A stretch of DNA of 64,000 nt from Pseudomonadota bacterium. Lineage in GTDB: Bacteria > Pseudomonadota > Gammaproteobacteria > Burkholderiales > Burkholderiaceae_F. Of this stretch, positions 1 through 64,000 are shown piece by piece. Both the position numbers and the translations under genes were made by a program. How positions within the stretch are numbered: the first letter of the stretch is position 1; each line of letters begins with the position of its first letter. The stretch spans positions 186,001 through 250,000 of the forward strand of contig JAKOQB010000143.1 of the NCBI GenBank assembly GCA_029778535.1, written 5' to 3'. Under the pieces are notes generated by a model, which was not told the DNA's origin, ran no database searches, and saw only the letters and a list, made by a program, of their open reading frames with translations.

Positions 1-329
1 AGGTGCAGCTTGTGTTTGTATGCACGCGGGCACTGCTGCTGCAGCAATGCAAGGTTCTCCCAGTCCATGGCCAGGATCAGGTCGTAGTCGCGGAAGTCGT
101 CCTGATTGACCTGGCGCGCGCGCAGATCGTCGAGCTCGTAGCCGCGCCGGCGCGCCGCCTGCTGGGCGCGCAGATCCGGCGGTTCGCCGACGTGATACGC
201 ATGTGTTCCCGCGGAATCGATCTGGACCACGTCCTGCAGGCCCGCGTCGCGGATCATCTTGCGGAACACTCCCTCGGCCGTGGGCGAGCGGCAGATATTG
301 CCCATACATACGAAAAGTACCTTGGTCAT
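1..329 (-). CDS. Low-molecular-weight protein tyrosine phosphatase (3' end cut by window)
   Basis: The reverse strand reads MTKVLFVCMGNICRSPTAEG from an ATG at 327-329 and runs off the window edge after about 109 residues of an expected 150-160. The N-terminal P-loop C8-MGNIC-R14-S is the C(X)5R catalytic signature of LMW phosphotyrosine phosphatases, with Cys8 the nucleophile and Arg14 the phosphate binder. The general-acid Asp of the family (DPY loop) would be in the missing C-terminus. Such enzymes are cytoplasmic and often dephosphorylate polysaccharide-export tyrosine kinases, but no capsule genes are visible here, so the substrate is unknown. It lies downstream of uvrB in the same direction with a gap of about 210 bp. 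Confidence 0.92.
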   Translation of the reverse strand, partial: MTKVLFVCMGNICRSPTAEGVFRKMIRDAGLQDVVQIDSAGTHAYHVGEPPDLRAQQAARRRGYELDDLRARQVNQDDFRDYDLILAMDWENLALLQQQCPRAYKHKLH

Positions 330-538
330 GTCTTCATCACGCCTTTCTGGATCGGGCCGGCGTCCTTGCTGCCCGCGTTAGTCATGCCGCTTGGCGCATG
401 CGCTGCGCGGCTCTTTCACCCCAATGAACACCCTTACGACGGATTTCCGCACAAGGGACCGCTGCACCCAGCCGAAGTTCAACCGGCCGAACCATTGTTC
501 GACCCATAACTTTCTTCAAGCCATACCGCATACACACG

Positions 539-2599
<2,061 letters not shown>

Positions 2600-2900
2600 G
2601 ATATTTTTGCGCCGCAATAATGCGATAGCAGCTGTGAATTTTATTGGCACCGACCCGAAAATCCTAGTCCTTCTTGTTTCGCTATCCGGACCGCCTACAT
2701 AAATAAAAACATGGACTTGGGCCAAGCTTCGCTAGCGGAATGAGGGCTTGACATTTTTGCGGACTGCTCGTTGTGCGAGACCAGCGCCGGCTCGATTCCC
2801 GGCGGTTCATGCTGCGGCGTGTAGACTGCTTGCTCACGGCCGCACGGCGTCCGGATCGCCTCCTCTTCCGACCGGCAGCCAACTCGTCGCTCTTGAAACG
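2600..2900. other. Divergent intergenic region between uvrB and the aminotransferase gene
   Basis: About 300 bp separate the two divergent starts. The uvrB-proximal half is unusually AT-rich for this genome (runs of T and A around 2600-2760), as expected of promoter DNA. A TTGACA hexamer lies at 2748-2753 on the plus strand but no good -10 box follows at the right spacing, so I do not call a promoter. No gene, RNA or repeat is recognised here. Confidence 0.5.
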
Positions 2901-4109
2901 ATGGATACCAGGCTCTTCAATGGCGTCGAACTGGCGCCGCGCGATCCGATTCTCGGACTGACCGAGGCTTTCGCCGCCGATCCCCGCCCGAACAAGGTGA
3001 ATCTTGGCGTCGGCGTTTATTACGACGACGACGGGAAGATCCCCGTGCTGCAGGCGATCCGGGAAGCCGAGCGCGCGCGCATCGAGAAGTCGACGCCGCG
3101 GGGGTACCTGCCGATCGAGGGTATCGCGGCCTACGACGCCGCCGTGCAGAAACTTCTGCTCGGCGAATCCTCGGCGCTGATCACCGAGGGACGCGTCGTC
3201 ACCGCGCAGTCGCTCGGCGGCACGGGCGGTTTGAAGATCGGCGCCGATTTCCTGAAGCGGATCAAGCCGGACGCGAAGGTTCTGATCAGCGACCCGAGCT
3301 GGGAGAACCATCGCGCGCTCTTCGAAGGCGCCGGCTTCCCCGTCGGCACCTACCCGTACTACGACGCCGCCACGCAAGGCGTGAACTTCGCCGGAATGCA
3401 GCGCGCGCTCCAAGCGGCCGGTGCCGACACGATCGTCGTGCTGCACGCCTGCTGTCACAACCCGACCGGCGTCGATCTGACCGCCGAGCAATGGCGCTCC
3501 GTCGTGGGCATCGCGCGCGAGCGCCAGTTCATTCCCTTCCTCGACATCGCGTACCAAGGATTCGGCGACGGTCTCGAGGCCGATGCACTCGCGGTCAGGA
3601 TGTTCGCCGAATCCGGCGTCCCGTTCTTTGTCTCGAGCTCGTTTTCGAAGTCGTTCTCGCTGTACGGCGAGCGCGTCGGCGCACTGACGATCATCGCGAC
3701 GACCAAGGACGAAGCCACGCGCGTGCTGAGCCAGCTCAAGCGCGTGATCCGCGCGAACTACTCGACGCCGCCGACGCACGGCGGCAGCCTGATCGCGGCC
3801 GTGTTGACCGATGCGCGGCTGCGCGCGCTATGGGAACGCGAACTCGGCGAGATGCGCGAGCGCATCAGGCAGATGCGGGAGCGTTTCGTCGAGGGGCTGA
3901 AGGCGCGCGGCGTCAGGCAGGATACGTCGTTCGTGCTGCGCCAGCGCGGGATGTTCTCCTATTCCGGCCTGAGCGCGGCACAGGTCGAGCGCCTGAAGAA
4001 CGAGTTCGGCATCTATGCCGTTTCTACCGGCCGCATCTGCGTGGCCGCGTTGAACTCGAAGAACATCGACTACGTGCTCGATGCGATCGCCGCGGTAATG
4101 CGCGGCTGA
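2901..4109 (+). CDS. Class I aromatic/aspartate aminotransferase (TyrB/AspC family)
   Basis: A PLP enzyme transferring amino groups between aspartate or aromatic amino acids and 2-oxo acids. The ATG at 2901 gives 402 residues beginning MDTRLFNGVELAPRDPILGL, the usual N-terminus of the family; the frame is open further upstream but without family similarity. Visible motifs: HNPTG (186-190), the PLP-contacting Asp in FLDIAYQG (D215), the Schiff-base lysine K250 within SSSFSKSFSLYGERVG, and the C-terminal Arg in RICVAALN. Substrate preference (TyrB-like or AspC-like) cannot be decided by eye. It is divergent from uvrB, and tRNA-Asn follows 46 bp downstream. Confidence 0.93.
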   Translation: MDTRLFNGVELAPRDPILGLTEAFAADPRPNKVNLGVGVYYDDDGKIPVLQAIREAERARIEKSTPRGYLPIEGIAAYDAAVQKLLLGESSALITEGRVVTAQSLGGTGGLKIGADFLKRIKPDAKVLISDPSWENHRALFEGAGFPVGTYPYYDAATQGVNFAGMQRALQAAGADTIVVLHACCHNPTGVDLTAEQWRSVVGIARERQFIPFLDIAYQGFGDGLEADALAVRMFAESGVPFFVSSSFSKSFSLYGERVGALTIIATTKDEATRVLSQLKRVIRANYSTPPTHGGSLIAAVLTDARLRALWERELGEMRERIRQMRERFVEGLKARGVRQDTSFVLRQRGMFSYSGLSAAQVERLKNEFGIYAVSTGRICVAALNSKNIDYVLDAIAAVMRG

Positions 4110-4116
4110 TCGCGAG

Positions 4117-4144
4117 TTGGAACGTTCGACTCCGCCGCTATAAT
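4117..4144 (+). promoter_or_regulatory. Sigma-70 promoter of tRNA-Asn
   Basis: TTGGAA at 4117-4122 and a perfect TATAAT at 4139-4144 are separated by 16 bp. The mature tRNA 5' end is 12 bp downstream of the -10 box, so the tRNA has its own promoter and does not depend on read-through from the aminotransferase gene. Confidence 0.75.
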
Positions 4145-4155
4145 GCGCGGCTTGT

Positions 4156-4231
4156 TCCCCGATAGCTCAGTCGGTAGAGCGACGGACTGTTAATCCGCAG
4201 GTCCCTGGTTCGAGTCCAGGTCGGGGAGCCA
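4156..4231 (+). tRNA. tRNA-Asn (anticodon GTT)
   Basis: A 76-nt cloverleaf with encoded CCA. Acceptor arms TCCCCGA/TCGGGGA pair fully, the D-arm is GCTC..GAGC, the anticodon arm has the loop CTGTTAA (anticodon GTT, decoding AAC/AAU), and the T-arm is CCTGG-TTCGAGT-CCAGG. Confidence 0.97.
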
Positions 4232-4245
4232 GAGAATCCATGCAG

Positions 4246-4275
4246 GGCCGCTGCCGAATCGCAGCGGCCTTTCCT
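4246..4275 (+). terminator. Rho-independent terminator after tRNA-Asn
   Basis: A perfect 9-bp stem GGCCGCTGC/GCAGCGGCC (4246-4254 with 4261-4269) with a 6-nt loop is followed by TTTCCTCTT, 14 nt after the tRNA CCA end. It also sits just beyond the stop of the convergent hypothetical gene. Confidence 0.8.
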
Positions 4276-4281
4276 CTTGCG

Positions 4282-4563
4282 TCACGCCTCGTCGACCTTC
4301 TGCGTGGCGGTCGTGACGCTGAAGAGTGTGCTCTCCAGCGGCTGCGTTTCCGTGTCGCCGCCCTCGAACAGAAGGCTGGTGGCGGTGATCTTGATCCGCA
4401 CCCGCACGCGGTGCGAGCGGCCGAGCATCAGGCGGACCGCGGGATCGTCGATCTCGACCTCCCGATAGATGTCGATACGCCGGTCGAGTCCGTGCTTGGC
4501 CAGCGCCTGTGCGGCTTTCTTGCACAGTTCGCCGAGTGTGATCGTGTCCGGAACCTTGGCCAT
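4282..4563 (-). CDS. Hypothetical protein, 93 residues
   Basis: I do not recognise this family. From the ATG at 4561-4563 the protein begins MAKVPDTITLGELCKKAAQA; an upstream ATG at 4594-4596 would add 11 residues. It looks like a small cytoplasmic alpha/beta protein: no signal peptide, no membrane segment, a mixed-charge helix (GELCKKAAQALAKHGLD) and a beta-rich half (VRVRIKITATSLLFEGGD). The amino-acid composition is that of a real protein rather than an antisense frame. It is convergent with tRNA-Asn and downstream of metZ in the same direction, with a 190-bp gap in which I see nothing. Confidence 0.55.
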   Translation of the reverse strand: MAKVPDTITLGELCKKAAQALAKHGLDRRIDIYREVEIDDPAVRLMLGRSHRVRVRIKITATSLLFEGGDTETQPLESTLFSVTTATQKVDEA

Positions 4564-4753
4564 GGGCCCGATGCCTGTGAGGTCGGTGATACGCAATGCG
4601 CTCGCGCGCGAGTGTGCTTCAAAGTCGGCATTTCGTTAAGCCCTCAACGATTGCTGCGCGCGCCGGCGCGACCGGCGGAACGCGAATGCCGCGCGCGCTT
4701 CAGCCGGCGGGCCTACCGTATCTGCGCAGGTGCAACGCGATGCATCGCACTCG

Positions 4754-5944
4754 TCACGCGGCGAGCGCCCGTTCGAGGTCGCGCCTGAGGTCTTCGAATG
4801 CTTCGAGCCCGACGGCGACGCGAATCAGCCCTTCGCCGATGCCGGCGCGCGCCCGCGCCTCCGGGGTGAGGCGACCGTGCGTGGTGCTGGCCGGATGCGT
4901 GATCGTGGTACGCGTGTCGCCCAGATTCGCGGTGATCGACATCAGGCGCGTGTGGTCGATCAGGCGCCACGCGCGCGCACGCAGGGTCTCTTCGGCCGCC
5001 GCCGGCCGCAGATCGAACGAAACGACCGCGCCGGCTCCCGCTTGTTGGCGCCGGGCCAGTTCCCACTGCGGATGCGACTGCAGGCCGGTGAAATAGACCC
5101 GCTCGACTGCGGGTTGCTCCTCCAGCCACTCGGCCAGCCTCGCCGCGGTCTGCGACTGTGCCCGCAGCCGCAGTGCCAGCGTTTCGAGGCCCTTGAGCAG
5201 CACCCAGGCATTGAACGGAGAAAGACTCGGCCCGGTGGTACGCAGCACCGGCAGCAGCGCGTCGCGGATGAAGCTGCGCGGGCCGAGCACCGCGCCGCCG
5301 AGCACGCGGCCCTGCCCATCAAGGTACTTGGTCGCCGAATGGATCACGACGTCGATGCCGTATTCCAGCGGCCGCTGCAGTGCCGGCGTGCAGAAGCAGT
5401 TGTCGACGACCGTCAGCGCGCCGGAGTCGCGCCCAAGCGCTGCCAGCGCGGCGAGATCGACCAATTCCATCAGCGGGTTCGACGGCGTCTCGCAGAAAAG
5501 CAGCCGGGTGCGCGGACGCACTGCGGACCGCCAAGCGGCGGCGTTGGCACCGCGGACGAAGGTCGTTTCGATGCCAAAGCGCTCCAGGTTCGTGAACAGT
5601 TGCACGGTGGCGCCGAACACGTTGGCGCTGCAGATCACATGGTCGCCGCTCTTCAGCGTCGCCAGGCACACCGCGAGGATCGCCGCCATGCCGGATGCCG
5701 TAGCCAGGCAGTCCTCCGCGCCTTCCAGCGACGCGAGACGCTGCTCGAAAATCTGCACGGTCGGATTGCCGAAGCGCGAGTAGACGAAGCCCGGCTCTTC
5801 GCCGGAAAAGCGCGCCGCCGCCTGCGCCGCGCTCGCGAACACGAAGCTCGAAGTCAGGAACAGCGCTTCGCTGTGCTCGTTGAAACCGGTGCGCACCGTG
5901 CCGGCGCGCACCGCCCTGGTATCGAAGTCGAAGTCGTCAGACAT
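4754..5944 (-). CDS. metZ: O-succinylhomoserine sulfhydrylase
   Basis: A Cys/Met-metabolism PLP enzyme making homocysteine directly from an O-acylhomoserine and sulfide. It is 396 residues. Visible: YSRFGNPT (55-62), CETPSNP (substrate loop), DNCFCTP, and the PLP lysine K206 in HSATKYLDGQGR. The DGQGR segment after the lysine is typical of MetZ rather than cystathionine gamma-synthase. The ATG at 5942-5944 directly abuts the U-tract of an intrinsic terminator and lacks a Shine-Dalgarno; there is no in-frame alternative start upstream. A SAM-II riboswitch lies just upstream, so expression is expected to fall when S-adenosylmethionine is plentiful. Confidence 0.94.
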   Translation of the reverse strand: MSDDFDFDTRAVRAGTVRTGFNEHSEALFLTSSFVFASAAQAAARFSGEEPGFVYSRFGNPTVQIFEQRLASLEGAEDCLATASGMAAILAVCLATLKSGDHVICSANVFGATVQLFTNLERFGIETTFVRGANAAAWRSAVRPRTRLLFCETPSNPLMELVDLAALAALGRDSGALTVVDNCFCTPALQRPLEYGIDVVIHSATKYLDGQGRVLGGAVLGPRSFIRDALLPVLRTTGPSLSPFNAWVLLKGLETLALRLRAQSQTAARLAEWLEEQPAVERVYFTGLQSHPQWELARRQQAGAGAVVSFDLRPAAAEETLRARAWRLIDHTRLMSITANLGDTRTTITHPASTTHGRLTPEARARAGIGEGLIRVAVGLEAFEDLRRDLERALAA

Positions 5945-5975
5945 AAAAAAACCCGCTGGCAGCGCGCGCGGGTTT
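5945..5975 (-). terminator. Intrinsic terminator/attenuator immediately before metZ
   Basis: On the minus strand AAACCCGC (5968-5975) pairs with GCGGGTTT (5949-5956) and the hairpin ends in a run of seven T that touches the metZ ATG. It lies 19 nt downstream of the SAM-II aptamer. It could also end purF transcripts. Its 5' arm contains CCCGC, complementary to GCGGG inside the aptamer (about 6018-6022), which gives a possible antiterminator pairing; that switch is inference. Confidence 0.75.
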
Positions 5976-5993
5976 CGGTGAACGACTCCCTCG

Positions 5994-6044
5994 CTTTAGC
6001 TGCATTTGTTACGCGCCCGCAAGCTGAGCTCAAATCGGCGCGAC
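5994..6044 (-). promoter_or_regulatory. SAM-II riboswitch aptamer upstream of metZ
   Basis: The reverse strand matches the SAM-II (SAM-alpha) architecture: P1 arms TCGCGCC (6037-6043) and GGCGCG (6012-6017); pseudoknot strands GATTTG (6031-6036) and CAAAT (6004-6008); and the conserved 3' AGCTAAA (5995-6001). It closely resembles the metX SAM-II RNA of known structure, as I recall it. Position upstream of a homocysteine-forming enzyme fits the known SAM-II regulon. Binding of SAM should reduce metZ expression; here the output appears to be the adjacent terminator. Confidence 0.88.
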
Positions 6045-6098
6045 GGACGAATGCTAGGGGCAGCGGCGCTGCCGGTCAAGTTGATGCTCAGTTGACGC

Positions 6099-7619
6099 TC
6101 AGACGTCGACCGGTTCGATCGCGAGCGAAAGCTGGTTGCGCGGACCTTCTTCCTGTGGCGCGGGTCGGGTGCGCGCGGCTTCGACGCGATCGAGATACTC
6201 GGGCGTCACGTCGCCCGTGATGTAGCGGCCGTCGAAACACGACGCGTCGAAGTAGGTCAGCCGCGGATTGCAGTCAGTCACCGCGCGTTTCAGATCTTCG
6301 ATGCGCTGGTAGATCAGCGCGTCGGCGCCGATCTCCAGCCGCACCTCCTCCTCCGTGCGCCCGGCCGCGATCAGTTCAGCGCGCGTCGGCATGTCGATGC
6401 CGTAGACGTTCGGGTAGCGCACCGGCGGCGCCGCCGAGGCCACAATCACGCGCCTGGCGCCGGCGTCGCGCGCCATCTGCACGATCTCGCGGATCGTCGT
6501 GCCGCGCACGATCGAGTCGTCGACCAGCAGCACGCTCCTGCCCTTGAATTCGACGCCGACCGTGTTCAGCTTCTGTCGCACCGATCGGGCGCGCACGGCC
6601 TGCCCCGGCATGATGAAAGTGCGTCCGATGTAGCGGTTCTTGATGAACCCTTCCCGATAACTCATGCCCAGCTTGGTCGCCAGCTGCATCGCCGCCGGCC
6701 GGCTCGAATCGGGAATCGGCATCACGACGTCGATGCTCCCCGTCGGCACGCGCGCGGCGACCTGATCGGCGAGGTACTCGCCGAGCCGCAGGCGCGCGCC
6801 GTACACCGACACGCCGTCCATCACGGAATCGGGCCGCGCCAGATACACGTATTCGAAGATGCACGGATTCAGGCTCGGGTTCTGCGCGCATTGACGGCTG
6901 AAGAAGCGGCCGTCGAGGTCGACGAAGATCGCCTCGCCCGGCGCGACGTCGCGCACCAATCGGAACCCGAGGCCGTCGAGCGCGACCGATTCCGACGCCA
7001 CCATGTATTCGGTGCCCTGATCGGTCTCGTGCACACCGAAGCACAGCGGCCGGATGCCGAACGGGTCGCGAAACGCCAGCAATCCGTAGCCGGCGATCTG
7101 CGCCACGACCGCGTACGAACCGCGCACGCGCCGGTGCACGCCGCTCACCGCGCGGAAGATCGCATCGGGATCGAGCGACAGCCGCTCGGTGGCGAGCTGC
7201 AGTTCGTGCGCCAGCACGTTCAGCAGCACTTCGGAATCGGAGTTGGTGTTGATGTGGCGGCGATCGATGCGGAACATCTCGTCCTTGAGTTGTTCCCAAT
7301 TGGTCAGGTTGCCGTTGTGCGCGAGCGTGATGCCGAACGGCGCGTTCACGTAGAACGGCTGCGCCTCCTCCGAGTTCGACGCCGAACCCTGCGTCGGATA
7401 GCGGACCTGGGCGATGCCGGAATTGCCCGGCAGCGAGCGCATGTTGCGCGTGCGGAAAACGTCGCGCGCCAGGCCGTTGCCCTTGAACATGTGGAACGCG
7501 TTGCCGTTGGCGGTCGCGATCCCGGCCGCATCCTGCCCGCGATGCTGCAGAAGCTGCAGGGCGTCGTACAGCAGCTGGTTGACCGGCGAGGTCGCGACCA
7601 CGCCGACGATTCCGCACAT
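6099..7619 (-). CDS. purF: Amidophosphoribosyltransferase
   Basis: First committed enzyme of purine synthesis: PRPP plus glutamine give phosphoribosylamine. The protein starts MCGIVGVVATSP at the ATG 7617-7619 and is 506 residues, like the Escherichia coli enzyme. Cys2 is the Ntn-type glutaminase nucleophile, with no propeptide. Motifs seen: HNGNLTN and the NTNSDSEVLL glutaminase loop, GIRPLCFG, and the C-terminal PRPP loop VLLVDDSIVRGTT. Upstream open frame is GC-driven and not part of the protein. It is 14 nt downstream of cvpA, the classical cvpA-purF pair. Confidence 0.96.
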   Translation of the reverse strand: MCGIVGVVATSPVNQLLYDALQLLQHRGQDAAGIATANGNAFHMFKGNGLARDVFRTRNMRSLPGNSGIAQVRYPTQGSASNSEEAQPFYVNAPFGITLAHNGNLTNWEQLKDEMFRIDRRHINTNSDSEVLLNVLAHELQLATERLSLDPDAIFRAVSGVHRRVRGSYAVVAQIAGYGLLAFRDPFGIRPLCFGVHETDQGTEYMVASESVALDGLGFRLVRDVAPGEAIFVDLDGRFFSRQCAQNPSLNPCIFEYVYLARPDSVMDGVSVYGARLRLGEYLADQVAARVPTGSIDVVMPIPDSSRPAAMQLATKLGMSYREGFIKNRYIGRTFIMPGQAVRARSVRQKLNTVGVEFKGRSVLLVDDSIVRGTTIREIVQMARDAGARRVIVASAAPPVRYPNVYGIDMPTRAELIAAGRTEEEVRLEIGADALIYQRIEDLKRAVTDCNPRLTYFDASCFDGRYITGDVTPEYLDRVEAARTRPAPQEEGPRNQLSLAIEPVDV

Positions 7620-7633
7620 CCTCGATCCTCCCG

Positions 7634-8116
7634 CTATCCCCGCGTCGGCCCGGCCGCCGGCAGGTGGCGCGCAGCGAATCGTACCGCCGCTTCGACCTGC
7701 GGCAACACGAGCGAATCGCGCCAGAACGGCTGGCGCGCGAGCGCCGAGTCGTGCGCGAAGTAGACGAGCACCGCGACGATCAGCGCGCCGCGCGCCAGAC
7801 CGAACACGCCGCCGAGCGCGCGATCGGCCGCCGACAACTGCGCGGCGACCAGCAGCTTGCGCGCGATCCAGCCGATCAGCGCGGCCGCGAACACGCACGC
7901 CGCGACGATCGCGATGCCCGCCAGTACGGTCTTGACGATCGGCCACTCGATCTCGAGCGGGATGCGCTCGCCCAGCGGCGCCGCATAGCGGATCGCCGCC
8001 CAGGCGCCGGCGATCCAGCCGATGACCGAGATCACCTCACGCACGAAGCCGCGCAGCACGCCGAGCAGCAACGACACCAGCACCAGCGCGACGATGCCCC
8101 AGTCGATCAGCGTCAT
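7634..8116 (-). CDS. cvpA: CvpA family membrane protein
   Basis: A 160-residue inner-membrane protein of the CvpA family (colicin V production, envelope stress and bile/acid tolerance in enterics; molecular role unsettled). It starts MTLIDWGIVALVLVSLLLGV and has about four hydrophobic segments (roughly 5-22, 30-48, 63-85, 100-118), with RGFVREVISVIGW in the first loop/second helix, which is typical. The start lies 1 nt after the stop of the SPOR gene, so translation is coupled. It precedes purF, the usual arrangement. Confidence 0.92.
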   Translation of the reverse strand: MTLIDWGIVALVLVSLLLGVLRGFVREVISVIGWIAGAWAAIRYAAPLGERIPLEIEWPIVKTVLAGIAIVAACVFAAALIGWIARKLLVAAQLSAADRALGGVFGLARGALIVAVLVYFAHDSALARQPFWRDSLVLPQVEAAVRFAARHLPAAGPTRG

Positions 8117-8117
8117 G

Positions 8118-8804
8118 TCAGCCGTGCACGACGCCGGCGTCGATCCCGAGCAACTTGAGCTTCGCGCGTGCCTGCTCGGCATCCTCGCGCGTCGCATACG
8201 GCCCCAGGCGCACGCGGATGCGATCGCCCTTCGCGGTGCTGACCTTCTCCGTGTACGGCGCAAAGCCCGCCTTCTTCAGCTTCGCCACCAGGTCGCGCGC
8301 CGCCGCCTCGCTGCCGAGCGCGGCCGCCTGCAGCACGAATGGCGACTCGCCGGCCGCCGCGTGCCCGGCCGGCGCAGGGTCCTTCGCGGCCGGCGCTGCT
8401 TTCGCGTCCCTTGCGGTCGACTCCTCCGGCTTCGCTTTCGGAACGCTCTCCTCCTTGCGCTGCGGCGGCTCGACTGCGGGCGCAGCCGCCGCGGCGACCG
8501 GTGCCGGCGCCGGAGAAGGTGTCGCGGGCATCGGAGCAGGCGCAGCGGGCGCCGGCATCGCCAAGCGCGGCTTGAACGGCGTCTTATCGCTGGGAATGTC
8601 GATCGCCACCGAGTCGGACACCGGCCTGGGCGTCGAATCGAGCACCATCGGCAGCACGATCACCGCCGCGAGCAGCAGCGCGGCAGCGCCGATCAGGCGC
8701 CGGCGCGTTCGCGCGTGCAGTTCGGCCGCAGGGTCCTGCGCCTCGTCGGCGTCCGCTTTCGGCGCGTCGGCCGCTTTCCTGGCGCGCCAGAAGGTCCAGT
8801 TCAT
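8118..8804 (-). CDS. SPOR-domain (DedD-like) inner-membrane protein
   Basis: A 228-residue bitopic protein: short cytoplasmic N-terminus, a membrane segment at about 37-55 (RLIGAAALLLAAVIVLPMV), a long Ala/Pro-rich periplasmic linker (80-150), and a C-terminal SPOR domain (about 152-227, beginning FVLQAAALGSEAAARDLV). SPOR domains bind denuded septal peptidoglycan glycan strands, so a division-site role is expected. Position between folC and cvpA-purF matches dedD of other proteobacteria. Sequence conservation outside the SPOR domain is low, so I leave the symbol blank. Confidence 0.88.
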   Translation of the reverse strand: MNWTFWRARKAADAPKADADEAQDPAAELHARTRRRLIGAAALLLAAVIVLPMVLDSTPRPVSDSVAIDIPSDKTPFKPRLAMPAPAAPAPMPATPSPAPAPVAAAAAPAVEPPQRKEESVPKAKPEESTARDAKAAPAAKDPAPAGHAAAGESPFVLQAAALGSEAAARDLVAKLKKAGFAPYTEKVSTAKGDRIRVRLGPYATREDAEQARAKLKLLGIDAGVVHG

Positions 8805-8828
8805 GTCGAGGCTCGGAGACTCGTCGGC

Positions 8829-10130
8829 TCAGCGGCGCACGCGCAGGGCATCGGCGACAGTGAGAAAACTTCCAAACACCACAATTCTATCCTCCGGTGC
8901 CGCGCGCTCGAACGCCGTGTTGTATGCGGCCGCGACCGATCCGAATGTCTTCACCGAAGCGGCGCCGCCCGCGGTGGCGCGAACGATCTGCGCCACATCC
9001 TCGGCGCGGCTGCCGCGCGCGCCTGGCGTGCCGCTCACATACCAGCGATCGATGCGCGCGCCGGTCCGCTCAACCACGCCACCGATGTCCTTGTCGCGCA
9101 GCATGGCGAAGACCGCATGCGTGACCGGATAGAACCCCATGCTGTCGAGGCTGTGCGCCAGCACCGCCGCGGCGTGCGGGTTGTGCGCGACATCGAGGAT
9201 CACCGTCGGCTGCCCCGGCACCACCTGGAAGCGACCTGCCAGCTCGACCGTCAGCAGCCCTTGCCGCACGGCCTGCTGACTGACCGGCAACCGGTCGGAC
9301 AACGCTTCGAGCGCGGCCAACACGCCACCGGCGTTCAGCAACTGGTTCGCGCCACGCAGCGCCGGATAAGGAAGGCTGTTCCGGCGCACCGTGCGGCCGC
9401 CGTAGCTCCATTGCTGCCTGTCGCCCCGGTAGTTGAAGTCGCGACCGACCAGCCACAGGTCCGCGCCCAGATTCCGCGCCACGTCGAGCAGCGCTTGCGG
9501 CGGCCGTGGATCAGAGCAGATCGCCGGCCGGCCGGCACGATAGATGTGCGCCTTCTCGAAGCCGATGTGCTCGCGCGTCGGCCCGAGATACTCCATGTGG
9601 TCCAGATCGATCGAGGTGACGATCGCGCAATCGGCGTCGACCACATTGACCGTGTCGAGCCGGCCGCCGAGCCCGATTTCGAGCACGAGCGCATCGAGTC
9701 GCTTCTGCTGGAACAGCCGCAGGATCGCGAGCGTGGTGAACTCGAAGAACGTCAACGACACGCCGGCACGGGCGGCTTCGACCGCTTCGAACTGTTCGAT
9801 CAATTCCACGTCGCCGGCCGGCTCGCCGTTGACGCGCGCGCGTTCGTTGAAGCGCAGCAGGTGCGGCGACGTATACAACCCGACGCGATAACCAGCCGCG
9901 CGCAGGATGCTGTCGAGCATCGCGCAGGTCGAGCCCTTGCCGTTGGTGCCGCCGACCGTGATTACGGGGCATGCGAACTCGATGCCGAGCCGCTGCGCGA
10001 CCGCGCGCGAACGCTCCAGCGTCAGATCGATCGGCCGGTGATGCAGGCGCTCGATGCGCTCGAGCCAGCTCTCGAGGGTCGCGGGGCAGCTGTTCAAGAA
10101 ATCCGTGGCCGGTCGCAACGCGACCGGCAT
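8829..10130 (-). CDS. folC: Bifunctional dihydrofolate synthase / folylpolyglutamate synthase
   Basis: Adds L-glutamate to dihydropteroate and to reduced folates, using ATP. It is 433 residues, standard length. The P-loop is GTNGKGS (61-67), followed by the SPHLLRFNERARVNG omega-loop region and a Mur-ligase central domain (LDHMEYLGPTREHIGFEKAHI) and C-terminal domain (VILDVAHNPHAA, the family DxAHN motif). The start is supported by AGAGGG a few bases before the ATG. It lies 12 nt downstream of accD. Confidence 0.96.
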   Translation of the reverse strand: MPVALRPATDFLNSCPATLESWLERIERLHHRPIDLTLERSRAVAQRLGIEFACPVITVGGTNGKGSTCAMLDSILRAAGYRVGLYTSPHLLRFNERARVNGEPAGDVELIEQFEAVEAARAGVSLTFFEFTTLAILRLFQQKRLDALVLEIGLGGRLDTVNVVDADCAIVTSIDLDHMEYLGPTREHIGFEKAHIYRAGRPAICSDPRPPQALLDVARNLGADLWLVGRDFNYRGDRQQWSYGGRTVRRNSLPYPALRGANQLLNAGGVLAALEALSDRLPVSQQAVRQGLLTVELAGRFQVVPGQPTVILDVAHNPHAAAVLAHSLDSMGFYPVTHAVFAMLRDKDIGGVVERTGARIDRWYVSGTPGARGSRAEDVAQIVRATAGGAASVKTFGSVAAAYNTAFERAAPEDRIVVFGSFLTVADALRVRR

Positions 10131-10142
10131 TTTCCCTCTGCG

Positions 10143-11009
10143 TTAAGCGATCGCTTCCGCGGGCTGACGCGTCAGCAGCGCCAGCAAATGCGCGAGCTCG
10201 TCGCGCATCTGGCGGCGGTCGACGATCATGTCGATCGCGCCCTTGGTCAGCAGGAACTCGGCGCGCTGGAAACCTTCGGGGAGCTTTTCGCGCACCGTCT
10301 GCTCGATCACGCGCGGGCCGGCGAAGCCGATCAGGGCCTTGGGCTCGGCGATCACCACGTCGCCCATAAAGGCGAAGCTCGCGGAGACGCCGCCCATGGT
10401 CGGGTCGGTCAGCACGGAAATGAAGGGCAGCCGGGCGTCGGCGAGCTTCGCGATCATCGCCGAGGTCTTCGCCATCTGCAGCAGCGACAGCAGCCCTTCC
10501 TGCATGCGCGCTCCGCCGGTCGCGGTGAAACAGATGAAGGGGACCTTCTGCTCGAGCGCGGTCTGCACGCCGCGCACGAAGCGCTCGCCGACGACCGAGC
10601 CCATCGATCCGCCCATGAACCCGAATTCGAAGCAGGCGACCACGACGGGCAGAGCGCGGACGGATCCGCCGACGACGACCAGCGCGTCGGTCTCGCCCGT
10701 CTCCTGCATCGCGTCCTGCAGCCGGTCCGGGTACTTCCTGCTGTCCTTGAACTTCAGCGCATCGACCGGCAGCACTTCCTGGCCGATCTCGTAGCGCCCC
10801 TCGGCATCGAGCAGCGCGTCGAGCCGCGCGCGCGCGCCGATGCGCAGGTGATGGCTGCACTTCGGGCAGACCTGCAGCGAGCGCTCGAGCTCGGCGCGAT
10901 ACAGTGCCGCGTCGCAGCCCGGGCACTTGACCCAGACCCCTTCCGGAACCGACTTGCGCGTGCCGCCCTGCTTGATGCGCGGCGGAAGAAGTTTCTCGAT
11001 CCAGCTCAT
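10143..11009 (-). CDS. accD: Acetyl-CoA carboxylase carboxyltransferase beta subunit
   Basis: Transfers the carboxyl group from biotin carrier protein to acetyl-CoA with AccA, the first step of fatty-acid synthesis. It is 288 residues. The N-terminal four-Cys zinc ribbon is complete (C29, C32, C48, C51) and the crotonase-fold core shows [12 protein letters not shown] and [13 protein letters not shown] oxyanion-hole segments. The ATG overlaps the trpA stop as ATGA, so it is translationally coupled to the trp genes. Confidence 0.97.
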
Positions 11010-11827
11010 GCTGCCTCCTTTACCGGCGACACTTCATCGATCGCGCGCCGGATTCCGCTCACCAGTTCGCGCACGGCTTCGACGACCCGCTCGCGCGGCG
11101 CCGACTCGATCTCCTCGATGATGCGGCTGCCGATCACGACCGCATCCGCGATGCGCGCGATCGCCTGCGCGCTCTTCGCGTCGCGGATGCCGAAGCCGAC
11201 GCCGACCGGAACCTGCGCCCTCGACTTGATCACCGGGATGCGCGCGCCGACCGCCGCGACATCGAGATGCCCGGCGCCGGTGACTCCCTTCAGGCTCACG
11301 TAGTACAGATAACCCGACGCGACGCGCGCGACGCGCTCGATGCGATCGTCGGTCGAGGTGGGCGCGAGCAGGAAGATCGGATCGATCTGCACTGCGCGCA
11401 TCGCCTGCGCGAACTCCTCACACTCTTCCGGCGGATAGTCGACCACCAGCACGCCGTCGACGCCGGCCGCGCTCGCCGCGCGCGCGAATTCCGCGCGCCC
11501 CATGTGCTCGATCGGATTCGCGTAGCCCATCAACACCACCGGCGTGGTCGCATCGGACCTGCGGAATTCCGCCACCAGCGCAAGCGTCCGCTTCAGCCCG
11601 ACGCCGTTGCGGATCGCGCGCTCCGCCGCGCGCTGGATCACCGGGCCATCGGCCATCGGGTCGGAAAACGGCACGCCGAGCTCGATCACGTCCGCGCCCG
11701 CCTCGGCCAGCGCACGCATCAGCGGCACCGTCAGCTCCGGCGTTGGGTCGCCGGCGGCGATGTAAGGAATCAGTCCCTTGCGGCCGCGCCGCGCCAGTTC
11801 GGCAAAGCGCTGCGCGATGCGGCTCAT
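11006..11827 (-). CDS. trpA: Tryptophan synthase alpha chain
   Basis: Cleaves indole-3-glycerol phosphate and channels indole to TrpB. It is 273 residues from the ATG at 11825-11827. Catalytic residues are E49 ([11 protein letters not shown]) and D60 (PMADGP); the phosphate-binding GVGFGIRD segment is present near the C-terminus. The open frame continues upstream through a structured spacer but lacks TrpA similarity. Overlaps accD by 4 nt (ATGA). Confidence 0.97.
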
Positions 11828-11975
11828 GTCGCCCCCTTCGCGCCTGCGGCGCTGTCTCCCCGAGGAGGGTGAGAGCCGCGGCTCCAAGCCCGCCTGTGCG
11901 GGCTCGGACGGGTCGAACGCACGTCGCGTCCCGCGACGGGCCCTTCGAGCCAACTTGGGGCGGCCCGGTGCTGGC
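11828..11975. other. Structured spacer between trpB and trpA
   Basis: A 148-bp spacer inside an otherwise overlapping operon. It contains several short inverted repeats: GAGCCGCGGCTC (around 11872-11883), AGCCCGCCTGTGCGGGCT (around 11886-11904) and GTCGCGTCCCGCGAC (around 11922-11938). No T-run follows any of them, so it does not look like a terminator. It may be a REP-like insertion or an mRNA-processing or stability site. The junction to trpA lacks the coupling seen at the other trp junctions. Confidence 0.45.
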
Positions 11976-13226
11976 TCATCGATGCTGCTTCCAGAACGCG
12001 GTGGCCTCGCGGCACGACGCGCGGCAGAAGAACTCGAGTCCGCTCGCCTCGGCGACGATGTGCAGGTCCTTGTCGCCGCGGCCGCTCAAGTTCACTAGAA
12101 GGATTTTGTCTTTCGGCAGCGTCGGCGCCAGCCGCACCGCGTGCGCCAGGGCATGGCTCGACTCCAGCGCCGGAATGATGCCCTCGATCCGGCAGCAGTC
12201 GTGAAACGCCTTCAGCGCCTCGTCGTCCGTGGCACCGACGTATTCGGCGCGGCCGCTGTCCTTCAGCCACGCGTGCTCGGGACCGACGCCGGGGTAGTCG
12301 AGGCCGGCGGAGATCGAATGCGTTTCGGTGATCTGGCCGTCGTCGTCCTGCAGCAGATAGGTGCGATTGCCGTGCAGAACGCCGGGCAAACCACGCAGCA
12401 GGCTGGCCGCGTGCCGCATCGTGGTCAAACCCGCCCCGGCCGCCTCGACGCCGACCAGCTTCACGTTCTCGTGCGGGATGTAGTCGTAGAAGATCCCCAT
12501 CGCGTTGCTGCCGCCGCCGACGCACGCGATCACGTAATCGGGCTGGCGGCCGGCGATCTCGGGCATCTGCCGCAGGCATTCCTTGCCGACGACCGAGTTG
12601 AAGTCGCGCACCATCATCGGATACGGATGCGGGCCCGCCACCGTTCCGATGATGTAAAAGGTGCTCTCGACGTTGGTGACCCAGTCGCGCATCGCCTCGT
12701 TCAGCGCATCCTTCAGCGTGCGCGATCCGCTCGCCACCGGCACCACCTCGGCGCCGAGCAGCTTCATCCGGTAGACGTTGGCGGCCTGGCGGCCGACGTC
12801 CTCCTCGCCCATGTAGACGACGCACTGCATGCCGAAGCGCGCGGCGACCGTCGCGGTGGCTACGCCGTGCTGACCGGCGCCGGTCTCGGCGATCACGCGC
12901 GGCTTGCCCATCCGCTTGGCAAGCAGCGCCTGGCCGACCGTATTGTTGATCTTGTGCGCGCCGGTGTGATTGAGGTCCTCGCGCTTGAGATAGATCCGTC
13001 CGCCGCCGAGTTGCTCGCTCCAGCGCCTCGCGTGATAGATCGGACTCGGTCGGCCGACGAAGTGCTTCAGTTCGCGCTGGAACTCGGCGATGAACTCGGG
13101 ATCCACGCGGTACTTCGAATACGCCTCGTTCAGCTCCGCGAGCGCGTGCATCAACGTCTCCGCGACGAAGATGCCGCCATACGGGCCGAAGTGGCCGCGC
13201 TCATCGGGCAGATCGTAGGGTTTCAT
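11976..13226 (-). CDS. trpB: Tryptophan synthase beta chain
   Basis: Condenses indole with serine to tryptophan using PLP. 416 residues; K92 in HTGAHKINN is the Schiff-base lysine and GGGSNAMG binds the cofactor phosphate. After the conserved GRGDKDLH segment, where most TrpB proteins end within about ten residues, this one continues with a Cys-containing tail ending in FWKQHR. The ATG overlaps the trpF stop (ATGA). Confidence 0.97.
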
Positions 13227-13867
13227 GCCTGCTGCAATTCCCTGTCGGCCGCACGCACTGCAGCGACGAACCGGCGGATCTTCTCCGCGCTCTTGATGCC
13301 GCGCGATTGTTCGACACCGCTGCTCACGTCGACGGCGAACGGCCGCACCTGCTCAATCGCTCTCGTGACGTTCGTTTCTTTCAGGCCGCCGGCCAGCACG
13401 AAGGGCTTCGTCCGCTTCGCTGCCGGTGGCAGCAGCGACCAGTCGAACGCCGCGCCGCCGCCGCCGTAGCCCTCTGCCGGCGCATCGACCAGAAGCGCGC
13501 AGGCGGAGGCAAAAGTGCGCGCGCAGTCTAACAAATCCGTCCCGCGCGCCATGCGCACCGCGCGCAGATACGGACGCCGATAACGCTCGCAGTCGGCCGC
13601 ATTCTCGTCGCCGTGGAATTGCAGCAGCGCGTTGGGAACGCGTTGAAGCGCGGCTTCGATCGCCGCGGGATTCGCATTGACGAACAGCAGAACCGGCGAC
13701 ACGAACGCGGGCACCGCGCGGGCAAGCTCTGCCAGGACCGCGAGCGGCACGTAGCGCGGACTGGCTTCGTAACACACGAAGCCGACCGCGTCGGCGCCGG
13801 CGTCGACCGCCGCCGCGACATCTTCGACGCGGGTCAGTCCACAGATCTTGATGCGAGTCCGGCTCAT
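13223..13867 (-). CDS. trpF: Phosphoribosylanthranilate isomerase
   Basis: Amadori isomerisation of phosphoribosylanthranilate in tryptophan synthesis. 214 residues from the ATG at 13865-13867. Begins [12 protein letters not shown]; Cys9 in the KICGLT motif is the general base and the Asp of [10 protein letters not shown] the general acid. The GGL..ENV-type phosphate loop is seen as [11 protein letters not shown]. It overlaps both truA (upstream) and trpB (downstream) by 4 nt. Confidence 0.96.
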
Positions 13868-14643
13868 GGAAGCGGTGCGAATTCCTCGGCCGGCGGCAGA
13901 TGGAAAGCTGCATCGTAGTCGACCGCGGTCAGGTACAGGCCCGCAGCCGAAACAGTCGGTGCGGCCAGCCGGCGATCGCGCGCCGCCAGCAGTTCCGTCA
14001 CCCAACCTGCCGGCTGGCGGCCAAGTCCGACATAGACGAGCGCGCCCACCATGTTGCGCACCATGTGGTGCAGGAAGGCATTGGCGACCAGCCGAAAACG
14101 CACCAGCTTTCCATACGCGGCGATCTCGAGCACGCGCAGTTCGCGCACCGGGGTTGCGGCCTGGCACTCGGACGAGCGGAACGAGCTGAAGTCGTGCACG
14201 CCGATCAGCGATCGCGCGGCCGCGCGCATCGATTCGACGTCGAGCGGGCGAAACACCCAGCCGACGCGGCGCTCCAGCAGCGGCGCACGCACCGGGTCAT
14301 GCAGCAGCCAGTAGTCGTAGCGGCGGGCGCGCGCCGAGAAGCGCGCATGGAAGTCACCGGCGACCGGGCGCGCCCAGCGCACCGCCAGTGTCGCGGGCAG
14401 CCAGCGATTGACGCCGCGTACCCAGGCCTCGAGCGGGCGCGCGACGTCGGTATCGAAATGAACGACCTGGCAGGTCGCGTGCACGCCGGCGTCGGTGCGG
14501 CCGGCGCAGATCGTCGCGATCGGCCGGCCCGCAAACTCGCGCAGCGCGGCTTCGAGAACGTCCTGCACCGCGCCCCGGTTGGGCTGCGTCTGCCAGCCGC
14601 AGAACGCGGCACCGTCGTACTGAAGACCGAGCGCCAGGCGCAT
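13864..14643 (-). CDS. truA: tRNA pseudouridine(38-40) synthase
   Basis: Isomerises uridines 38-40 in the anticodon stem-loop of many tRNAs. 259 residues from the ATG at 14641-14643; it begins [18 protein letters not shown], as in the family. Nucleophilic Asp51 lies in [12 protein letters not shown]-terminal motifs [11 protein letters not shown] and GLYLTAVDY are present. The stop overlaps the trpF ATG. A terminator for fimV lies between fimV and this gene, so truA probably heads its own transcript. Confidence 0.96.
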
Positions 14644-14659
14644 CGCGAGGCAGGAAATG

Positions 14660-14693
14660 AAAAAGCCGGCGCGGTGCACCCCGCGCCGGCTTT
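14660..14693 (-). terminator. Rho-independent terminator after fimV
   Basis: On the minus strand AAAGCCGGCGCG pairs with CGCGCCGGCTTT around an 8-10 nt loop and is followed by a T-run. It starts about 12 nt after the fimV stop and ends about 17 nt before the truA ATG, separating the fimV and truA-trp transcription units. Confidence 0.85.
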
Positions 14694-14704
14694 GTCGAGT
14701 CGAA

Positions 14705-17548
14705 TCAGGCCTCGATCTGCTTCATCAGGTCGACGGCGGACTGGCGCTGCTCGCGCGTGCCGTCGCGCATCACTTCTTCCAGCAGTTCGCGCGCGCCGTC
14801 CTTCACACCCAGATCGATGTAGCCGCGCGCCAGGTCAAGCTTGGTCGCCATCTGCGCCGCCAGCGGGCTGCCCGCCGGCGTCTCGGTCCTGCGCGCGCCG
14901 AGTTCGACATCCGCGCCGCTCAGATCGAAGTCGATCAGCGGCACCGTGGCCTGATCCGTGTTCGACAGCAGCCGCGGCGCGCGTTCTTCCGGCAACGCGC
15001 CGACCTCGCCGATCAGCGATGGGCGCGACAGCGTGTCGTCAAAACCCGGCACGACCGCACCCGGCCGCGTGACTTCGCGCGCGGGCGTCTCCAGCGGCGG
15101 CATCGCCGCGGGAGTCCTGCTCTCGGACTTCGTGCCGGGCAGATTCAGATCGAGATTCGCCAGCGGCGGCAGTTTGTCCACCGGCAGGGTCTTCGGCGGC
15201 TCGAAGTTCATGTCGAAGGCCGGCACCGCCGGCGCCTGCGGCTTGGCGGCTGCCGCCTCACGCTTCATCGCCGTCAGCGGCGTCTCGAGTTCGAAGTCGA
15301 GCCCCGCCAATTGAGTCGGCTCCTCCTCGCGCGCGGCGCTTCTCGTCGCGGGCGCTTCGGCTGGTTCGACCGGCAGCTTGGTTTCAACGCCCAGCCGTGA
15401 GTCGTGCGGCTGATAGGTATCGGGCATCTTGTCTTCGACCTCGGCCTTTTCCGGCGCCTTGGCCGTCTTGCCGATGGTCGGCACGCCGAACTCCAGACTC
15501 GCCATGTCCTTGGCCGGTACCGTCGCGGCGCGCTCGAGATCCGCGGCGGGCATCGAAGTCGCCGGACCACCGGTCGTCGCGCGCGCGGTCGTGCTCGGAC
15601 CCAGCCGCAGCTCCGTCGTCGGGCCGCGCTCCGCTTTCTCCGCCGCGCCGGATCCGCCGCCGTACAGCGCGTTGCTCGGGTCGAGCGCGCGTCCAAGCTT
15701 GACCGCCCGCTCCCATTCCTCGCCTTCGCCGCCGGTGCGCTCCTTCAGCTCCTGCGCGACGGCATTGAACGACGCCTTGTCGCTGCGACGCGAGTAGATC
15801 TCGAGCAGCTTCGCGCGCGCCGGATGACGGTCCGGCTGCAGGCGCAATGCTTCCTTCAGGATCTCTTCGGCCTGTTCTTCGCGGCCGTACGCGATGTACA
15901 CGTCGGCTTCGGCGACCGGATCGACCTCATTGGAGTCGAGCTGCGAAGTGGCCGGGATGAAGCTCGAATTGAACGTGCTGGTCGCCGCGGTATCGACGCT
16001 CTGCCCGCCGGTCTGGCCGAACAGCGAGTTGCCGCGCAGTCCCTCGGCCATCTCGTATTCGCCCTTCTGATCGGCCGACTGACGGCGCCGATACGCAGCG
16101 AACCCGAGCAGCGCGACGATGACAGCGGCAAGTCCGCCGATCAGGTAGCCGCTGTCGCCGAGCAGGCTTTGCAGGAAACCGGGCTCCTCGGCGGGCGCCG
16201 CCCGCGCGGGCGCGGGCTTCGGCGCTTCCACTTTCGGTGCTTCGGCCTTGGGCGGCTCGACCTTCGGCGGCTCTGCCTTCGGCGGCTCTGCCTTCGGCGG
16301 CTCCGCCGGGGCGGGCGCCTGCGCGGCGGGAGCCGGCGCGGGCGTCACCACCGGGGCCGCAGCCGGTGCGGGCGCGGCCCCAGCCTTCGCTTCGGCCGCC
16401 TTCTGCACCTGCGCGCCCGCCTTGCTCTGCAACTCGAGCGCCTGCTGCAGCTTCTGGTTCGTCGCCTCGAGCTCGGAGATGCGCTGCTGCAGCTCCTTGA
16501 TCTTTCGCTCGCGCTGGACCGCTTCGTCGCCCGCCTTCGCCACGGCCGCTTGGTCACCCGTACCAGTGTCGGCCTTCGCGATCCGCAATTGGTCGCCGGT
16601 ACGCGGCGGAGCGCCGCGGTCCTCGACCTTCGCGGTCACCCGGCCCTGCCCTGCGGCCGGCGCCGTGGTTGGCCCCGCTGTGCCTGCGGCCTGCGCGAGG
16701 CGACTGCGGTACTGCGCGAAGTCGGCGCTCTGCGCCGCGACCTCGCGCCGCGCGTCCGCGGCGTCGACTGCCAGCGTTTCGCTCTCGGCCGGCACGCGCA
16801 GCGTGCTGCCCGCGAGCAGGTTGTTCATGTTCTTCGCCGCGAACGCCTCGGGATTGGCGCGGAACAGCGACACCAGCATCTGATCCAGCGATGCCGCGGC
16901 CGGCTTGGCCTGCTGTGCGATCTTGCCAAGCGTGTCGCCGCGCTGCACCGTGTACGTGGAACCCGGCGCGGCCGCGCGCGCGGCCGGTGCAGGAGGCGCC
17001 GGCGCCGCTGCAACGGCGAGCGCCGGAGCGGGCGCAGGAGCCGGTGTGGTCTCGACCGCCGGTGCCGGCGCGGGCGCCGGAGTCGACGGCGCGCGCGCCA
17101 CCGGTGCGACGACCTCAGGCGCGGTCTTCAGCGCCGGCGGGTCGAGCAGCACCGTGTATTCGCGCAGCACGCGGCCGGCCGATGAATTCAGTTCGAGCAG
17201 CAGATCCAGGAACGGCTCGTTCACCGGCGATGCCGACGACACTCGCACGACGTAGCGGTTGTCACCGCGCTTGTCGAGCGAAAAGCGCAGCGACGACAGC
17301 GCGGGATTGAACTCAAGGTTGGCCTGGCGGAACGCGTTGACCGGCGCCAATCGCACGCCGAGCGACGCGGCCTCCTGCGGCGTGACCGAATTGACCTCGA
17401 CTTCGGCCCGCAGCGGCTGGCCGAGCGCGGAGTGAACCGTCAGGCGACCCAGGCTTGCCGCATCGACGACCGGCGCCGCGAACGCCAGGCTGATCGCTAA
17501 TCCGAGCGCAGACCGCGCCGATCTTGGAGTCGAGTTGTTGGATGCCAC
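14705..17548 (-). CDS. fimV: FimV/HubP-type pole-organising protein
   Basis: A 947-residue inner-membrane protein linked to type IV pilus assembly, polar signalling and peptidoglycan binding. Order of parts: signal peptide (1-30, GTG start with GAGAGG ahead), FimV N-terminal domain (31-135), LysM peptidoglycan-binding domain (198-252), coiled coil (about 340-385), a Pro/Ala/Lys tract with tandem [10 protein letters not shown] repeats (415-445), one transmembrane helix (about 468-486), and a long acidic cytoplasmic part with a TPR-like segment ([20 protein letters not shown]) and the C-terminal FimV helical domain ([20 protein letters not shown]). Placement between asd and truA is the usual one. 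Confidence 0.95.
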
Positions 17549-17582
17549 GGCTGCCTCTCAGGGGCGATCAAGTTTGCTTTCG

Positions 17583-17611
17583 AACTTAACATCAGTGACT
17601 TAGCGGTGCAA
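17583..17611 (-). promoter_or_regulatory. Possible fimV promoter
   Basis: Minus-strand TTGCAC (17606-17611) and TAAGTT (17583-17588) are 17 bp apart in the asd-fimV spacer, 35 bp before the fimV GTG. The match to sigma-70 consensus is moderate only. Confidence 0.3.
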
Positions 17612-17667
17612 GCTGACAAACAGCCGCAACTGCTCGTCCTGATGGCTGATGGACGGGGCGGTCGCGT

Positions 17668-18795
17668 TCAATCGAGCCGGTTCAGCAGCAGCCGCAGCAT
17701 GCGCCGCAACGGCTCCGCCGCGCCCCACAGCAACTGGTCGCCGATCGTGAACGCGCTCAGATATTCGCCGCCCATCGCGAGCTTGCGCAATCGGCCGATT
17801 GGAACCTCCATGCTGCCGCTGACGCGAGCGGGCGACAGTTCGCGGATGCTCTCTTCGCGCTTGTTTGGAATCACGCGCACCCAGCGATTGGCCTCCGCCA
17901 GCATCTTCTCGATCTGCGCCAGCGGCACGTCGCGCTTCAGTTTGATCGTCAGCGCCTGGCTGTGGCAGCGCATCGCACCGATACGCACGCACAGGCCCTC
18001 GACGATCACCGACCCCGGCTGCCCCATCGGTGGCCGGCCGAGGATCTTGTTGCACTCCGCGCCGCCCTTCCACTCCTCGCGGCTCACCCCATTGCCGAGA
18101 TCCTTGTCGATCCACGGAATCAGGCTGCCCGCCAGCGGCACGCCGAAGTTCTGCTTCGGCAGATCGTCGGCGCGCAGCGCCGCCGTGACCTTGCGGTCGA
18201 TCTCCAGGATCGCCGACTTCGGATCGGAAAGCAGATCCTTCACCGCCACGTGCGCGTAACCCATCTGCTCGAGCAGCTCGCGCATGTTCGGCGCCCCGGC
18301 GCCGGACGCGGCCTGGTACGTCATCGCGGTGACCCACTCGACCAGATCGGCCTTCAGCAGCCCGTCGATCGCCAGCATCATCAGGCTCACGGTGCAGTTG
18401 CCGCCGATGTAGTCCTTGACGCCCTTGGCCAGCGCACTCTTGATGACCGGCAGGTTGACCGGATCGAGGATGATCACTGCGTCATCCTTCATCCGCAGCG
18501 CGGAGGCGGCGTCGATCCAGTAGCCGTTCCACCCCGCCGCGCGCAGCTTCGGATGGATGTCATTCGTGTAGTCGCCGCCCTGGCAGGTGACGATCGTGTC
18601 GCACGCCTTCAGCGCGGCGAGGTCGTTCGCATTCTTCAGCGTCGGCTCCGCGCGTTTCACCTTGGGCGCCGTGCCGCCCGCGTTCGACGTGCTGAAGAAC
18701 ACCGTGTCGAACAGCTCGAAGTCATCTTCCGCGGCCATCCGGTCCATCAGCACCGACCCGACCATCCCGCGCCAACCGACGATTCCGACTTTCAT
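17668..18795 (-). CDS. asd: Aspartate-semialdehyde dehydrogenase
   Basis: NADPH-dependent reduction of aspartyl phosphate to the semialdehyde, the branch point to lysine, threonine, methionine and diaminopimelate. 375 residues. N-terminal Rossmann motif GWRGMVGSV, catalytic Cys134 in [10 protein letters not shown], and the [13 protein letters not shown] segment typical of the Gram-negative clade. AGGT is placed before the ATG. It follows leuB by 26 bp and precedes fimV. Confidence 0.97.
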
Positions 18796-18821
18796 CGCTG
18801 CACCTCGTCCGCTTCAATTCC

Positions 18822-19889
<1,068 letters not shown>

Positions 19890-19891
19890 CT

Positions 19892-20536
19892 TCAGGGAGC
19901 CTTCTGCAGCCACGGAAACTGCGCCAGCCGCTGCTTCTCGAATGCGGCGATCTTGTCCTTGTGCCGCAGCGTCAGCCCGATGTCGTCCAGCCCGTTGATC
20001 AGGCAATGCTTGCGAAACGGCGAGAGGTCGAATGAATGCTCGGACCCGCCGGGCTCGACGACGACCTGCCGCGGCAGATCGATCGTCAGCTTGTATCCGA
20101 CGAAGCCTGCCACTTCGTGGAACAGTCGATCTACCACCAGTTCCGGCAGCACGATCGGCAGCACGCCGTTCTTCAGGCAGTTGTTGTAGAAGATGTCGGC
20201 GAAACTGGGCGCGATGAGCGCGCGGAGGCCGTACTGCGCCAGCGCCCACGGCGCGTGCTCGCGCGACGAACCGCAGCCGAAGTTCTTGCGCGCGAGCAGG
20301 ATCGACGCGCCCTGATAGCGCGGCTGGTTCAGCACGAAGTCGGGATTCAATGGTCGCTTCGCGTTCTCCATTCCCGGCTCGCCGCGATCCAGATAGCGCC
20401 ATTCGTCGAACAGATTCGGGCCGAAGCCCGACCGATGGATCGACTTCAGGAACTGCTTCGGGATGATCGCGTCGGTATCGACGTTGGCGCGATCCAGCGG
20501 CGCGACCAGGCCCTGATGAACGGTGAATCGTTCCAT
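19892..20536 (-). CDS. leuD: 3-isopropylmalate dehydratase small subunit
   Basis: Partner of LeuC in isomerising isopropylmalate. 214 residues from the ATG at 20534-20536, beginning [28 protein letters not shown]-like text typical of the bacterial small subunit. Swivelling-domain motif [15 protein letters not shown] is present. Its start overlaps the stop of the small lipoprotein gene as TGATG. Confidence 0.97.
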
Positions 20537-20661
20537 CACTTCTTCTTCGCCGCGCCTTCGATCGTCTCGCCGGCCTTCTGGATGTCCTTGCCCATGCCTT
20601 CGAACGTGTTGCACGCCGCGACACCGAACAGCACGGCCAGCACCAACAGCACCTTCTTCAT
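20536..20661 (-). CDS. Entericidin A/B-like small lipoprotein
   Basis: A 41-residue protein: Lys-Lys start, hydrophobic core [11 protein letters not shown], lipobox VAAC with Cys17 as lipid attachment, then a polar tail with [21 protein letters not shown], the signature spacing of the entericidin EcnA/B family. In enterics these form a toxin/antidote bacteriolytic pair; only one copy is present here. It sits between leuC and leuD with its stop overlapping the leuD start, an arrangement I recall from other Burkholderiales. Its length is below most gene-calling cut-offs. Confidence 0.85.
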
Positions 20662-20679
20662 CGCCTTCTCCTTCACTTG

Positions 20680-22107
20680 CTATCCCAGTCGCCGTACGTC
20701 GACGAAATGACCTTCGAGCGCCGCCGCCGCCGCCATCGCCGGCGACACCAGATGCGTGCGGCCGCCGGCGCCTTGCCGGCCCTCGAAGTTGCGGTTCGAC
20801 GTCGACGCGCAGCGCTCGCCCGGCTCGAGCCGGTCGGCGTTCATCGCCAGGCACATCGAACAGCCCGGCTCGCGCCACTCGAAGCCGGCCGCGGTGAACA
20901 CCCGGTCGAGCCCTTCGCGTTCCGCCTGCGACTTCACCAGTCCCGAACCCGGCACGACCATCGCCAGCCGGACGTTCGACGCGACCCGCTTGCCGAGCCG
21001 CTTGACCACCCACGCCGCCTCGCGCAGATCTTCGATGCGCGAATTGGTGCACGAACCGATGAACACTTTGTCGACGCGGATGTCGGCGATCGGCGTGTTC
21101 GGCGTCAGCCCCATGTACTTGAGCGCGCGCTCGTAGCCTTCGCGCCTGACCGGGTCCTTCTCCGCCTCGGGGTCGGGCACGCGCGCGTCGATCGTCGTCA
21201 CCATCTCCGGCGACGTGCCCCAGCTCACCTGCGGCTTCAGAGTCTCCGCGCGCAGTTCGACCTCGACGTCGAACGCGGCGCCCGGATCGCTCTTGAGCGT
21301 GCGCCAGTAGCGCGCCGCCTGTTCGAACAGCTCGCCCTGCGGCGAGAACGGCCGGCCCTTCAGGTACTCGACCGTCTTGTCGTCGACGGCGACCATGCCG
21401 GCGCGCGCACCGGCCTCGATCGCCATGTTGCAGACCGTCATCCGGCCTTCCATCGACAGCGACTCGATCGTGCTGCCGGCAAACTCGATCGCGCAGCCGG
21501 TGCCGCCCGCGGTGCCGATCCTGCCGATCACCGCGAGCACGATGTCCTTGGCGGTGCAGCCGAACGGCAGCGCGCCGTCGACCTTCACCCGCATGTTCTT
21601 CGCCTTCTTCATCAGCAGCGTCTGCGTGGCGAGCACGTGCTCGACCTCGCTGGTGCCGATGCCGAACGCGAGCGCGCCGAACGCGCCGTGCGTGCTGGTG
21701 TGCGAATCGCCGCACACGACCGTCATGCCGGGCAGCGTGGCGCCCTGCTCCGGACCGATCACGTGCACGATGCCCTGGCGCTGGTCGAGGAATGGGAAAT
21801 ACGCCGCCGCGCCGTACTGCCTGATGTTGGCGTCGAGCGCGACGATCTGCTCCTTGCTGATCGGGTCGCTGATGCCGTCGTAGCCGCGCTCCCACCCGTT
21901 GGTCGGCGTGTTGTGGTCAGCGGTGGCGACGATCGAACTCGTACGCCAGGGCTTGCGGCCGGCGAGTCGAAGGCCCTCGAACGCCTGCGGCGAAGTCACC
22001 TCGTGCACCAGGTGCCGATCGATGTAGAGGATCGTGGTCCCGTCGTCCTCGACGTGCACCACGTGGGCATCCCACAGCTTGTCGTACAGCGTTTGCGGCA
22101 TGGTCAT
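20680..22107 (-). CDS. leuC: 3-isopropylmalate dehydratase large subunit
   Basis: Aconitase-type [4Fe-4S] hydro-lyase of leucine synthesis. 475 residues. Cluster ligands C353 (FIGSCTNSR), C416 and C419 (GCSMC) are intact, and the substrate/active-site segments [13 protein letters not shown] and PFGCTAKD are present. First gene of the leuC-lipoprotein-leuD-leuB-asd unit; the start is about 90 bp from the divergent dioxygenase gene. Confidence 0.97.
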
Positions 22108-22197
22108 TTCTGCGTGAAGTGCAATTATGCCGCGACGCGGAACGGATTTCGCCGCGCTTCCTCATAGGGCAATCGACCGATGCGAGAGGCCAACGCC

Positions 22198-22866
22198 ATG
22201 CGACCCAACAACCTGCCCACGCTGCGCCGCCGCCGCGCGCTCGCCTCGCTCGGCGCGCTCGGTTTCGCGCCCGCCCTTGCCGGCGCGCAGACCAACCGCG
22301 AGCACCGCGCCACGCCGGCGCAGACGCTCGGCCCGTTCTATCCCCGCTCGGCGGCCGAGCGTCCCGCTCAGACCGACAACGACCTGCTCGCGTTCGACGG
22401 CGATCGCCTGCTGACCAAGGGCGTGCCGCTGTTCCTTACCGGCCACGTCGTCTCGAAGCTGGGCGCGGTCGCCAGCGCGCGAGTCGAGATCTGGCAATGC
22501 GACGCGAACGCGGTCTATCACCACCCCGCCGGCGGCGCGGAGGGGGAACGCGACCGCAACTTCCAGGGTTACGGCGAGACGCGCACCGACGGCGCCGGCG
22601 CATTCCACTTTCGCACCATCCAGCCGGTGCCGTATCCGGGCCGCACCGCGCACATCCACGTGCGAATCGAGGCGAACGGATTCGCGCCGCTGTCGACACA
22701 GCTCTACCTCGCCCACGAAGCCGGCAACGCGCGCGACTTCCTGTACCGGCAGCTCAGCGACGCCGAGCGCGCCGCGGTCACGCTGACGCTGCGGCCGACC
22801 GAAACCGCGCACCCGCTGGCGCGCGGCACGCGCGTGACCGCGGAGGTGGATCTGGTCGTCGCCTAG
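22198..22866 (+). CDS. Secreted intradiol ring-cleavage dioxygenase-like protein
   Basis: Resembles the protocatechuate 3,4-dioxygenase/intradiol superfamily. From the ATG at 22198 (GAGAGG 8 nt upstream; an in-frame ATG at 22180 is the alternative) it begins with RRRRALASLGALGFAPALAGAQ, a twin-arginine-like or simple Sec signal. The non-haem Fe(III) ligand set is present: Y107 (CDANAVYHH), Y146, H152 and H154 (YPGRTAHIH). Extracytoplasmic members of this family are common and mostly uncharacterised; true aromatic cleavage is not certain. Its stop overlaps the convergent peptidase gene by 4 nt. Confidence 0.85.
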   Translation: MRPNNLPTLRRRRALASLGALGFAPALAGAQTNREHRATPAQTLGPFYPRSAAERPAQTDNDLLAFDGDRLLTKGVPLFLTGHVVSKLGAVASARVEIWQCDANAVYHHPAGGAEGERDRNFQGYGETRTDGAGAFHFRTIQPVPYPGRTAHIHVRIEANGFAPLSTQLYLAHEAGNARDFLYRQLSDAERAAVTLTLRPTETAHPLARGTRVTAEVDLVVA

Positions 22867-23693
22867 CGCCGCGCCTTCTCGTACAGCGGCTGCACGCGCT
22901 GCGAGTAGTCCTGCAGGTCGCGCACGCGCGTCTCGTGCGACGGGTGCGTCGACAGCCACTGCGGCGGACCGTTGCCGCTCAGCTGCGCCATCTTGTTCCA
23001 CAGCGTGACGGCGGAGCGCGGGTCGTAGCCGGCGCGCGCGGCGAGTTCGACGCCGATGCGGTCGGCCTCCTGCTCGTTCTCGCGGCTGTTCGGCAGCACG
23101 AAGAACGCCTGCCCGAACAGGTTGCCGAGATCCGCCGCGCCCTGACCGTACACGGCGCCCAGGATCTCCGCGCCGAGGCTGACCGGCGCCGCGCGCGACA
23201 TGCGTTCGCGCGCGTGCTCGCGCAGCGCGTGCGCGATCTCGTGGCCGATCACGGCCGCGAGCTCGTCGTCGGTGACCTTCAGCCTGTCGATCAGCCCGGT
23301 GTAGACGGCGATCTTGCCGCCCGGCATGCACCACGCATTGACCTGGTCGGACGTGATCACGTTGACTTCCCACTGCCAGGCGAGCGCGTCCTCGCGGAAC
23401 ACCGCCGTCTGCGGAATCAGCCGCTGCGCGATCCGCCGCACGCGCTCGATCTGCGCGGGGTCGCGGTTCAGCTGCCCCTTCTGGCTCGATTCCTTCAGCA
23501 CCGCGACGTACTGCTGTTTCGCGGCCGCGTCGACCTGCGCACGCGACACCAGCGGCGACATCTGCTGTTGCCGCGTCACGCCGACCGTTCCGCCGCGCGT
23601 GGTCTGCACCGTCTGACAACCCGCAATCACCGCGGCGGCACCGAATGCGACCCACGCCAGCCGTCGCCGGAACTTCCCTTTCATTCGAACCAT
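22863..23693 (-). CDS. M48-family metallopeptidase lipoprotein
   Basis: A 276-residue zinc endopeptidase anchored as a lipoprotein: lipobox VIAGC with Cys26, zinc motif HEIAH (151-155), third ligand Glu in SRENEQEADRIG. The layout (short protein, no TPR region) is that of LoiP/YcaL-type outer-membrane quality-control proteases rather than BepA. The closing motif THPSHETRVRDL is typical of the group. It is 3 nt downstream of the MFS gene. Confidence 0.9.
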   Translation of the reverse strand: MVRMKGKFRRRLAWVAFGAAAVIAGCQTVQTTRGGTVGVTRQQQMSPLVSRAQVDAAAKQQYVAVLKESSQKGQLNRDPAQIERVRRIAQRLIPQTAVFREDALAWQWEVNVITSDQVNAWCMPGGKIAVYTGLIDRLKVTDDELAAVIGHEIAHALREHARERMSRAAPVSLGAEILGAVYGQGAADLGNLFGQAFFVLPNSRENEQEADRIGVELAARAGYDPRSAVTLWNKMAQLSGNGPPQWLSTHPSHETRVRDLQDYSQRVQPLYEKARR

Positions 23694-23696
23694 CTC

Positions 23697-24878
23697 CTAC
23701 GAAGCTGCCTGCAAGTCCAACCGATGCGAGCGCCGCACCGCCCACCACCCCAGCAGCGCGGCCACGCTGCCGGCGAAGAACGCGGATGACGGCCCGACGG
23801 TGGACCACAACCAGGCGGCGCCGAGACTGCCAGCGGTGCCGCCGATGCCATATCCCAAACTGACGTAGAGCGCCTGTCCGCGCGCGGCGGTCGCGCCGGT
23901 GAACCAGCGCTGCACGGTCAGGATCGACGCGCTGTGATGCACGGCGAAGGTCGCCGCGTGCAGCAACTGCGCGATCACCAGCAGCACCACCACCTGCGCG
24001 AACTGCGCGATCAGCGCGAAGCGGATCGCCGCCAGCACGAACGTCGCGGTCAGCAGCGGGTAGACGCCGAAGCGGCGGAAGAACCGCCCCTGGGTGGTGA
24101 AGAAGCCGATCTCGATCACCACGCCGAGCACCCACAGCACGCCGATCTCGGTCTTGCTGTACCCGAGCTGCGCGAGGTGCAGCGACAGGTACGAGTACAG
24201 CGCGCCGTGCGCGAAGATCATCAGCAGCGCCGATGCGAAGAACCAGCGCACGCGCGGCTCTGCCAGCCGCGCGCGCACCGACACGCGTTCGTGCGGATGC
24301 TCCGTGTGGGGCGCATCGCGCAGCAGAAAGGTCGCGGCCGCGGTCGCCGCGAGCAGCAGCACCACCAACCACGGCTGCACGCCGACGCCGAAGCGGTCGA
24401 GCACCGGCCCCATCGCCAGCACCGTCGCGACGAAACCGATCGAGCCCCACACGCGCAGCCGGCCGTAGCGCGCCGGCGCGTGCGCATCGCCACGCAGTCG
24501 AGACGCGATGATCGCCTCACTGACGGGGACCTGCCCGGTGCCGCAGAACTGGGTGGCAAAGAACACCGGCAGCAGCCACCAGAAACCGCCGGGCACGATC
24601 ATCAGCGCGAACAGCAGCGCGGTGGCCACCGCGGTCCAGCGAATGATGCGCAGCCGCTGCGCCGTGTGGTCCGCGAGCCAGCCCCAGAAGGTCGGCCCGA
24701 AGATGCGCGTGGCCTGCGCCGTGGCCATCAGCACGCCGATCTCGCCGGCCACGATGCCGCGATGTTCGAGGTACAGCGGGAAGTACGGCATGAACGCGCC
24801 GGCGGCGGCGAAGTACGCGCCGAAGAACAGCGCCGGCCGCCACGGTTCCCAGTCCGCCGGCGGGGGGCGGCGGAACAT
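23697..24878 (-). CDS. MFS transporter (HcaT/LacY-like, 12 TM)
   Basis: 393 residues from the ATG at 24876-24878, about 12 hydrophobic segments. The N-terminal pattern (FFGAYFAAAGAFMPYFPLYLEHRG, then GVLMATAQATRIFGPTFWGWLADH) matches the nucleoside/phenylpropionate MFS_1-like clan (HcaT, PPP transporters). Substrate cannot be read from sequence. The open frame extends upstream through a dispersed repeat, giving a false N-terminal extension. Overlaps nothing; M48 peptidase follows at 3 nt. Confidence 0.85.
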   Translation of the reverse strand: MFRRPPPADWEPWRPALFFGAYFAAAGAFMPYFPLYLEHRGIVAGEIGVLMATAQATRIFGPTFWGWLADHTAQRLRIIRWTAVATALLFALMIVPGGFWWLLPVFFATQFCGTGQVPVSEAIIASRLRGDAHAPARYGRLRVWGSIGFVATVLAMGPVLDRFGVGVQPWLVVLLLAATAAATFLLRDAPHTEHPHERVSVRARLAEPRVRWFFASALLMIFAHGALYSYLSLHLAQLGYSKTEIGVLWVLGVVIEIGFFTTQGRFFRRFGVYPLLTATFVLAAIRFALIAQFAQVVVLLVIAQLLHAATFAVHHSASILTVQRWFTGATAARGQALYVSLGYGIGGTAGSLGAAWLWSTVGPSSAFFAGSVAALLGWWAVRRSHRLDLQAAS

Positions 24879-24901
24879 CAGCAACGGGCGTGCGATCGCT
24901 C

Positions 24902-24971
24902 GTCGCACCGGCGAAGGCCGGTGCCCAATTTGCAGCGCTGAACATCGGGCACCGGCCTGCGCCGGGGCGAC
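24902..24971. repeat. Dispersed palindromic repeat, copy A1
   Basis: Two imperfectly complementary arms, GTCGCACCGGCGAAGGCCGG (from 24902) and CACCGGCCTGCGCCGGGGCGAC (to 24971), flank a short loop. It lies between aroC and the MFS gene. Copies at 38035 and 55450 share arms and spacing. Confidence 0.85.
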
Positions 24972-24978
24972 GGCAGCG

Positions 24979-26088
24979 TCATCGCCCCCGCCCGCTCGCA
25001 CCCGCGATCGGCGCGACCGCGTGAACCACGTCGGCGTTCTGCGCCCGGTGCAGCAGCGCGTGATCGATCAGCACCAGCGCCAGCATTGCCTCGGCGATCG
25101 GGGTGGCGCGGATGCCGACGCACGGATCGTGGCGCCCGTGCGTTTCGATCGTCACCGGCTCGTTGCGCTGGTTGATCGAGCGGCGCGCGATGCGGATGCT
25201 CGAGGTCGGCTTGATCGCGATCGAAGCCTCGATGTCCTGCCCGGTCGAGATGCCGCCGAGCATGCCGCCCGCGTGATTGGAGGCGAAGCCCTCGGGCGTC
25301 AGCTCGTCGCCATGCTCGCTGCCCAGTTGTGTCACCGCGTTGAATCCCGCGCCGATCTCCACGCCCTTGACCGCGTTGATGCCCATCAGCGCGTACGCGA
25401 TGTCGGCATCGAGCTTGTCGTACAGCGGGCTGCCGAGGCCGACCGGCACGCTCGTCGCGGTGACGCGGATGCGTGCGCCGCACGAGTCGCCGCGCTTGCG
25501 CAGTTGATCCATGTACTCCTCGAGCCGCGGCACGATCGCCGCATTCGGCGCGAAGAACGGATTGGCGTCGACGTGCTCCCACGCTTCGAACGGCACCGCG
25601 ATCGGCCCGAGCTGCTGCAGGCAGCCGCGCACCCGCGTGCCGAACGTCTCCCGCAGCCACTTCTTCGCGACCGCGCCCGCCGCGACCATCGGCGCGGTCA
25701 GCCGCGCCGACGAGCGCCCGCCGCCGCGCGGATCGCGGAAGCCGTACTTGCGCCAGTACGTATAGTCGGCGTGGCCGGGGCGGAAGGTGTCGACGAGGTT
25801 CTCGTAGTCCCTGCCCTTCTGATCCTCGTTGCGGATCAAGAGCGCGATCGGTGTACCGGTCGTCTTGCCCTGATACACGCCGGACAGGATCTCGACGCGA
25901 TCCGATTCGCGCCGCTGCGTCACGTGGCGCGACGTGCCGGGCTTGCGCCGGTCCAGATCGGGCTGCAGGTCGTCGGCCGACAGTTCGAGTCCCGGCGGGC
26001 AGCCGTCGATCACGCAGCCGATCGCCGGCCCGTGCGATTCGCCGAAGTTGGTGACGCGGAACAGATGGCCAAAGGTCGAACCCGACAT
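24979..26088 (-). CDS. aroC: Chorismate synthase
   Basis: FMN-dependent trans-1,4 elimination of EPSP to chorismate, the last shared step of aromatic synthesis. 369 residues; signatures [45 protein letters not shown], and [20 protein letters not shown] are complete. It is divergent from the glutamate dehydrogenase gene across 65 bp. It is the likely supplier of chorismate to the trp genes of this window. Confidence 0.97.
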
Positions 26089-26153
26089 GGCGCGATTCTA
26101 AGTGCAGCGCGTATAAATGCGCCCGCTGACCAGGAAGAACACTGGAGACCGAC

Positions 26154-29100
26154 ATGGAAGTCACGGATCCGGCCAAGATCGATCGCATCGAGGAGGTCGT
26201 GAAGCTCGCGCTCGCGCACGCGCCCGCCGGCGAGCGCGCGCTGATCGAGGTGTTCGCGCGCGAGTACTTCCGCCAGGTCGACCCCGATGACATCGTCGAA
26301 CGCTCCGCCGAGGAACTGATGGGCGCGCTGCTGTCGCACTGGCAGTTCGGCGCAAGGCGCGAGCCGGGCAAGCCAAAGGTGCGCGTGCTGTCGCCGACCG
26401 CGGCCGAGCACGGGTGGGTGTCGCGCCACACGGTGATCGAGATGGTCAACGACGACATGCCGTTCCTGGTCGACTCGACCACGATGGAGATCAACCGCCG
26501 CGGCTCGACGCTGCACCTGATCGTGCACCCGATCTTCGCGGTCGAACGCAACGCCGACGGAACGCTGAAGTCGATCCGCCCGCGCAGCCCGCACGGCACC
26601 GCCGATGACACGCCGCGCGAATCGTGGATGCACGTCGAGGTCGATCGGCTGGTCGAGCCGCAGATGCGCGCGGACCTGCAGGAGGACATCGAGCGCGTTC
26701 TCGGTGACGTGCGAGCCGCGGTCGAGGACTGGAAGCCGATGCTGGCGCGCCTGCGCGAGGCGGTCGCCGAACTCGACCGCCATCCGCCCACGCCGCCGGC
26801 GGAGGAAGTCGCCGAGGCGCGCGCGTTCCTGCAATGGCTGTTCGAGGATCACATCGTGCTGCTCGGCTACCGCCAGCACGACCTTGTCACGCAGCAAGGC
26901 GACGATGCGTTGAAGCTGGTCGCCGGCAGCGGCCTCGGCCTGCTGCGCGAGAAACCCGGGGAGAAGGTCTCCGAAAGCTTCGCCTCGCTGCCCGCGGCCG
27001 CGCGCGCGCTGGCGCGCAAGCCGTCGCCGATCGTGATCGTCACCAAGGCCAACACGCGCTCGACGGTGCACCGGCCCGGTTACACCGACTACATCGGCGT
27101 GAAGCGCTTCAACGACAAGGGCGACGTGATCGGCGAGCACCGCTTCATCGGCCTGCTGACTTCAACCGCGTACAGCGCGCGTGTGACCGAGATCCCGCTG
27201 CTGCGCGGCAAGCTGGCCAAGGTCGCCGCGCGCGCGGGCTTCCTGCCCGGCAGCCACCTCGCAAAGGCGCTCGACCACGTGTTCGAGACCTTTCCGCGCG
27301 ACGAGCTGTTCCAGATTTCGGCCGATGATTTCTACGAGATCGCGCTCGGCATCCTGCAGCTCGGCGAGCGGCAGCGGCTGCGCATCTTCATCCGGCCCGA
27401 CCAGTTCGAGCGCTTCGTCTCGTGCCTGGTATTCGTGCCGCGCGAGGTGTACTCGACGGATCTCAGGCTGAAGTTTCAGCAGATCCTGATCGAAGCGTTC
27501 GACGGCATCGGCGCGGAGTTCGACGTGCTGCTGTCGGACGCGATCCTGGCGCGCATCCAGTTCACCGTGCGCACGACGCCGGGGAAAATCCCGCCGTACG
27601 ACCGCCACCAGATCGAGCGCAAGCTCGCGGCGGCGGCGCGCCGCTGGGACGACGAGCTGCGCGAAGCGCTGATCGAGGAAGAAGGCGAAGCGCGCGGCAT
27701 CCAGATGTACAAGCGCTGGGCCGGCACGTTTCCCGCCGCATTCAGCGAGCGCGTTACGCCGCGCGCTGCCGTGGCCGACGTGCGCAAGATCGACGCGCTG
27801 ACGAAGGAATCGCCGTTCGCGCTGAGCTTTTACCGCCCACTCGGATCGAACAACACGCTCGGCTTCAAGATCTATCACGCCGGCGCCCCGGTCGTGCTCT
27901 CCGAAAGCCTGCCGATGCTCGAGCACATGGGCGTGCGCGTGCTGTCGGAGAACCCGTACCGCATCGGCGCCGACGGCGCCGCGCAGGTGTGGATCCACGA
28001 CTTCACGCTGCAGGCGCGGATGGAGGAGGACGCCGAGCTCGAGACCATCGCGCGCCTGTTCGAAGACGCTTTCGCGCGTGAGTTCTCGGGCCGCACCGAA
28101 AGCGACGACTTCAACCGCCTGGTGCTGCTGGCGGGACTGGCCGCCGACGAGATCGTCGTGCTGCGCGCGTATGCGAAGTACCTGAAGCAGATCGGCTTCG
28201 GCCTGTCGCAGGCCTATATCGAAGCCACGCTCGCCGCGCATCCGCGCATCGCGCGCATGCTGGTGTCGCTGTTCAAGCTGCGCTTCGATCCGCAGCAGCA
28301 GGACCTCGCCGCGGCGCAGCGCCAGCAGCGCGCGATCGAGCAGGCACTGGAAAGGGTCACGAACCTGAACGAGGACCGCGTGCTGCGGCAGTACCTGGCG
28401 CTGATGCTGGCGACGTTGCGAACCAACTACTGGCGCACCGGTGTCGGACACAGCGGGGCCGCGGGCGAACGCCGCACGTTCCTGTCGTTCAAGTTCGAAT
28501 CGGCCAGGGTGCCGGGGCTGCCCGAACCGAAGCCCCTTTACGAGATCTTCGTCTATTCGGCGCGCTTCGAGGGCATCCACCTGCGCGGCGGCAAAGTCGC
28601 GCGCGGCGGGCTGCGCTGGTCCGATCGCCCGGAGGACTTCCGCACCGAGGTGCTCGGCCTGATGAAGGCGCAGATGGTGAAGAACACGGTGATCGTTCCG
28701 GTCGGGTCCAAGGGCGGCTTCGTGCTGAAGAAGGCGCCGCCGCCGAGCGACCGCGACGCATTCATGAAGGAGGGTGTGGCCTGCTACCAGGACTACCTGC
28801 GCGGGCTGCTCGATCTCACGGACAACCTGGTTGCGGGCAAGGTCGTGCCGCCGCCGCAGGTGCAGCGCTTCGACGGCGACGATCCGTACCTGGTGGTCGC
28901 GGCCGACAAGGGCACGGCGACCTTCTCCGACTACGCCAACGCGATCAGCAAGGAATACGGCCACTGGCTCGGCGACGCGTTCGCCTCCGGCGGCAGCGCC
29001 GGCTACGACCACAAGAAGATGGGCATCACCGCGCGCGGCGTGTGGGAGAGCGTCAAGCGCCATTTCCGCGAGATGGGCATCGATACCCAGACGACCGACT

Positions 29101-30965
29101 TCACCGTCGCCGGCATCGGCGACATGTCGGGCGACGTGTTCGGCAACGGCATGCTGCGCTCGAACCACATCAGGCTGGTCGCCGCGTTCGACCACCGCCA
29201 CGTCTTCCTTGACCCGAATCCGGACACGGCGAAGAGCCTCGCCGAGCGCCAGCGGTTGTTCGAGCTGCCGCGCTCGTCATGGGCCGACTACAACGCCGAG
29301 CTGATCTCCGCCGGCGGCGGCATATGGCCCCGGAGCGCCAAGAGCGTGGCGATCTCTCCGCAGGCGCGCGAGCGGCTGGGCATCGACGCCGAGACGCTGA
29401 CGCCCAACGAGCTGGTGACCGCGATCCTGAAGGCGCCGGTCGACCTGCTCTACAACGGCGGCATCGGCACCTACGTCAAGGCCGAGAGCGAATCGCACGC
29501 CGACGTGGGCGACCGCGCCAACGATGCGGTGCGTATCAACGGCCGCGACCTGCGCTGCAAGGTCGTCGCCGAAGGCGGCAACCTCGGTGTCACGCAACGC
29601 GGCCGGATCGAGGCGGCATTGAGCGGCGTGCGCATCAACACCGACGCGATCGACAATTCCGCCGGCGTCGACACCTCCGACCACGAGGTCAACATCAAGA
29701 TCCTGCTGGGGCTGGCGATCGCCGACGGCGAGCTGACCGAGAAACAGCGCAACACGCTGCTGGCGGAGATGACCGACGACGTCGCCGCGCTGGTGCTGCG
29801 CGACAACTACTTCCAGACGCAGGCGCTGTCGATCGCGCGCCGCATCGGCGTGCGGCTGATCGACCAGCAGGCGCGATTCATCCGCTTTCTGGAGAAGAAC
29901 GGGCGGCTGAACCGCGCGATCGAGTTCCTGCCGCCGGACGAGGAGATCGAGGAACGCAAGGCCAAGCGCATCGGCCTGACCAGCCCCGAGCTGGCGGTGC
30001 TGCTCGCCTACAGCAAGATGTGGCTGTTCGACGAGCTGCTCGCGTCCGACGTACCCGAGGACCCGTGGGTCGCCACCGCGCTGGCGCGCTACTTCCCGCG
30101 CAAGCTGGTGGAAAGGTTCGGCGCGTGGATCCCGCGCCATCCGCTGAAGCGCGAGATCGTCGCCACGCACGTGCTCAACAGCATGGTCAATCGCGTCGGC
30201 TCGACCTTCGTGCACCGGATGAGCGAGATGACCGGCGCGCCGCCGCCGCAGATCGTGCGCGCGTACCTGCTGACGCGCGAAGTGTTCGGCTACGTGCCGC
30301 TGTGGCGCGAGATCGAGGCGCTCGACGCCCGGGTGCCCGATGCGGTGCAGGCCGACATGATCATGGAGGCCAACCGGCTGATGACGCGCGCGGTGGCGTG
30401 GTTCACGCGCTCGCGCCGGCTGCACGAGCCGATGGAAGCCACGCACAAGCGGCTGGCGCCTGCGGTCGCCGCGCTGCGCGCACGGCTCGCGTCCGACGCG
30501 AAGGCGTCAACGAGGGTCGCCGCGTGGGTTCAGGCCGGCGTACCGGAGCCAATCGCCGCCGGCGTGGCGATGATGCAGGGCTTGTACGCCGCGCTCGACG
30601 TGGCCGAGATCGCCGACACCACGCGCCGCCCGCTCGACGAAGTCGCCGAGGTGCACGCCAGCGTCGGCGCGCATCTGGGACTTACCAAGCTGCGCGCGCA
30701 GATCGACCAGTTGCCCGCGGACAACTACTGGCAGAGTCTCGCGAAGGCGGCGCTCGGCGACGACCTGGCCGGCCTGCAGCGCGCGATCGCGCTCGACGCG
30801 GTGAGCCAGGACGGCGACGGAGCCGCGGCGCGGCTCGCAGCGTGGGAAGCGCGCAACGGGCCGGCGCTGGAGCGCGCGCGCCGGCTGCTCGCCGAGTTCG
30901 GCGACAAGGGCGCGGATCTGGCGATGCTGTCGGTGGCGTTGCGCGAGCTGAGGAATCTGGCGTAG
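26154..30965 (+). CDS. NAD-dependent glutamate dehydrogenase, large (about 180 kDa) type
   Basis: Oxidative deamination of glutamate to 2-oxoglutarate and ammonium. 1603 residues, the normal length of the GDH-180 family of Streptomyces, Pseudomonas and Caulobacter. A long N-terminal regulatory region with ACT-like parts precedes the catalytic core around residues 800-1230: LRGGKVARGGLRWSDRPED, VPVGSKGGFV with catalytic-type lysines, AGIGDMSGDVFGNG, and YNGGIGTYVK with the NAD-binding region GGNLGVTQRG. A C-terminal helical domain follows. The ATG has GGAG 7-8 nt upstream. No partner gene in an operon. Confidence 0.96.
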   Translation: MEVTDPAKIDRIEEVVKLALAHAPAGERALIEVFAREYFRQVDPDDIVERSAEELMGALLSHWQFGARREPGKPKVRVLSPTAAEHGWVSRHTVIEMVNDDMPFLVDSTTMEINRRGSTLHLIVHPIFAVERNADGTLKSIRPRSPHGTADDTPRESWMHVEVDRLVEPQMRADLQEDIERVLGDVRAAVEDWKPMLARLREAVAELDRHPPTPPAEEVAEARAFLQWLFEDHIVLLGYRQHDLVTQQGDDALKLVAGSGLGLLREKPGEKVSESFASLPAAARALARKPSPIVIVTKANTRSTVHRPGYTDYIGVKRFNDKGDVIGEHRFIGLLTSTAYSARVTEIPLLRGKLAKVAARAGFLPGSHLAKALDHVFETFPRDELFQISADDFYEIALGILQLGERQRLRIFIRPDQFERFVSCLVFVPREVYSTDLRLKFQQILIEAFDGIGAEFDVLLSDAILARIQFTVRTTPGKIPPYDRHQIERKLAAAARRWDDELREALIEEEGEARGIQMYKRWAGTFPAAFSERVTPRAAVADVRKIDALTKESPFALSFYRPLGSNNTLGFKIYHAGAPVVLSESLPMLEHMGVRVLSENPYRIGADGAAQVWIHDFTLQARMEEDAELETIARLFEDAFAREFSGRTESDDFNRLVLLAGLAADEIVVLRAYAKYLKQIGFGLSQAYIEATLAAHPRIARMLVSLFKLRFDPQQQDLAAAQRQQRAIEQALERVTNLNEDRVLRQYLALMLATLRTNYWRTGVGHSGAAGERRTFLSFKFESARVPGLPEPKPLYEIFVYSARFEGIHLRGGKVARGGLRWSDRPEDFRTEVLGLMKAQMVKNTVIVPVGSKGGFVLKKAPPPSDRDAFMKEGVACYQDYLRGLLDLTDNLVAGKVVPPPQVQRFDGDDPYLVVAADKGTATFSDYANAISKEYGHWLGDAFASGGSAGYDHKKMGITARGVWESVKRHFREMGIDTQTTDFTVAGIGDMSGDVFGNGMLRSNHIRLVAAFDHRHVFLDPNPDTAKSLAERQRLFELPRSSWADYNAELISAGGGIWPRSAKSVAISPQARERLGIDAETLTPNELVTAILKAPVDLLYNGGIGTYVKAESESHADVGDRANDAVRINGRDLRCKVVAEGGNLGVTQRGRIEAALSGVRINTDAIDNSAGVDTSDHEVNIKILLGLAIADGELTEKQRNTLLAEMTDDVAALVLRDNYFQTQALSIARRIGVRLIDQQARFIRFLEKNGRLNRAIEFLPPDEEIEERKAKRIGLTSPELAVLLAYSKMWLFDELLASDVPEDPWVATALARYFPRKLVERFGAWIPRHPLKREIVATHVLNSMVNRVGSTFVHRMSEMTGAPPPQIVRAYLLTREVFGYVPLWREIEALDARVPDAVQADMIMEANRLMTRAVAWFTRSRRLHEPMEATHKRLAPAVAALRARLASDAKASTRVAAWVQAGVPEPIAAGVAMMQGLYAALDVAEIADTTRRPLDEVAEVHASVGAHLGLTKLRAQIDQLPADNYWQSLAKAALGDDLAGLQRAIALDAVSQDGDGAAARLAAWEARNGPALERARRLLAEFGDKGADLAMLSVALRELRNLA

Positions 30966-31059
30966 CTGGGTCGCCGCGCGCGATCAAGGGTTTCGATCGC
31001 GCCGCTCTGGCGTTCGCCACCACTGTGGCCTCGCGGTGATAGCCGCTCGCTCCCTTCGG

Positions 31060-31480
31060 CCACGAATCCTGCCGTTGCGCGGTCTGCATTTGCCCGGCGC
31101 CGTCGAGCGCGATTTCCACCTTCGAGATCCCGCGCTGCCCCGCGAACGCGATGCCGGTGCTTTCGGCGCGTCGGCCGGCTGCGATCTCCTCGCGCGGATC
31201 AAGGCGCGACATCGCCTTGACCGGCACTTGACCCGCCCACCCGCGTTCCTCCCATTACGAAGTCGTCTGCTGCGTCCGCTGAAGCGCGATCCGGCGCGGC
31301 CAGCGCAACTGCTTCATGCCGTACCGGTCGAGCAGGAACACGCGGACGGGGATGCCGTGCGTGGCGGGCAGGGTTTCGCCATTCGTGCGCACGGCGAGGA
31401 AAGCGTAGTCATCGAGCGCGCGCGCCGCCGAAACGCTGCCATGGATTCCAGGCGCCCACGATCACGCTCTGCCAAAGCGC
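31060..31480 (-). pseudogene. Remnant of a molybdopterin (sulfite oxidase-type) oxidoreductase
   Basis: Translating the minus strand in pieces gives LDDYAFLAVRTNGETLP then THGIPVRVFLLDRYGMKQLRW (about 31417-31258), which matches the Moco-domain end of sulfite-oxidase/YedY-like proteins (usual text: LAYEMNG..LP..HG.PLR...YGMK..KW). After a TAA at 31255-31257 the same strand continues with TGIAFAGQRGISKVEIALDG, the Mo-co dimerisation domain. The upstream catalytic part with the Mo-binding Cys is missing, and frames change, so it is a decayed gene in the 700-bp gap after the glutamate dehydrogenase. Boundaries are approximate. Confidence 0.6.
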
Positions 31481-31668
31481 GCCTCGCGGCGTTACGAATG
31501 CGTTCGCCGGCGGCACGTGCCGCTACCGGCGTGCCCAGCCGACCGGGCGAGTTGTTCGACCGCCGGTTGGAACAATCGTTCAGGGCGGCTGCGCTGCGTC
31601 CATCCGACATAGCACGCGCGGCTTCTCCGGCCGCAGCGCCGAACCCCGGCGGCTGCGCGCCGGCGCAG

Positions 31669-31863
31669 CTACGTCAGATCGATCTCGCCCTCCACCGTGT
31701 GCGCGAGGCCGGCTTCGTCCGCCGTCAGCACCATCCTGACCTTGAGCTTGCCACTTCCGCGCAGGCCCTTCTCGCGAACGACGCGCTCGATCTCCTGCTG
31801 CGAGGTCACGCCGACGTGCTTGAGGAACTTGCGCAGCGACACGCTGAAGTTGTCGTCGTCCAT
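31669..31863 (-). CDS. DUF6494-like small protein
   Basis: 64 residues from the ATG at 31861-31863 (MDDDNFSVSLRKFLKHVGVT); three in-frame ATG/TTG codons upstream would lengthen it by up to 13 residues. The SxRKFLKxVGVTSQQEIE core matches my recollection of family DUF6494, whose function is unknown. Soluble, acidic/basic mix with no signal. The nearby genes do not suggest a role. Confidence 0.65.
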   Translation of the reverse strand: MDDDNFSVSLRKFLKHVGVTSQQEIERVVREKGLRGSGKLKVRMVLTADEAGLAHTVEGEIDLT

Positions 31864-31947
31864 CGATCGCATCATCCTGTTGTTTCGGACAACGCCAAGC
31901 ATAGATGCGCCCCGCCGCGCGCAGGTCGCGGCGCTTGCTCCGGGCGC

Positions 31948-32829
31948 TCAGAACATCCGGCACGCGCGCGGGTTGGCCACCGCATCGGCGCCCTTGGCTT
32001 CCTCCGGCGTCATGTCGACCGCGACCACGTAGCGGCGGAAGTCGTACCGCAGTTCGCGCGTCTGCGAAGTGGCGTCGATCGCCCACACCGGCACGTACAG
32101 GCGCTGGAAGTCGGTCGGCGTCATCGCGTAGTAGCCGAAGGTCACCGCCTTGACCGCGACCACGGCGTCCTTGTTGCGCAGGTGGAAGAACGCCGGATCA
32201 CGCATGAAGCGCTCGAGCGCCGTCGTCGGGCTGATCGCGGCGGCCGCCGGCGCCTTCGATGGGAAGCGCCAGAAGTAGATGAGCTGCGCCGGCGCGTCTT
32301 CGCCGGCAAACGTGACCTTGATCTTCCCGCCGGGACCCAGCACGCGATGCTCGCCGAGCGAGAACGCGTAGTTGACGTCGACCGCAGTGCGCACGCTGTT
32401 CGGCTTGCCGTCGCGCTCCTGCACGTCGGCTTCGACGTGCGTCACGCTCGCGACGCTGGCCGCGGTCGCATCGAGCCCGTGCCGCTCGAGCAGCGCGGCA
32501 GCGAGCTTGCGCGCCCGCGCCTCGTCCGGCAGGCGGCCCGCGGCCGCGCGCTCCTGGTAGGCAAGGCGGTGATCGGTCCACCACAGCGAATCGCTCGGCG
32601 CATACAGTTCGAGCGACTCATGCTCGTTGCGCAGCACGAAGCGGGCGCCCTCGCTGACCGGGTCGCCCTCGAAGCCGAACGTCTTCTGCGCCGACCGCAC
32701 GCGGCGTGCCAGGTCCTTCGCGTACTTCTCGTCGCGGCTGCTCAGCGACGCGAAGCGCGTCGCGCGGTACATCGGGATCCTGCCGAGCGGCTTGGGCAGG
32801 CGCTCGGGCAGCTTGAACAGTTCGTTCAT
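31948..32829 (-). CDS. Uncharacterised partner of the caspase-like protein, 293 residues
   Basis: I do not recognise the family. From the ATG at 32827-32829 it begins MNELFKLPERLPKPLGRIP. No signal peptide or membrane segment is seen. The middle is rich in regularly spaced beta strands (SVRTAVDVNYAFSLGEHRV, KIKVTFAGEDAPAQLIYFWRF) and the C-terminal part has YDFRRYVVAVDMT. It follows the caspase-like gene by 10 nt, so the two are probably cotranscribed and functionally linked (substrate, inhibitor or scaffold are all open). Confidence 0.75.
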   Translation of the reverse strand: MNELFKLPERLPKPLGRIPMYRATRFASLSSRDEKYAKDLARRVRSAQKTFGFEGDPVSEGARFVLRNEHESLELYAPSDSLWWTDHRLAYQERAAAGRLPDEARARKLAAALLERHGLDATAASVASVTHVEADVQERDGKPNSVRTAVDVNYAFSLGEHRVLGPGGKIKVTFAGEDAPAQLIYFWRFPSKAPAAAAISPTTALERFMRDPAFFHLRNKDAVVAVKAVTFGYYAMTPTDFQRLYVPVWAIDATSQTRELRYDFRRYVVAVDMTPEEAKGADAVANPRACRMF

Positions 32830-32839
32830 CTCGCTCCCC

Positions 32840-33520
32840 TCAGCACGCGCCGCGCAGGTAGAAGCGCGCCGTGGGGTTGACCGGATCGGCGCTGACGAAG
32901 CCCTTGCCGTGCCAGTGATCGTTGAAGGTATCGGTGCCCGCGGCGTCGGCGCGCAGGTACGCCCAGTTGGTATCGGAGCCCTCGGTCTCAACGCAGGCGC
33001 GGATCCACGCGTCGCGCACCGACCAGCCGCTGTTCAGGCGCTCGGCGAACTTCTTGCCGCGGTCGCCGCTGTCGCCGCACGTCGTGTCGAAACCGAGCAT
33101 GATGTGCAGCCCGGCGAACACCGCGCCGAGACGGCTGAACACGTTCAGGTTGTCGCGCTCGAGCACCAGGCAGGCGTCGAACACGATCCACTCGCAGTCT
33201 CGGTTGCCGAGCTTCAGCTCCGACGGCTTGGCCTCGCCGTCGTCGTAGCTGGTCACGCCGAAAAACGCGCCGTTGCGGCTGCCATGTCCCGAGAAGAACA
33301 CGATGTCGACGTCGTCCGCGTAGATCTGGTCGGTGCCCGCCGCCGGCGCGCCGACGCCGCTTTCCTCGAAATCGCGGTCCCATGCCAGGTCGTCGCCGTA
33401 CTCGAAGCGCCGGACGCCCGACAGCGTGTTGTAGAAGCCGCGCGCGTTGTCATCGTTGTTCTTCAGGTCGCTGGCGCGGCCGTGATACTTGTTCGCCCAT
33501 TCGATGCCGATCGTTCCCAT
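32840..33520 (-). CDS. Caspase-fold-like (DUF6345-type) protein with His/Cys dyad
   Basis: 226 residues from the ATG at 33518-33520. A strand VDIVFFSGHGSRNG presents H79 and a second strand CEWIVFDACLVLE presents C117; this H-G then D-A-C spacing is that of clan CD peptidases (caspases, metacaspases, gingipains). The early part GIEWANKYHGRASDLKNND-like text and the segment after C117 (RLGAVFAGLHIMLGFDTTCGDSG) resemble DUF6345 as I remember it. No signal peptide, so cytoplasmic. Proteolytic activity is inference from the dyad. Operon with the 293-residue partner. Confidence 0.72.
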   Translation of the reverse strand: MGTIGIEWANKYHGRASDLKNNDDNARGFYNTLSGVRRFEYGDDLAWDRDFEESGVGAPAAGTDQIYADDVDIVFFSGHGSRNGAFFGVTSYDDGEAKPSELKLGNRDCEWIVFDACLVLERDNLNVFSRLGAVFAGLHIMLGFDTTCGDSGDRGKKFAERLNSGWSVRDAWIRACVETEGSDTNWAYLRADAAGTDTFNDHWHGKGFVSADPVNPTARFYLRGAC

Positions 33521-33869
33521 GCCTCTCCTCCGTGTCGATTCGGCCGCGCGGCCCTCCGCGCGCGCCGAGCACACCACAGTGTCGGCGCGCGTCGCGGTGC
33601 CGGCGAGCGAATATTCGACGGGAAACTGACGCGATGGCGTCAGTCCGGGCGCGCGACCACGTTCGCGCGCGGCCGATCGGCGCTACCGCCGATTGCCGCG
33701 ATGCGCGCTTCCCGGACGGTTTTGCGCTCGCAGGCGAGCGCATCGACACGATGCACGGCGAGCCGATGGCCGGGCCGACCTGCACGCGCCTGCACGCGAT
33801 TGACGTATTCGTGCGGCCCGCCGACGATGCGTTCGCGCCGCAGCGCGAGTAGTGCCGGCGATTGACGCT
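33521..33869. other. Gene-poor spacer upstream of the caspase-like operon
   Basis: About 350 bp. It holds a perfect 7-bp inverted repeat CTGACGC-GATG-GCGTCAG (33626-33643) that could be an operator or a weak hairpin, and a short plus-strand open frame (33634-33852, 72 codons) that I cannot match to anything and consider doubtful. Confidence 0.4.
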
Positions 33870-34153
33870 CATGCGCTGGTCCGACGGCTCGACGCAACCT
33901 TGTCCTGCAGGGCCACCCGACGCTGCACACCGATGAAGGCCGAACGCGCCTCGCGCCGGGGATGTGCGCGGGATTCAGGGCCGGGACAGGCAATGGCCAC
34001 CGCTTGATCAACGAAACCGACTCGGACGTTATCTACCTCGAGATCGGCGACCGGACGGCCGCTGACGAGTGCACCTACCCCGACGACGACCTGAAGGCGA
34101 TGCGGGTCGACGGGACGTGGAAGCCCCTCCACAAGGACGGCACGCCGTATTGA
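33870..34153 (+). pseudogene. Cupin-domain protein remnant
   Basis: The frame reading LVLQGHPTLHTDEG (from 33899), then RLAPGMCAGFRAGTGNGH and a tail IYLEIGDRTAADECTYPDDD ending HKDGTPY is the C-terminal half of a familiar cupin-domain family. The N-terminal beta strands with the first metal-binding His pair are absent and the preceding bases read RWSDGS in a different frame, so the gene has lost its 5' part and is shifted. The surviving 3' part could be expressed only from an internal start (ATG at 33962). Confidence 0.6.
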
Positions 34154-34175
34154 TGCGCCAATCCCGCCGGCATGC

Positions 34176-35552
34176 CTACGACCCGGAATCCTTCAGCCTG
34201 CGCAGCAGCGAAACGGCGAATGCCGCCAACAGCGCGACCGCACCGAGCAGGATCGCCCACAACGCGGCCGTGCGCGCATCGACGCCCAGCACCGTCTTCG
34301 GGACAGCCGCGGCGCGGCTTTCGTCGACGCGCGCCGGCCCGAGTGTGGCCGGCGCCAACGACTGCTCCGCCTGCGGCCTGTAACCCGGAATCAGCGTCGA
34401 AATCGGCAGCGCTGCGCGTTCGGCTTTTCCATTGCCGATCGCGAGCGAATAAGGCCCGGCGCCGCGGGCGAGGAAGACGAAGTCGCGTGGCGGCAGCCGC
34501 AGCGCAGCCTCGGGCGCGGCATTGCCGAACGAACCTCCGCCGTCGAGCGCCAGCTTGATCGCCTGATAGCTGCCGGGCTGCACGTCGAGCGCGGGACTGA
34601 ACGCGTCGCTGCCGTCGCGCCGGACGCGGTAGACGACGCCGCGGCTGATCGCGATCCAGGGATCGCCGAGCCGGCGGCGGCCGAGCACGGTGACGGGCGC
34701 GAGCGCGTTGGCTTCGGCGAGCCGTACGTCGAGCTGCGTGAAGCGAACGGGTGTCGGCACGCTCCACTCGATCTCGCGCGCCTCGACGCGTGACGGAGCG
34801 CCGAGCGGCACACTGATCGACGGCGCGGTCGTCGCGCCTTCGACGGGGATCGTCAGCAGCGCCGCGCTCTTCAGCTCGAATTGCGACGACTGCGCCCACG
34901 TCAGGCGCAGATACTGGCCATCGAGCGCTTCGGCGCGGCTGAACCGCACGGTGGTGCGCGTTTGCTGCGCCTCGCCCTCGCCGAGACGAAACACGGGTTC
35001 ACCAAGCGCGAGCGTGCGCCACGTCTTCAGGTCTCGGCTTGCTTCGATCGTCACCGGAACCAGCCGCGCGCGGTCGAACGTCGCGTCGATCTCGACCGCG
35101 ACGCCGAGCGCCTTCACGCTGCGCGTATCGAGCAGGTACGCGGCCACGCGGTCGCGCGTGCGCGCGGGCGCGCGATCGCCCTCGACGATCACCGTGGTCG
35201 CGCCGCCCCGCTGGCGAATCTCCATCCGGCCCCCGGCGCCGACGGCCTGTTGCACGCGCGCCTCGATCGGATAGACCGGCAGCGGCAGCGGTGTTTCGCG
35301 CGGCGTCTCGGCGCTCGGCGGCGCGGTCAGCGCGAAAGGCAGCGCTTCGCCCGCGGCGTTGAACACGCGCAGGTCGGCGAGGTCGGGCGACTGACTGAAG
35401 CGGATCACGTCCGCCGTCAACGGAACGCGGAAATGCGGTCCGGCGCCTTGTGTGGCGAGTTCGAAGCGCGCGGCGAAGTCCTCCGGCTTCGGCTCCGCGG
35501 CGAGCGCGGGCAGCGCGAGCGCCAGCGCGATCAGTGCATGGAGAATGTTCAC
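34176..35552 (-). CDS. DUF3999 family protein
   Basis: 458 residues from a GTG at 35550-35552 that overlaps the DUF2339 stop (GTGA). Signal peptide (ILHALIALALALPALAAEP), then a large periplasmic beta-rich region (DVIRFSQSPDLADLRVFN, a start typical of DUF3999), and one C-terminal transmembrane helix (ALWAILLGAVALLAAFAVSLL) followed by a short basic tail. Function unknown. DUF3999 and DUF2339 genes are frequent neighbours, so the two products probably act together in the inner membrane. Confidence 0.88.
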   Translation of the reverse strand: MNILHALIALALALPALAAEPKPEDFAARFELATQGAGPHFRVPLTADVIRFSQSPDLADLRVFNAAGEALPFALTAPPSAETPRETPLPLPVYPIEARVQQAVGAGGRMEIRQRGGATTVIVEGDRAPARTRDRVAAYLLDTRSVKALGVAVEIDATFDRARLVPVTIEASRDLKTWRTLALGEPVFRLGEGEAQQTRTTVRFSRAEALDGQYLRLTWAQSSQFELKSAALLTIPVEGATTAPSISVPLGAPSRVEAREIEWSVPTPVRFTQLDVRLAEANALAPVTVLGRRRLGDPWIAISRGVVYRVRRDGSDAFSPALDVQPGSYQAIKLALDGGGSFGNAAPEAALRLPPRDFVFLARGAGPYSLAIGNGKAERAALPISTLIPGYRPQAEQSLAPATLGPARVDESRAAAVPKTVLGVDARTAALWAILLGAVALLAAFAVSLLRRLKDSGS

Positions 35553-38308
35553 GTCGCCTCCGACGGTTCGGCCGCGGCCGCCGCCGGCGGCAGCGGCGCG
35601 ACGTAGCCGACCAGCAGCATCAGCGCGCCGACGCCGATGAACGCGACGATGCGCTCGGTGCCGCCGGTGTTGGCCAGATCGATCACGAAGAGCTTCAGCA
35701 CCGTCGCGCCGAGCAGGGCGGCGCCGACCAGCCACGGCGTGCGCAGGCGGCGGCGCGACGCGAACACCATCAGCGCCATCGCCGTCGCGGTCCACAGCAG
35801 CGCGTAGCCGGTCTGCACGACGAACGATTCGAACAGCGGCGCCGCGTCCCAGTCGACGCCGAAGTAGTGGTGCGCGATGCGCAGCCACACCGTGTTCAGC
35901 CACACGAAGAGCAACGCGCCGATGGTGGCGATCCACGCCGGTTGCGCGCGCAGGGGTGCCGGCAGCTGCCAGTCCGTCGCGGCGATGCGTGCGCGCCACT
36001 GCCATGCGGCGGCGAGCGCGAGCAGCACCGACAGGTCGGTCGGGTTCAGCAGCGGCACGTGCGGCAGCGGCGTGGCGTCGCCCCGCTGCGTGAGCGCGTT
36101 CGCCAGCGCGCCCGCGACCGCAAGAATCGCGACCGGCAGCAGGCCGAACCAGCCGTATGCGCGCGCGTAGCGGTTCATCGGCCAGCGCGCCCGCGCGGCC
36201 GGCGATGTGGCCGCCTGCGTCATGGCGAACAGCACTGCCGCGAGCGCGGCGAGCGAAGCGGCCGGTCCCCAGCTCGTGTTCCACAATTCGGCGCGGTCGA
36301 TCAGGTCGACGCCGAGGCTGCCCGCGAGCAGCACCAGCAGATACACGCCGCCCGCGTGCACGGCAACGAACCAGCGGTGCGCGGCTCCGTCGATCGTGCG
36401 CAGCGTGACGAGATGCGCAGCGATCGCAAGCGGCCAGCAGATCCAGCCCAGGTGCTCGAACACGTGCCGGTACATCAGCACGCCGAACAGCGCCGCGAGC
36501 AGCATCACCGGAAGCGACGCGTACGCGGGCCAGGTGGCGACCTGCCATCCTCGCTTCAGCCCCGCGCGGCACGCCGCGCTCGCACTGAGCACATACGCTG
36601 CCATCAGCGGGAACAGGCGGTCGAGCGGCTCGACCGCGAATTCGAGCGTGCCGCGCGCGCCGTAGTACTGGCGCGTCAGTTCGAGCACGATCGCGACCAT
36701 CCACCACGCGAAGCCGTACAGCGCGAGCGGCGTGCCGAGCGCGCGTTCGAATTCGTCCCAGGCGTGGCCCTTCACGTAGCGATCAGCTCGCTTGGAGATC
36801 AGCCGGCCGCAGAAGACGGCCGCTGCGGCCAGGATCAGCGCGCCGATGAAGTCCGCGTTCGCGAGCGGCCACGCCTGCGGCAAGCGGAATCCGAGGTGGC
36901 GCACGAACGCCATCGCCGCGCCGACCTGCAGCAGCAGGCCGAACGCGCGCGCCAGCCGCCGGTCCTGGCGCGCACCGACCCACACGACGCCCGCGCCCTC
37001 GAGCGCCCACGCCGCCGCGGTCCAGCGCGCATCGAGTGCGAGCGGAATCGCCAGCGACGCGAAGATCACGCCGAGCGCGATGAAGCTCTCGACCAGCAGC
37101 CGCAACTGCTCGAGCCGGCGCTGCGCGAGCAGCCACGCGAGTCCCAGATAAAACGCCGCGACCGCGAGCGCCGACCACGCGAGCCCGTACTCGAAGTGGC
37201 GCACCAGCCCCGCCTGCAGCCCGAAGCCGATCAGGGGTACGCCGAACACGAGCGTCGCGTCGAGGTAGTCGCTGAGCTTCGGCGCGCGGCGCAGCGCGAA
37301 CAGCACCGCGATCGCGACGTACAGCAGAAAGAACCCGGCGAGGAACGGCTGCGTGCTCGCGTAATTCGCCGGCACGAAGCGCAGCACGCCCCACAGCGTG
37401 GCGATGCCGAACGTGAAGGTGAAGCCAACCAGGTTCAGCAGCCGCCAGTCCTTCTTCCACGCGATGCCGAGGATGCCGAGGTTCAGCACCGTGTAGTAGC
37501 TGAACAGTGCCACGTGATCGCCCTGCCCCGTCGACACCAGGATCGGCGTCACGAAGCCGCCGGCTGCGCCGATCACCGCGAGCGCGCGCGAATCCTGTAA
37601 CAGCGCAAGCAGTGCGGACAGCGCGCACACCGCGACCATCAGCCCGAACGCCGGCAGCGGCGCGATGAATCCGTACAGGCGCAGCGCCGCGAAGATGGTC
37701 AGGTACAGGATCGCCACGCCGGCGCCCTGCAGTGTCAGCGCATAGCCGGCCCGGCGCGCGCGCAGGCGAAAGCCGAGCACCAGCAGCACGATCGCGACGA
37801 GCCCGATGCCCGCGAGCCTGAGCTGCGGCGGAAACAGGCCCTGCTCGGCCGCGAAGCGCGCCAGGAACGCGAGCCCGATGAAGAACACCAGCGCGCCGAG
37901 CCGCGCGACGGTGTTGCCGCCGAGCAGCCAGGCCTTGATGCGCTCGACGGCGATCTCGGGCGCGGAAGGAGGGCGCGGTGTGCTCGCGACGGGTTGCAGC
38001 GGGATCGTTGGAGGTGGTTCTTCAACATCCACGGGTCGCCCCGGCGCAGGCCGGGGCCCAATTTCGGGCGCGGCGATTGGGCCCCGGCCTTCGCCGGGGC
38101 GACGGGGTTCTTCCTGCTTCTCCGGTTCAACCGCAGGCGCTTCCGCTTTCCGCTCGGCGAGCCTCTCCGCAATCCTTCGATCCACCGCCCGCCGCAGCGA
38201 CCAACCTGCCAGCGCGCCGAGCGCCGCTCCCACGACCATGTTCGAGCCGTCGAAATGACCCGAGACCAAGCCGAACAGCGCTCCCCACAACGCGCCCCAC
38301 GCGATCAT
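35549..38308 (-). CDS. DUF2339 multi-pass membrane protein
   Basis: 919 residues from the ATG at 38306-38308 (GGGGGAG just ahead), with more than twenty hydrophobic segments. An N-terminal glycine-zipper-like membrane hairpin (WGALWGALFGLVSGH, GAALGALAGW) is followed by a charged linker and the long DUF2339 polytopic region (GGNTVARLGALVFFIGLAFLARF onward). Role unknown; some members are discussed in envelope stress. A dispersed repeat (38035-38103) lies inside the linker and is read through in frame as about residues 69-91. Confidence 0.9.
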   Translation of the reverse strand: MIAWGALWGALFGLVSGHFDGSNMVVGAALGALAGWSLRRAVDRRIAERLAERKAEAPAVEPEKQEEPRRPGEGRGPIAAPEIGPRPAPGRPVDVEEPPPTIPLQPVASTPRPPSAPEIAVERIKAWLLGGNTVARLGALVFFIGLAFLARFAAEQGLFPPQLRLAGIGLVAIVLLVLGFRLRARRAGYALTLQGAGVAILYLTIFAALRLYGFIAPLPAFGLMVAVCALSALLALLQDSRALAVIGAAGGFVTPILVSTGQGDHVALFSYYTVLNLGILGIAWKKDWRLLNLVGFTFTFGIATLWGVLRFVPANYASTQPFLAGFFLLYVAIAVLFALRRAPKLSDYLDATLVFGVPLIGFGLQAGLVRHFEYGLAWSALAVAAFYLGLAWLLAQRRLEQLRLLVESFIALGVIFASLAIPLALDARWTAAAWALEGAGVVWVGARQDRRLARAFGLLLQVGAAMAFVRHLGFRLPQAWPLANADFIGALILAAAAVFCGRLISKRADRYVKGHAWDEFERALGTPLALYGFAWWMVAIVLELTRQYYGARGTLEFAVEPLDRLFPLMAAYVLSASAACRAGLKRGWQVATWPAYASLPVMLLAALFGVLMYRHVFEHLGWICWPLAIAAHLVTLRTIDGAAHRWFVAVHAGGVYLLVLLAGSLGVDLIDRAELWNTSWGPAASLAALAAVLFAMTQAATSPAARARWPMNRYARAYGWFGLLPVAILAVAGALANALTQRGDATPLPHVPLLNPTDLSVLLALAAAWQWRARIAATDWQLPAPLRAQPAWIATIGALLFVWLNTVWLRIAHHYFGVDWDAAPLFESFVVQTGYALLWTATAMALMVFASRRRLRTPWLVGAALLGATVLKLFVIDLANTGGTERIVAFIGVGALMLLVGYVAPLPPAAAAAEPSEAT
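38035..38103. repeat. Dispersed palindromic repeat, copy A2 (inside DUF2339 gene)
   Basis: Arms GTCGCCCCGGCGCAGGCCGG (from 38035) and GGCCTTCGCCGGGGCGAC (to 38103) surround a short centre. The length keeps the host frame open, adding the peptide RRPGEGRGPIAAPEIGPRP to the linker between the first membrane hairpin and the main membrane domain. Confidence 0.9.
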
Positions 38309-38352
38309 CGTCTCCCCCGATCCCCCGTCGCCCCCGCGGCACACGCGTCTTG

Positions 38353-39390
38353 TTAGAGAAACGTCTCCGCGATGCGCACCGTGCCCGCGTGCCCGATGTA
38401 TTCGTACTTCATCTCCAGCCACTCCTGCGCGGTCGCGCGGCCGAGCGCGAACAGCTCGGCGAGAAACGCCGGTGCGGTGTTGTACTTGCTCGCCTGGCCA
38501 TACGACTCCATCGCTTCCTCGGCGCCGATCATATGCAGGAAGACGCGCTTGTAGCGCTTCGGGTCGAGGCGCTTCTCGGTGAGCAGCCGCTGAACGAACT
38601 CGATCGAGCGCATCTCGTGGATCAGCGACGCGTTGAAGCTGATCTCGCTGGCGCGGTCGATGATCTCCTGCGCGCTGTCGGGCAGGTCAGCGCGCGTCAG
38701 CGGGTTGATCGGCACCAGGACGACGTCGTTCGCTTTCGTCGCGTACCACAGCGGCCACAGCGCCGGATTGCCCATGTAGCCGCCGTCCCAGAAATGCTCG
38801 CCGTCGACCTCGACCGCCTGGAACGCGAACGGCAGGCACGCCGACGCGAGCAGCATCGGCAGCCTCAGTTCCTGCTCGCGGAAGATGCGCACGCGGCCGG
38901 TGCGCACGTTGGTCGCGCAGACGAACAGCTTGAACGGCGAGCGAGCGCGCAGCCGATCGAAGTCGATCAGCGGCTCGAGCACGTTGCGCAGCGGATTGAA
39001 GTTCAGCGGATTGAGCTGGTAGGGCGAGAACACCTGCGACAGCAGTTCGTACCAGATCACCAGCGGATGCCCCGGCAGACCGGAGGATGACCCGCTCCAG
39101 CGCGACGCCAGCGCGAATACGCTCGGCTGCGCGCCGACCGCGTCCCAGAACTTCTTCAGCGCCGCGCGCGCGCAGTCGCGCGGATCGCGGCGCGCGCTCA
39201 CGCCGTCGAGCCAGCCGGAGGCACACACGACCGCGTTCATCGCGCCGGCGCTGGCGCCGGTCACGCCTTCGAAATCGAGACGGCCGTCCTCCAGAAGCGC
39301 ATCAAGCACGCCCCACGTGAACGCGCCGTGCGAGCCGCCGCCTTGCAGGGCGAGGTTGATGCGCTTCGTCTGCTTCCCGCGGACTTTCAC
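38353..39390 (-). CDS. Patatin-like phospholipase
   Basis: 345 residues from a GTG at 39388-39390. Patatin features: oxyanion GGGSHG (17-22), nucleophile S47 in GASAG, and the dyad Asp D202 in DGGYMGN. No signal peptide, so a cytoplasmic membrane-associated lipid acyl hydrolase is expected. Its start overlaps the stop of the LplT-acyltransferase gene (GTGA), suggesting joint lysophospholipid turnover. Confidence 0.92.
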   Translation of the reverse strand: MKVRGKQTKRINLALQGGGSHGAFTWGVLDALLEDGRLDFEGVTGASAGAMNAVVCASGWLDGVSARRDPRDCARAALKKFWDAVGAQPSVFALASRWSGSSSGLPGHPLVIWYELLSQVFSPYQLNPLNFNPLRNVLEPLIDFDRLRARSPFKLFVCATNVRTGRVRIFREQELRLPMLLASACLPFAFQAVEVDGEHFWDGGYMGNPALWPLWYATKANDVVLVPINPLTRADLPDSAQEIIDRASEISFNASLIHEMRSIEFVQRLLTEKRLDPKRYKRVFLHMIGAEEAMESYGQASKYNTAPAFLAELFALGRATAQEWLEMKYEYIGHAGTVRIAETFL

Positions 39391-41273
39391 TTCCAGTCTC
39401 CACGCAACTCGGCGACCATTTCCTGCAGTGCTTGCGGCGTGGCCTCCTGCGGCGCAACGGGCACGCCGACACTGATGCCGATCTTCGACAGCAGTCCGCG
39501 CCGGAACGGCTGCGTCATCGCCGCGCCGCTCGCGCGCGAGAAGAACGAGCCCCACAGACCCTGCAGCGCGACCGGCACCACCGGCACCGGATCGCGCTCG
39601 AGGATGCGCGTGATGCCGGGGCGGAACGGGTTGATGTCGCCGCTCGCGGTGATCTTGCCTTCCGGAAAGATGCAGACCAGGTTGCCGTCGCGCAGTTCCT
39701 CGCTGACGCGCGCGAACGCGCGCTCCATCATCGCGGCATCGACCTTGGCCGGCGCGATCGGGATTGCCTTGACCTGCCGGAACAGCCATGACAGCACGGG
39801 CACGCGGAAGATTGAAGCATCCATCACGAAGCGGATCGGCCGCGGGCTCGCCGCCATCAGCACCAGCGCATCGACGAACGACACGTGGTTGGCGACGAGC
39901 ACCGCCGGGCCGCTCGCGGGGATTCGCTCGGTGCCCTGCCTGCGCACGCGGTACATCACGCTGACCAGCAGCCACGACAGGAAGCGCAGCAGGAACTCGG
40001 GCACCAGCGTGTAGATGTAGACCGCGACGACCGCGTTCAGCAGCGCGGTGGCGAGAAAAAGCTGCGGGATTGTCCAGTCCAGCCCGCCGAGCAGCAGCGC
40101 CGCGAAGCCGGCCGCCAGGATCAGGAACAGCGCGTTGAGGATGTTGTTCGAGGCGATGATGCGCGCGCGGTGCGTCGGCTCGCAGCGCGTCTGGATCAGC
40201 GCGTACAGCGGCACGCTGTAGAAACCGGCGAACATCGCCAGCAGGAAGAGATCCGTCAGCACGCGCCCGTGCGCGGCGTGCGAGGCAAACTGCGCCAGCG
40301 TCTGGTTCGGCGCAAACGGCAGCCCCTGCACCGCGAAGTAGAGATCGACGGTGAACAGCGTCATGCCGATCGAGCCGAACGGCACCAGCCCGATCTCGAC
40401 CTGGTGGCGCGACATCTTCTCGCACAGCACCGACCCGAGCCCGATGCCGACCGAGAACACGGCGAGCAGCAGGGTCGCCACGGCCGGATCGCCGCCGAGC
40501 GTCTTCTGCGCGAATTGCGGAAACTGCGTGAGAAACAGCGCACCGAAGAACCAAAGCCACGAGATGCCGAGCACCGACAGGAACACCGAGCGCTCGCGCC
40601 GCGCGATGCGCACGTTGTCCCAGGTGACGCGCAGCGGATTCAGATCGATCTTCAATCTCGGGTCGGCCGCCGGCGCCGACGGGATCGCGAGGCTCACCGC
40701 GAGTCCCGCGAGCGCGAGCGCGACACAGGTCGCGGCTGCGTACAGGTGACCATGCGGGCTCAGATCGATCAGCGTGCCGGCGGTGATCGTGCCGAGCAGG
40801 ATCGCGACGAAGGTGCCCATCTCGACCAGGCCGTTGCCGCCGATCAGCTCGTGCGGCTGCAGGCGCTCGGGCAGGTACGCATACTTGACGGGGCCGAACA
40901 GCGTCGAGTGCAGCCCCATCAGGAAGGTGCAGGTGAGCAGCACCGCGAAGCTCGCGGTGTAGAAGCCCCACGCGCCGGCCAGCATGATGCCGACCTCGAG
41001 CAACTTGATCAGCCGCATCACGCGCGCCTTGTCGTACTTGTCGGCGACTTGTCCGCTGGTCGCGGAGAACAGCAGGAACGGCAGAATGAACACCGCGGCG
41101 ATCACGTTGACCGCCAGCGCGGGTTCGAGCGCGGAGAACCTCGCGCCCCGGTAGGTGACCAGCAGCGTGAACGCGTACTTGAAGACGTTGTCGTTGGCGG
41201 CGCCGAGGAACTGGGTGGCAAAGAACGGACCGAAGCGGCGCTGCCCGAACAGCGCGAACTGGTTGTCAGCCAT
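39387..41273 (-). CDS. LplT-like MFS transporter fused to PlsC-type acyltransferase
   Basis: 628 residues. The N-terminal about 400 residues form a 12-TM lysophospholipid transporter-like MFS domain (FFATQFLGAANDNVFKYAF; TSGQVADKYDKARVMR). The C-terminal about 190 residues are a 1-acylglycerol-phosphate acyltransferase domain with NHVSFVD (NHX4D catalytic motif) and FPEGKIT. In Escherichia coli these functions are LplT and Aas; here they are one chain without the acyl-ACP synthetase domain. Role: uptake by flipping and reacylation of lysophospholipids at the inner membrane. Confidence 0.93.
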   Translation of the reverse strand: MADNQFALFGQRRFGPFFATQFLGAANDNVFKYAFTLLVTYRGARFSALEPALAVNVIAAVFILPFLLFSATSGQVADKYDKARVMRLIKLLEVGIMLAGAWGFYTASFAVLLTCTFLMGLHSTLFGPVKYAYLPERLQPHELIGGNGLVEMGTFVAILLGTITAGTLIDLSPHGHLYAAATCVALALAGLAVSLAIPSAPAADPRLKIDLNPLRVTWDNVRIARRERSVFLSVLGISWLWFFGALFLTQFPQFAQKTLGGDPAVATLLLAVFSVGIGLGSVLCEKMSRHQVEIGLVPFGSIGMTLFTVDLYFAVQGLPFAPNQTLAQFASHAAHGRVLTDLFLLAMFAGFYSVPLYALIQTRCEPTHRARIIASNNILNALFLILAAGFAALLLGGLDWTIPQLFLATALLNAVVAVYIYTLVPEFLLRFLSWLLVSVMYRVRRQGTERIPASGPAVLVANHVSFVDALVLMAASPRPIRFVMDASIFRVPVLSWLFRQVKAIPIAPAKVDAAMMERAFARVSEELRDGNLVCIFPEGKITASGDINPFRPGITRILERDPVPVVPVALQGLWGSFFSRASGAAMTQPFRRGLLSKIGISVGVPVAPQEATPQALQEMVAELRGDWK

Positions 41274-41378
41274 GAAAATGGGCGAAAGTCAGCACGGGCC
41301 GGATCGTAGCCGCGCGCGACCCGCGCCGCGGCACAGCAGCCGTTCGGTCGCGTCGCGCGCTACCGCGAGTCGCGGCCG

Positions 41379-42386
41379 TCAGCGCATCACCTCGTGCGCC
41401 AGGCCGACTCCGGACAAGTACGCGTTCTCCAGGCGCGGGCCGCCGCACCAGTCGCCGGCGGCGCCGATGCGCCGCTCGGCGTCCCACAGCCACGTCTGTG
41501 ACAGCGGGTTCAGCGGGGTCGCGTACTGCCAGCGCACCGCGGTCACATGCGTGGGACTCAACGGTCGCCGGATCCGCGCGGAAAACGAGCGCGTGAGCCA
41601 CTTGGCGACTTCGGCCTCGTCCATCTGGAAGAAGCGGCGCGACCAGCGCGGCCGCGCGTGCAGCACCCAGCGCTCGGCCACGCCGGGAACCACGCCGCGG
41701 CGCGGCTTGGCGCTGTCGCGCGCGCACCAACCGAGAATGGGATCGTCGCTGAAGAATGCGGCGTCGTAGTCGACGCCGGTGGCGCGCGGCAGCGCCAGCA
41801 TCGTCGCCCAGCACGGATCCCAGTTTACCGTGGCAATGATTTCCGCCAGCGGCGTCAGCTCGCGCAGCATCGCCGCGGCCTGCGTCGACGGCGTGGCCAC
41901 GCACACCGCGTCGTAGGTGACGGCGGCGGCGTCGGGATCCTGGTCGACGCAGTCAACGCGCCATCCGGCATCGTCGCGCCAGACGCGCGCCACGGTGCTG
42001 CGGTAACGAACGTCAAGCTCCCGCGCCAGGTGCGTCGCCAGCCGCAGCATGCCGGGCACCGCAACGAAGCGCTCGATCGCGCGCGTCTTGTCTTCGGCGC
42101 CGCCGCTGGTGAACGCGACCACGCGCCCGTTCCAGCGCTGCACGACGCCTTCGGCTTCCCAGTTGCGCACCGCGGCAGCGAAGCGCTCGTCGCACACGGT
42201 CAAGTACTGGGCACCGTGGTCGTACGCGCCGGCCTCGCATACGAGGGTCGCCACGCGGCCGCCGGGCGAGTCGCTCGCATCGAACACGGTGACCGCGGCG
42301 CCGTGCGCCGTCAGTTCGCGCGCGCACGCCAGCCCGGCCACGCCCGCGCCGACGACCGCAACGCGGGCGCGAGTCGACAAGTTCAC
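41379..42386 (-). CDS. FAD-dependent amine-oxidase-like oxidoreductase
   Basis: 335 residues from a GTG at 42384-42386. The dinucleotide-binding motif VAVVGAGVAGLACARELTAHG is followed by an E/D-containing FDASDSPGGRVAT segment, and the C-terminal FAD motif GDWCGGPRLENAYLSG is present. This is the renalase/NAD(P)-binding amine-oxidase group (COG3380 type); substrate unknown. The start overlaps the CBS protein stop (GTGA). Confidence 0.85.
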   Translation of the reverse strand: MNLSTRARVAVVGAGVAGLACARELTAHGAAVTVFDASDSPGGRVATLVCEAGAYDHGAQYLTVCDERFAAAVRNWEAEGVVQRWNGRVVAFTSGGAEDKTRAIERFVAVPGMLRLATHLARELDVRYRSTVARVWRDDAGWRVDCVDQDPDAAAVTYDAVCVATPSTQAAAMLRELTPLAEIIATVNWDPCWATMLALPRATGVDYDAAFFSDDPILGWCARDSAKPRRGVVPGVAERWVLHARPRWSRRFFQMDEAEVAKWLTRSFSARIRRPLSPTHVTAVRWQYATPLNPLSQTWLWDAERRIGAAGDWCGGPRLENAYLSGVGLAHEVMR

Positions 42387-42835
42387 CGGTTGACCGACTC
42401 CTCCGCGGGCCAGTCGCGGATGTAGGCCTTCAGCATGCGGTTCTCGAAGCTCTGCTCCTCGAGCACGGCGCGGGCCACGTCGTAGAACGAGATCACGCCG
42501 AGCAGCGCGCGGCCATCGAGCACCGGCAGGTAGCGCGCGTGGCGCTCCAGCATCAGGCGGCGCACTTCATTGACGTCGGTCTCCGGCGTGACCGTGAGCG
42601 GCGCATCGTCCATGACCCGCCGAATCAAGGCGCCGCCGACGGCGCCGTTCTGCGCGTTCAGGGTGTTGATCACCTCGCGGAAGGTCAGCATGCCGACCAG
42701 ATCGCCGTGCTCCATCACGACGACCGAGCCGATGTCGTTGCCCGCCATCGTCTGCACCGCGGTCCAAAGCGTCTCGTCCGGCGTGACGGTAAACAACGCG
42801 TTGCCCTTGACGCGCAGGATGTCGCTGACCTTCAT
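42383..42835 (-). CDS. Two-CBS-domain protein
   Basis: 150 residues from the ATG at 42833-42835 (MKVSDILRVKG). Two CBS motifs: residues about 5-60 (FTVTPDETLWTAVQTMAGNDIGSVVV) and about 85-140 (LTVTPETDVNEVRRLMLERHARYLPVL). Stand-alone CBS pairs sense adenosine nucleotides and regulate partners; the coupled FAD enzyme is the obvious partner candidate but this is inference. Confidence 0.9.
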   Translation of the reverse strand: MKVSDILRVKGNALFTVTPDETLWTAVQTMAGNDIGSVVVMEHGDLVGMLTFREVINTLNAQNGAVGGALIRRVMDDAPLTVTPETDVNEVRRLMLERHARYLPVLDGRALLGVISFYDVARAVLEEQSFENRMLKAYIRDWPAEESVNR

Positions 42836-42923
42836 GGCGCTCCTCCCGAGATTCGCCGGCACGCGGCTCCGTGCCTCGCAAGCATGCTAGCCCAGCGGGC
42901 GACCCCGTCACAAGCCATCGGAA

Positions 42924-43874
42924 TCAGGCCAACGCCTGCTTGAACAGCTCCACTTCACGCATCACCGCGGCGCGGATCGCCGGTTCCCAGACGGAATGGC
43001 CGGCGTCGTTGACCACCACGTAGCGTGCGCCCGGCCACGCGCGCGCCAGGTCGTCGGCGCTGACGATCGGGCACACCATGTCGTAACGGCCCTGCACGAT
43101 GGACGCCGGCAGATGGCGCACGCGGTACAGGTTGGCGAGCAACTGGTTGGGCGCGAGGAAGCACTGGTGCGCGAAGTAATGCGCCTCCAGCCGCGCAAGC
43201 CCGACCGCCTCGTCGGCGAAGTGGCGCACCAGGTCGGGATTCGGCAGCAGCGTCGAGCACAGGCCCTCGTACTCGCTCCACGCGCGCGCGAACGGCACGT
43301 GCACGCGCGGGTCAGTGTCGAACAGCCGCTTCAGATACCCGCGCAGCAGGTCGCCGCGCTCGGGCTCCGGCAGCATGTCGGCGAAGGAGCGCCACGCCTC
43401 GGGAAAGATGTGGCGCAGCCCGTACAGGAACCACTCGATCTCGGAGGCGCGGCCGAGGAACACGCCGCGCAGCACGAAGCCCAGGCAGCGGTCCGGATGT
43501 GTCTGCCCGTACGCGAGCGCGAGCGTGCTGCCCCACGAGCCGCCGAAGACGAGCGCCTTGCCGATGCCGAGATAACTGCGCAGCAGCTCGATATCGCGCA
43601 CCAGGTGCTGCGTGGTGTTGTTGGTGACATCGCCCAGCGGCGTCGAATTGCCGGCGCCGCGCTGGTCGTACAGCACCACGCGAAACACATCGGGATCGAA
43701 GAAGCGCCGGTGCTCGGGCGAGCATCCTCCGCCCGGCCCGCCGTGCAGGAACAGCACCGGGATGCCGTGCGGATTGCCGCACGCCTCCCAGAACATCGTG
43801 TGCACATCGTCGAGCGCCAGCATGCCGCTGTCGTACGGCTCCAGCGGCGGATAGAGGTCGGCGCGCATGTCCAT
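42924..43874 (-). CDS. pip: Proline iminopeptidase
   Basis: Removes N-terminal proline from peptides. 316 residues; alpha/beta-hydrolase fold. HGGPGGG oxyanion motif, DQRGAGNS, nucleophile S113 in GGSWGST, Asp in GRYDMVCP and His in NDAGHS complete the S33 triad. Two ATG codons at 43872-43874 and 43866-43868 are both possible starts. Divergent from the metY operon. Confidence 0.94.
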   Translation of the reverse strand: MDMRADLYPPLEPYDSGMLALDDVHTMFWEACGNPHGIPVLFLHGGPGGGCSPEHRRFFDPDVFRVVLYDQRGAGNSTPLGDVTNNTTQHLVRDIELLRSYLGIGKALVFGGSWGSTLALAYGQTHPDRCLGFVLRGVFLGRASEIEWFLYGLRHIFPEAWRSFADMLPEPERGDLLRGYLKRLFDTDPRVHVPFARAWSEYEGLCSTLLPNPDLVRHFADEAVGLARLEAHYFAHQCFLAPNQLLANLYRVRHLPASIVQGRYDMVCPIVSADDLARAWPGARYVVVNDAGHSVWEPAIRAAVMREVELFKQALA

Positions 43875-43940
43875 GGCGGGGCAATATAAAGCAGTCGGCG
43901 GCCGGCAGTCGGCAGTCAAGCGCTCTCCGATGTCTTGCGT

Positions 43941-44006
43941 GTCATGCCCGCGAAAGCGGACATCCCGTCGGCGCATCCACTGGATTCCCGCTTGCGCGGG
44001 AATGAC
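43941..44006. repeat. Second palindromic repeat family (dRS3-like), copy B
   Basis: GTCATGCCCGCGAAAGCGGA (from 43941) and GGATTCCCGCTTGCGCGGGA then ATGAC (43982-44006) form an interrupted palindrome like the widespread ATTCCC/GGGAAT repeats of Neisseria and other proteobacteria. It lies between pip and metY and could act as a divergent-transcript boundary. Confidence 0.75.
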
Positions 44007-44090
44007 GCGGGTAGTGCTTGCCGCGATCGGCAGTCCGCGATCAAGGGCTTAAAGTCACGCTTCTCACTGCCGAGCGCCTTCTGCCAACTC

Positions 44091-45389
44091 ATGACTGCTC
44101 CCCGTTACCCCGGCTTCGACACGCTCGCGCTGCACGCGGGGCAGCGACCAGACACCGCCACCGGCGCGCGCGCGGTGCCGATCTACGCGTCCACGTCGTT
44201 CTGCTTCGACGACTCCGACCACGCCGCGGCGCTGTTCAACATGGAGCGCGCGGGGCACGTGTACTCGCGCATCTCGAACCCGACGGTGGCGGTGCTGGAG
44301 GAGCGCGTCGCCGCGCTCGAACAGGGCGTGGGCGCGATCGCCGCCGCGAGCGGCCAGGCGGCGCTGCATCTGGCAATCGTCACGCTGATGGGCGCGGGCT
44401 CGCACATCGTGGCCAGCCGCGCGCTCTATGGCGGCTCGCACAACCTGCTCGCGTACACGCTGGCGCGCTTCGGCGTCGACACGACCTTCGTCGATCCGCG
44501 CGACCTCGATGCGTGGCGCGCGGCGATCCGCCCCAACACGCGGCTGCTGTTCGGCGAGACGCTCGGCAACCCGGGGCTCGACGTGCTCGACATCTCGCGC
44601 GTGGCCGAGCTTGCGCATTCGCACGGTCTGCCGCTGCTGGTCGACAGCACCTTCACCACGCCCTACCTGATGCAGCCGTTCGTGCACGGCGCCGACCTGC
44701 TGTACCACTCGGCGACCAAGTTCATCGGCGGACACGGTGTGGCGATCGGCGGCGTGCTGGTCGACGGCGGCACGTTCGACTGGCATGCGTCGGGCAAATT
44801 CCCGACGCTGACCGAGCCGTATGAAGGCTTTCACCGCATGAACTTCGCCGACGAAAGCACGGTGGCACCGTTCCTGTTGCGCGCGCGCCGCGAAGGGCTG
44901 CGCGACTTCGGCGCCTGCATGAGCCCGCACACCGCGTTCCTGCTGCTGCAGGGACTGGAGACGCTGCCGCTGCGGATGGAGCGGCACGTCGCCAATACGC
45001 GCAAGGTGGTCGAGTTCCTCGCTGCGCATCCGCTGGTAGAGAAGATCGCATATCCGGAACTGCCGTCGCACCCCGACCACGAACTGGCGAAGAAGCTGCT
45101 GCCCAAGGGTTGTGGTGCGGTGTTCAGCTTTGACCTGAAGGGCTCGCGGGCAGCGGGGCGCAAGTTCGTCGAGACGCTCGCCGTGTTCTCGCACCTGGCC
45201 AACGTCGGCGACGCCAAGTCGCTGGTGATCCATCCGGCGTCGACCACGCACTTCCGCGTGCCCGACCACGAACTCGCGGCGGCCGGCATCACGCAGGGCA
45301 CGATTCGCCTGTCGATCGGGCTCGAGGATCCGGCCGACCTGCTCGACGATCTGGCGCGCGCGCTGAAAGCCGCTTCGAAGGTGGCGTAA
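44091..45389 (+). CDS. metY: O-acetylhomoserine sulfhydrylase
   Basis: 432 residues from the ATG at 44091; the frame is open further back through the repeat but that is not protein-like. Cys/Met PLP family: YSRISNPT, K210 in HSATKFIGGHG (the GGHG form is typical of O-acetylhomoserine aminocarboxypropyltransferase rather than MetZ), and a C-terminal VIHPASTTH. Converts O-acetylhomoserine and sulfide to homocysteine; can overlap functionally with metZ. I see no SAM-II aptamer here. It ends TAATG, overlapping the next start. Confidence 0.93.
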   Translation: MTAPRYPGFDTLALHAGQRPDTATGARAVPIYASTSFCFDDSDHAAALFNMERAGHVYSRISNPTVAVLEERVAALEQGVGAIAAASGQAALHLAIVTLMGAGSHIVASRALYGGSHNLLAYTLARFGVDTTFVDPRDLDAWRAAIRPNTRLLFGETLGNPGLDVLDISRVAELAHSHGLPLLVDSTFTTPYLMQPFVHGADLLYHSATKFIGGHGVAIGGVLVDGGTFDWHASGKFPTLTEPYEGFHRMNFADESTVAPFLLRARREGLRDFGACMSPHTAFLLLQGLETLPLRMERHVANTRKVVEFLAAHPLVEKIAYPELPSHPDHELAKKLLPKGCGAVFSFDLKGSRAAGRKFVETLAVFSHLANVGDAKSLVIHPASTTHFRVPDHELAAAGITQGTIRLSIGLEDPADLLDDLARALKAASKVA

Positions 45390-46204
45390 TGAAACTCGAC
45401 GGACTCTACGCGTACACCGGCGGCAAGACGTTCGACGCCGCCCTGCCCTGCGTCGTGTTCATCCACGGCGCGCAGCACGATCACAGCGTGTGGATACTGC
45501 AGAGCCGCTATCTGGCGCATCACGGGCTCGCGGTGCTTGCGCTCGACCTGCCCGGGCACGGTCGCAGCGATGGGCCGCCGCTCGCAACGGTCGAAGCGAC
45601 GGCCGATCGAATCGCGGCCGCGCTCGCAACGCTGGCAACAAAGCGCTTCGTGCTGGCCGGCCACAGCATGGGATCGCTGATCGCGCTCGAGCTCTCGCGC
45701 CGGCTGCGCGAGCGCATCGCCGGTGTGGCGCTACTCGGTACCGCCGCGCCGATGCGCGTGTCCGATGCGCTGCTCGCCGCCACGCGCGACGAGCCGGCGG
45801 CGGCGCTGCAGATGATCAACGTCTGGTCGCACAGCGCGTCAATTGCGCCGTTTGCGGTGCGGCCCGGCAATCCGGGGCCGGGCTTTAGCGTCGTGTGGGA
45901 GAACCTGCGGCTGATGGAGCGCATCGCGCGGGCCAACGGCCCCGCGGTGCTGCCGACCGACTTCGCCGCGTGCAACGCCTACGCCGGCGCATTCGAAGCG
46001 GCGCGCGCGCTGGCATGCGAGGCGCTGTTCGTCCTCGGCGCCGGCGACCAGATGACGCCGCCGAAGGCCGCTCAGGCGCTGATCGAAGCCTGCCCGCGCA
46101 AGACCGTCGTCACGCTGCCGGCGACGGGCCACGCACTGATGGCCGAAAATCCCGACGGCGTTCGCGACGCGTTGCAGAAGTTCACCACGCGTGTCTTCGC
46201 CTGA
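45389..46204 (+). CDS. Alpha/beta hydrolase
   Basis: 271 residues. HG (FIHGAQHDH), LDLPGHGRSDG, nucleophile S93 in GHSMGS, an Asp in FVLGAGDQMTPP and His in LPATGHALMAE complete the triad. Generic alpha/beta-hydrolase fold enzyme, substrate unknown; esterase or haloperoxidase-like is possible. The start overlaps the metY stop (TAATG), so it is translated with metY. Confidence 0.9.
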   Translation: MKLDGLYAYTGGKTFDAALPCVVFIHGAQHDHSVWILQSRYLAHHGLAVLALDLPGHGRSDGPPLATVEATADRIAAALATLATKRFVLAGHSMGSLIALELSRRLRERIAGVALLGTAAPMRVSDALLAATRDEPAAALQMINVWSHSASIAPFAVRPGNPGPGFSVVWENLRLMERIARANGPAVLPTDFAACNAYAGAFEAARALACEALFVLGAGDQMTPPKAAQALIEACPRKTVVTLPATGHALMAENPDGVRDALQKFTTRVFA

Positions 46205-46206
46205 TC

Positions 46207-46845
46207 GTGCTCGACGCGGTCAACTGGAACACGTACGGGCTGTATGTCCTGACCGAGGCCGCACTGAGCCTGTCGCCCGGCCCGGCGGTGATGCTGGTGA
46301 TTGCCTATGGCATCGCACGCGGCGCACGACGATCGATCTGGGCCGGGCTTGGCATCCTGTCGGCCAATGCGCTGTACTTCGCGCTGTCTGCGACCGCGCT
46401 TGGCGCGGTGCTGGTGTCGTCGAAGGCCTTCTTCACCGCGGTCAAGTGGATCGGCGCTGCATACCTCGTGTACATCGGCGTTTCCGCGCTCTTCGGCCGG
46501 CCGTCTCCGATTACGGTTTCGAGCAATGGTGCAAGCGGCACGTCGCGCCGCGCAATCTACCTGTCGGGACTGACACTGCAACTCGCCAACCCGAAGACCC
46601 TGATCTTCTTCATCGCTATCCTGCCGCAGTTCGTCGACCCAGAGCTTCCGATCGGTGCGCAGATGATCTGGCTCGCCGCGGGCTCGATCGTTCCCGAGTT
46701 CTTCATCCTCGCCGGCTATGGCTGGCTCGGCTCGCGCGCTGCGCGGCTCGCGGCCGATCCGCGCTACTCGCGCTGGACCGAGCGCGCCGCCGGCGTTCTG
46801 GTGCTGTGCGCGGCGGCGCTGGTGGTGTCAGTCGGCGCCGCGTGA
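46207..46845 (+). CDS. LysE/RhtB family exporter
   Basis: 212 residues from a GTG at 46207, 2 nt after the hydrolase stop. About six membrane helices; LSLSPGPAVMLVIAYGIARGARRS is the family signature (SPGP near the N-terminus). RhtB-type proteins export amino acids or homoserine lactones; placement after metY suggests an amino-acid or homocysteine-related substrate, as inference. Its 3' end overlaps the convergent SMP-30-like gene by 18 nt. Confidence 0.9.
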   Translation: MLDAVNWNTYGLYVLTEAALSLSPGPAVMLVIAYGIARGARRSIWAGLGILSANALYFALSATALGAVLVSSKAFFTAVKWIGAAYLVYIGVSALFGRPSPITVSSNGASGTSRRAIYLSGLTLQLANPKTLIFFIAILPQFVDPELPIGAQMIWLAAGSIVPEFFILAGYGWLGSRAARLAADPRYSRWTERAAGVLVLCAAALVVSVGAA

Positions 46846-47544
46846 ACCGCGCTCACGGTGCGGCAATTTGATGCGCGCGATCGTCCAGCGCTTGACCTCG
46901 GTCTCCCACTCGGCCGGGCTGCCGGTCAAAGGCAGCGCGAGATTGGTCACATACATCCACTCGCCGACAATCACCGGACTGGCCGGGAATAGCAGACCTC
47001 TGGGCGTGCCGTCTGTGCGGATGCCCTGGAATTCGCCGAGTCGCGCGACCACGCGGCCGATGTCGTTCAGCGCAATGAGCTCATCGCCTTGATTGGCCGC
47101 GACCCAGAGCCGGCCGCTGTCATCGAACACCATGCCGTCGGCACCGTGGACGCTCTCTGCGAACACCGAGACCTGCTTCGTCGCCAGGTCGAGCTTCAGC
47201 ACCCGGTTGTCGCCGGTGTTGGCGATGAAGAGCGCAGTCTCGTCCGCGTTCAGAGCTATACCGTTGGCGCCGAACGGTGGAAACCCCGCGGTGGCGAGCA
47301 GCGGATCGTGCGTGACCAGCGAAACCGCGCATGGCTTCGCGCATGTCGCGACGTTGTCGATCCGGTAGATCGCGCCCTGGAACGAATCGGACACGTACAC
47401 GGCGCCGTTGCGGCTGAACGTCATCGCATTCGGCGCGGGAAATCGGTTCGACCCGAACAGGATCGTGTCGCTGCTGCCATCAGGATTACCGACGCTGCGA
47501 GCCGCCGGCGCACCGATCGACGGGAACACCGCAACGTCTTCCAC
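46828..47544 (-). CDS. SMP-30/NHL-type beta-propeller protein, apparently 5'-truncated
   Basis: 238 residues from a GTG at 47542-47544. Repeat strands such as GAVYVSDSFQGAIYRID, GIALNADETALFIANTGDNRVLKLD and MVFDDSGRLWVAANQGDELIAL are NHL/SMP-30 blades. Usual secreted relatives are 100 or more residues longer and begin with a signal peptide; here the frame stays open upstream only to a stop near 47636 and shows no signal or start, so the 5' part is probably lost. Next to the toxin gene, in a decayed region. Function unknown. Confidence 0.55.
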   Translation of the reverse strand: MEDVAVFPSIGAPAARSVGNPDGSSDTILFGSNRFPAPNAMTFSRNGAVYVSDSFQGAIYRIDNVATCAKPCAVSLVTHDPLLATAGFPPFGANGIALNADETALFIANTGDNRVLKLDLATKQVSVFAESVHGADGMVFDDSGRLWVAANQGDELIALNDIGRVVARLGEFQGIRTDGTPRGLLFPASPVIVGEWMYVTNLALPLTGSPAEWETEVKRWTIARIKLPHRERGSRGAD

Positions 47545-47634
47545 TGCCGTGGACGCGTTGAAGTCGGCCGCGATGCACTGCAGCTTCGACGCGCCGAAAT
47601 TGTGTTGAGTCGACCACGTCGAGCACCGGTGAAC

Positions 47635-47934
47635 TCAGGCGCGGTTCATCCAGTACTCCGGCGGCAGACTCGAATGCGCCACGGCGACGATCTGGACCGC
47701 GTCAGCCGAGACCCGATCGATGACGGCGAACGGAAATCGGCGCATGACGAGACGGCGCGTACCGGCTTCATAACTTGGCCAGCGAATCGGCGCACTCGCG
47801 ATCAGTTCGATCGAGTGGTCGAGTTCGGCGATGAAGTTTGTGGCGGCCGAGGCACTCCGCTCCGCGTACCAGAGCCGGGCCCGCCGGACCTCGGTCAGCG
47901 CGGCGCGGTCAAAACGGACGACCCGCGCCGGCAT
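47635..47934 (-). CDS. RelE/ParE-family toxin
   Basis: 99 residues from the ATG at 47932-47934 (MPARVVRFDRAALTEVRRAR). The pattern of an N-terminal helix with FDRAALTEVRRARLWYAER, and then RRLVMRRFPFAVIDRV and IVAVAH is that of ParE/RelE toxins (gyrase or mRNA targets are both known in the family). Its start overlaps the antitoxin stop as TGATG, so the antitoxin is translated first. Confidence 0.88.
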   Translation of the reverse strand: MPARVVRFDRAALTEVRRARLWYAERSASAATNFIAELDHSIELIASAPIRWPSYEAGTRRLVMRRFPFAVIDRVSADAVQIVAVAHSSLPPEYWMNRA

Positions 47935-48155
47935 CAAGGCCGCATGATTTCGGCCCGAGCCTCGGCCCAGGGGATCGTCGGCGCGCCGGCGTCGAGATCG
48001 GCGACGCGCCGCCTGATTTCCGCGCGCCACGCCGCATCGACGACCGGGTCGACCGGGCCTTCCAGACTGCGCAGCAGCGAATCGGCCAGCGCCGCGCGCT
48101 CGTCAGGCGGCAGCTTCAGCGCTTCTTCCAGCAATTTGCTCGGCAACTCTCCCAT
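47934..48155 (-). CDS. Addiction-module antitoxin (PF09720-type)
   Basis: 73 residues from the ATG at 48153-48155 (MGELPSKLLEEALKLPPDER); GGAGGT lies 12 nt ahead, and a TTG further upstream would add eight residues. The sequence LPPDERAALADSLLRSLEG then AAWRAEIRRRVADLDAG is the putative addiction module component family. Acts by sequestering the toxin and probably represses the pair. Directly downstream of the hsdR remnant. Confidence 0.85.
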   Translation of the reverse strand: MGELPSKLLEEALKLPPDERAALADSLLRSLEGPVDPVVDAAWRAEIRRRVADLDAGAPTIPWAEARAEIMRP

Positions 48156-48175
48156 GTCGGCGAGTTTACCTCCGG

Positions 48176-50177
48176 TCAAGCCGCATAGAGCAGGTTCTGC
48201 AGCTCGGTGACCGCGCCTCGAAGTTCGGCCGCGCCGCCGAACAGCCGGATGATGTCGGCCACCTGCCCGTGCTCCGACAGCGGCGGCACCTTGAGCACGT
48301 CAGGCAGCACGAACTGCGCGTCGCCGTACTCGGCGTACTTCTCCAACAGTTGTTCCGGCACGGCGCACGCTTCGGGCGCGAAGCGCTCGAAGAAATCCTG
48401 ACGTTCGCTGCGGAGCCGCTGCGCGCGCTCCCGCCGCGTGCGCAGCGGCGCATTGAACGCGAGATGACACAGCAGATCGAAGGGATCGGCTTCCGGCTGC
48501 TGCGCTACCTCGGCCAGTTCGTCGAAACTGACGCCGCGCTCGGCGAGCGCCTGAATGATCTCGGCCCGCCGCTGTGGATCGCTCCAGCGCTCGCGCAGCT
48601 CGCGCGCGTTGGGGCACAGCGCGCGCACCTTGTCGGCGGCGTAGTCGGTGTGGCGCACGACGCGGAGCTGGCGGCCGTCCGGGTCGAGCTCGTAGACGAG
48701 GTGGGCAGCGATCTCAACCTGGCCGCCGTCGAAGTAGTACTTGCGCCGCTCGTGGGTCGTCGGCTCGTTGACCTGCGGCGCGGGGTCGGCGGGCACCGGC
48801 TCCGCGGCGGGATCCTCGCTGGTCGTGACGGTCGTGCCGTCGGACTCGGGGTACTGCCTGACGCGTTCCGGACTCTGGTTGCCGAGCGCGCGGCGCATCT
48901 GGTCGGCGTGCTCCTGATCGACGCAGAACTCGATGGTCTTGGCAAAGGCGTCGGTCTTGTTCAGGAAGTCGGTCAGGTGGCGCGCGATGGCTTCGGTGCG
49001 TGCCTTCAACGCCACCGCGCGCTCGAAGTCCTTGGTCTGGTGTTCCTCGTCCGGAATGGCTCGTCCGTGGCGGTCGAGATCGCCCTTGCTGGGCCGCCAG
49101 CCGGCGGCGTCCACTCGGTGACCACGCGGTGCACGCGGTACGGCGCGAGAAATCCGTCGTCGATGCCCTGGCGCAGGCTGTACGTGTAGATCGGATTGCC
49201 GAAGTAACGGTACGTGTCGCGGTTGTCGTCGCGCAGCGGCGTGGCCGTCATGCCGAGCTGATACGCCGGCTCGAAGTATTCGAGGATCTCGCGCCAGTTG
49301 GAGTCCTCGCGCGCGCTGCAGCGATGGCACTCGTCGACGATCACGAGATCGAAGAAACCGAGGTCGAATTCGCGGTACAGGCCCGGCCGGCGTTCGTCGC
49401 GCGCCAGCGCCTGATAGATAGCGAAGTACATCTCGCGGCTCTTGACGACCTCGCCTTCGATCCTTTGGCGGGCATCGCCGAAGGCCGAGAACTCCTTGTC
49501 CTTCGGATCGTCAACGAGGATGTTGCGATCGGCGAGATAAAGGATTTTCGGCCGCCGGTATCGCCGAGCCGATTCCAGCGCGAGGTCCAGAGCTTCCAGC
49601 AGATCTGGAACGCCACGTCCGTCTTGCGTCGTGAGCAGTTGGCGCCGGTTGCCGCGCAGTATGCCCTCGACCGCGCGTTGACCGCGATCTCCAGGTGGTA
49701 GCGCTCGCCCTTGCCGACGCTGCCGTTCATCGGCGTGACGAGGCGGTCGGCGGCGTCGCCCTGCGGACCGCCACCGGCTCGGTATCGAGCCCACGGCTCG
49801 GCCGGAGTCGGGTACGCGGTGACGAGGTGCTCGCGGCCGGTCAGATCGTCGAATTCGATGATTTCATGCCCGTTGGTGGCGAAGGCGACGAGCAGACCGA
49901 GCATCTCGGCGTTTTACTTCGCCTGCTGCAGGCCGTCGCCGGCGGACTTCCACGTGGCCTTGGCCCCGACCACAGCCAGCGGAAAGTTGCGCTCGTACCG
50001 CAGCAGGTAGTCGACGCGCTTGGGCGGCCTGCGGACAAAGCCCTTCCCGACCGGAACGATGCGGCCGTCGGTGATCGTGCGTTGCTCGGCGATCGAATGC
50101 GGTTCGTTGACCCAGCCCGCGGCTTGCAGCAGGGAGACAACTAACTTTCGACAGGTGTCGGCCTCGCTCAGGGACAT
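48176..50177 (-). pseudogene. Type I restriction endonuclease R subunit (hsdR), decayed
   Basis: Reading pieces on one strand reconstructs an EcoEI-type HsdR: N-terminal MSLSEADTCRKLVVSLLQAAGW and NAEMLGLLVAFATNGHEIIE (separated by an in-frame TAA at 49914-49916), the DEAD-like core LVIVDECHRCSA and LGMTATPLRDDNRDTYRYFGN, then the C-terminal YYFDGGQVEIAAHLVYELDP to a final TELQNLLYAA. Damage: the Walker A box is deleted (text passes from LLTT directly to the KT of the P-loop, with a frameshift), further shifts occur near 49340 and 49000, and about 100 residues holding motifs V-VI are missing. No hsdM or hsdS nearby. Not expected to be functional. Confidence 0.85.
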
Positions 50178-50363
50178 GCTCTACGTATCGCCGGAACGGA
50201 ATGCGCCAGTACGCTACTTGAGGAGGCGGCGGCCGGCCAGCATCTGTGCGTCTCGTTCATCGCCGGGTTTGACGCAGATTCCGAAGAGGAACCAGCCAGC
50301 CGATATAGTCGCTCGTACTCGCCGCTGGACGATCGCCCGGCGCCGTCGCTCAAGAAGAAGGCC

Positions 50364-52388
50364 ATGTCTCGCCACGTCCGTCTGCTCGCCCCGCTCGACC
50401 TCGACTTCCTGCGGCTTCCCAACCGCATCGTCATGGGCGCGATGCACACGCGGCTGGAGACGCTGGATCGCCCGGTCGAACGCCTCGCTGCGTTCTACGC
50501 CGCGCGCGCCCGCGGCGAAACGGGCTTGCTGCTGACCGGCGGCTACTCGCCGAGTCCAGAGGGCCGAATCGAGCCCGACGGCCCGCTGCTCAACGACGAA
50601 TCGCAGCTCGACCTGCATCGCGCGGTGTGCGATGCGGTCCATCACGCGGGCGGGCGCATCGCGCTGCAGATCCTGCACACCGGGCGCTACGCCAAGCTGC
50701 CGGAGTGTGTCGGTCCTTCTGCGATCCGGGCGCGCATCAACCGCTACACGCCGCGCGCACTTTCAACTGAAGAGGTGTGGCGCACGATCGACGACTTCGC
50801 GCGGACCACGGCGCTCGCGCGCGCGGCGGGCTACGACGGCGTGGAGATCATGGCCTCCGAGGGCTACCTGATCAACGAGTTCGCCGCGCCGGCGACCAAT
50901 TTGCGCAGCGATGAGTTCGGCGGCTCGTTCGACAACCGCGCGCGCTTGGCGGTCGAGATCGTCAAGGCCGTGCGCAAGGCGGCGGGCGATGACTTCATGC
51001 TGATCTACCGCATCTCGTCGATCGACCTCGTCGATGGCGGCGTGCCGGCAGCAGAGACGGTCGAGCTTGCGCGGCGCGTGCAGCACGCCGGCGCAAACAT
51101 CCTGAACACCGGCATCGGCTGGCACGAATCTCCCGTGCCGACGATTGCGGCCAGCGTGCCGCGCGCGGCGTGGGCGTTTGCGATCCGGCGCGTTAAACAG
51201 GCGGTGTCGATCCCTGTGATCGCATCCAACCGGATCAACGACCCGGACGTGGCCGAGCGGCTGCTCGCCGACGACGTGGCCGATCTCGTGTCGATGGCGC
51301 GGCCGCTGCTCGCGGACCCCGACTTCGCGCGCAAGGTGCGCGAGGGTCGAGCGGACGAGATCAACACATGCATCGCCTGCAACCAGTCGTGCCTGGACGG
51401 CATCTTCGCCGAGCGCGCGGCGACATGCCTGGTCAATCCGCGCGCGGGGCGCGAGATCGAATTCAGCGATGCGCCGGCCGCACGGCGGAAGCGCATCGCG
51501 GTCGTCGGCGCCGGGCCGGCCGGCATGGCGTTCGCGATCAACGCGGCCGAGCGCGGGCATCAGGTTACGCTGTACGAGGCAGCGAGCGCGCTCGGCGGGC
51601 AGCTCAACATGGCGCGCATGGTGCCGGGCAAGTCGGAGTTCAACGAGATGCTGCGCTACTTCCGCGTGCGGCTGAAGCGGCTGGGCGTCGAGACGAAGCT
51701 CGGCGTGCGCGCCGACGCGGAGTCGCTGGCGCGCGGACCGTTCGATGCAATCGTGCTCGCGACCGGCGTGAAGCCGCGCGTGCCGCAGTTGCGCGGCATC
51801 GGACATCCCAAGGTGGTGTCGTACGTCGACGTGCTGAGCGGACGCAAGCAGATTGGCAGGCGCGTGGCGATCATCGGCGCCGGCGGCATCGGCTTCGACG
51901 TGGCCGAGTTCCTGCTCGGCGATGCGGACGAATCGCGCGTGCCCGACAAGTTCATGCACGCGTGGAACGTCGATCCAGCGGCCCGCACTGGCGGACTGCA
52001 TAGCGCGACGATCAAAGCAAAACGTTCGCCGCGACGCGCAGTGCACATGCTCCAGCGCAAGACCGACAAGCTCGGCGCGAACCTCGGCAAGACAACGGGC
52101 TGGATCCTGAAGGCGCGGCTGCAGGAAGCCGGCGTGAAGATGATCGCCGGCGCGAACTACCTCGCGATCGACGACGCCGGACTGCACTACGCGGTCGGCG
52201 GCGAGGAGAAAGTGCTCGCGGTCGATCACGTGGTGCTTTGCGCCGGCCAGGAGAGCGACCGGGACCTATTCGAAGCCCTCAGGTCGCGCGGCATCGACGC
52301 GCACCTGATCGGCGGCGCCGATGTCGCGGCCGAGCTCGATACCGCCAAGGCGATCGAGCAGGCCACGCGGCTGGCGGTCGAGATCTGA
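50364..52388 (+). CDS. 2,4-dienoyl-CoA reductase-type NADH:flavin oxidoreductase (FadH family)
   Basis: 674 residues with the FadH layout: FMN TIM-barrel (1-330, active-site SEGYLINEFAAPATN), a [4Fe-4S] cluster bound by C336, C339, C343 and C355, then FAD (VVGAGPAGMAFAINAAERGH) and NAD(P) (AIIGAGGIGFDVAEF) domains. Close relatives also include trimethylamine dehydrogenase-like enzymes; dienoyl-CoA reduction is the best guess. The 186 bp before it hold no recognisable gene. Convergent with the AgmX/TonB gene (15 bp). Confidence 0.88.
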   Translation: MSRHVRLLAPLDLDFLRLPNRIVMGAMHTRLETLDRPVERLAAFYAARARGETGLLLTGGYSPSPEGRIEPDGPLLNDESQLDLHRAVCDAVHHAGGRIALQILHTGRYAKLPECVGPSAIRARINRYTPRALSTEEVWRTIDDFARTTALARAAGYDGVEIMASEGYLINEFAAPATNLRSDEFGGSFDNRARLAVEIVKAVRKAAGDDFMLIYRISSIDLVDGGVPAAETVELARRVQHAGANILNTGIGWHESPVPTIAASVPRAAWAFAIRRVKQAVSIPVIASNRINDPDVAERLLADDVADLVSMARPLLADPDFARKVREGRADEINTCIACNQSCLDGIFAERAATCLVNPRAGREIEFSDAPAARRKRIAVVGAGPAGMAFAINAAERGHQVTLYEAASALGGQLNMARMVPGKSEFNEMLRYFRVRLKRLGVETKLGVRADAESLARGPFDAIVLATGVKPRVPQLRGIGHPKVVSYVDVLSGRKQIGRRVAIIGAGGIGFDVAEFLLGDADESRVPDKFMHAWNVDPAARTGGLHSATIKAKRSPRRAVHMLQRKTDKLGANLGKTTGWILKARLQEAGVKMIAGANYLAIDDAGLHYAVGGEEKVLAVDHVVLCAGQESDRDLFEALRSRGIDAHLIGGADVAAELDTAKAIEQATRLAVEI

Positions 52389-52403
52389 GCTATACGCGCC
52401 CGC

Positions 52404-53483
52404 TCACGACGGCAGGAAATCCACCGGCCACGACACCACCATCACCTCGACATCCTTCGCGCCGAATTCGAACTGGCGAATGCGCGCGAGCAGCTTCTGC
52501 TCCAGCTCCTGCGCCTTCAGCTCGCTCGACAGGATGCGCAGGTTGGTGATGTTGCCCGACGGCGCGATCGTCAGCTCCAGCACGACCTTGCCCTGCAGCG
52601 TCGGGTCCTCGCGCAGCGCGCGGTTGTAGATCGCGTAGATCGCGCCCTTGTTGCGCTCGAAGACGAGCTTGATCTCCTCGATCGAGCGCGACGCCTTGCC
52701 GCTGCCGCTTCGCTGCAGCACGCCGCCCGCGCCCGTTCCGGTGCCGCGCCCGCCGCCGCCGCGGAAGCCTCCTCCGCCGCCGTAGCCGCCGCCTCCGCCG
52801 CCGCCCGCTACGCCTTCGACCAGCGTGGTGGCGCGACCCGCGAGCCCGCCGCCGCCGGTGTCGCGGCTGTAGGCGGCGGTGTTGATGCCGCCGCTGCCGT
52901 TGGTGGCGTTGGACGTGATCATCGCGCGCACGGGGATGCCGGGGTCCGTCCCCGCGCCGACGCCCGGCCCCTTGCCGGTGCCCACGCCGGGGCCCGGCTT
53001 GATGTCCGCCTTCAACTGCACCGCCGCCGGTGCGCCGCGCAGATCGGCGATGTCGTTCTTCATCGCGAGCAGGCCGACGCCGGACGCCTTGCGGCGCGCG
53101 TTGTCGAGCAGTTCGCCCGGCGGCTTGTTCGGCTCGGGCCGGCGCGCCTCGGGCACCGGCGCCTTCTTCGGATCGAGCTTGACGTCGTCGGCGCGCGGGG
53201 CGAGCTCCTTGCGATCCGGCTCGACCTTCGGCGCCGCCTTCACCGGCGCCGGGATCAGCGGCATCGGCTTGTTCTCGAGCAGCAGGCGGGCCATCGGTGC
53301 CGGCAGTTCCTCGACCTGGGTGCGGTCGATCTTCGGCACCGGCAGCCAGGGCAGCAGCAGGCCGATGATCGCGGTCGTCAACAGCACCCGCTGCTGGATG
53401 CGGCGGAAGCGACGCTCGTCGGCCTCGACCCCGATCCAGGGCAGCGCCGCCGGGCGGTGCATGGGCAAACGGGCGGCTGTCAT
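52404..53483 (-). CDS. AgmX/TonB-like periplasmic energy transducer
   Basis: 359 residues from the ATG at 53481-53483. Single N-terminal membrane helix (about 33-48), a Pro/Lys/Glu-rich stretch (VEPDRKELAPRADDVKLDP), a long glycine-rich region (about 205-265), and a C-terminal domain (RSIEEIKLVFERNKGAIYAIYNRALR, GKVVLELTIAPSGNI) with the AgmX/PglI-TonB C-terminal character. It is the last gene of the ExbB-ExbD-ExbD run and its start overlaps the ExbD1 stop. Probable role: carrying motor force to outer-membrane parts. Confidence 0.85.
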   Translation of the reverse strand: MTAARLPMHRPAALPWIGVEADERRFRRIQQRVLLTTAIIGLLLPWLPVPKIDRTQVEELPAPMARLLLENKPMPLIPAPVKAAPKVEPDRKELAPRADDVKLDPKKAPVPEARRPEPNKPPGELLDNARRKASGVGLLAMKNDIADLRGAPAAVQLKADIKPGPGVGTGKGPGVGAGTDPGIPVRAMITSNATNGSGGINTAAYSRDTGGGGLAGRATTLVEGVAGGGGGGGYGGGGGFRGGGGRGTGTGAGGVLQRSGSGKASRSIEEIKLVFERNKGAIYAIYNRALREDPTLQGKVVLELTIAPSGNITNLRILSSELKAQELEQKLLARIRQFEFGAKDVEVMVVSWPVDFLPS

Positions 53484-53977
53484 CACGTCTCCGTCTTCCT
53501 GCGCACCGCGAACGCGACGTCGCTGTAGTTGGCGCGCGCGCAGGTCACCATCACCTTGCGCAGCAACTGGTACGGGATGTCCTTGTCGCCCATGATCGTG
53601 ATCGCGTTCTTCTGCGCCGCGTTCTCGAGGCGAATCACCTGCTTGCCCGACTGGTAGTCGAGCTCCGCCTTCAGCGGTGCGATCAGGTCGTCCGGCGCCT
53701 TCATCACGTCGACCACCGAAGCGATCTTGCGCCCCTGAACGATGATGTCGCTGTTGTTCACGACGACCACCAGCGTGTCGCGCGGCGTCTTCTCGGCGCT
53801 CGACTCCGGCAGCTTGACCGCCTTGGAGCTGGGCAGGATCTCGACCTCCGCCGAATGCGACAGCAGGAAGAAGATCAGGATCGTGAAGATGTCGATCAGC
53901 GACACCAGATTCAGGTCGACCAGCGACTTGTTGCGCTCGCGGTGCGCGGCGCGCCTTTGCAGCGGGGTCAGGTTCAT
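53483..53977 (-). CDS. ExbD/TolR-like stator subunit (Asp-containing)
   Basis: 164 residues. Short basic N-terminus, one membrane helix (about 24-40, VSLIDIFTILIFFLL) with the expected proton-path aspartate D29, then a periplasmic ExbD domain (RDTLVVVVNNSDIIVQGRKI). Overlaps ExbD2 by 4 nt and the AgmX/TonB gene by 1 nt. Expected to form the H+-driven motor with the ExbB-like protein. Confidence 0.92.
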   Translation of the reverse strand: MNLTPLQRRAAHRERNKSLVDLNLVSLIDIFTILIFFLLSHSAEVEILPSSKAVKLPESSAEKTPRDTLVVVVNNSDIIVQGRKIASVVDVMKAPDDLIAPLKAELDYQSGKQVIRLENAAQKNAITIMGDKDIPYQLLRKVMVTCARANYSDVAFAVRRKTET

Positions 53978-54474
53978 GACTTCCTCTGGCCCGTTCCGAC
54001 CGGCGCGTCGCCAATCGAGATTTCAGGGAAGAAATCGGTGTGCACGATCTGCGTTCCCTGCACCGTGCGCCCCGCGCGCACCGCGTCCATCACCTGCACC
54101 AGTACGTCGTACGGCGTATTGGGCTGCGCGAGGATCGTGGCGCTGGACTTGTCGGGAAAACGCAGCTTCAGCTGCTGGATCAGCGCCGACAGCGCCTTCA
54201 CGTCGTAGCCGGAGGCGCTGTTCGGGATGCGCTGGATCAGGCCGCCGATCTTGTCGCCGACCTCGAGCGCGTCGGGGCGGATCACCACTTCGAGCTGCAG
54301 GTCCCCTTTGAGCTGCTCGAAGTTCGATGACTGCGCCGGGAGCTTGAGGTCCATGATCGCCAGCCGCGTGAACACCGCCGTCGACAGCAGGAACGGCACC
54401 AGCACCACGATCAGGTTCAGGAACGCGGTGATGTCCAGTTCCGCCGGCCGGCGGTGCAGGCGTCGGACGCGCAT
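53974..54474 (-). CDS. ExbD/TolR-like stator subunit lacking the canonical Asp
   Basis: 166 residues with the same layout. The membrane helix reads DITAFLNLIVVLVPFLLSTAVF: at the place where ExbD/TolR have the proton-carrying Asp (xxxIDxxLVLL) there is Asn20, and the only nearby acid is D14 at the cytosolic edge. The periplasmic domain (LQLEVVIRPDALEVG, TILAQPNTPYDVLVQVMDA) is ExbD-like. It may be a structural, non-conducting subunit. Starts 3 nt after the ExbB-like stop. Confidence 0.88.
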   Translation of the reverse strand: MRVRRLHRRPAELDITAFLNLIVVLVPFLLSTAVFTRLAIMDLKLPAQSSNFEQLKGDLQLEVVIRPDALEVGDKIGGLIQRIPNSASGYDVKALSALIQQLKLRFPDKSSATILAQPNTPYDVLVQVMDAVRAGRTVQGTQIVHTDFFPEISIGDAPVGTGQRKS

Positions 54475-54476
54475 GG

Positions 54477-55130
54477 TCAGCGGGCCGCGGCCGCTTCGGG
54501 ACCGCCGCGATGAACCAGGTTCAGGAAACTGATCTTGGCGGCTTCCAGGCTGTCGACGATCTCGGTCGCGCGCGCCTGCAGGAACGCGTGAATCAGCAGG
54601 AACGGGATCGCGACCATCAGCGCGAACGCGGTGTTGTTCATCGCGATCGAGATGCTGGCGCTCAGCAGCTCGGCCTTCTCCGCCGGGTTGACCTGCGCCA
54701 CCGCGGTGAACGCCTTGATCAGGCCGATGATCGTGCCCAGCAGCCCCACCAGCGTGATCACGTTGGCGAAGGTGGCCAGATAGTGCGTGCGCTTCTCCAG
54801 GCGCGGCACGATCTCCATCATGCCCTCTTCCATCGCGGCGTCGATGTCCTCGCGCCGGCGGGCGCTGCCCATGCGCGCAAGCCCGTTGTTGACGATCAGG
54901 CCGATCGCGGTGTCGGACTTCGACGCCACGCCGTGCACTTCCTTGTACTGGCCGGCCTTAAGCAGCGGCAGGATGTCGCGCCACGCCTTGCTGTTCTCGC
55001 GCCGCGCGCGCTGCAGGAAGATGAAGCGCTCGATCGCGACCGACAGGCCGAGCGCCATGATCAGCAGGCTGGGATAGATGAACAGCCCGCAGTCCTGGAA
55101 GAACTTCACCACTGTGCCAAACGTCAACAT
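54477..55130 (-). CDS. MotA/TolQ/ExbB-like proton channel protein
   Basis: 217 residues, three membrane segments (about 13-35, 118-145, 158-185) with large cytoplasmic loop. Signatures THYLATFANVITLVGLLGTIIGLIKAF and AMNNTAFALMVAIPFLLIHAFL match the MotA_ExbB domain, including the conserved Thr/Pro features of the channel. It is the pentamer-forming partner for the two ExbD proteins. Confidence 0.95.
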   Translation of the reverse strand: MLTFGTVVKFFQDCGLFIYPSLLIMALGLSVAIERFIFLQRARRENSKAWRDILPLLKAGQYKEVHGVASKSDTAIGLIVNNGLARMGSARRREDIDAAMEEGMMEIVPRLEKRTHYLATFANVITLVGLLGTIIGLIKAFTAVAQVNPAEKAELLSASISIAMNNTAFALMVAIPFLLIHAFLQARATEIVDSLEAAKISFLNLVHRGGPEAAAAR

Positions 55131-55158
55131 CGGGGACCTCCTTGCTTCGAGTGCTGGT

Positions 55159-55542
55159 TCAGAAAACTTCCTTCTTGCCGTCGGCCGACTTTGCCGCCGG
55201 TTCCACGCGCGTCAGCGCGTCGTACTGCAGTTGCCGGCGAAACACGTCGCGGTCGATCGGCGCCAGCGCCTCGTCGAGCACGCTGGTCACCGGCCGGCCG
55301 GCGAGATCGCCGGGCAGCGGTTTCTTCCACGGAACGATGTAAAGGACCTTCGGCAGCTCGCGGTTGCCGATGATCTGCGCGCGATCGATCGCGGCGCGGT
55401 CCTGGGCGAAGGCGGGTCCGGCCGAAAGCGCAGCAACGATGAGCAGCACGTCGCCCCGGCGCAGGCCGGGGCCCAAGTTACTTCGAAGAAAATTGGGCTC
55501 CGGCCTGCGCCGGGGCGACACGTTCTCCGTCCGTTTGCTCAT
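55159..55542 (-). CDS. Small secreted protein of the ExbB locus with a repeat inside its signal peptide
   Basis: 127 residues from the ATG at 55540-55542. The n-region is unusually long and basic because residues 8-31 are encoded by a dispersed repeat ([21 protein letters not shown]); only then comes the hydrophobic core [16 protein letters not shown] and the mature part ([30 protein letters not shown]). The mature part is not a family I know. It overlaps the TPR lipoprotein stop (ATGA) and precedes ExbB by 28 bp. Confidence 0.75.
55450..55519. repeat. Dispersed palindromic repeat, copy A3 (inside a signal-peptide coding region)
   Basis: Arms GTCGCCCCGGCGCAGGCCGG (from 55450) and GGCCTGCGCCGGGGCGAC (to 55519), same arms and centre size as copies at 24902 and 38035. 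Keeps its host frame open. Confidence 0.9.
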
Positions 55543-56216
55543 TGCTGCTCCTTCCTGCTCAGCAGCGTCTGCTGCGGCGGCTTGCGGTTGCGCAAGTCGG
55601 CGATCCATTTCTTCACCTTGCCGTCTTCGTCCGGCGCGAGCGCCAGATAGCGGTCGTACGCGGCGAGCGCGCGCGCGCCGTCCCACAGGTACAGGTCGTA
55701 CAGGATGCCGAGATTCAGGTGCGCGGCGGCGTAGTCGGGGTCGAGCGCGACCGCGTGCTCGTAGGCATCGCGCGCCTTCTGGAACTCGCCCTGCTGGCGA
55801 TACGTGATGCCAAGCTGATTGAGATAAACCGGCTGCTTCGGATTCGCCTTCACCGCGAGTTCGAGTTCGGCGACCGCTGCCGCCAGCTTGCCGGACTGCC
55901 GCAGCAGCAGACCGAGATTCGCGTGCGGGCCGCCGAGCTCGGGATTCGACTTCGTCAGCGCGCGGAAGCCGCGCTCGGCTTCCTCGGCCCGTCCCGCCTG
56001 CATCGCGCGGCGCGCCTCGTCGAACGCGCGCTGGACCGCGGGGCTGATCGTAGGCTCCGCTTCGACCTTCAGCGCCGGCGCCGGTGCCGCGGCCGAACTC
56101 GCGGGCGCCGGCGCAAGGGCCGCCTTCGTCACCGTCGGCTCGCTGCGCGTCGCGCATCCGGCCGCGAGGGCGCACAGTGCAAGCAGCGCAATCTTCAACG
56201 CGCTATCGAATCGCAT
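55539..56216 (-). CDS. TPR-repeat lipoprotein
   Basis: 225 residues from the ATG at 56214-56216 (a GTG 15 nt earlier is the alternative). Lipobox LAAGC with Cys21; Ala/Pro spacer; then three to four TPR units between about 70 and 205 ([62 protein letters not shown]). Likely a periplasm-facing adaptor. It overlaps the 935-residue protein gene and the next gene. Confidence 0.9.
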
Positions 56217-59010
56217 CGATCGTCCCTTCACTGCGCTCGGTCTTCGCGTAGCGCACGGGCCGCAATTTCCCGAGCGCGGCGTAGCTCGCCTGCACCCACT
56301 TGTCGTAGATGCCCTTCGCCGACCGGCGCGCGTTCGCCTCGTGCAGCTCGATCGCCTTTTCCTCGAACGGATAGGCCTGCTCCTCGAGCAGCACGTTGTA
56401 CTGCTCCAGTTCCACCTTCTTCAGCCCCTTGGGCCGCTGCGAGCCGAGCATCGCCTTGCCGAATTCGCCGTACAGCTCCGCGGTCTGGAACGTCGCGGCG
56501 GTCGACACTTCCGCCACGCCGTAGTCCGCCGCCAGTGCGTACGCCTTCAGCACCTCCTCCATCCGCGCCTTCTTCAGCTTCAGATTCTTCTGCAACGGCT
56601 CGACCAGCGCGACGCTGCGATACGAATCGCGCAGCGGCTCCGCCAGCGCCAGCGCCGCCTGCGCGCCCAGATAGCGGGTGCGGTCGGTGCGTGCGCTGCC
56701 GCCCGTCTGGTCGGCGTGCAGCACTTCCTTCATGCCGGCCAGGTGGCGCGCCGCATTGCCTTCCTTGCGTGCCAGCAGCGCCAGCCGGTAGCGCGCCTCG
56801 AGGTTGGCCTCGAACGGCTCGCGATACGCCTTCGCATACCGGTCATAGGCCTTGACGGCGGCCGCGGTCGCGCCGCCCTTCTCGTACAACTCGGCCGACT
56901 GCCACAGTGCGGCGCGCGCCAATTGCGGGTCCTTCTGCGTGGTGGAGATGCGGTCGAACTCCGCCGCGGCCTGCGCCCACTGGCCCTTCTCCGTGTACGC
57001 GACCGCGAGCTTGGCGGCGGCGTCCTGCGCCAGCGGATGATTCGGGTAGCTGCGGCGAAAGTCCTCCAGCGTGCGCGCCGCGCGGTCCCAGTCCTTGAGC
57101 GTCAGCAGCGCCGCGGCCGCGTCGTACTGCGCGGTCGCACGCACCGTCGACAGCGGCGCCGCGGTGGCCACGCGCTCGAAATGCGCGACCGCCTCGCCCA
57201 GCTTGCCCGCCGAGCGCGCCTGTTCGCCCTGCTTGTAGATCGACGCCGCCAGGCGCTCGGTCAGGTCCTTGCGGCTGGCGTCCTTCTCGTCGGTCAGCGC
57301 GAGCACCGCGCCGTACATCTTCTCCGCCTGGTCGAACGCGTTGCGGTCGAAAGCCGCATGCGCGAGCACCAGCGACGCGACGCGGCGCTGTGCCGCGCCG
57401 GCGGGCGGCGTCAGCGCCAGCACCTGTTGCGCGACGGCCTCGGCGCGCTCGACATCGCGCAGCGCGTACAGCTTCTCCGCCGCGTTGGTCAGTACGGCGC
57501 CGGCGCGCGGATCCTTCGGGAACGTGCGCGCGAACTTCAGCTCGCTCTCGATCGCGGCTTGCCTGAGCTTGCCGCTGTCCGCCGCGCCGCGCTTCTCCTG
57601 TTCCGCGTACGCCAGCAGCGCGGCGTAGCCGGCGTCGGCGCTCTTGGCGTGCGGCGCATAGGCGTACGCGGACTTCTCGTACTCGACCGCGGCCTCGCCG
57701 AACCGCTTGCTCTCGAACAGAAGCTCGGCCAGCAGGAAGTTCGACTGCGCCGCCTGCGGATCCTGCGGGAACGACGTCAGGTATTCGCGATACCAGCGCG
57801 CCGCCTCCTGGTAATCCTCGGGCTTCTTCGACTTCTGCGCGGCGGCGTGGTGATGCTGCGCCAGCTCCGCCAGATGCATCTTGACCAGCGGCTGCGCGCG
57901 CTCCCAGCCGGCCGGGTTGGTCTTGCGGAACTCGCTCTTGACGCCGTAGCGCTCGACGTATTCCTTCTTGCCGTCGAGCGCCAGCGTGGCGAATCCGTTG
58001 CTCTGGTAGATATCGATCACGCGCGCCTGCAACACCGGCGCCTGCGGGTGCAGCGGATTGCGCCGGGCAAACGCGGCGAAGGTGTCGGCGGCATCCTTGA
58101 TCCGCTCCTGCTTCAGGTAAAGCTCGCCGAGCTCCTGATAGACGCGGAACTCGTAGCCGCGCCGCAGCGGCGAATCGACGTAGGCCGCGATCGATTCCGC
58201 GCCCTGCAGGTTCTGCAGCGACAGGCTCACTACGCGGAAGGTGTCCTCGACCAGCTCGAAGTCCGCCCGCGTCAGCCCCGGCAGCTTCGCCAGTTCGACA
58301 TCGCTGTCCCGTCCCGCCAGCTTCAGGTCGAGCACGCCGAAGAACGACTTCAGCCCGTCTTCCAGCCGACCCTGCTTGTACAGCGACCAGCCGTGCATGT
58401 AGAGCGACCGCTCGTGATACGGCGTCTGCGTCTCGCTCCCGAGCACGGTCGTGAACGCCTTCTCGGCGCCGACGTAGTCGCGCGTGGTGAACAGCAGTTC
58501 GCCGCGGCGAAACTGCGCCTCGTCGCGGTACTTCGTCTGCGGGTACTTCTGCACCAGGGAGTCGAGCGTCTTCAGTGCAGTCTCGAGCTGTCCGCCGAGC
58601 TCGTACGCGCGCGCCAGCTGGTACAGCACGCGGTCGTTGCTGGGGTCGTTCGGATAGGTCTTCAGAAAATCCTGGTAGCGCGCAATCGCGCCGCGGTAAT
58701 CGGGGGCGCCGCCCGGCCCGCTCGCGCTGCGCGCGTCGGCCTGGTCCATCTCGAGGTCGCCGAGCCGACGCAGCGCTTCGAGCCGCTGCGAATCGCGCGG
58801 CGCCGCCTTCAGGAAGTCCTTGTACGCGGCGATCGCCTTCTCTTCGTTCGAGTCCACACCCTGGTCGGCGTCGATCGCGACCCGCCGCTTCTCCAGGCTC
58901 TTCAGCGTCGGCGCGTTGTCGGCCGCGTTCTTCTTCGTGCTCGCGCACGCGGCGAGCCCGGCCGCGACGAGCAGGACGATGCCGATGCGGGCGCTATTGC
59001 CGAACCGCAT
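56203..59010 (-). CDS. Large TPR-like repeat lipoprotein, 935 residues
   Basis: Start at the ATG 59008-59010 with AAGGA 8 nt ahead; an ATG 9 nt earlier is possible. Lipobox GLAAC with Cys22, then helical repeats throughout, e.g. [55 protein letters not shown] and [25 protein letters not shown], a YbgF/GltE-like arrangement typical of periplasmic scaffold proteins. Overlaps the upstream gene by 17 nt and the TPR lipoprotein by 14 nt. No enzymatic motif seen. Confidence 0.88.
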
Positions 59011-60919
59011 TGCCCGCATCCTTGGCCATGTCCTTGGCCATGTCCTTGGCCACATAGGCCCGGTCGTAGATCTGCGCCACCGCGAAGCGCGCCTGGGTCG
59101 CGTATTCGGCCACGCGCTCCTTCTGGTGCAGCAGTTCGGCGGCCGCCAGCTCCTGCACGTGCTTCTGCTGCTCGGCCGCGAGCTGCTCGACGCGCGGAAT
59201 CTGTGCCTGCACCTGCTTGGACAGAAGCGCGATGCGTTCGGCAAGCGCATCGAAGCGCGCCGGCTCGTCGCGCTGCGCCTGCGCGAGCGCGGCGTCGAGC
59301 GCGCGCGCCTGCGCCAGTTCGCCCTCGAGCGCCTTCATGTTCTTCTTCGCTTCCCACAGCCGCGGATGGAACTGCATCGTCAGCCGCCAGCTCAGTGCGC
59401 CGGCCACGCGGCGATAGCGGTCGCGCGCGGCGGCGACGTCGGGATCGTTGCCGTCGCGCTCGATGATCTCGCGCACGCGCGCCAGGCGTTCGACCAGGTC
59501 GCGCTCCTTCGCGTCGGCCAGCGCATGCACGTCGGAGTCGCGCTCGACGCGCGCGAGTTCCGCCGCCAGATCGCTGCAGCGGCGCTCGAGCGCCGCGATG
59601 TTCAGTGAGCGTTCCTTCTCCCGTACCTGCGGCAGCCGCGCGTCGTACGCCTGGCGGCGGTTGGCGAGCATGTCGCCGAACACGCCGAGCTTGTCCTGCC
59701 ATTCGCGCAGGTTGCGTTCGAGGAAGCGCAGGTCGCGGTAGTTCTTGAACGCCTCCTGGAATTCGTGCTGCGCCAGGATCTGCGCCAGATGTCCGGCGTG
59801 CGGCATCTGCGGCAACTGCTGGATGTTCCAGAACCAGCCCATTTCGTCGCCGGGATTGAGCCGCAGCAGGTCCTCGACCAGCTTGCCGGCGCGGATCGCG
59901 GCGACCGATTCGTCGAGGTCGGTGCTCTCGCGTTCGAACACCGTCACCGCTTCCTCGTAGAGCTTCAGCGACTGCCCGTACGCGCCGAGCTCCGCCAGCG
60001 CGTACGGCACCGCGAGCTTGGCCTCCAGAACGGCGCTGTCGCCGCTGTCGCGCTGGGCGAGTTCCAACCACGGCACCAGCGCCACCTTCGGCTGGTTCAT
60101 CGCCGCCGCGGCCCAGCCGAAGCCGAGAAGCGCCTTGTTTGCCTGCAGTCCCGCCAGCCGCACCCGCTCCAGATACGTGCGCGCCTGCTGCGGCGTGTTC
60201 TCCTGCAGGGCCGCGTAGCCGAGCGCGACGTTCGCCTTGTCGCGCAGGCTCTTCATTTCCTCGTTCGTCGCCGGCGTGCGGCCGATCTCGTCGAGGAGCC
60301 GCGCGCCGCGCGCCGTCTCGCCGCTCTTGATCAGCGCCACGCCGAGGTTGTAGCGCGCGTACTGGCCGGTCAGTCCCTTGCCGGGTTGCACCGTGGCGAG
60401 CACCTGCGCGGCGCCGGCATAGTCCTGGCGCGCCATCAGCAGCTGCGCGCGCAGCAGCACGCGATCCTCCTCGAGGTCGCCCGGCAGCGGCTTGTCGATG
60501 CGGCCGATCGCATCCTCCGCCTCGGCGAGGTAGCCGCGCTGGTAGCGGATCTTGGCCAGATAGAACCACGCGCGGTCGCGCACCGCCGGCAGCGCGCCCT
60601 TTTCGATCAGCTGCGCGAAGATCTGCCCCGCTTCGCGGTGCAGCCCATAGGACAGGAACAGGCCGCCGCGCAGCACTTCGGCTTCGTCCTCGTGCTGCGG
60701 CAGCCGCGTGAAGTGCTGCGACACCATCAGGTTCGTCACCGAGGTGAAGTAGCGGTCCTGGAAGAAATAGAACAGGCTGTCGCCGTAGTGCGGCGCCTTG
60801 ATCACGTGGGGCTGCGCCTCGGCCGCCGACGCTGTGCCGGCGGCAACCGTCAGCGCAAACGCCACGGCAACGGTCAGCCGGCGCAGCGCTCTAATCGGAT
60901 TGAAAGGAACGCGCGTCAC
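58994..60919 (-). CDS. Secreted repeat/coiled-coil protein, 641 residues
   Basis: GTG start at 60917-60919. Signal peptide (LTVAVAFALTVAAGTASA). The first 350 residues are TPR-like helical repeats (VLRGGLFLSYGLHREAGQIFAQLIEKG, ARYNLGVALIKSGETARGA); the last 300 are coiled-coil rich (REKERSLNIAALERRCSDL; FDALAERIALLSKQVQAQI). The end holds tandem MAKD repeats. Not a family I can name; resembles gliding-locus TPR proteins in layout. Stop overlaps the 935-residue gene start. Confidence 0.8.
   Translation of the reverse strand: MTRVPFNPIRALRRLTVAVAFALTVAAGTASAAEAQPHVIKAPHYGDSLFYFFQDRYFTSVTNLMVSQHFTRLPQHEDEAEVLRGGLFLSYGLHREAGQIFAQLIEKGALPAVRDRAWFYLAKIRYQRGYLAEAEDAIGRIDKPLPGDLEEDRVLLRAQLLMARQDYAGAAQVLATVQPGKGLTGQYARYNLGVALIKSGETARGARLLDEIGRTPATNEEMKSLRDKANVALGYAALQENTPQQARTYLERVRLAGLQANKALLGFGWAAAAMNQPKVALVPWLELAQRDSGDSAVLEAKLAVPYALAELGAYGQSLKLYEEAVTVFERESTDLDESVAAIRAGKLVEDLLRLNPGDEMGWFWNIQQLPQMPHAGHLAQILAQHEFQEAFKNYRDLRFLERNLREWQDKLGVFGDMLANRRQAYDARLPQVREKERSLNIAALERRCSDLAAELARVERDSDVHALADAKERDLVERLARVREIIERDGNDPDVAAARDRYRRVAGALSWRLTMQFHPRLWEAKKNMKALEGELAQARALDAALAQAQRDEPARFDALAERIALLSKQVQAQIPRVEQLAAEQQKHVQELAAAELLHQKERVAEYATQARFAVAQIYDRAYVAKDMAKDMAKDAGNAVRQ
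59020..59055. repeat. 12-bp tandem repeat (three units) at the 3' end of the 641-residue gene
   Basis: The unit CCTTGGCCATGT is repeated twice exactly at 59020-59043, with a third unit CCTTGGCCACAT at 59044-59055. It encodes successive MAKD units on the minus strand and lies next to the downstream start. Confidence 0.8.
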
Positions 60920-60922
60920 CGA

Positions 60923-61468
60923 TCACTGCCACACTTTGACTTCGAACTCCGGCTGCAGCTTGCCCTGGGAGTCCTTGATCTGCAGCTCGACGTACTTGGG
61001 CTCGGTGCCCTTGTCGATCGTCAGCGTCGCGCCGCGCTTGTAGTCGCGGTCGTGCGGGCCCTTGCCGGTGAAGAACGCCGTGAGCTCGTGCTTGCCGGCC
61101 TTCAGATTCCCCAGGTACAGCCGCTGCACGCCGCCGCGATGCAGCGCCTGCACCTCGGCCGGCGTGTACAGGTAGTTGCTGACGATCTTGTCGTCGAGCT
61201 TGACCTGCACCGAGTCGAGCGAGAACAGCTTGCCCACGTCCATCGACAGGAACACGGCGACCTGCGTGTTGGCCGGGAACAGCAGTTCCTCCTCCAGCAC
61301 CAGCAGGTCGCGGTTCAGGCGGATCACGTCGCCCTTGGCGTCCTGGATGCGGTTGTCGAGGCTGGCCGACTCGGGGCTGCCCGCCGTCACCGAGGCCACA
61401 TCGGCGGCGAGCGCCGAAGCCGCGATCGCGATCGACGCGGCCAGGATCAGGAGGATTCGTTTCAACAT
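60923..61468 (-). CDS. Secreted uncharacterised protein, 181 residues
   Basis: Signal peptide (1-21, LLILAASIAIAASALA) and a beta-rich mature part (TQVAVFLSMDVGKLFSLDSVQVKLDD, GKHELTAFFTGKGPHDRDY, TEPKYVELQIKD) with an Ig-like look. I do not recognise it. Sits between the DUF3570 barrel and the 641-residue protein (gaps of 9 and 3 nt), so it is cotranscribed with the locus. Confidence 0.8.
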   Translation of the reverse strand: MLKRILLILAASIAIAASALAADVASVTAGSPESASLDNRIQDAKGDVIRLNRDLLVLEEELLFPANTQVAVFLSMDVGKLFSLDSVQVKLDDKIVSNYLYTPAEVQALHRGGVQRLYLGNLKAGKHELTAFFTGKGPHDRDYKRGATLTIDKGTEPKYVELQIKDSQGKLQPEFEVKVWQ

Positions 61469-61477
61469 GGCTTGCTC

Positions 61478-62608
61478 TCAGAAGTTGGCCGTGACGAACA
61501 CTTCCAGCACGTTGGCGTTGAACGAATACGGGCTGCCGGTGCGGAGGTCGGTGAAGTCGCTGTACTTGAAGTGCAGCAGCTCGTACGCGGTGTTGAACTT
61601 GATCTCGTAGCGGCCCGGCTGTTTCTTCGCGGTGTACGACGCCTTGAAGCCGACGCCGATGCTGGTGAAGGTGCCGAGCTGGCGGTTGCGCGTGATGTAC
61701 GTCGTCTCGGTCGTGAAGTTGTCGCTGTAAAAAAGCGCCCTGCGCTGCGAGTTGAAGCGCAGGTAGCCGTCGGCCAGCAGGTCCGCGCCGAGATAGCGGC
61801 TGTAGCCCAGCTCCGCGGTGTGCGCGCGGACGTTCCACGTGTCCCAGAAGTAGCGGTACTCCGCGCGCATCGCGTCGCGCTTGCCCAGATCGCCGACGAC
61901 GCGGAACTGCACCGCGCGGCTGGTGCGCGTGGTCGGCAGCCGCTCGGGCACCGCGGCACCGAACACGCGCGCGGCGCGGTACGGGCTGCCGAGGTAGCCG
62001 TCGTCGGCGACGATCTCCGTGTTCACGCTCGCCAGCCAGCGCGGCGTCAGGATCTGCGTGGCCCCGAGCCGGTAGCGCCAGTGTGTCGCGCGCTCGTTGA
62101 AGGTCGGGTCGTTGTGCCGCTTGACCGTGTCGGCCGCGCGGGTGAAGCCGAGCGCGACGGTCGCCATGCCGCCGAACACGTCCTGCGCGACGTCGAAGTT
62201 GACCGTGTTGGCCGTGTAGTCGGGCTCGCGGCTGGTCGCCAGCGACAGGCTCATCAATGAATCGCGGTACGCGTAGTCCGCGCCGACGCTGTATTCGTTG
62301 CGCGTCTCCTTGAACGGGCTCGCGGTGGTGACCACGTCGATCGAGGCGTTGCTGACGATGTCGGCGTAGTACGACCCGGTCAGCGACACCTTGTCGGCGA
62401 GGCTCTTGCGCACCAGCAGCGCCGGACCCCACGCGCGCACGCCGCCGCCGTCGTACACGTGCAGCAGCGCGTCGGCGCGATCCTCCGGCAACTGCGCGGC
62501 GCCTGCGCCGTGCGTGGCCAGCGCGCCGCCCAACAGGCCGGCCAGCAGATCGAGCAGCCGTTGTCTGAATGCGCGGACGAACCTCAGCCAGCGGCTAATT
62601 GCAGCCAC
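61478..62608 (-). CDS. DUF3570 outer-membrane beta-barrel protein
   Basis: 376 residues from a GTG at 62606-62608; signal peptide-like start. Conserved text ALLHVYDGGGVRAWGPALLVRKSL and SYYADIVSNASIDVVTTASP then FKETRNEYSVGADY is the DUF3570 hallmark. Alternating aromatic strands and a C-terminal VTANF (last-residue Phe) are those of outer-membrane barrels assembled by BAM. Its start overlaps the DUF4266 gene by 14 nt. Confidence 0.92.
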   Translation of the reverse strand: MAAISRWLRFVRAFRQRLLDLLAGLLGGALATHGAGAAQLPEDRADALLHVYDGGGVRAWGPALLVRKSLADKVSLTGSYYADIVSNASIDVVTTASPFKETRNEYSVGADYAYRDSLMSLSLATSREPDYTANTVNFDVAQDVFGGMATVALGFTRAADTVKRHNDPTFNERATHWRYRLGATQILTPRWLASVNTEIVADDGYLGSPYRAARVFGAAVPERLPTTRTSRAVQFRVVGDLGKRDAMRAEYRYFWDTWNVRAHTAELGYSRYLGADLLADGYLRFNSQRRALFYSDNFTTETTYITRNRQLGTFTSIGVGFKASYTAKKQPGRYEIKFNTAYELLHFKYSDFTDLRTGSPYSFNANVLEVFVTANF

Positions 62609-62813
62609 AGCCGCCTCCCTGCACGCCGGTGGCGCCGCGCGCGCCCTCGCGCACCTCGTACACGTGCGCGCGGTGCTTGTCCGCCAGCGGATCGCGCGCG
62701 GCCTTCATGATCGGATCGGCCAGGCGCTCGCGCTCGTACGGTTTCACCCACGGCTCGAGCGCGCAGCCCGCGAGCAGCGCGGCCAGAGCCGCGGCAACAA
62801 TCAGTGTCTTCAT
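62595..62813 (-). CDS. DUF4266 lipoprotein with C-terminal GGGCGCN
   Basis: 72 residues: lipobox LLAGC with Cys17, a conserved helix (ERERLADPIMKAARDPLADKHRAHVYEVRE), and a Gly/Cys C-terminus ending GGGCGCN. DUF4266 proteins regularly accompany DUF3570 barrels and share this ending. The role is unknown; a redox, metal or modified-Cys function for the two C-terminal Cys is inference. It overlaps both TlpA (4 nt) and DUF3570 (14 nt). Confidence 0.92.
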   Translation of the reverse strand: MKTLIVAAALAALLAGCALEPWVKPYERERLADPIMKAARDPLADKHRAHVYEVREGARGATGVQGGGCGCN

Positions 62814-63295
62814 TCCTTCAGCAGCTCCCGGATCTGCTTCTCATAGGTGTTCTCGTAGCCGTCCTTGTAGCCGAGGTGGATGAAGCGCACGCGGCCGTCG
62901 CGATCGATCAGCACCGTCGACGGCATCGTCGCCAGGTCGTACAGGTGGCTCACCTTCTTGTCGGTGTCGAGCAGCACCGGGAACTTCAGCCCGAGCTTGG
63001 TCGACAGCCCCGCGGCGTTGCGGGCGTCGTCGTCGATGTTCACGCCGAGCAGGGTGAAGCCCGCCGCGCGGTACTTCTCGTACAGGCGGTTCAGGTGCGG
63101 CATTTCCTGCCGGCACGGCCCGCACCACGTGGCCCAGAAGTTCACCAGCACCACGCGGCCGCGCTGCTCCTGCAGGCGCAGGTTCGGTCCGTCGAGCGAG
63201 CGCAGGGTGAAATCGGGCGCGGCGCGGTCGGTCGAAACCGCCGCGGCGACGCTGCAGAGCGTGCTCAGCGCCAGGGTCAGCAGGATCCGGATCAT
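62810..63295 (-). CDS. TlpA-family thioredoxin-like protein
   Basis: 161 residues: signal peptide (1-19), then a TlpA/ResA domain with WCGPC (C58, C61), the cis-Pro region TMPSTVLIDRDG and an insertion typical of TlpA. Expected to be a periplasmic disulfide reductase or oxidoreductase. Its coupling to DUF4266 (ATGA) suggests it acts on the Cys pair of that protein. Confidence 0.94.
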   Translation of the reverse strand: MIRILLTLALSTLCSVAAAVSTDRAAPDFTLRSLDGPNLRLQEQRGRVVLVNFWATWCGPCRQEMPHLNRLYEKYRAAGFTLLGVNIDDDARNAAGLSTKLGLKFPVLLDTDKKVSHLYDLATMPSTVLIDRDGRVRFIHLGYKDGYENTYEKQIRELLKE

Positions 63296-63310
63296 CGTCG
63301 CTGTCCGTCG

Positions 63311-63949
63311 TCAGAAGAAGAAAGTCACCCCGGCGGTCAGCTCGAGGTTCTGCGTATTGCGCCGCTTGCCGAGGATGTCGAGCGAGAACACGTGGTCGCG
63401 CATGTCGACCTGCAGCGCGGCCCAGTCGCGCAGAAACATGCGCCAGCCGAGGCCGAAGTTGAACGTCTGCCGCCGCTGCTCGAGGAAGCGCGTGCTGCCG
63501 ATGCCGCCGATCAGATAAAGCGCGGTGGCCTTCGCGATGTTGCGGCCGATGAAGACCTCGCCCGGCAGCACGTTGTAGCCGGCCGAGACGTTGTAGTAGG
63601 ACAGCGTCTGCTTCTCGCTCGGGAAGATGCCGCCGGGCAGGATCAGGCGGAAATCCTGGTCGGTGACGCGCGTCGCCGCATACACAGCCTCGACGAACAC
63701 GTCCTCGGTGATGTGGTAGCCGAGCCGCACGCCGGCGACGAGGCTGGAGCCGAAGTTCTGCGTGCCGTACGTGCCGGTGAACGCGCCCAGTTCGATGTCG
63801 TTCGACGGAATGCGCGGCTTGCGGATGTCGCGCCGGTCGACCTGAGGCTCGATCACCTGCTGCGCCGTGGATTGCTGCGCGCGTGCCAGCGGCGTCACTG
63901 CGCCCAGCGCCAGCGCCAGCAGTGCGATCGCGATCGTTCTTGTCTGCAT
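63311..63949 (-). CDS. Outer-membrane beta-barrel protein (OmpA-like barrel size)
   Basis: 212 residues from the ATG at 63947-63949 (an upstream start would add six). Signal peptide (1-25, LARAQ), then about eight amphipathic strands (IELGAFTGTYGTQNFGSSLVAGV, VFVEAVYAATRVTDQD, QTLSYYNVSAGYNVLPGE) and a C-terminal GVTFFF ending with Phe. Paralogue of the partial gene to its right. Function unknown. Confidence 0.85.
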   Translation of the reverse strand: MQTRTIAIALLALALGAVTPLARAQQSTAQQVIEPQVDRRDIRKPRIPSNDIELGAFTGTYGTQNFGSSLVAGVRLGYHITEDVFVEAVYAATRVTDQDFRLILPGGIFPSEKQTLSYYNVSAGYNVLPGEVFIGRNIAKATALYLIGGIGSTRFLEQRRQTFNFGLGWRMFLRDWAALQVDMRDHVFSLDILGKRRNTQNLELTAGVTFFF

Positions 63950-63966
63950 GTGTCGCTCGTCACCCA

Positions 63967-64000
63967 TCAGAAGAAGAATGAAAGTCCGGCCGTGATCGCG
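63967..64000 (-). CDS. C-terminal end of a second outer-membrane beta-barrel protein (5' part outside window)
   Basis: The minus strand reads AITAGLSFFF before a TGA at 63967-63969, the same aromatic C-terminal strand as the neighbouring barrel (LTAGVTFFF), including the final Phe. Only 11 codons are inside the window. Confidence 0.7.
   Translation of the reverse strand, partial: AITAGLSFFF

Follow-up and report, generated by a model that had tools for sequence, protein, structure and literature searches.

A SAM-II riboswitch upstream of metZ, predicted to act by transcription termination through a terminator that adjoins the start codon

The leader of metZ, on the minus strand of the window (the whole 64,000-nucleotide stretch of DNA analysed here), contains an element that is, by its sequence, a SAM-II aptamer, followed by an intrinsic terminator whose U-run runs directly into the metZ start codon. 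Sequence comparison and folding make it highly probable that this riboswitch turns metZ off by transcription termination, with a predicted pairing between the aptamer core and the terminator serving to antiterminate. A more compact picture, which is put forward only tentatively, is that terminator, ribosome-binding region and start codon are fused in one hairpin and that the SAM-binding core is itself the antiterminator strand, such that a single refolding step would switch both the transcription and the translation of metZ without a separate Shine-Dalgarno sequence.

The Rfam SAM-II model (RF00521, SAM_alpha) aligns end to end with positions 6051-5979 (33.6 bits, E 6.5e-6 in a search of 501 bp with 4227 families), slightly below its gathering score of 36, and because of this a default Rfam scan at gathering score finds only a tRNA in the window and the element needs a permissive search. 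It is the sole strong RF00521 match in the 4.8-Mb source genome (E 1.4e-5). The low score seems to reflect the model itself, which was described from alpha-proteobacteria: an order-wide search gave matches at E <= 0.01 in 142 of 300 genomes, only 51 of them above the cut-off. A beta-type model (R1), built from 35 leaders that all lie outside the window's family, scores 76.3 bits on the aptamer (E 8.9e-19), the next best match reaching 12.5 bits. Across 35 relatives, four of the five P1 pairs carry compensatory changes and 98.9% of P1 cells are paired, while the pseudoknot P2 (P2a) is paired in 97% of cells and, being almost invariant, gives no covariation support; both helices are intact in the window. 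The ligand-binding core blocks GAUUU, UUGC and GCUAAA are all present, their invariance in 107 relatives being partly by construction, as those leaders were collected by these blocks, and the GCGGG of the aptamer is nearly invariant among relatives. The sequence-only reading had described a SAM-II aptamer complete in all core elements and had proposed the RF00521 search as a check, and both models bear the assignment out. Selective binding of SAM by the window RNA is expected on the strength of its sequence. An altered-ligand variant was also considered and set aside, the core positions being intact and the published spermidine variants deriving from SAM-I, not SAM-II.

Table 1. Features of the metZ leader and related elements (positions are those of the window unless another sequence is named).
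Feature	Positions	Strand	Basis or remark
Putative sigma-70 promoter	6051..6079	minus	-35 TTGACC 6079-6074, 17-nt spacer, -10 TAGCAT 6056-6051
SAM-II aptamer GUCGCGCCGAUUUGAGCUCAGCUUGCGGGCGCGUAACAAAUGCAGCUAAAGCGAGGGAG	5986..6044	minus	RF00521 and family-excluded model R1
Aptamer P1 strands	CGCGC 6042-6038, GCGCG 6016-6012	minus	
Aptamer pseudoknot strands	AUUU 6035-6032, AAAU 6007-6004	minus	
Conserved aptamer core AGCUAAA	6001-5995	minus	
Proposed antiterminator	5959..6003	minus	Best fold and own-versus-swapped pairing
Antiterminator pairs	GCAGC 6003-5999 : GCUGC 5963-5959	minus	
Antiterminator pairs	GCG 5994-5992 : CGC 5968-5966	minus	
Antiterminator pairs	GGG 5990-5988 : CCC 5972-5970	minus	
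Intrinsic terminator, stem-loop GAAACCCGCGCGCGCUGCCAGCGGGUUUU + U7	5945..5976	minus	Hairpin 5976-5948; U7 5951-5945, partly in stem
metZ, O-succinylhomoserine sulfhydrylase, 396 aa	4754..5944	minus	ATG 5944-5942 directly after U-run
purF, amidophosphoribosyltransferase	6099..7625	minus	Gene upstream of leader; end nearest the start codon approximate
metK SAM-II/V-like element	L217 1501-1584 = source genome C5:84616-84699		
Tandem SAM-II leaders	L034 1659, L013 1619, L203 230, L198, L177, L153, L037, L143		

The gap between purF and metZ reads, in the direction of transcription, promoter-like site, aptamer, spacer, hairpin, U7 and AUG. The name purF is read from the ORF sequence itself (MCGIVGVVATSPVNQ...), and a purF/metZ neighbourhood is known also in Burkholderia (PMC3521395). 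The metZ product lies above two curated cut-offs (NF006003, 646.6 bits with a cut-off of 522; TIGR01325, 556.3 bits with a cut-off of 510), which places the SAM-II element upstream of a methionine/SAM biosynthesis gene. A wrong metZ start codon was considered and set aside: the start position is kept in relatives, which share the place of the ATG before a conserved DTRAVRAG-like motif, and no in-frame ATG, GTG or TTG was found upstream of it. The putative promoter matches the consensus at 9 of 12 positions (0.1 such sites expected in shuffles of the region) and would start transcription at about position 6044, where the aptamer begins; promoter-like sites of at least 9/12 stand upstream of 53% of 146 relatives compared with 1% of shuffled sequence.

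Between the aptamer and the ORF, as in a transcription-attenuating riboswitch, lies the intrinsic terminator. Its hairpin (GAAACCCGC..GCGGGUUUU) begins 18 nt after GCUAAA and has a folding energy of -14.1 kcal/mol, better than that of 194 of 200 shuffles, and the last base of U7 adjoins the ATG; sequence and folding thus agree with the terminator as it had been read from the letters. The built-in terminator scan of the window did not return this hairpin, probably because of its loop limit of 8, and our own terminator finder was used instead, which located a strong hairpin and U-run after the aptamer in 147 of the 162 SAM-II-like leaders that make up the order-wide comparative set. Promoter, aptamer, terminator and start codon are conserved together in many genera, and the metZ, metX and metK genes of the source genome all carry related elements.

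For the cell, we infer termination, use of the antiterminator and an effect on translation along the following lines, with the dependence of termination on the ligand argued by homology. Without SAM, P1 would form and the 3' portion of the aptamer (GCAGCUAAAGCGAGGG, comprising the SAM-binding core and the pseudoknot 3' strand) would pair with the upstream half of the terminator, which would then be blocked, RNA polymerase reading on into metZ and GCGGGUUUUUUUAUG remaining single-stranded and open to the ribosome. With SAM plentiful, the pseudoknot would be locked and the core withdrawn, the terminator hairpin would form and the polymerase would stop within U7, immediately ahead of the ATG. In transcripts that slip through, translation would probably be reduced too, because the ribosome-landing site would be folded into the hairpin.

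The predicted folds, from programs that ignore the pseudoknot and kinetics, are consistent with this scheme. The best fold of both the 87-nt and the 103-nt transcript is the antiterminator, with P1 kept, as is the ligand-free fold from the inferred start (-34.4 kcal/mol), in which the start-codon region (GCGGGUUUUUUUAUG) is wholly unpaired; in the terminator form GCGGG is buried. For the 105-nt leader the free best fold reaches -37.5 kcal/mol, compared with -32.0 kcal/mol for P1 plus terminator, and the two predicted forms are mutually exclusive. The antiterminator helix predicted for the window is not continuous but broken by internal loops. Its comparative signal is modest, and the p-values are nominal because the sequences are related. 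Pairing of each core with its own terminator gives -14.7 kcal/mol as against -12.7 kcal/mol after swapping in 130 leaders, where the p-value of 1.7e-10 is inflated by close relatives, and the preferred value comes from 57 divergent clusters, in which own pairing beats swapped pairing with p 0.0013 (p 0.0054 by pair probabilities). Core pairing probabilities also favour the own terminator: AAA reaches 0.24-0.35, against 0.09-0.16 for unrelated terminators, and GCG 0.68-0.72, against 0.43-0.48. Relatives show the core-to-terminator hairpin too, and their terminators often hold near-perfect complements of the core (UUUUAGCC opposite GGCUAAA in L019; CGCUUUAGC in L060 and L150). The energy of the whole core-to-terminator hairpin is no better than when the core is paired with unrelated GC-rich terminators (p 0.86).

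The sequence-only reading had looked for the antiterminator elsewhere, in pairing of the terminator CCCGC with GCGGG of the aptamer, and the corresponding version of the same riboswitch, in which aptamer GCGGG/GGGCGCG is freed by the opening of P1, is unlikely. Such pairing would agree with the near invariance of the aptamer GCGGG and with the presence of CCCG in the terminator 5' half of 95% of leaders, compared with 11% of 570 unrelated terminators in the same DNA, a difference from which it follows that the terminator 5' arm is constrained; pairing with the core GCUAAAGCGNGG explains this enrichment at least as well. In the window, however, the GCGGG:CCCGC fold (-26.8 kcal/mol) costs 10.7 kcal/mol relative to the best fold, is also weaker than P1 plus terminator, and breaks P1, and among relatives the cognate partners pair no more favourably than swapped ones (p 0.92, and p 0.63 in the 57 divergent leaders). 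Published probing of a SAM-II aptamer, in which P1 is protected with or without SAM and P2 changes (PMC10907184), likewise speaks against the opening of P1 and fits, by analogy, an antiterminator that leaves P1 intact, the response to SAM lying in P2. The better-supported candidate, from folding and sequence comparison, is the pairing of GCAGCUAAAGCGAGGG with the terminator 5' half, which would free the start-codon region.

It is quite improbable that control is mainly translational, with the hairpin beside the ATG, or the pseudoknot over GAGGGAG, blocking the ribosome and termination playing a minor part, although the ribosome site does coincide with the hairpin 3' arm. About twenty metZ/metX leaders, including many metZ leaders from the family of the window, have their ATG no more than about 5 bases from the U-run. 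Of 21 ATG-touching leaders, 7 have a Shine-Dalgarno core within the hairpin, either in its loop or on its 3' side (GAGGCGGGUUUUUUUAUG and AAAGGAUCGGGUUUUUUUAUG are examples), as against 3 of 88 distant-start leaders (Fisher p 3e-4); in L191 and L208, two of the 21, translation probably starts elsewhere than at this ATG. A Shine-Dalgarno sequence inside the SAM-II aptamer of S. meliloti metA acts over 74 nt (PMC9373788). Against this, in many relatives a considerable distance separates the equivalent terminator from the ATG, and some of these have an independent Shine-Dalgarno, so that termination is the function they share. The window's own ribosome signal is also very weak: there is no Shine-Dalgarno core in the gap between terminator and ATG, only a weak GGGU in the hairpin 3' arm, for which pairing to the 16S tail gives -4.1 kcal/mol. 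The earlier statement that a Shine-Dalgarno is lacking is literally right for this gap, but several relatives carry one inside the hairpin. Because this is frequent in ATG-touching relatives, the hairpin of this lineage may, in addition to its role in termination, also shut off the ribosome site, and it would by extension do so in the window itself. Very improbable is the absence of any working switch, that is, a decayed aptamer ahead of a constitutive terminator or attenuator. The RF00521 score just short of the gathering score would allow it, as would the global stability of the leader fold, which is not above that of shuffles (z 0.16) and was for this reason left out as evidence, but the intact core positions, the score with the family-excluded model and the joint conservation of the four components across genera argue against it.

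Several related elements were observed in the comparative material. The Rfam family RF02424 (Bp2_287, 'Burkholderia sRNA') gives antisense matches of up to 196.9 bits to metZ leaders of Burkholderia, Paraburkholderia, Caballeronia and Pandoraea (L133 2762-2935, L110 2747-2923, L097 2734-2912, L122, L107, L096 and L062), and looks mis-stranded because reverse-complementing its consensus yields a SAM-II-like leader followed by a terminator; an earlier study (Khoo, 2012) had already mapped the Bp2_287 candidate to the region in front of metZ/metX and classed it as a cis element. It is like the window leader in its site upstream of metZ, its terminator and its SAM-II-like sequence, and differs in that the Rfam model lies on the antisense strand and that the Burkholderia leaders have an extra hairpin inside the aptamer. 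This putative SAM-II variant, whose extra hairpin (e.g. GGGGCAACCC, GGGGGAACUUCCCC, CCGGGCUCCGG) follows the P1 3' strand and precedes the GCUAAA core, was found in the metZ leaders L096-L133 and upstream of metX in the source genome (L002/L216), and has no RF00521 match listed at E 0.01. In the source-genome metX element (35.8 bits) the extra hairpin is accompanied by a terminator touching a possible GTG start, and just upstream of metK there is a weak SAM-II/SAM-V-like element (GAGTTAACGAACAACTTGCAGGGCGC...CAAATACTGCTAAAGCG; 21.1 bits, E 0.047). Several genomes have tandem leaders, in which a second SAM-II/V-like aptamer, itself lacking an obvious terminator, comes after SAM-II and its terminator; tandem SAM-II arrangements are already known (PMC9481103). 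In the metZ leader of L077, upstream of 1583, the 3' part of the aptamer is seemingly deleted (CGCGCCGATTTGAGCCACAGCTTGCGGGCGCGTAACCGACAACTTGGGCCGGGTTTTTTTATG), possibly through decay or as an assembly artefact.

Termination control at metZ, which the sequence-only reading had regarded as exceptional, is supported by the covariance models, by the frequency of terminators in the collected leaders and by published work, but it is not exceptional. Many SAM-II representatives carry terminators (Corbino, 2005; PMC1273637), and a survey (Barrick and Breaker, 2007; PMC2258182) gives SAM-II as the one class most often terminator-linked in alpha-/beta-proteobacteria, terminators being its usual platform there. 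The termination mode is not new, having precedents in that survey, in the 'metXZ element' of 2014 and in S. meliloti in 2022, and the arrangement is largely expected in this bacterial group. SAM-II has mainly been studied as an isolated aptamer that hides the ribosome site, with terminator-type examples hardly dissected, whereas most natural beta-proteobacterial SAM-II elements appear terminator-based. The comparative set supplies a concrete candidate antiterminator and reveals a compact arrangement with overlapping terminator, ribosome site and start codon, and it links three separate names, SAM-II, 'metXZ element' and Rfam Bp2_287, to one riboswitch family.

Compared with the original SAM-II element, found in front of metA in Agrobacterium (Corbino, 2005; PMC1273637), the window leader is alike in P1, pseudoknot and AGCUAAA core, in a promoter a few nucleotides upstream of P1 and in a terminator before a methionine gene, and differs in that its terminator touches the start codon; from the RF00521 type it departs in its beta-proteobacterial sequence style (GCGCCGAUUUGA..CAGCUUGCGGGCGC), with a score just under the Rfam cut-off. 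The metZ SAM-II of the alpha-proteobacterium S. meliloti yields a terminated sRNA (RZ) of ~100 nt that rises under high SAM (Scheuer, 2022; PMC9373788), and shares with the window the target gene, the succession of aptamer and intrinsic terminator and the sense of a termination OFF switch, contact with the start codon not being described in the passages covered. The class of 'dual transcription and translation attenuation' (PMC2258182) is similar in that a single platform acts on termination and on the ribosome site alike, although the text covered describes no terminator U-run touching the ATG. The beta-proteobacterial 'metXZ element' (Leyn, 2014; PMC4239095) was treated by its authors as novel, SAM_alpha being found only in alpha-proteobacteria, and a different antiterminator (regions 3 and 4), close to GCGGG:CCCGC, was suggested for it. 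As described there, the two elements are alike in the two-part pseudoknot, the consistent terminator and the place upstream of metX or metZ, and to judge from that text and from the matching genes and taxa, the 'metXZ element' is almost certainly the same RNA as the SAM-II of the window.

Follow-up and report, generated by a model that had tools for sequence, protein, structure and literature searches.

An operon that joins an Agl-Glt-like motor core to flavin- and heme-type proteins, as a candidate energised outer-membrane electron-transfer system in a Burkholderiales bacterium

The 64,000-nucleotide stretch analysed here (the window; positions 186,001 to 250,000 of contig JAKOQB010000143.1) ends within an operon of 17 genes, whose products combine an inner- to outer-membrane machine with flavin- and heme-type electron-transfer proteins. 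We give about an even chance to the reading that the locus is one trans-envelope system, in which a machine driven by the proton-motive force would assemble, gate or move an outer-membrane electron-transfer conduit. The operon is genuine and longer than the sequence-only reading had it: of the fourteen closely packed minus-strand genes listed there, strand and spacing hold (-16 to +28 bp, near-contiguous), with 13 complete genes at 52404-63967, while the 14th, for an SH3-domain barrel, merely begins in the window, its first 34 bases being the window's last and its remainder lying on contig C24. Past the window end, approximately 5.4 kb more of the operon encodes the SH3-barrel, a CX4CH lipoprotein, an HzsA-like multiheme lipoprotein and an ApbE. 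The arrangement is not a chance one: other genera of the family have all 17 genes in this order, as do nearly all complete loci of a named set of 80, among them L097 from Acidithiobacillales. The features are as follows (L007 coordinates extend beyond the window):

52404..53486, minus strand: AgmX/TonB-like transducer, 360 aa; NF033768 at 63.6 bits (cut-off 40), TIGR01352 above cut-off
53483..53977, minus strand: ExbD2/TolR-like protein; TolR model below cut-off
53974..54474, minus strand: ExbD1; PF02472 at 47 bits, above cut-off
54477..55130, minus strand: ExbB/TolQ/MotA-family channel; PF01618 at 92.8 bits
55159..55542, minus strand: P128, small exported protein between the TPR lipoprotein and ExbB
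55539..56216, minus strand: GltE-like TPR lipoprotein (TPR225), 225 aa; GltE its best NCBIfam match; lipobox LAAGC
56203..59010, minus strand: large TPR lipoprotein (TPR987) in the GltD-like position; TPR_6, TPR_16 and YfiO among its matches
58994..60919, minus strand: TPR/coiled-coil periplasmic protein (TPR641), 641 aa, in the GltC-like position; weak TPR_19 match
60923..61468, minus strand: P181, unnamed periplasmic family with signal peptide, one helix and beta-sandwich
61478..62608, minus strand: DUF3570; PF12094 at 115 bits
62595..62813, minus strand: DUF4266 small lipoprotein ending GGGCGCN; PF14086 at 83.7 bits
62810..63295, minus strand: TlpA/ResA-like thiol-disulfide protein with WCGPC; Redoxin/AhpC-TSA matches
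63311..63967, minus strand: OMP_myx-family outer-membrane barrel; TIGR04565 at 141.8 bits (cut-off 60)
63967..~64734 (L007:11967-12734), minus strand: SH3-domain barrel; only the gene start in the window (63967..64000)
L007:12719-13342, beyond the window: CX4CH lipoprotein
L007:13339-16320, beyond the window: HzsA-like multiheme lipoprotein
L007:16346-17356, beyond the window: ApbE

The family matches in the window (ExbB, two ExbD, the AgmX/PglI C-terminal domain, TPR, TlpA, DUF4266, DUF3570 and the OMP_myx barrel) bear out the parts that had been named from the letters alone. The anatomy of an energised trans-envelope machine also stands; DUF3570, DUF4266, TlpA and the barrels, which had been counted with it, group with the ApbE and heme genes beyond the window. 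We accordingly distinguish a core of nine genes (P181, two large TPR proteins, the TPR lipoprotein, P128, ExbB, two ExbD and the AgmX/TonB-like transducer) from a redox module made up of ApbE, the HzsA-like cytochrome, the DUF3570 barrel, the CXC lipoprotein DUF4266, TlpA and two small barrels.

The closest solved chains to the ExbB-family channel are TolQ and ExbB, and its scores stay under the equivalog cut-offs for both. The two ExbD proteins diverge at a critical transmembrane position: ExbD2 has an invariant Asp (Asp29, in 68/68 sequences), whereas ExbD1 has an equally invariant Asn (Asn20, 69/69) where the proton-binding Asp is expected. In Myxococcus the D28N change in aglQ, the counterpart of this Asn site, stops the motor. 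ExbD1 and ExbD2 would form a naturally occurring motor in which one of the paired ExbD proteins has Asn at this site, unlike the Myxococcus Agl-Glt system, in which AglQ and AglS are both described with Asp (PMC9389320). The transducer has an N-terminal transmembrane segment, Pro/Lys-rich and Gly-rich linkers and a TonB-like C-terminal domain. NF033768 matches all 25 members of its family and the GltG model 24 of the 25; the window protein scores below cut-off with both the GltG and GltJ models, and its sequence recovered only Gly-rich low-complexity matches from the PDB.

Among the remaining core proteins, P128 keeps its place between the TPR lipoprotein and ExbB in relatives and has zero Pfam or NCBIfam matches. 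TPR225 belongs to a family in which 22/22 members match GltE, its TPR matches being generic; the likeliest start of TPR987 is near 59010-59019, where a lipoprotein signal (lipobox GLAAC) follows, rather than farther upstream; and TPR641 shares 59-66% identity with orthologues in the same locus elsewhere. The GltC and GltD models matched none of the TPR proteins. P181, for which the predicted model has a pLDDT of 81.6, had no Pfam or NCBIfam family match and none in the PDB at E <= 0.001, sequence and fold searches both being unconvincing. It was found in 84/369 genomes of the class and is the best marker of the core.

This parts list has a precedent. The main text of Luciano et al. (2011; PMC3169522) describes an Agl-Glt 'core complex' of aglR, aglQ, aglS, gltC, gltD, gltE and gltG across gamma-, beta- and deltaproteobacteria, and leaves open its function outside Myxococcus, in many bacteria not known to glide. 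As there, one ExbB/MotA-like and two ExbD-like proteins are adjacent and fixed in relatives, and a TonB-like AgmX/GltG lies in the same region; the TPR lipoprotein and the pair of large TPR proteins clustered with them may correspond to GltE and to GltC and GltD. The block differs from the published core in having two constant small genes, P181 and P128, in the Asn that ExbD1 carries at the proton site, and in being joined, here and in many genomes, to the ApbE/DUF3570/heme module; neither 'ApbE' nor 'thioredoxin' is mentioned in the 2011 main text, its supplementary gene maps aside. The likeness is one of parts list and profile models. The Myxococcus gliding machinery proper was rejected, with GltE (matched by TPR225) at 54 bits against a curated cut-off of 225, GltG at 40 against 650 and GltJ at 20.6 against 450. 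The resemblance to Agl/Glt noted earlier is upheld as a parts list; because the core matches that of Luciano et al., as set out in their main text, the combination, which the sequence-only reading did not know as a named system, is half known.

The further resemblance drawn to Tol and Ton systems survives in part. ExbB/TolQ, ExbD/TolR and a TonB-like C-terminal domain are common to them and the operon, which differs in having two dissimilar ExbD proteins. We rejected a Ton system (ExbB equivalog 34 bits against 206) and a Tol-Pal system (TolQ 57.5 against 221, TolR 28.7 against 127 bits), there being no Pal family in the operon and the TolB model reaching just 21.6 bits against 343, on the HzsA-like protein. 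The absence of a known receptor is likewise confirmed, in that no cluster protein matches a TonB-dependent receptor family.

Turning to the redox module, structure prediction gives DUF3570 as an outer-membrane barrel of 16 strands with no plug domain (model pLDDT 87.8), and its Foldseek matches are the barrels PelB, AlgE, FadL and OmpG. In or beside the loop 87-100 of this model are tandem ApbE-like sites, DIVSNAS (from D83) and DVVTTAS (from D91). In both, D, S/T, A and S are invariant across a 48-sequence set and only the Gly position varies; the window protein retains every position of the [S/T]GA[S/T] flavinylation motif except Gly; the first site is SGAS in L097, L132 and L133. Since the canonical Gly is absent from both motifs, we only infer flavinylation of the window protein, which probably carries two FMN groups set by the linked ApbE. 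In one studied target a Gly-to-Ala change retains ~50% of flavinylation (PMC12052999). DUF4266, with an RGAT near its C-terminus, was rejected as an alternative ApbE substrate because none of its members has the motif S/T and the sequence at this region is different in those of type I; no other conserved [ST]GA[ST] substrate was found in the operon. The C-terminal CGC of DUF4266 is found in 78/78 sequences, the C-terminal Phe of the OMP_myx barrel in 69/71, and WCGPC or WCAPC in most TlpA orthologues. Both heme proteins have a lipobox in most loci, and heme sites at the window locus are few (2-3 CXXCH and one CX4CH).

Similar clusters with ApbE, DUF3570, a thioredoxin-like protein and a DUF4266 with C-terminal CXC have been described (Meheust 2021; PMC8238504). 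The present module differs from the DsbD-type clusters in that work in having no DsbD and in having SNAS/TTAS instead of [ST]GA[ST], and from its clusters generally in being joined to an ExbBD motor; ExbB and ExbD are never mentioned in its main text, supplementary cluster tables aside. Neither DsbD nor a known quinol-to-cytochrome link was found in the cluster. An outer-membrane barrel with heme lipoproteins recalls the Mtr porin-cytochrome conduit, from which the window locus differs in lacking MtrA/B/C, in having DUF3570 as its barrel and in its few hemes. The HzsA-like protein has, like HzsA, an HZS_alpha middle domain that includes CXXCH; its further resemblance, C-terminal and near the second heme site, is weak. 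Hydrazine synthase was rejected (HzsA 53.9 bits against a cut-off of 800; HzsB and HzsC unmatched in the operon), and a hydrazine enzyme is not implied.

The pairing of core and module recurs in many betaproteobacteria and gammaproteobacteria. In a sample of 75 P181 loci, with the module called where at least four of five redox-module genes lay within 13 kb, it was present at 34, represented by fragments at 10, and without any redox gene in that range at 31. The linkage persists through module inversions (L170, L176, L186, L242, L243) and spans distant families, and in 9 loci the gene immediately upstream of P181 is ApbE. At one locus, L164, the core and both small barrels adjoin MtrC/OmcA-, MtrA- and MtrB/PioB-like genes. 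Redox-linked cores are scattered over the P181+TPR987 tree, so core type was rejected as a strict predictor of cargo; linkage changes 13 times on this tree against 26 by shuffling, and stand-alone cores fall mostly in a few clades. Since 31/75 cores lack any redox gene in the 13-kb range, a core by itself must have a different task or act on another cargo, and the barrels are no fixed part of the machine. Of the one conserved cluster proposed earlier, the ExbB-ExbD-ExbD-AgmX-TPR block is fixed, and homologues found through P181 usually keep the TPR genes, whereas the barrels vary. Co-localisation shows an association of core and module, not motor action on a conduit.

These stand-alone cores, together with four-gene TlpA-DUF4266-DUF3570-ApbE cassettes that occur without the core, even elsewhere in the same genome (L136), would suit a reading in which the operon houses two systems independent of each other, the core serving envelope maintenance and the module being a mere neighbor. 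We hold this to be improbable: a single branch (SH-aLRT 99) divides 41 core-linked ApbE proteins from 14 of stand-alone cassettes, and ApbE and DUF3570 linked to the core form a subfamily of their own; the linkage outlasts inversions and covers distant families; and the six core-type DUF4266/DUF3570 sets of a phylum sample are all in core-bearing genomes, five adjoining the core and one ~100 kb off. No better placed, in our estimate, is surface transport or gliding, whereby a reduced Agl-Glt machine would carry an outer-membrane complex, or a polymer, along the cell and the redox genes would only mature or anchor its cargo. The core parts list, the AgmX, GltG and GltE model matches and the modularity of Agl motors, whose cargo in Myxococcus is Glt or Nfs (PMC3858216), speak for it; against it, Luciano et al. 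(PMC3169522) argue in their main text that the core by itself does not power gliding, the GltE, GltG and GltJ equivalog cut-offs are unmet, and ApbE and several heme proteins are left unexplained.

Slightly better, albeit still unlikely, is reductive metal acquisition, in which a metal such as iron or copper would be reduced or released at the surface by the module and then imported, in Ton-like fashion, through the barrels, with energy from the ExbBD-TonB-like part. The TonB-like domain of AgmX, the fitness of the CXC lipoprotein and TlpA for metal or thiol handling, and a ferrous-iron transporter in 25 DUF3570 clusters (as given in the main text of PMC8238504) are in keeping with this. However, the cluster has no plugged TonB-dependent receptor, the 16-stranded DUF3570 model having no plug, the conserved operon lacks a metal transporter gene, and the ExbB and TonB-system equivalog cut-offs are unmet.

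The single trans-envelope system that we favor would work as follows. The inner-membrane ExbB/ExbD1/ExbD2 motor, driven by protons, would pull or turn the AgmX/TonB-like arm, which would act via a periplasmic TPR scaffold and outer-membrane lipoproteins (TPR641, TPR987, TPR225, P181 and P128). Its presumed cargo is an outer-membrane electron-transfer assembly of the DUF3570 barrel, DUF4266, TlpA, the two smaller barrels and the two lipoproteins (HzsA-like and CX4CH) with their putatively attached hemes. By assembling, opening or moving this conduit the motor would let electrons pass, in one direction or the other, between periplasm and cell surface, where metal, mineral or polymer redox are candidate chemistries.

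That the core is recurrently linked to heme lipoproteins, a DUF3570 barrel with tandem motifs and an ApbE of its own offers a concrete hypothesis, that proton-motor force serves outer-membrane electron transfer. DUF3570 gains a predicted fold, with flavinylation-like sites placed at one loop, and its sequences suggest an ApbE motif perhaps as broad as D-x-x-[ST]-x-A-S. More tentatively, and with the balance of likelihood against it, outer-membrane redox conduits driven by a motor may form a class of their own, in which an Agl-like motor powered by the proton-motive force, with an asymmetric ExbD pair (one Asp, one Asn), would by mechanical action build, gate or shift a bis-flavinylated barrel and heme lipoproteins so that electrons are exchanged at the cell surface, as a main, non-motility role of the gamma- and betaproteobacterial Agl-Glt core. 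The pairing suggests a testable job for a core that has been left without an assigned function there since 2011.

The window covers G000:C24:186001-250000. Thirteen of its complete minus-strand genes, spanning 63967 to 52404, belong to an operon that extends beyond the window's end into the overlapping locus L007 (C24:238001-258000). Its transcription order and its 3' neighbor are as follows:

Genes 1-8, minus strand: ApbE, HzsA-like multiheme lipoprotein, CX4CH lipoprotein, SH3-domain barrel, OMP_myx barrel, TlpA, DUF4266, DUF3570
Genes 9-17, minus strand: P181, TPR641, TPR987, TPR225 lipoprotein, P128, ExbB, ExbD1, ExbD2, AgmX
50364-52388, plus strand: neighbor 3' of the operon, convergent with it

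The convergent neighbor places the operon end at 52404, and the intergenic gaps mostly range from -16 to +28 bp. We term genes 9-17 the core, with the unnamed periplasmic family P181 as its marker, and the ApbE, HzsA-like, DUF3570, DUF4266, TlpA and two small barrel genes the redox module. TPR641 and TPR987 overlap by 86 bp with the upstream start or by approximately 16-26 bp with the lipoprotein start near 59010-59019. A short tandem repeat at this junction (~58994-59090) encodes MAKDMAKDMAKD at the end of TPR641; as it is also read in another frame 5' of TPR987, the latter appears longer than it really is. A REP-like palindromic repeat pair, with CGCCCCGGCGCAGGCCGG arms ~30 bp apart, occurs in three copies (24904-24969, 38037-38101 and 55452-55517), with seven palindrome matches observed against 1.4 expected. 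The last copy lies inside the gene for P128, a small exported protein, and is translated in-frame within the signal-peptide region, where the relatives are variable.

The core is a conserved unit. In a sample of 299 Pseudomonadota genomes, P181 was found in 10, at 11 places, all 11 of which display the block P181-TPR641-TPR987-TPR225-P128-ExbB-ExbD-ExbD-AgmX. In loci L165 and L145 the profile did not recognize the small gene that occupies the P128 position. P181 is also present in 84 of 369 genomes of the class and in 39/116 and 18/119 genomes of two orders, these samples overlapping such that some genomes are counted more than once. TPR641 was detected in six of the 60 relatives searched, each belonging to the same family, and those loci with enough sequence have all genes in the same order at ~55-85% identity. 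A P181 scan of GTDB genome contigs recovered at least 467 encoding stretches; among the best 80 loci, nearly all of the sufficiently long ones preserve the whole gene set in the same order. Carriers of the full set include Rubrivivax, Rhizobacter, Piscinibacter, Ideonella, Methylibium, Aquabacterium, Rhodoferax, Leptothrix, Sapientia and an Acidithiobacillales MAG (L097); the exceptions among the named P181 loci are L113 and L129, in which neither DUF4266 nor DUF3570 was seen.

We then read 75 P181 loci for five module genes (HzsA-like, SH3-barrel, OMP, TlpA and DUF3570) within ~13 kb upstream: at least four are present in 34, only part of the module (ApbE by itself or just the two small barrels) in 10, and no module gene in 31. 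These fractions are descriptive, because the loci share ancestry, contigs are truncated, and a module located elsewhere in the genome would go unseen. Chance co-location would be expected at ~0.02% (DUF4266 in ~7% of genomes, multiplied by 13 kb as ~0.3% of the genome). In nine loci ApbE is the gene immediately 5' of P181, in the same orientation, and an inverted module still adjoins the core in six (L170, L176, L186, L209, L242, L243). In genome G244, the core has ApbE directly upstream and the remaining redox module ~100 kb away. In the P181+TPR987 tree the redox-linked cores are scattered and those standing alone group into several clades; some of the latter adjoin housekeeping genes, such as pnp in L192 and pgi in L167. 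Two cores lacking the redox module (L165, L184) have genes with VWA, AAA and FHA domains directly upstream, possibly representing another kind of cargo or control module. Gammaproteobacterial modules are often accompanied by a three-gene CXXCH set, with ApbE close by:

PSD2/DUF1585-like protein, ~410-450 aa
LamG protein with CXXCH or a cytochrome c domain, ~850 aa
Third protein, ~550 aa

This set adjoins the HzsA-like gene and ApbE in L132, L135, L145 and L113 as well as in many gammaproteobacterial loci, and may provide the system with additional cytochromes at the surface.

DUF4266, present in 21 of the 299 genomes, occurs in two kinds of loci: a compact TlpA-DUF4266-DUF3570-ApbE cassette without ExbBD, which is the arrangement of Meheust et al. 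2021 (PMC8238504), and a second kind, seen in the window, in which the set is linked to the core. The window's genome carries both, its cassette (L136, G000:C239:1-6126) having the canonical SGAS motif and no ExbBD. DUF3570 profile scores are ~35-101 bits for the compact kind versus at least 278 for complete proteins of the core kind, and core-linked and cassette ApbEs split on a single branch of the ApbE tree (SH-aLRT 99), with one very long row (L079) and the meeting of long branches as caveats.

The DUF3570 model is a 16-stranded barrel (pLDDT 87.8, pTM 0.80), closest, with uniformly modest TM-scores, to the solved outer-membrane barrels PelB, AlgE, FadL and OmpG; a C-terminal Phe/Tyr is seen in 73/74. 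Such outer-membrane barrels usually have both ends in the periplasm, which would place the loop joining strands 3 and 4 (residues 87-100) at the outer side. In or beside this loop are two motif copies, D83-I-V-S-N-A-S89 and D91-V-V-T-T-A-S97, with residues 92-97 modeled at pLDDT below 50. Relative to the ApbE motif, D-x-x-[S/T]-G-A-[S/T] (PMC12052999), all 48 sequences retain the D, S/T, A and S, the departures being confined to the Gly position, which is mostly Asn (first motif) and Thr (second) in betaproteobacteria, and mostly Ser (first) and variable (second) in gammaproteobacteria. Given these retained residues, and that a Gly-to-Ala variant of one protein was still flavinylated at about half the level (PMC12052999), flavinylation of DUF3570 despite the missing Gly is plausible. 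Three divergent DUF3570s (L198, L217, L247) have lost the motif, and ApbE was not found in the stretches covered for two of them (L198, L247).

The HzsA-like protein (HZS_alpha domain, 68.6 bits) has two to three CXXCH motifs in nearly all copies and shows weak similarity to HzsA of Kuenenia in the regions of both heme sites; its neighbor has CX4CH in 67/67. Both bear lipoboxes in most copies and are predicted to attach heme. One further locus adds to the picture:

L164, G232:C1:2101500-2121499: core with SH3-barrel and OMP on the upstream side

Beyond these barrels lie an MtrC/OmcA-like protein (797 aa, 10 CXXCH), then an MtrA-like protein (332 aa, 10 CXXCH), and also an MtrB/PioB barrel (704 aa, 521 bits). 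The related L225 has the two small barrels and no Mtr-like genes; the Mtr-core association, seen at one locus, is a lead rather than proof. L164 also has an HzsA-like fragment downstream of AgmX.

With respect to the motor, ExbD2 has a transmembrane Asp in 68/68 aligned sequences and ExbD1 an Asn at the equivalent place in 69/69, the alignments being mostly betaproteobacterial, with the gammaproteobacterial sequences in them agreeing. In contrast, Myxococcus AglQ and AglS are both described with Asp (PMC9389320), and the D28N mutation in aglQ eliminates both proton conductance and function (PMC3858216). Hence, we predict that ExbD1 and ExbD2 form an obligate pair in which a single proton site is active. 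The locus would function much like a force-transducing motor of the TonB/Agl type whose TPR scaffold crosses the periplasm; the core is a candidate member of the Agl-Glt core complex (Luciano et al. 2011; PMC3169522), which it fits by parts list and domain models. The module fits the ApbE-DUF3570-DUF4266 kind of Meheust et al., except for the motif Gly and the missing DsbD. Among the open-access main texts searched, none combined AglRQS with ApbE and only Meheust et al. mentioned DUF3570 or DUF4266, with no mention of ExbB or ExbD in its main text.

Taken together, proton flow via ExbB-ExbD2, as suggested by family and Asp, would drive AgmX to reach the TPR proteins and outer-membrane lipoproteins, localized by their signals, which may in turn act on the DUF3570/OMP/SH3-barrel set. 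ApbE would add FMN to DUF3570, as linkage and motif suggest, TlpA and DUF4266 may provide or relay thiol electrons, and the heme lipoproteins could carry electrons to or from the surface, for which the Mtr-linked L164 is the best outside hint. We give even odds to this mechanism as a whole, namely a proton motor acting on a flavin/heme outer-membrane electron-transfer set.
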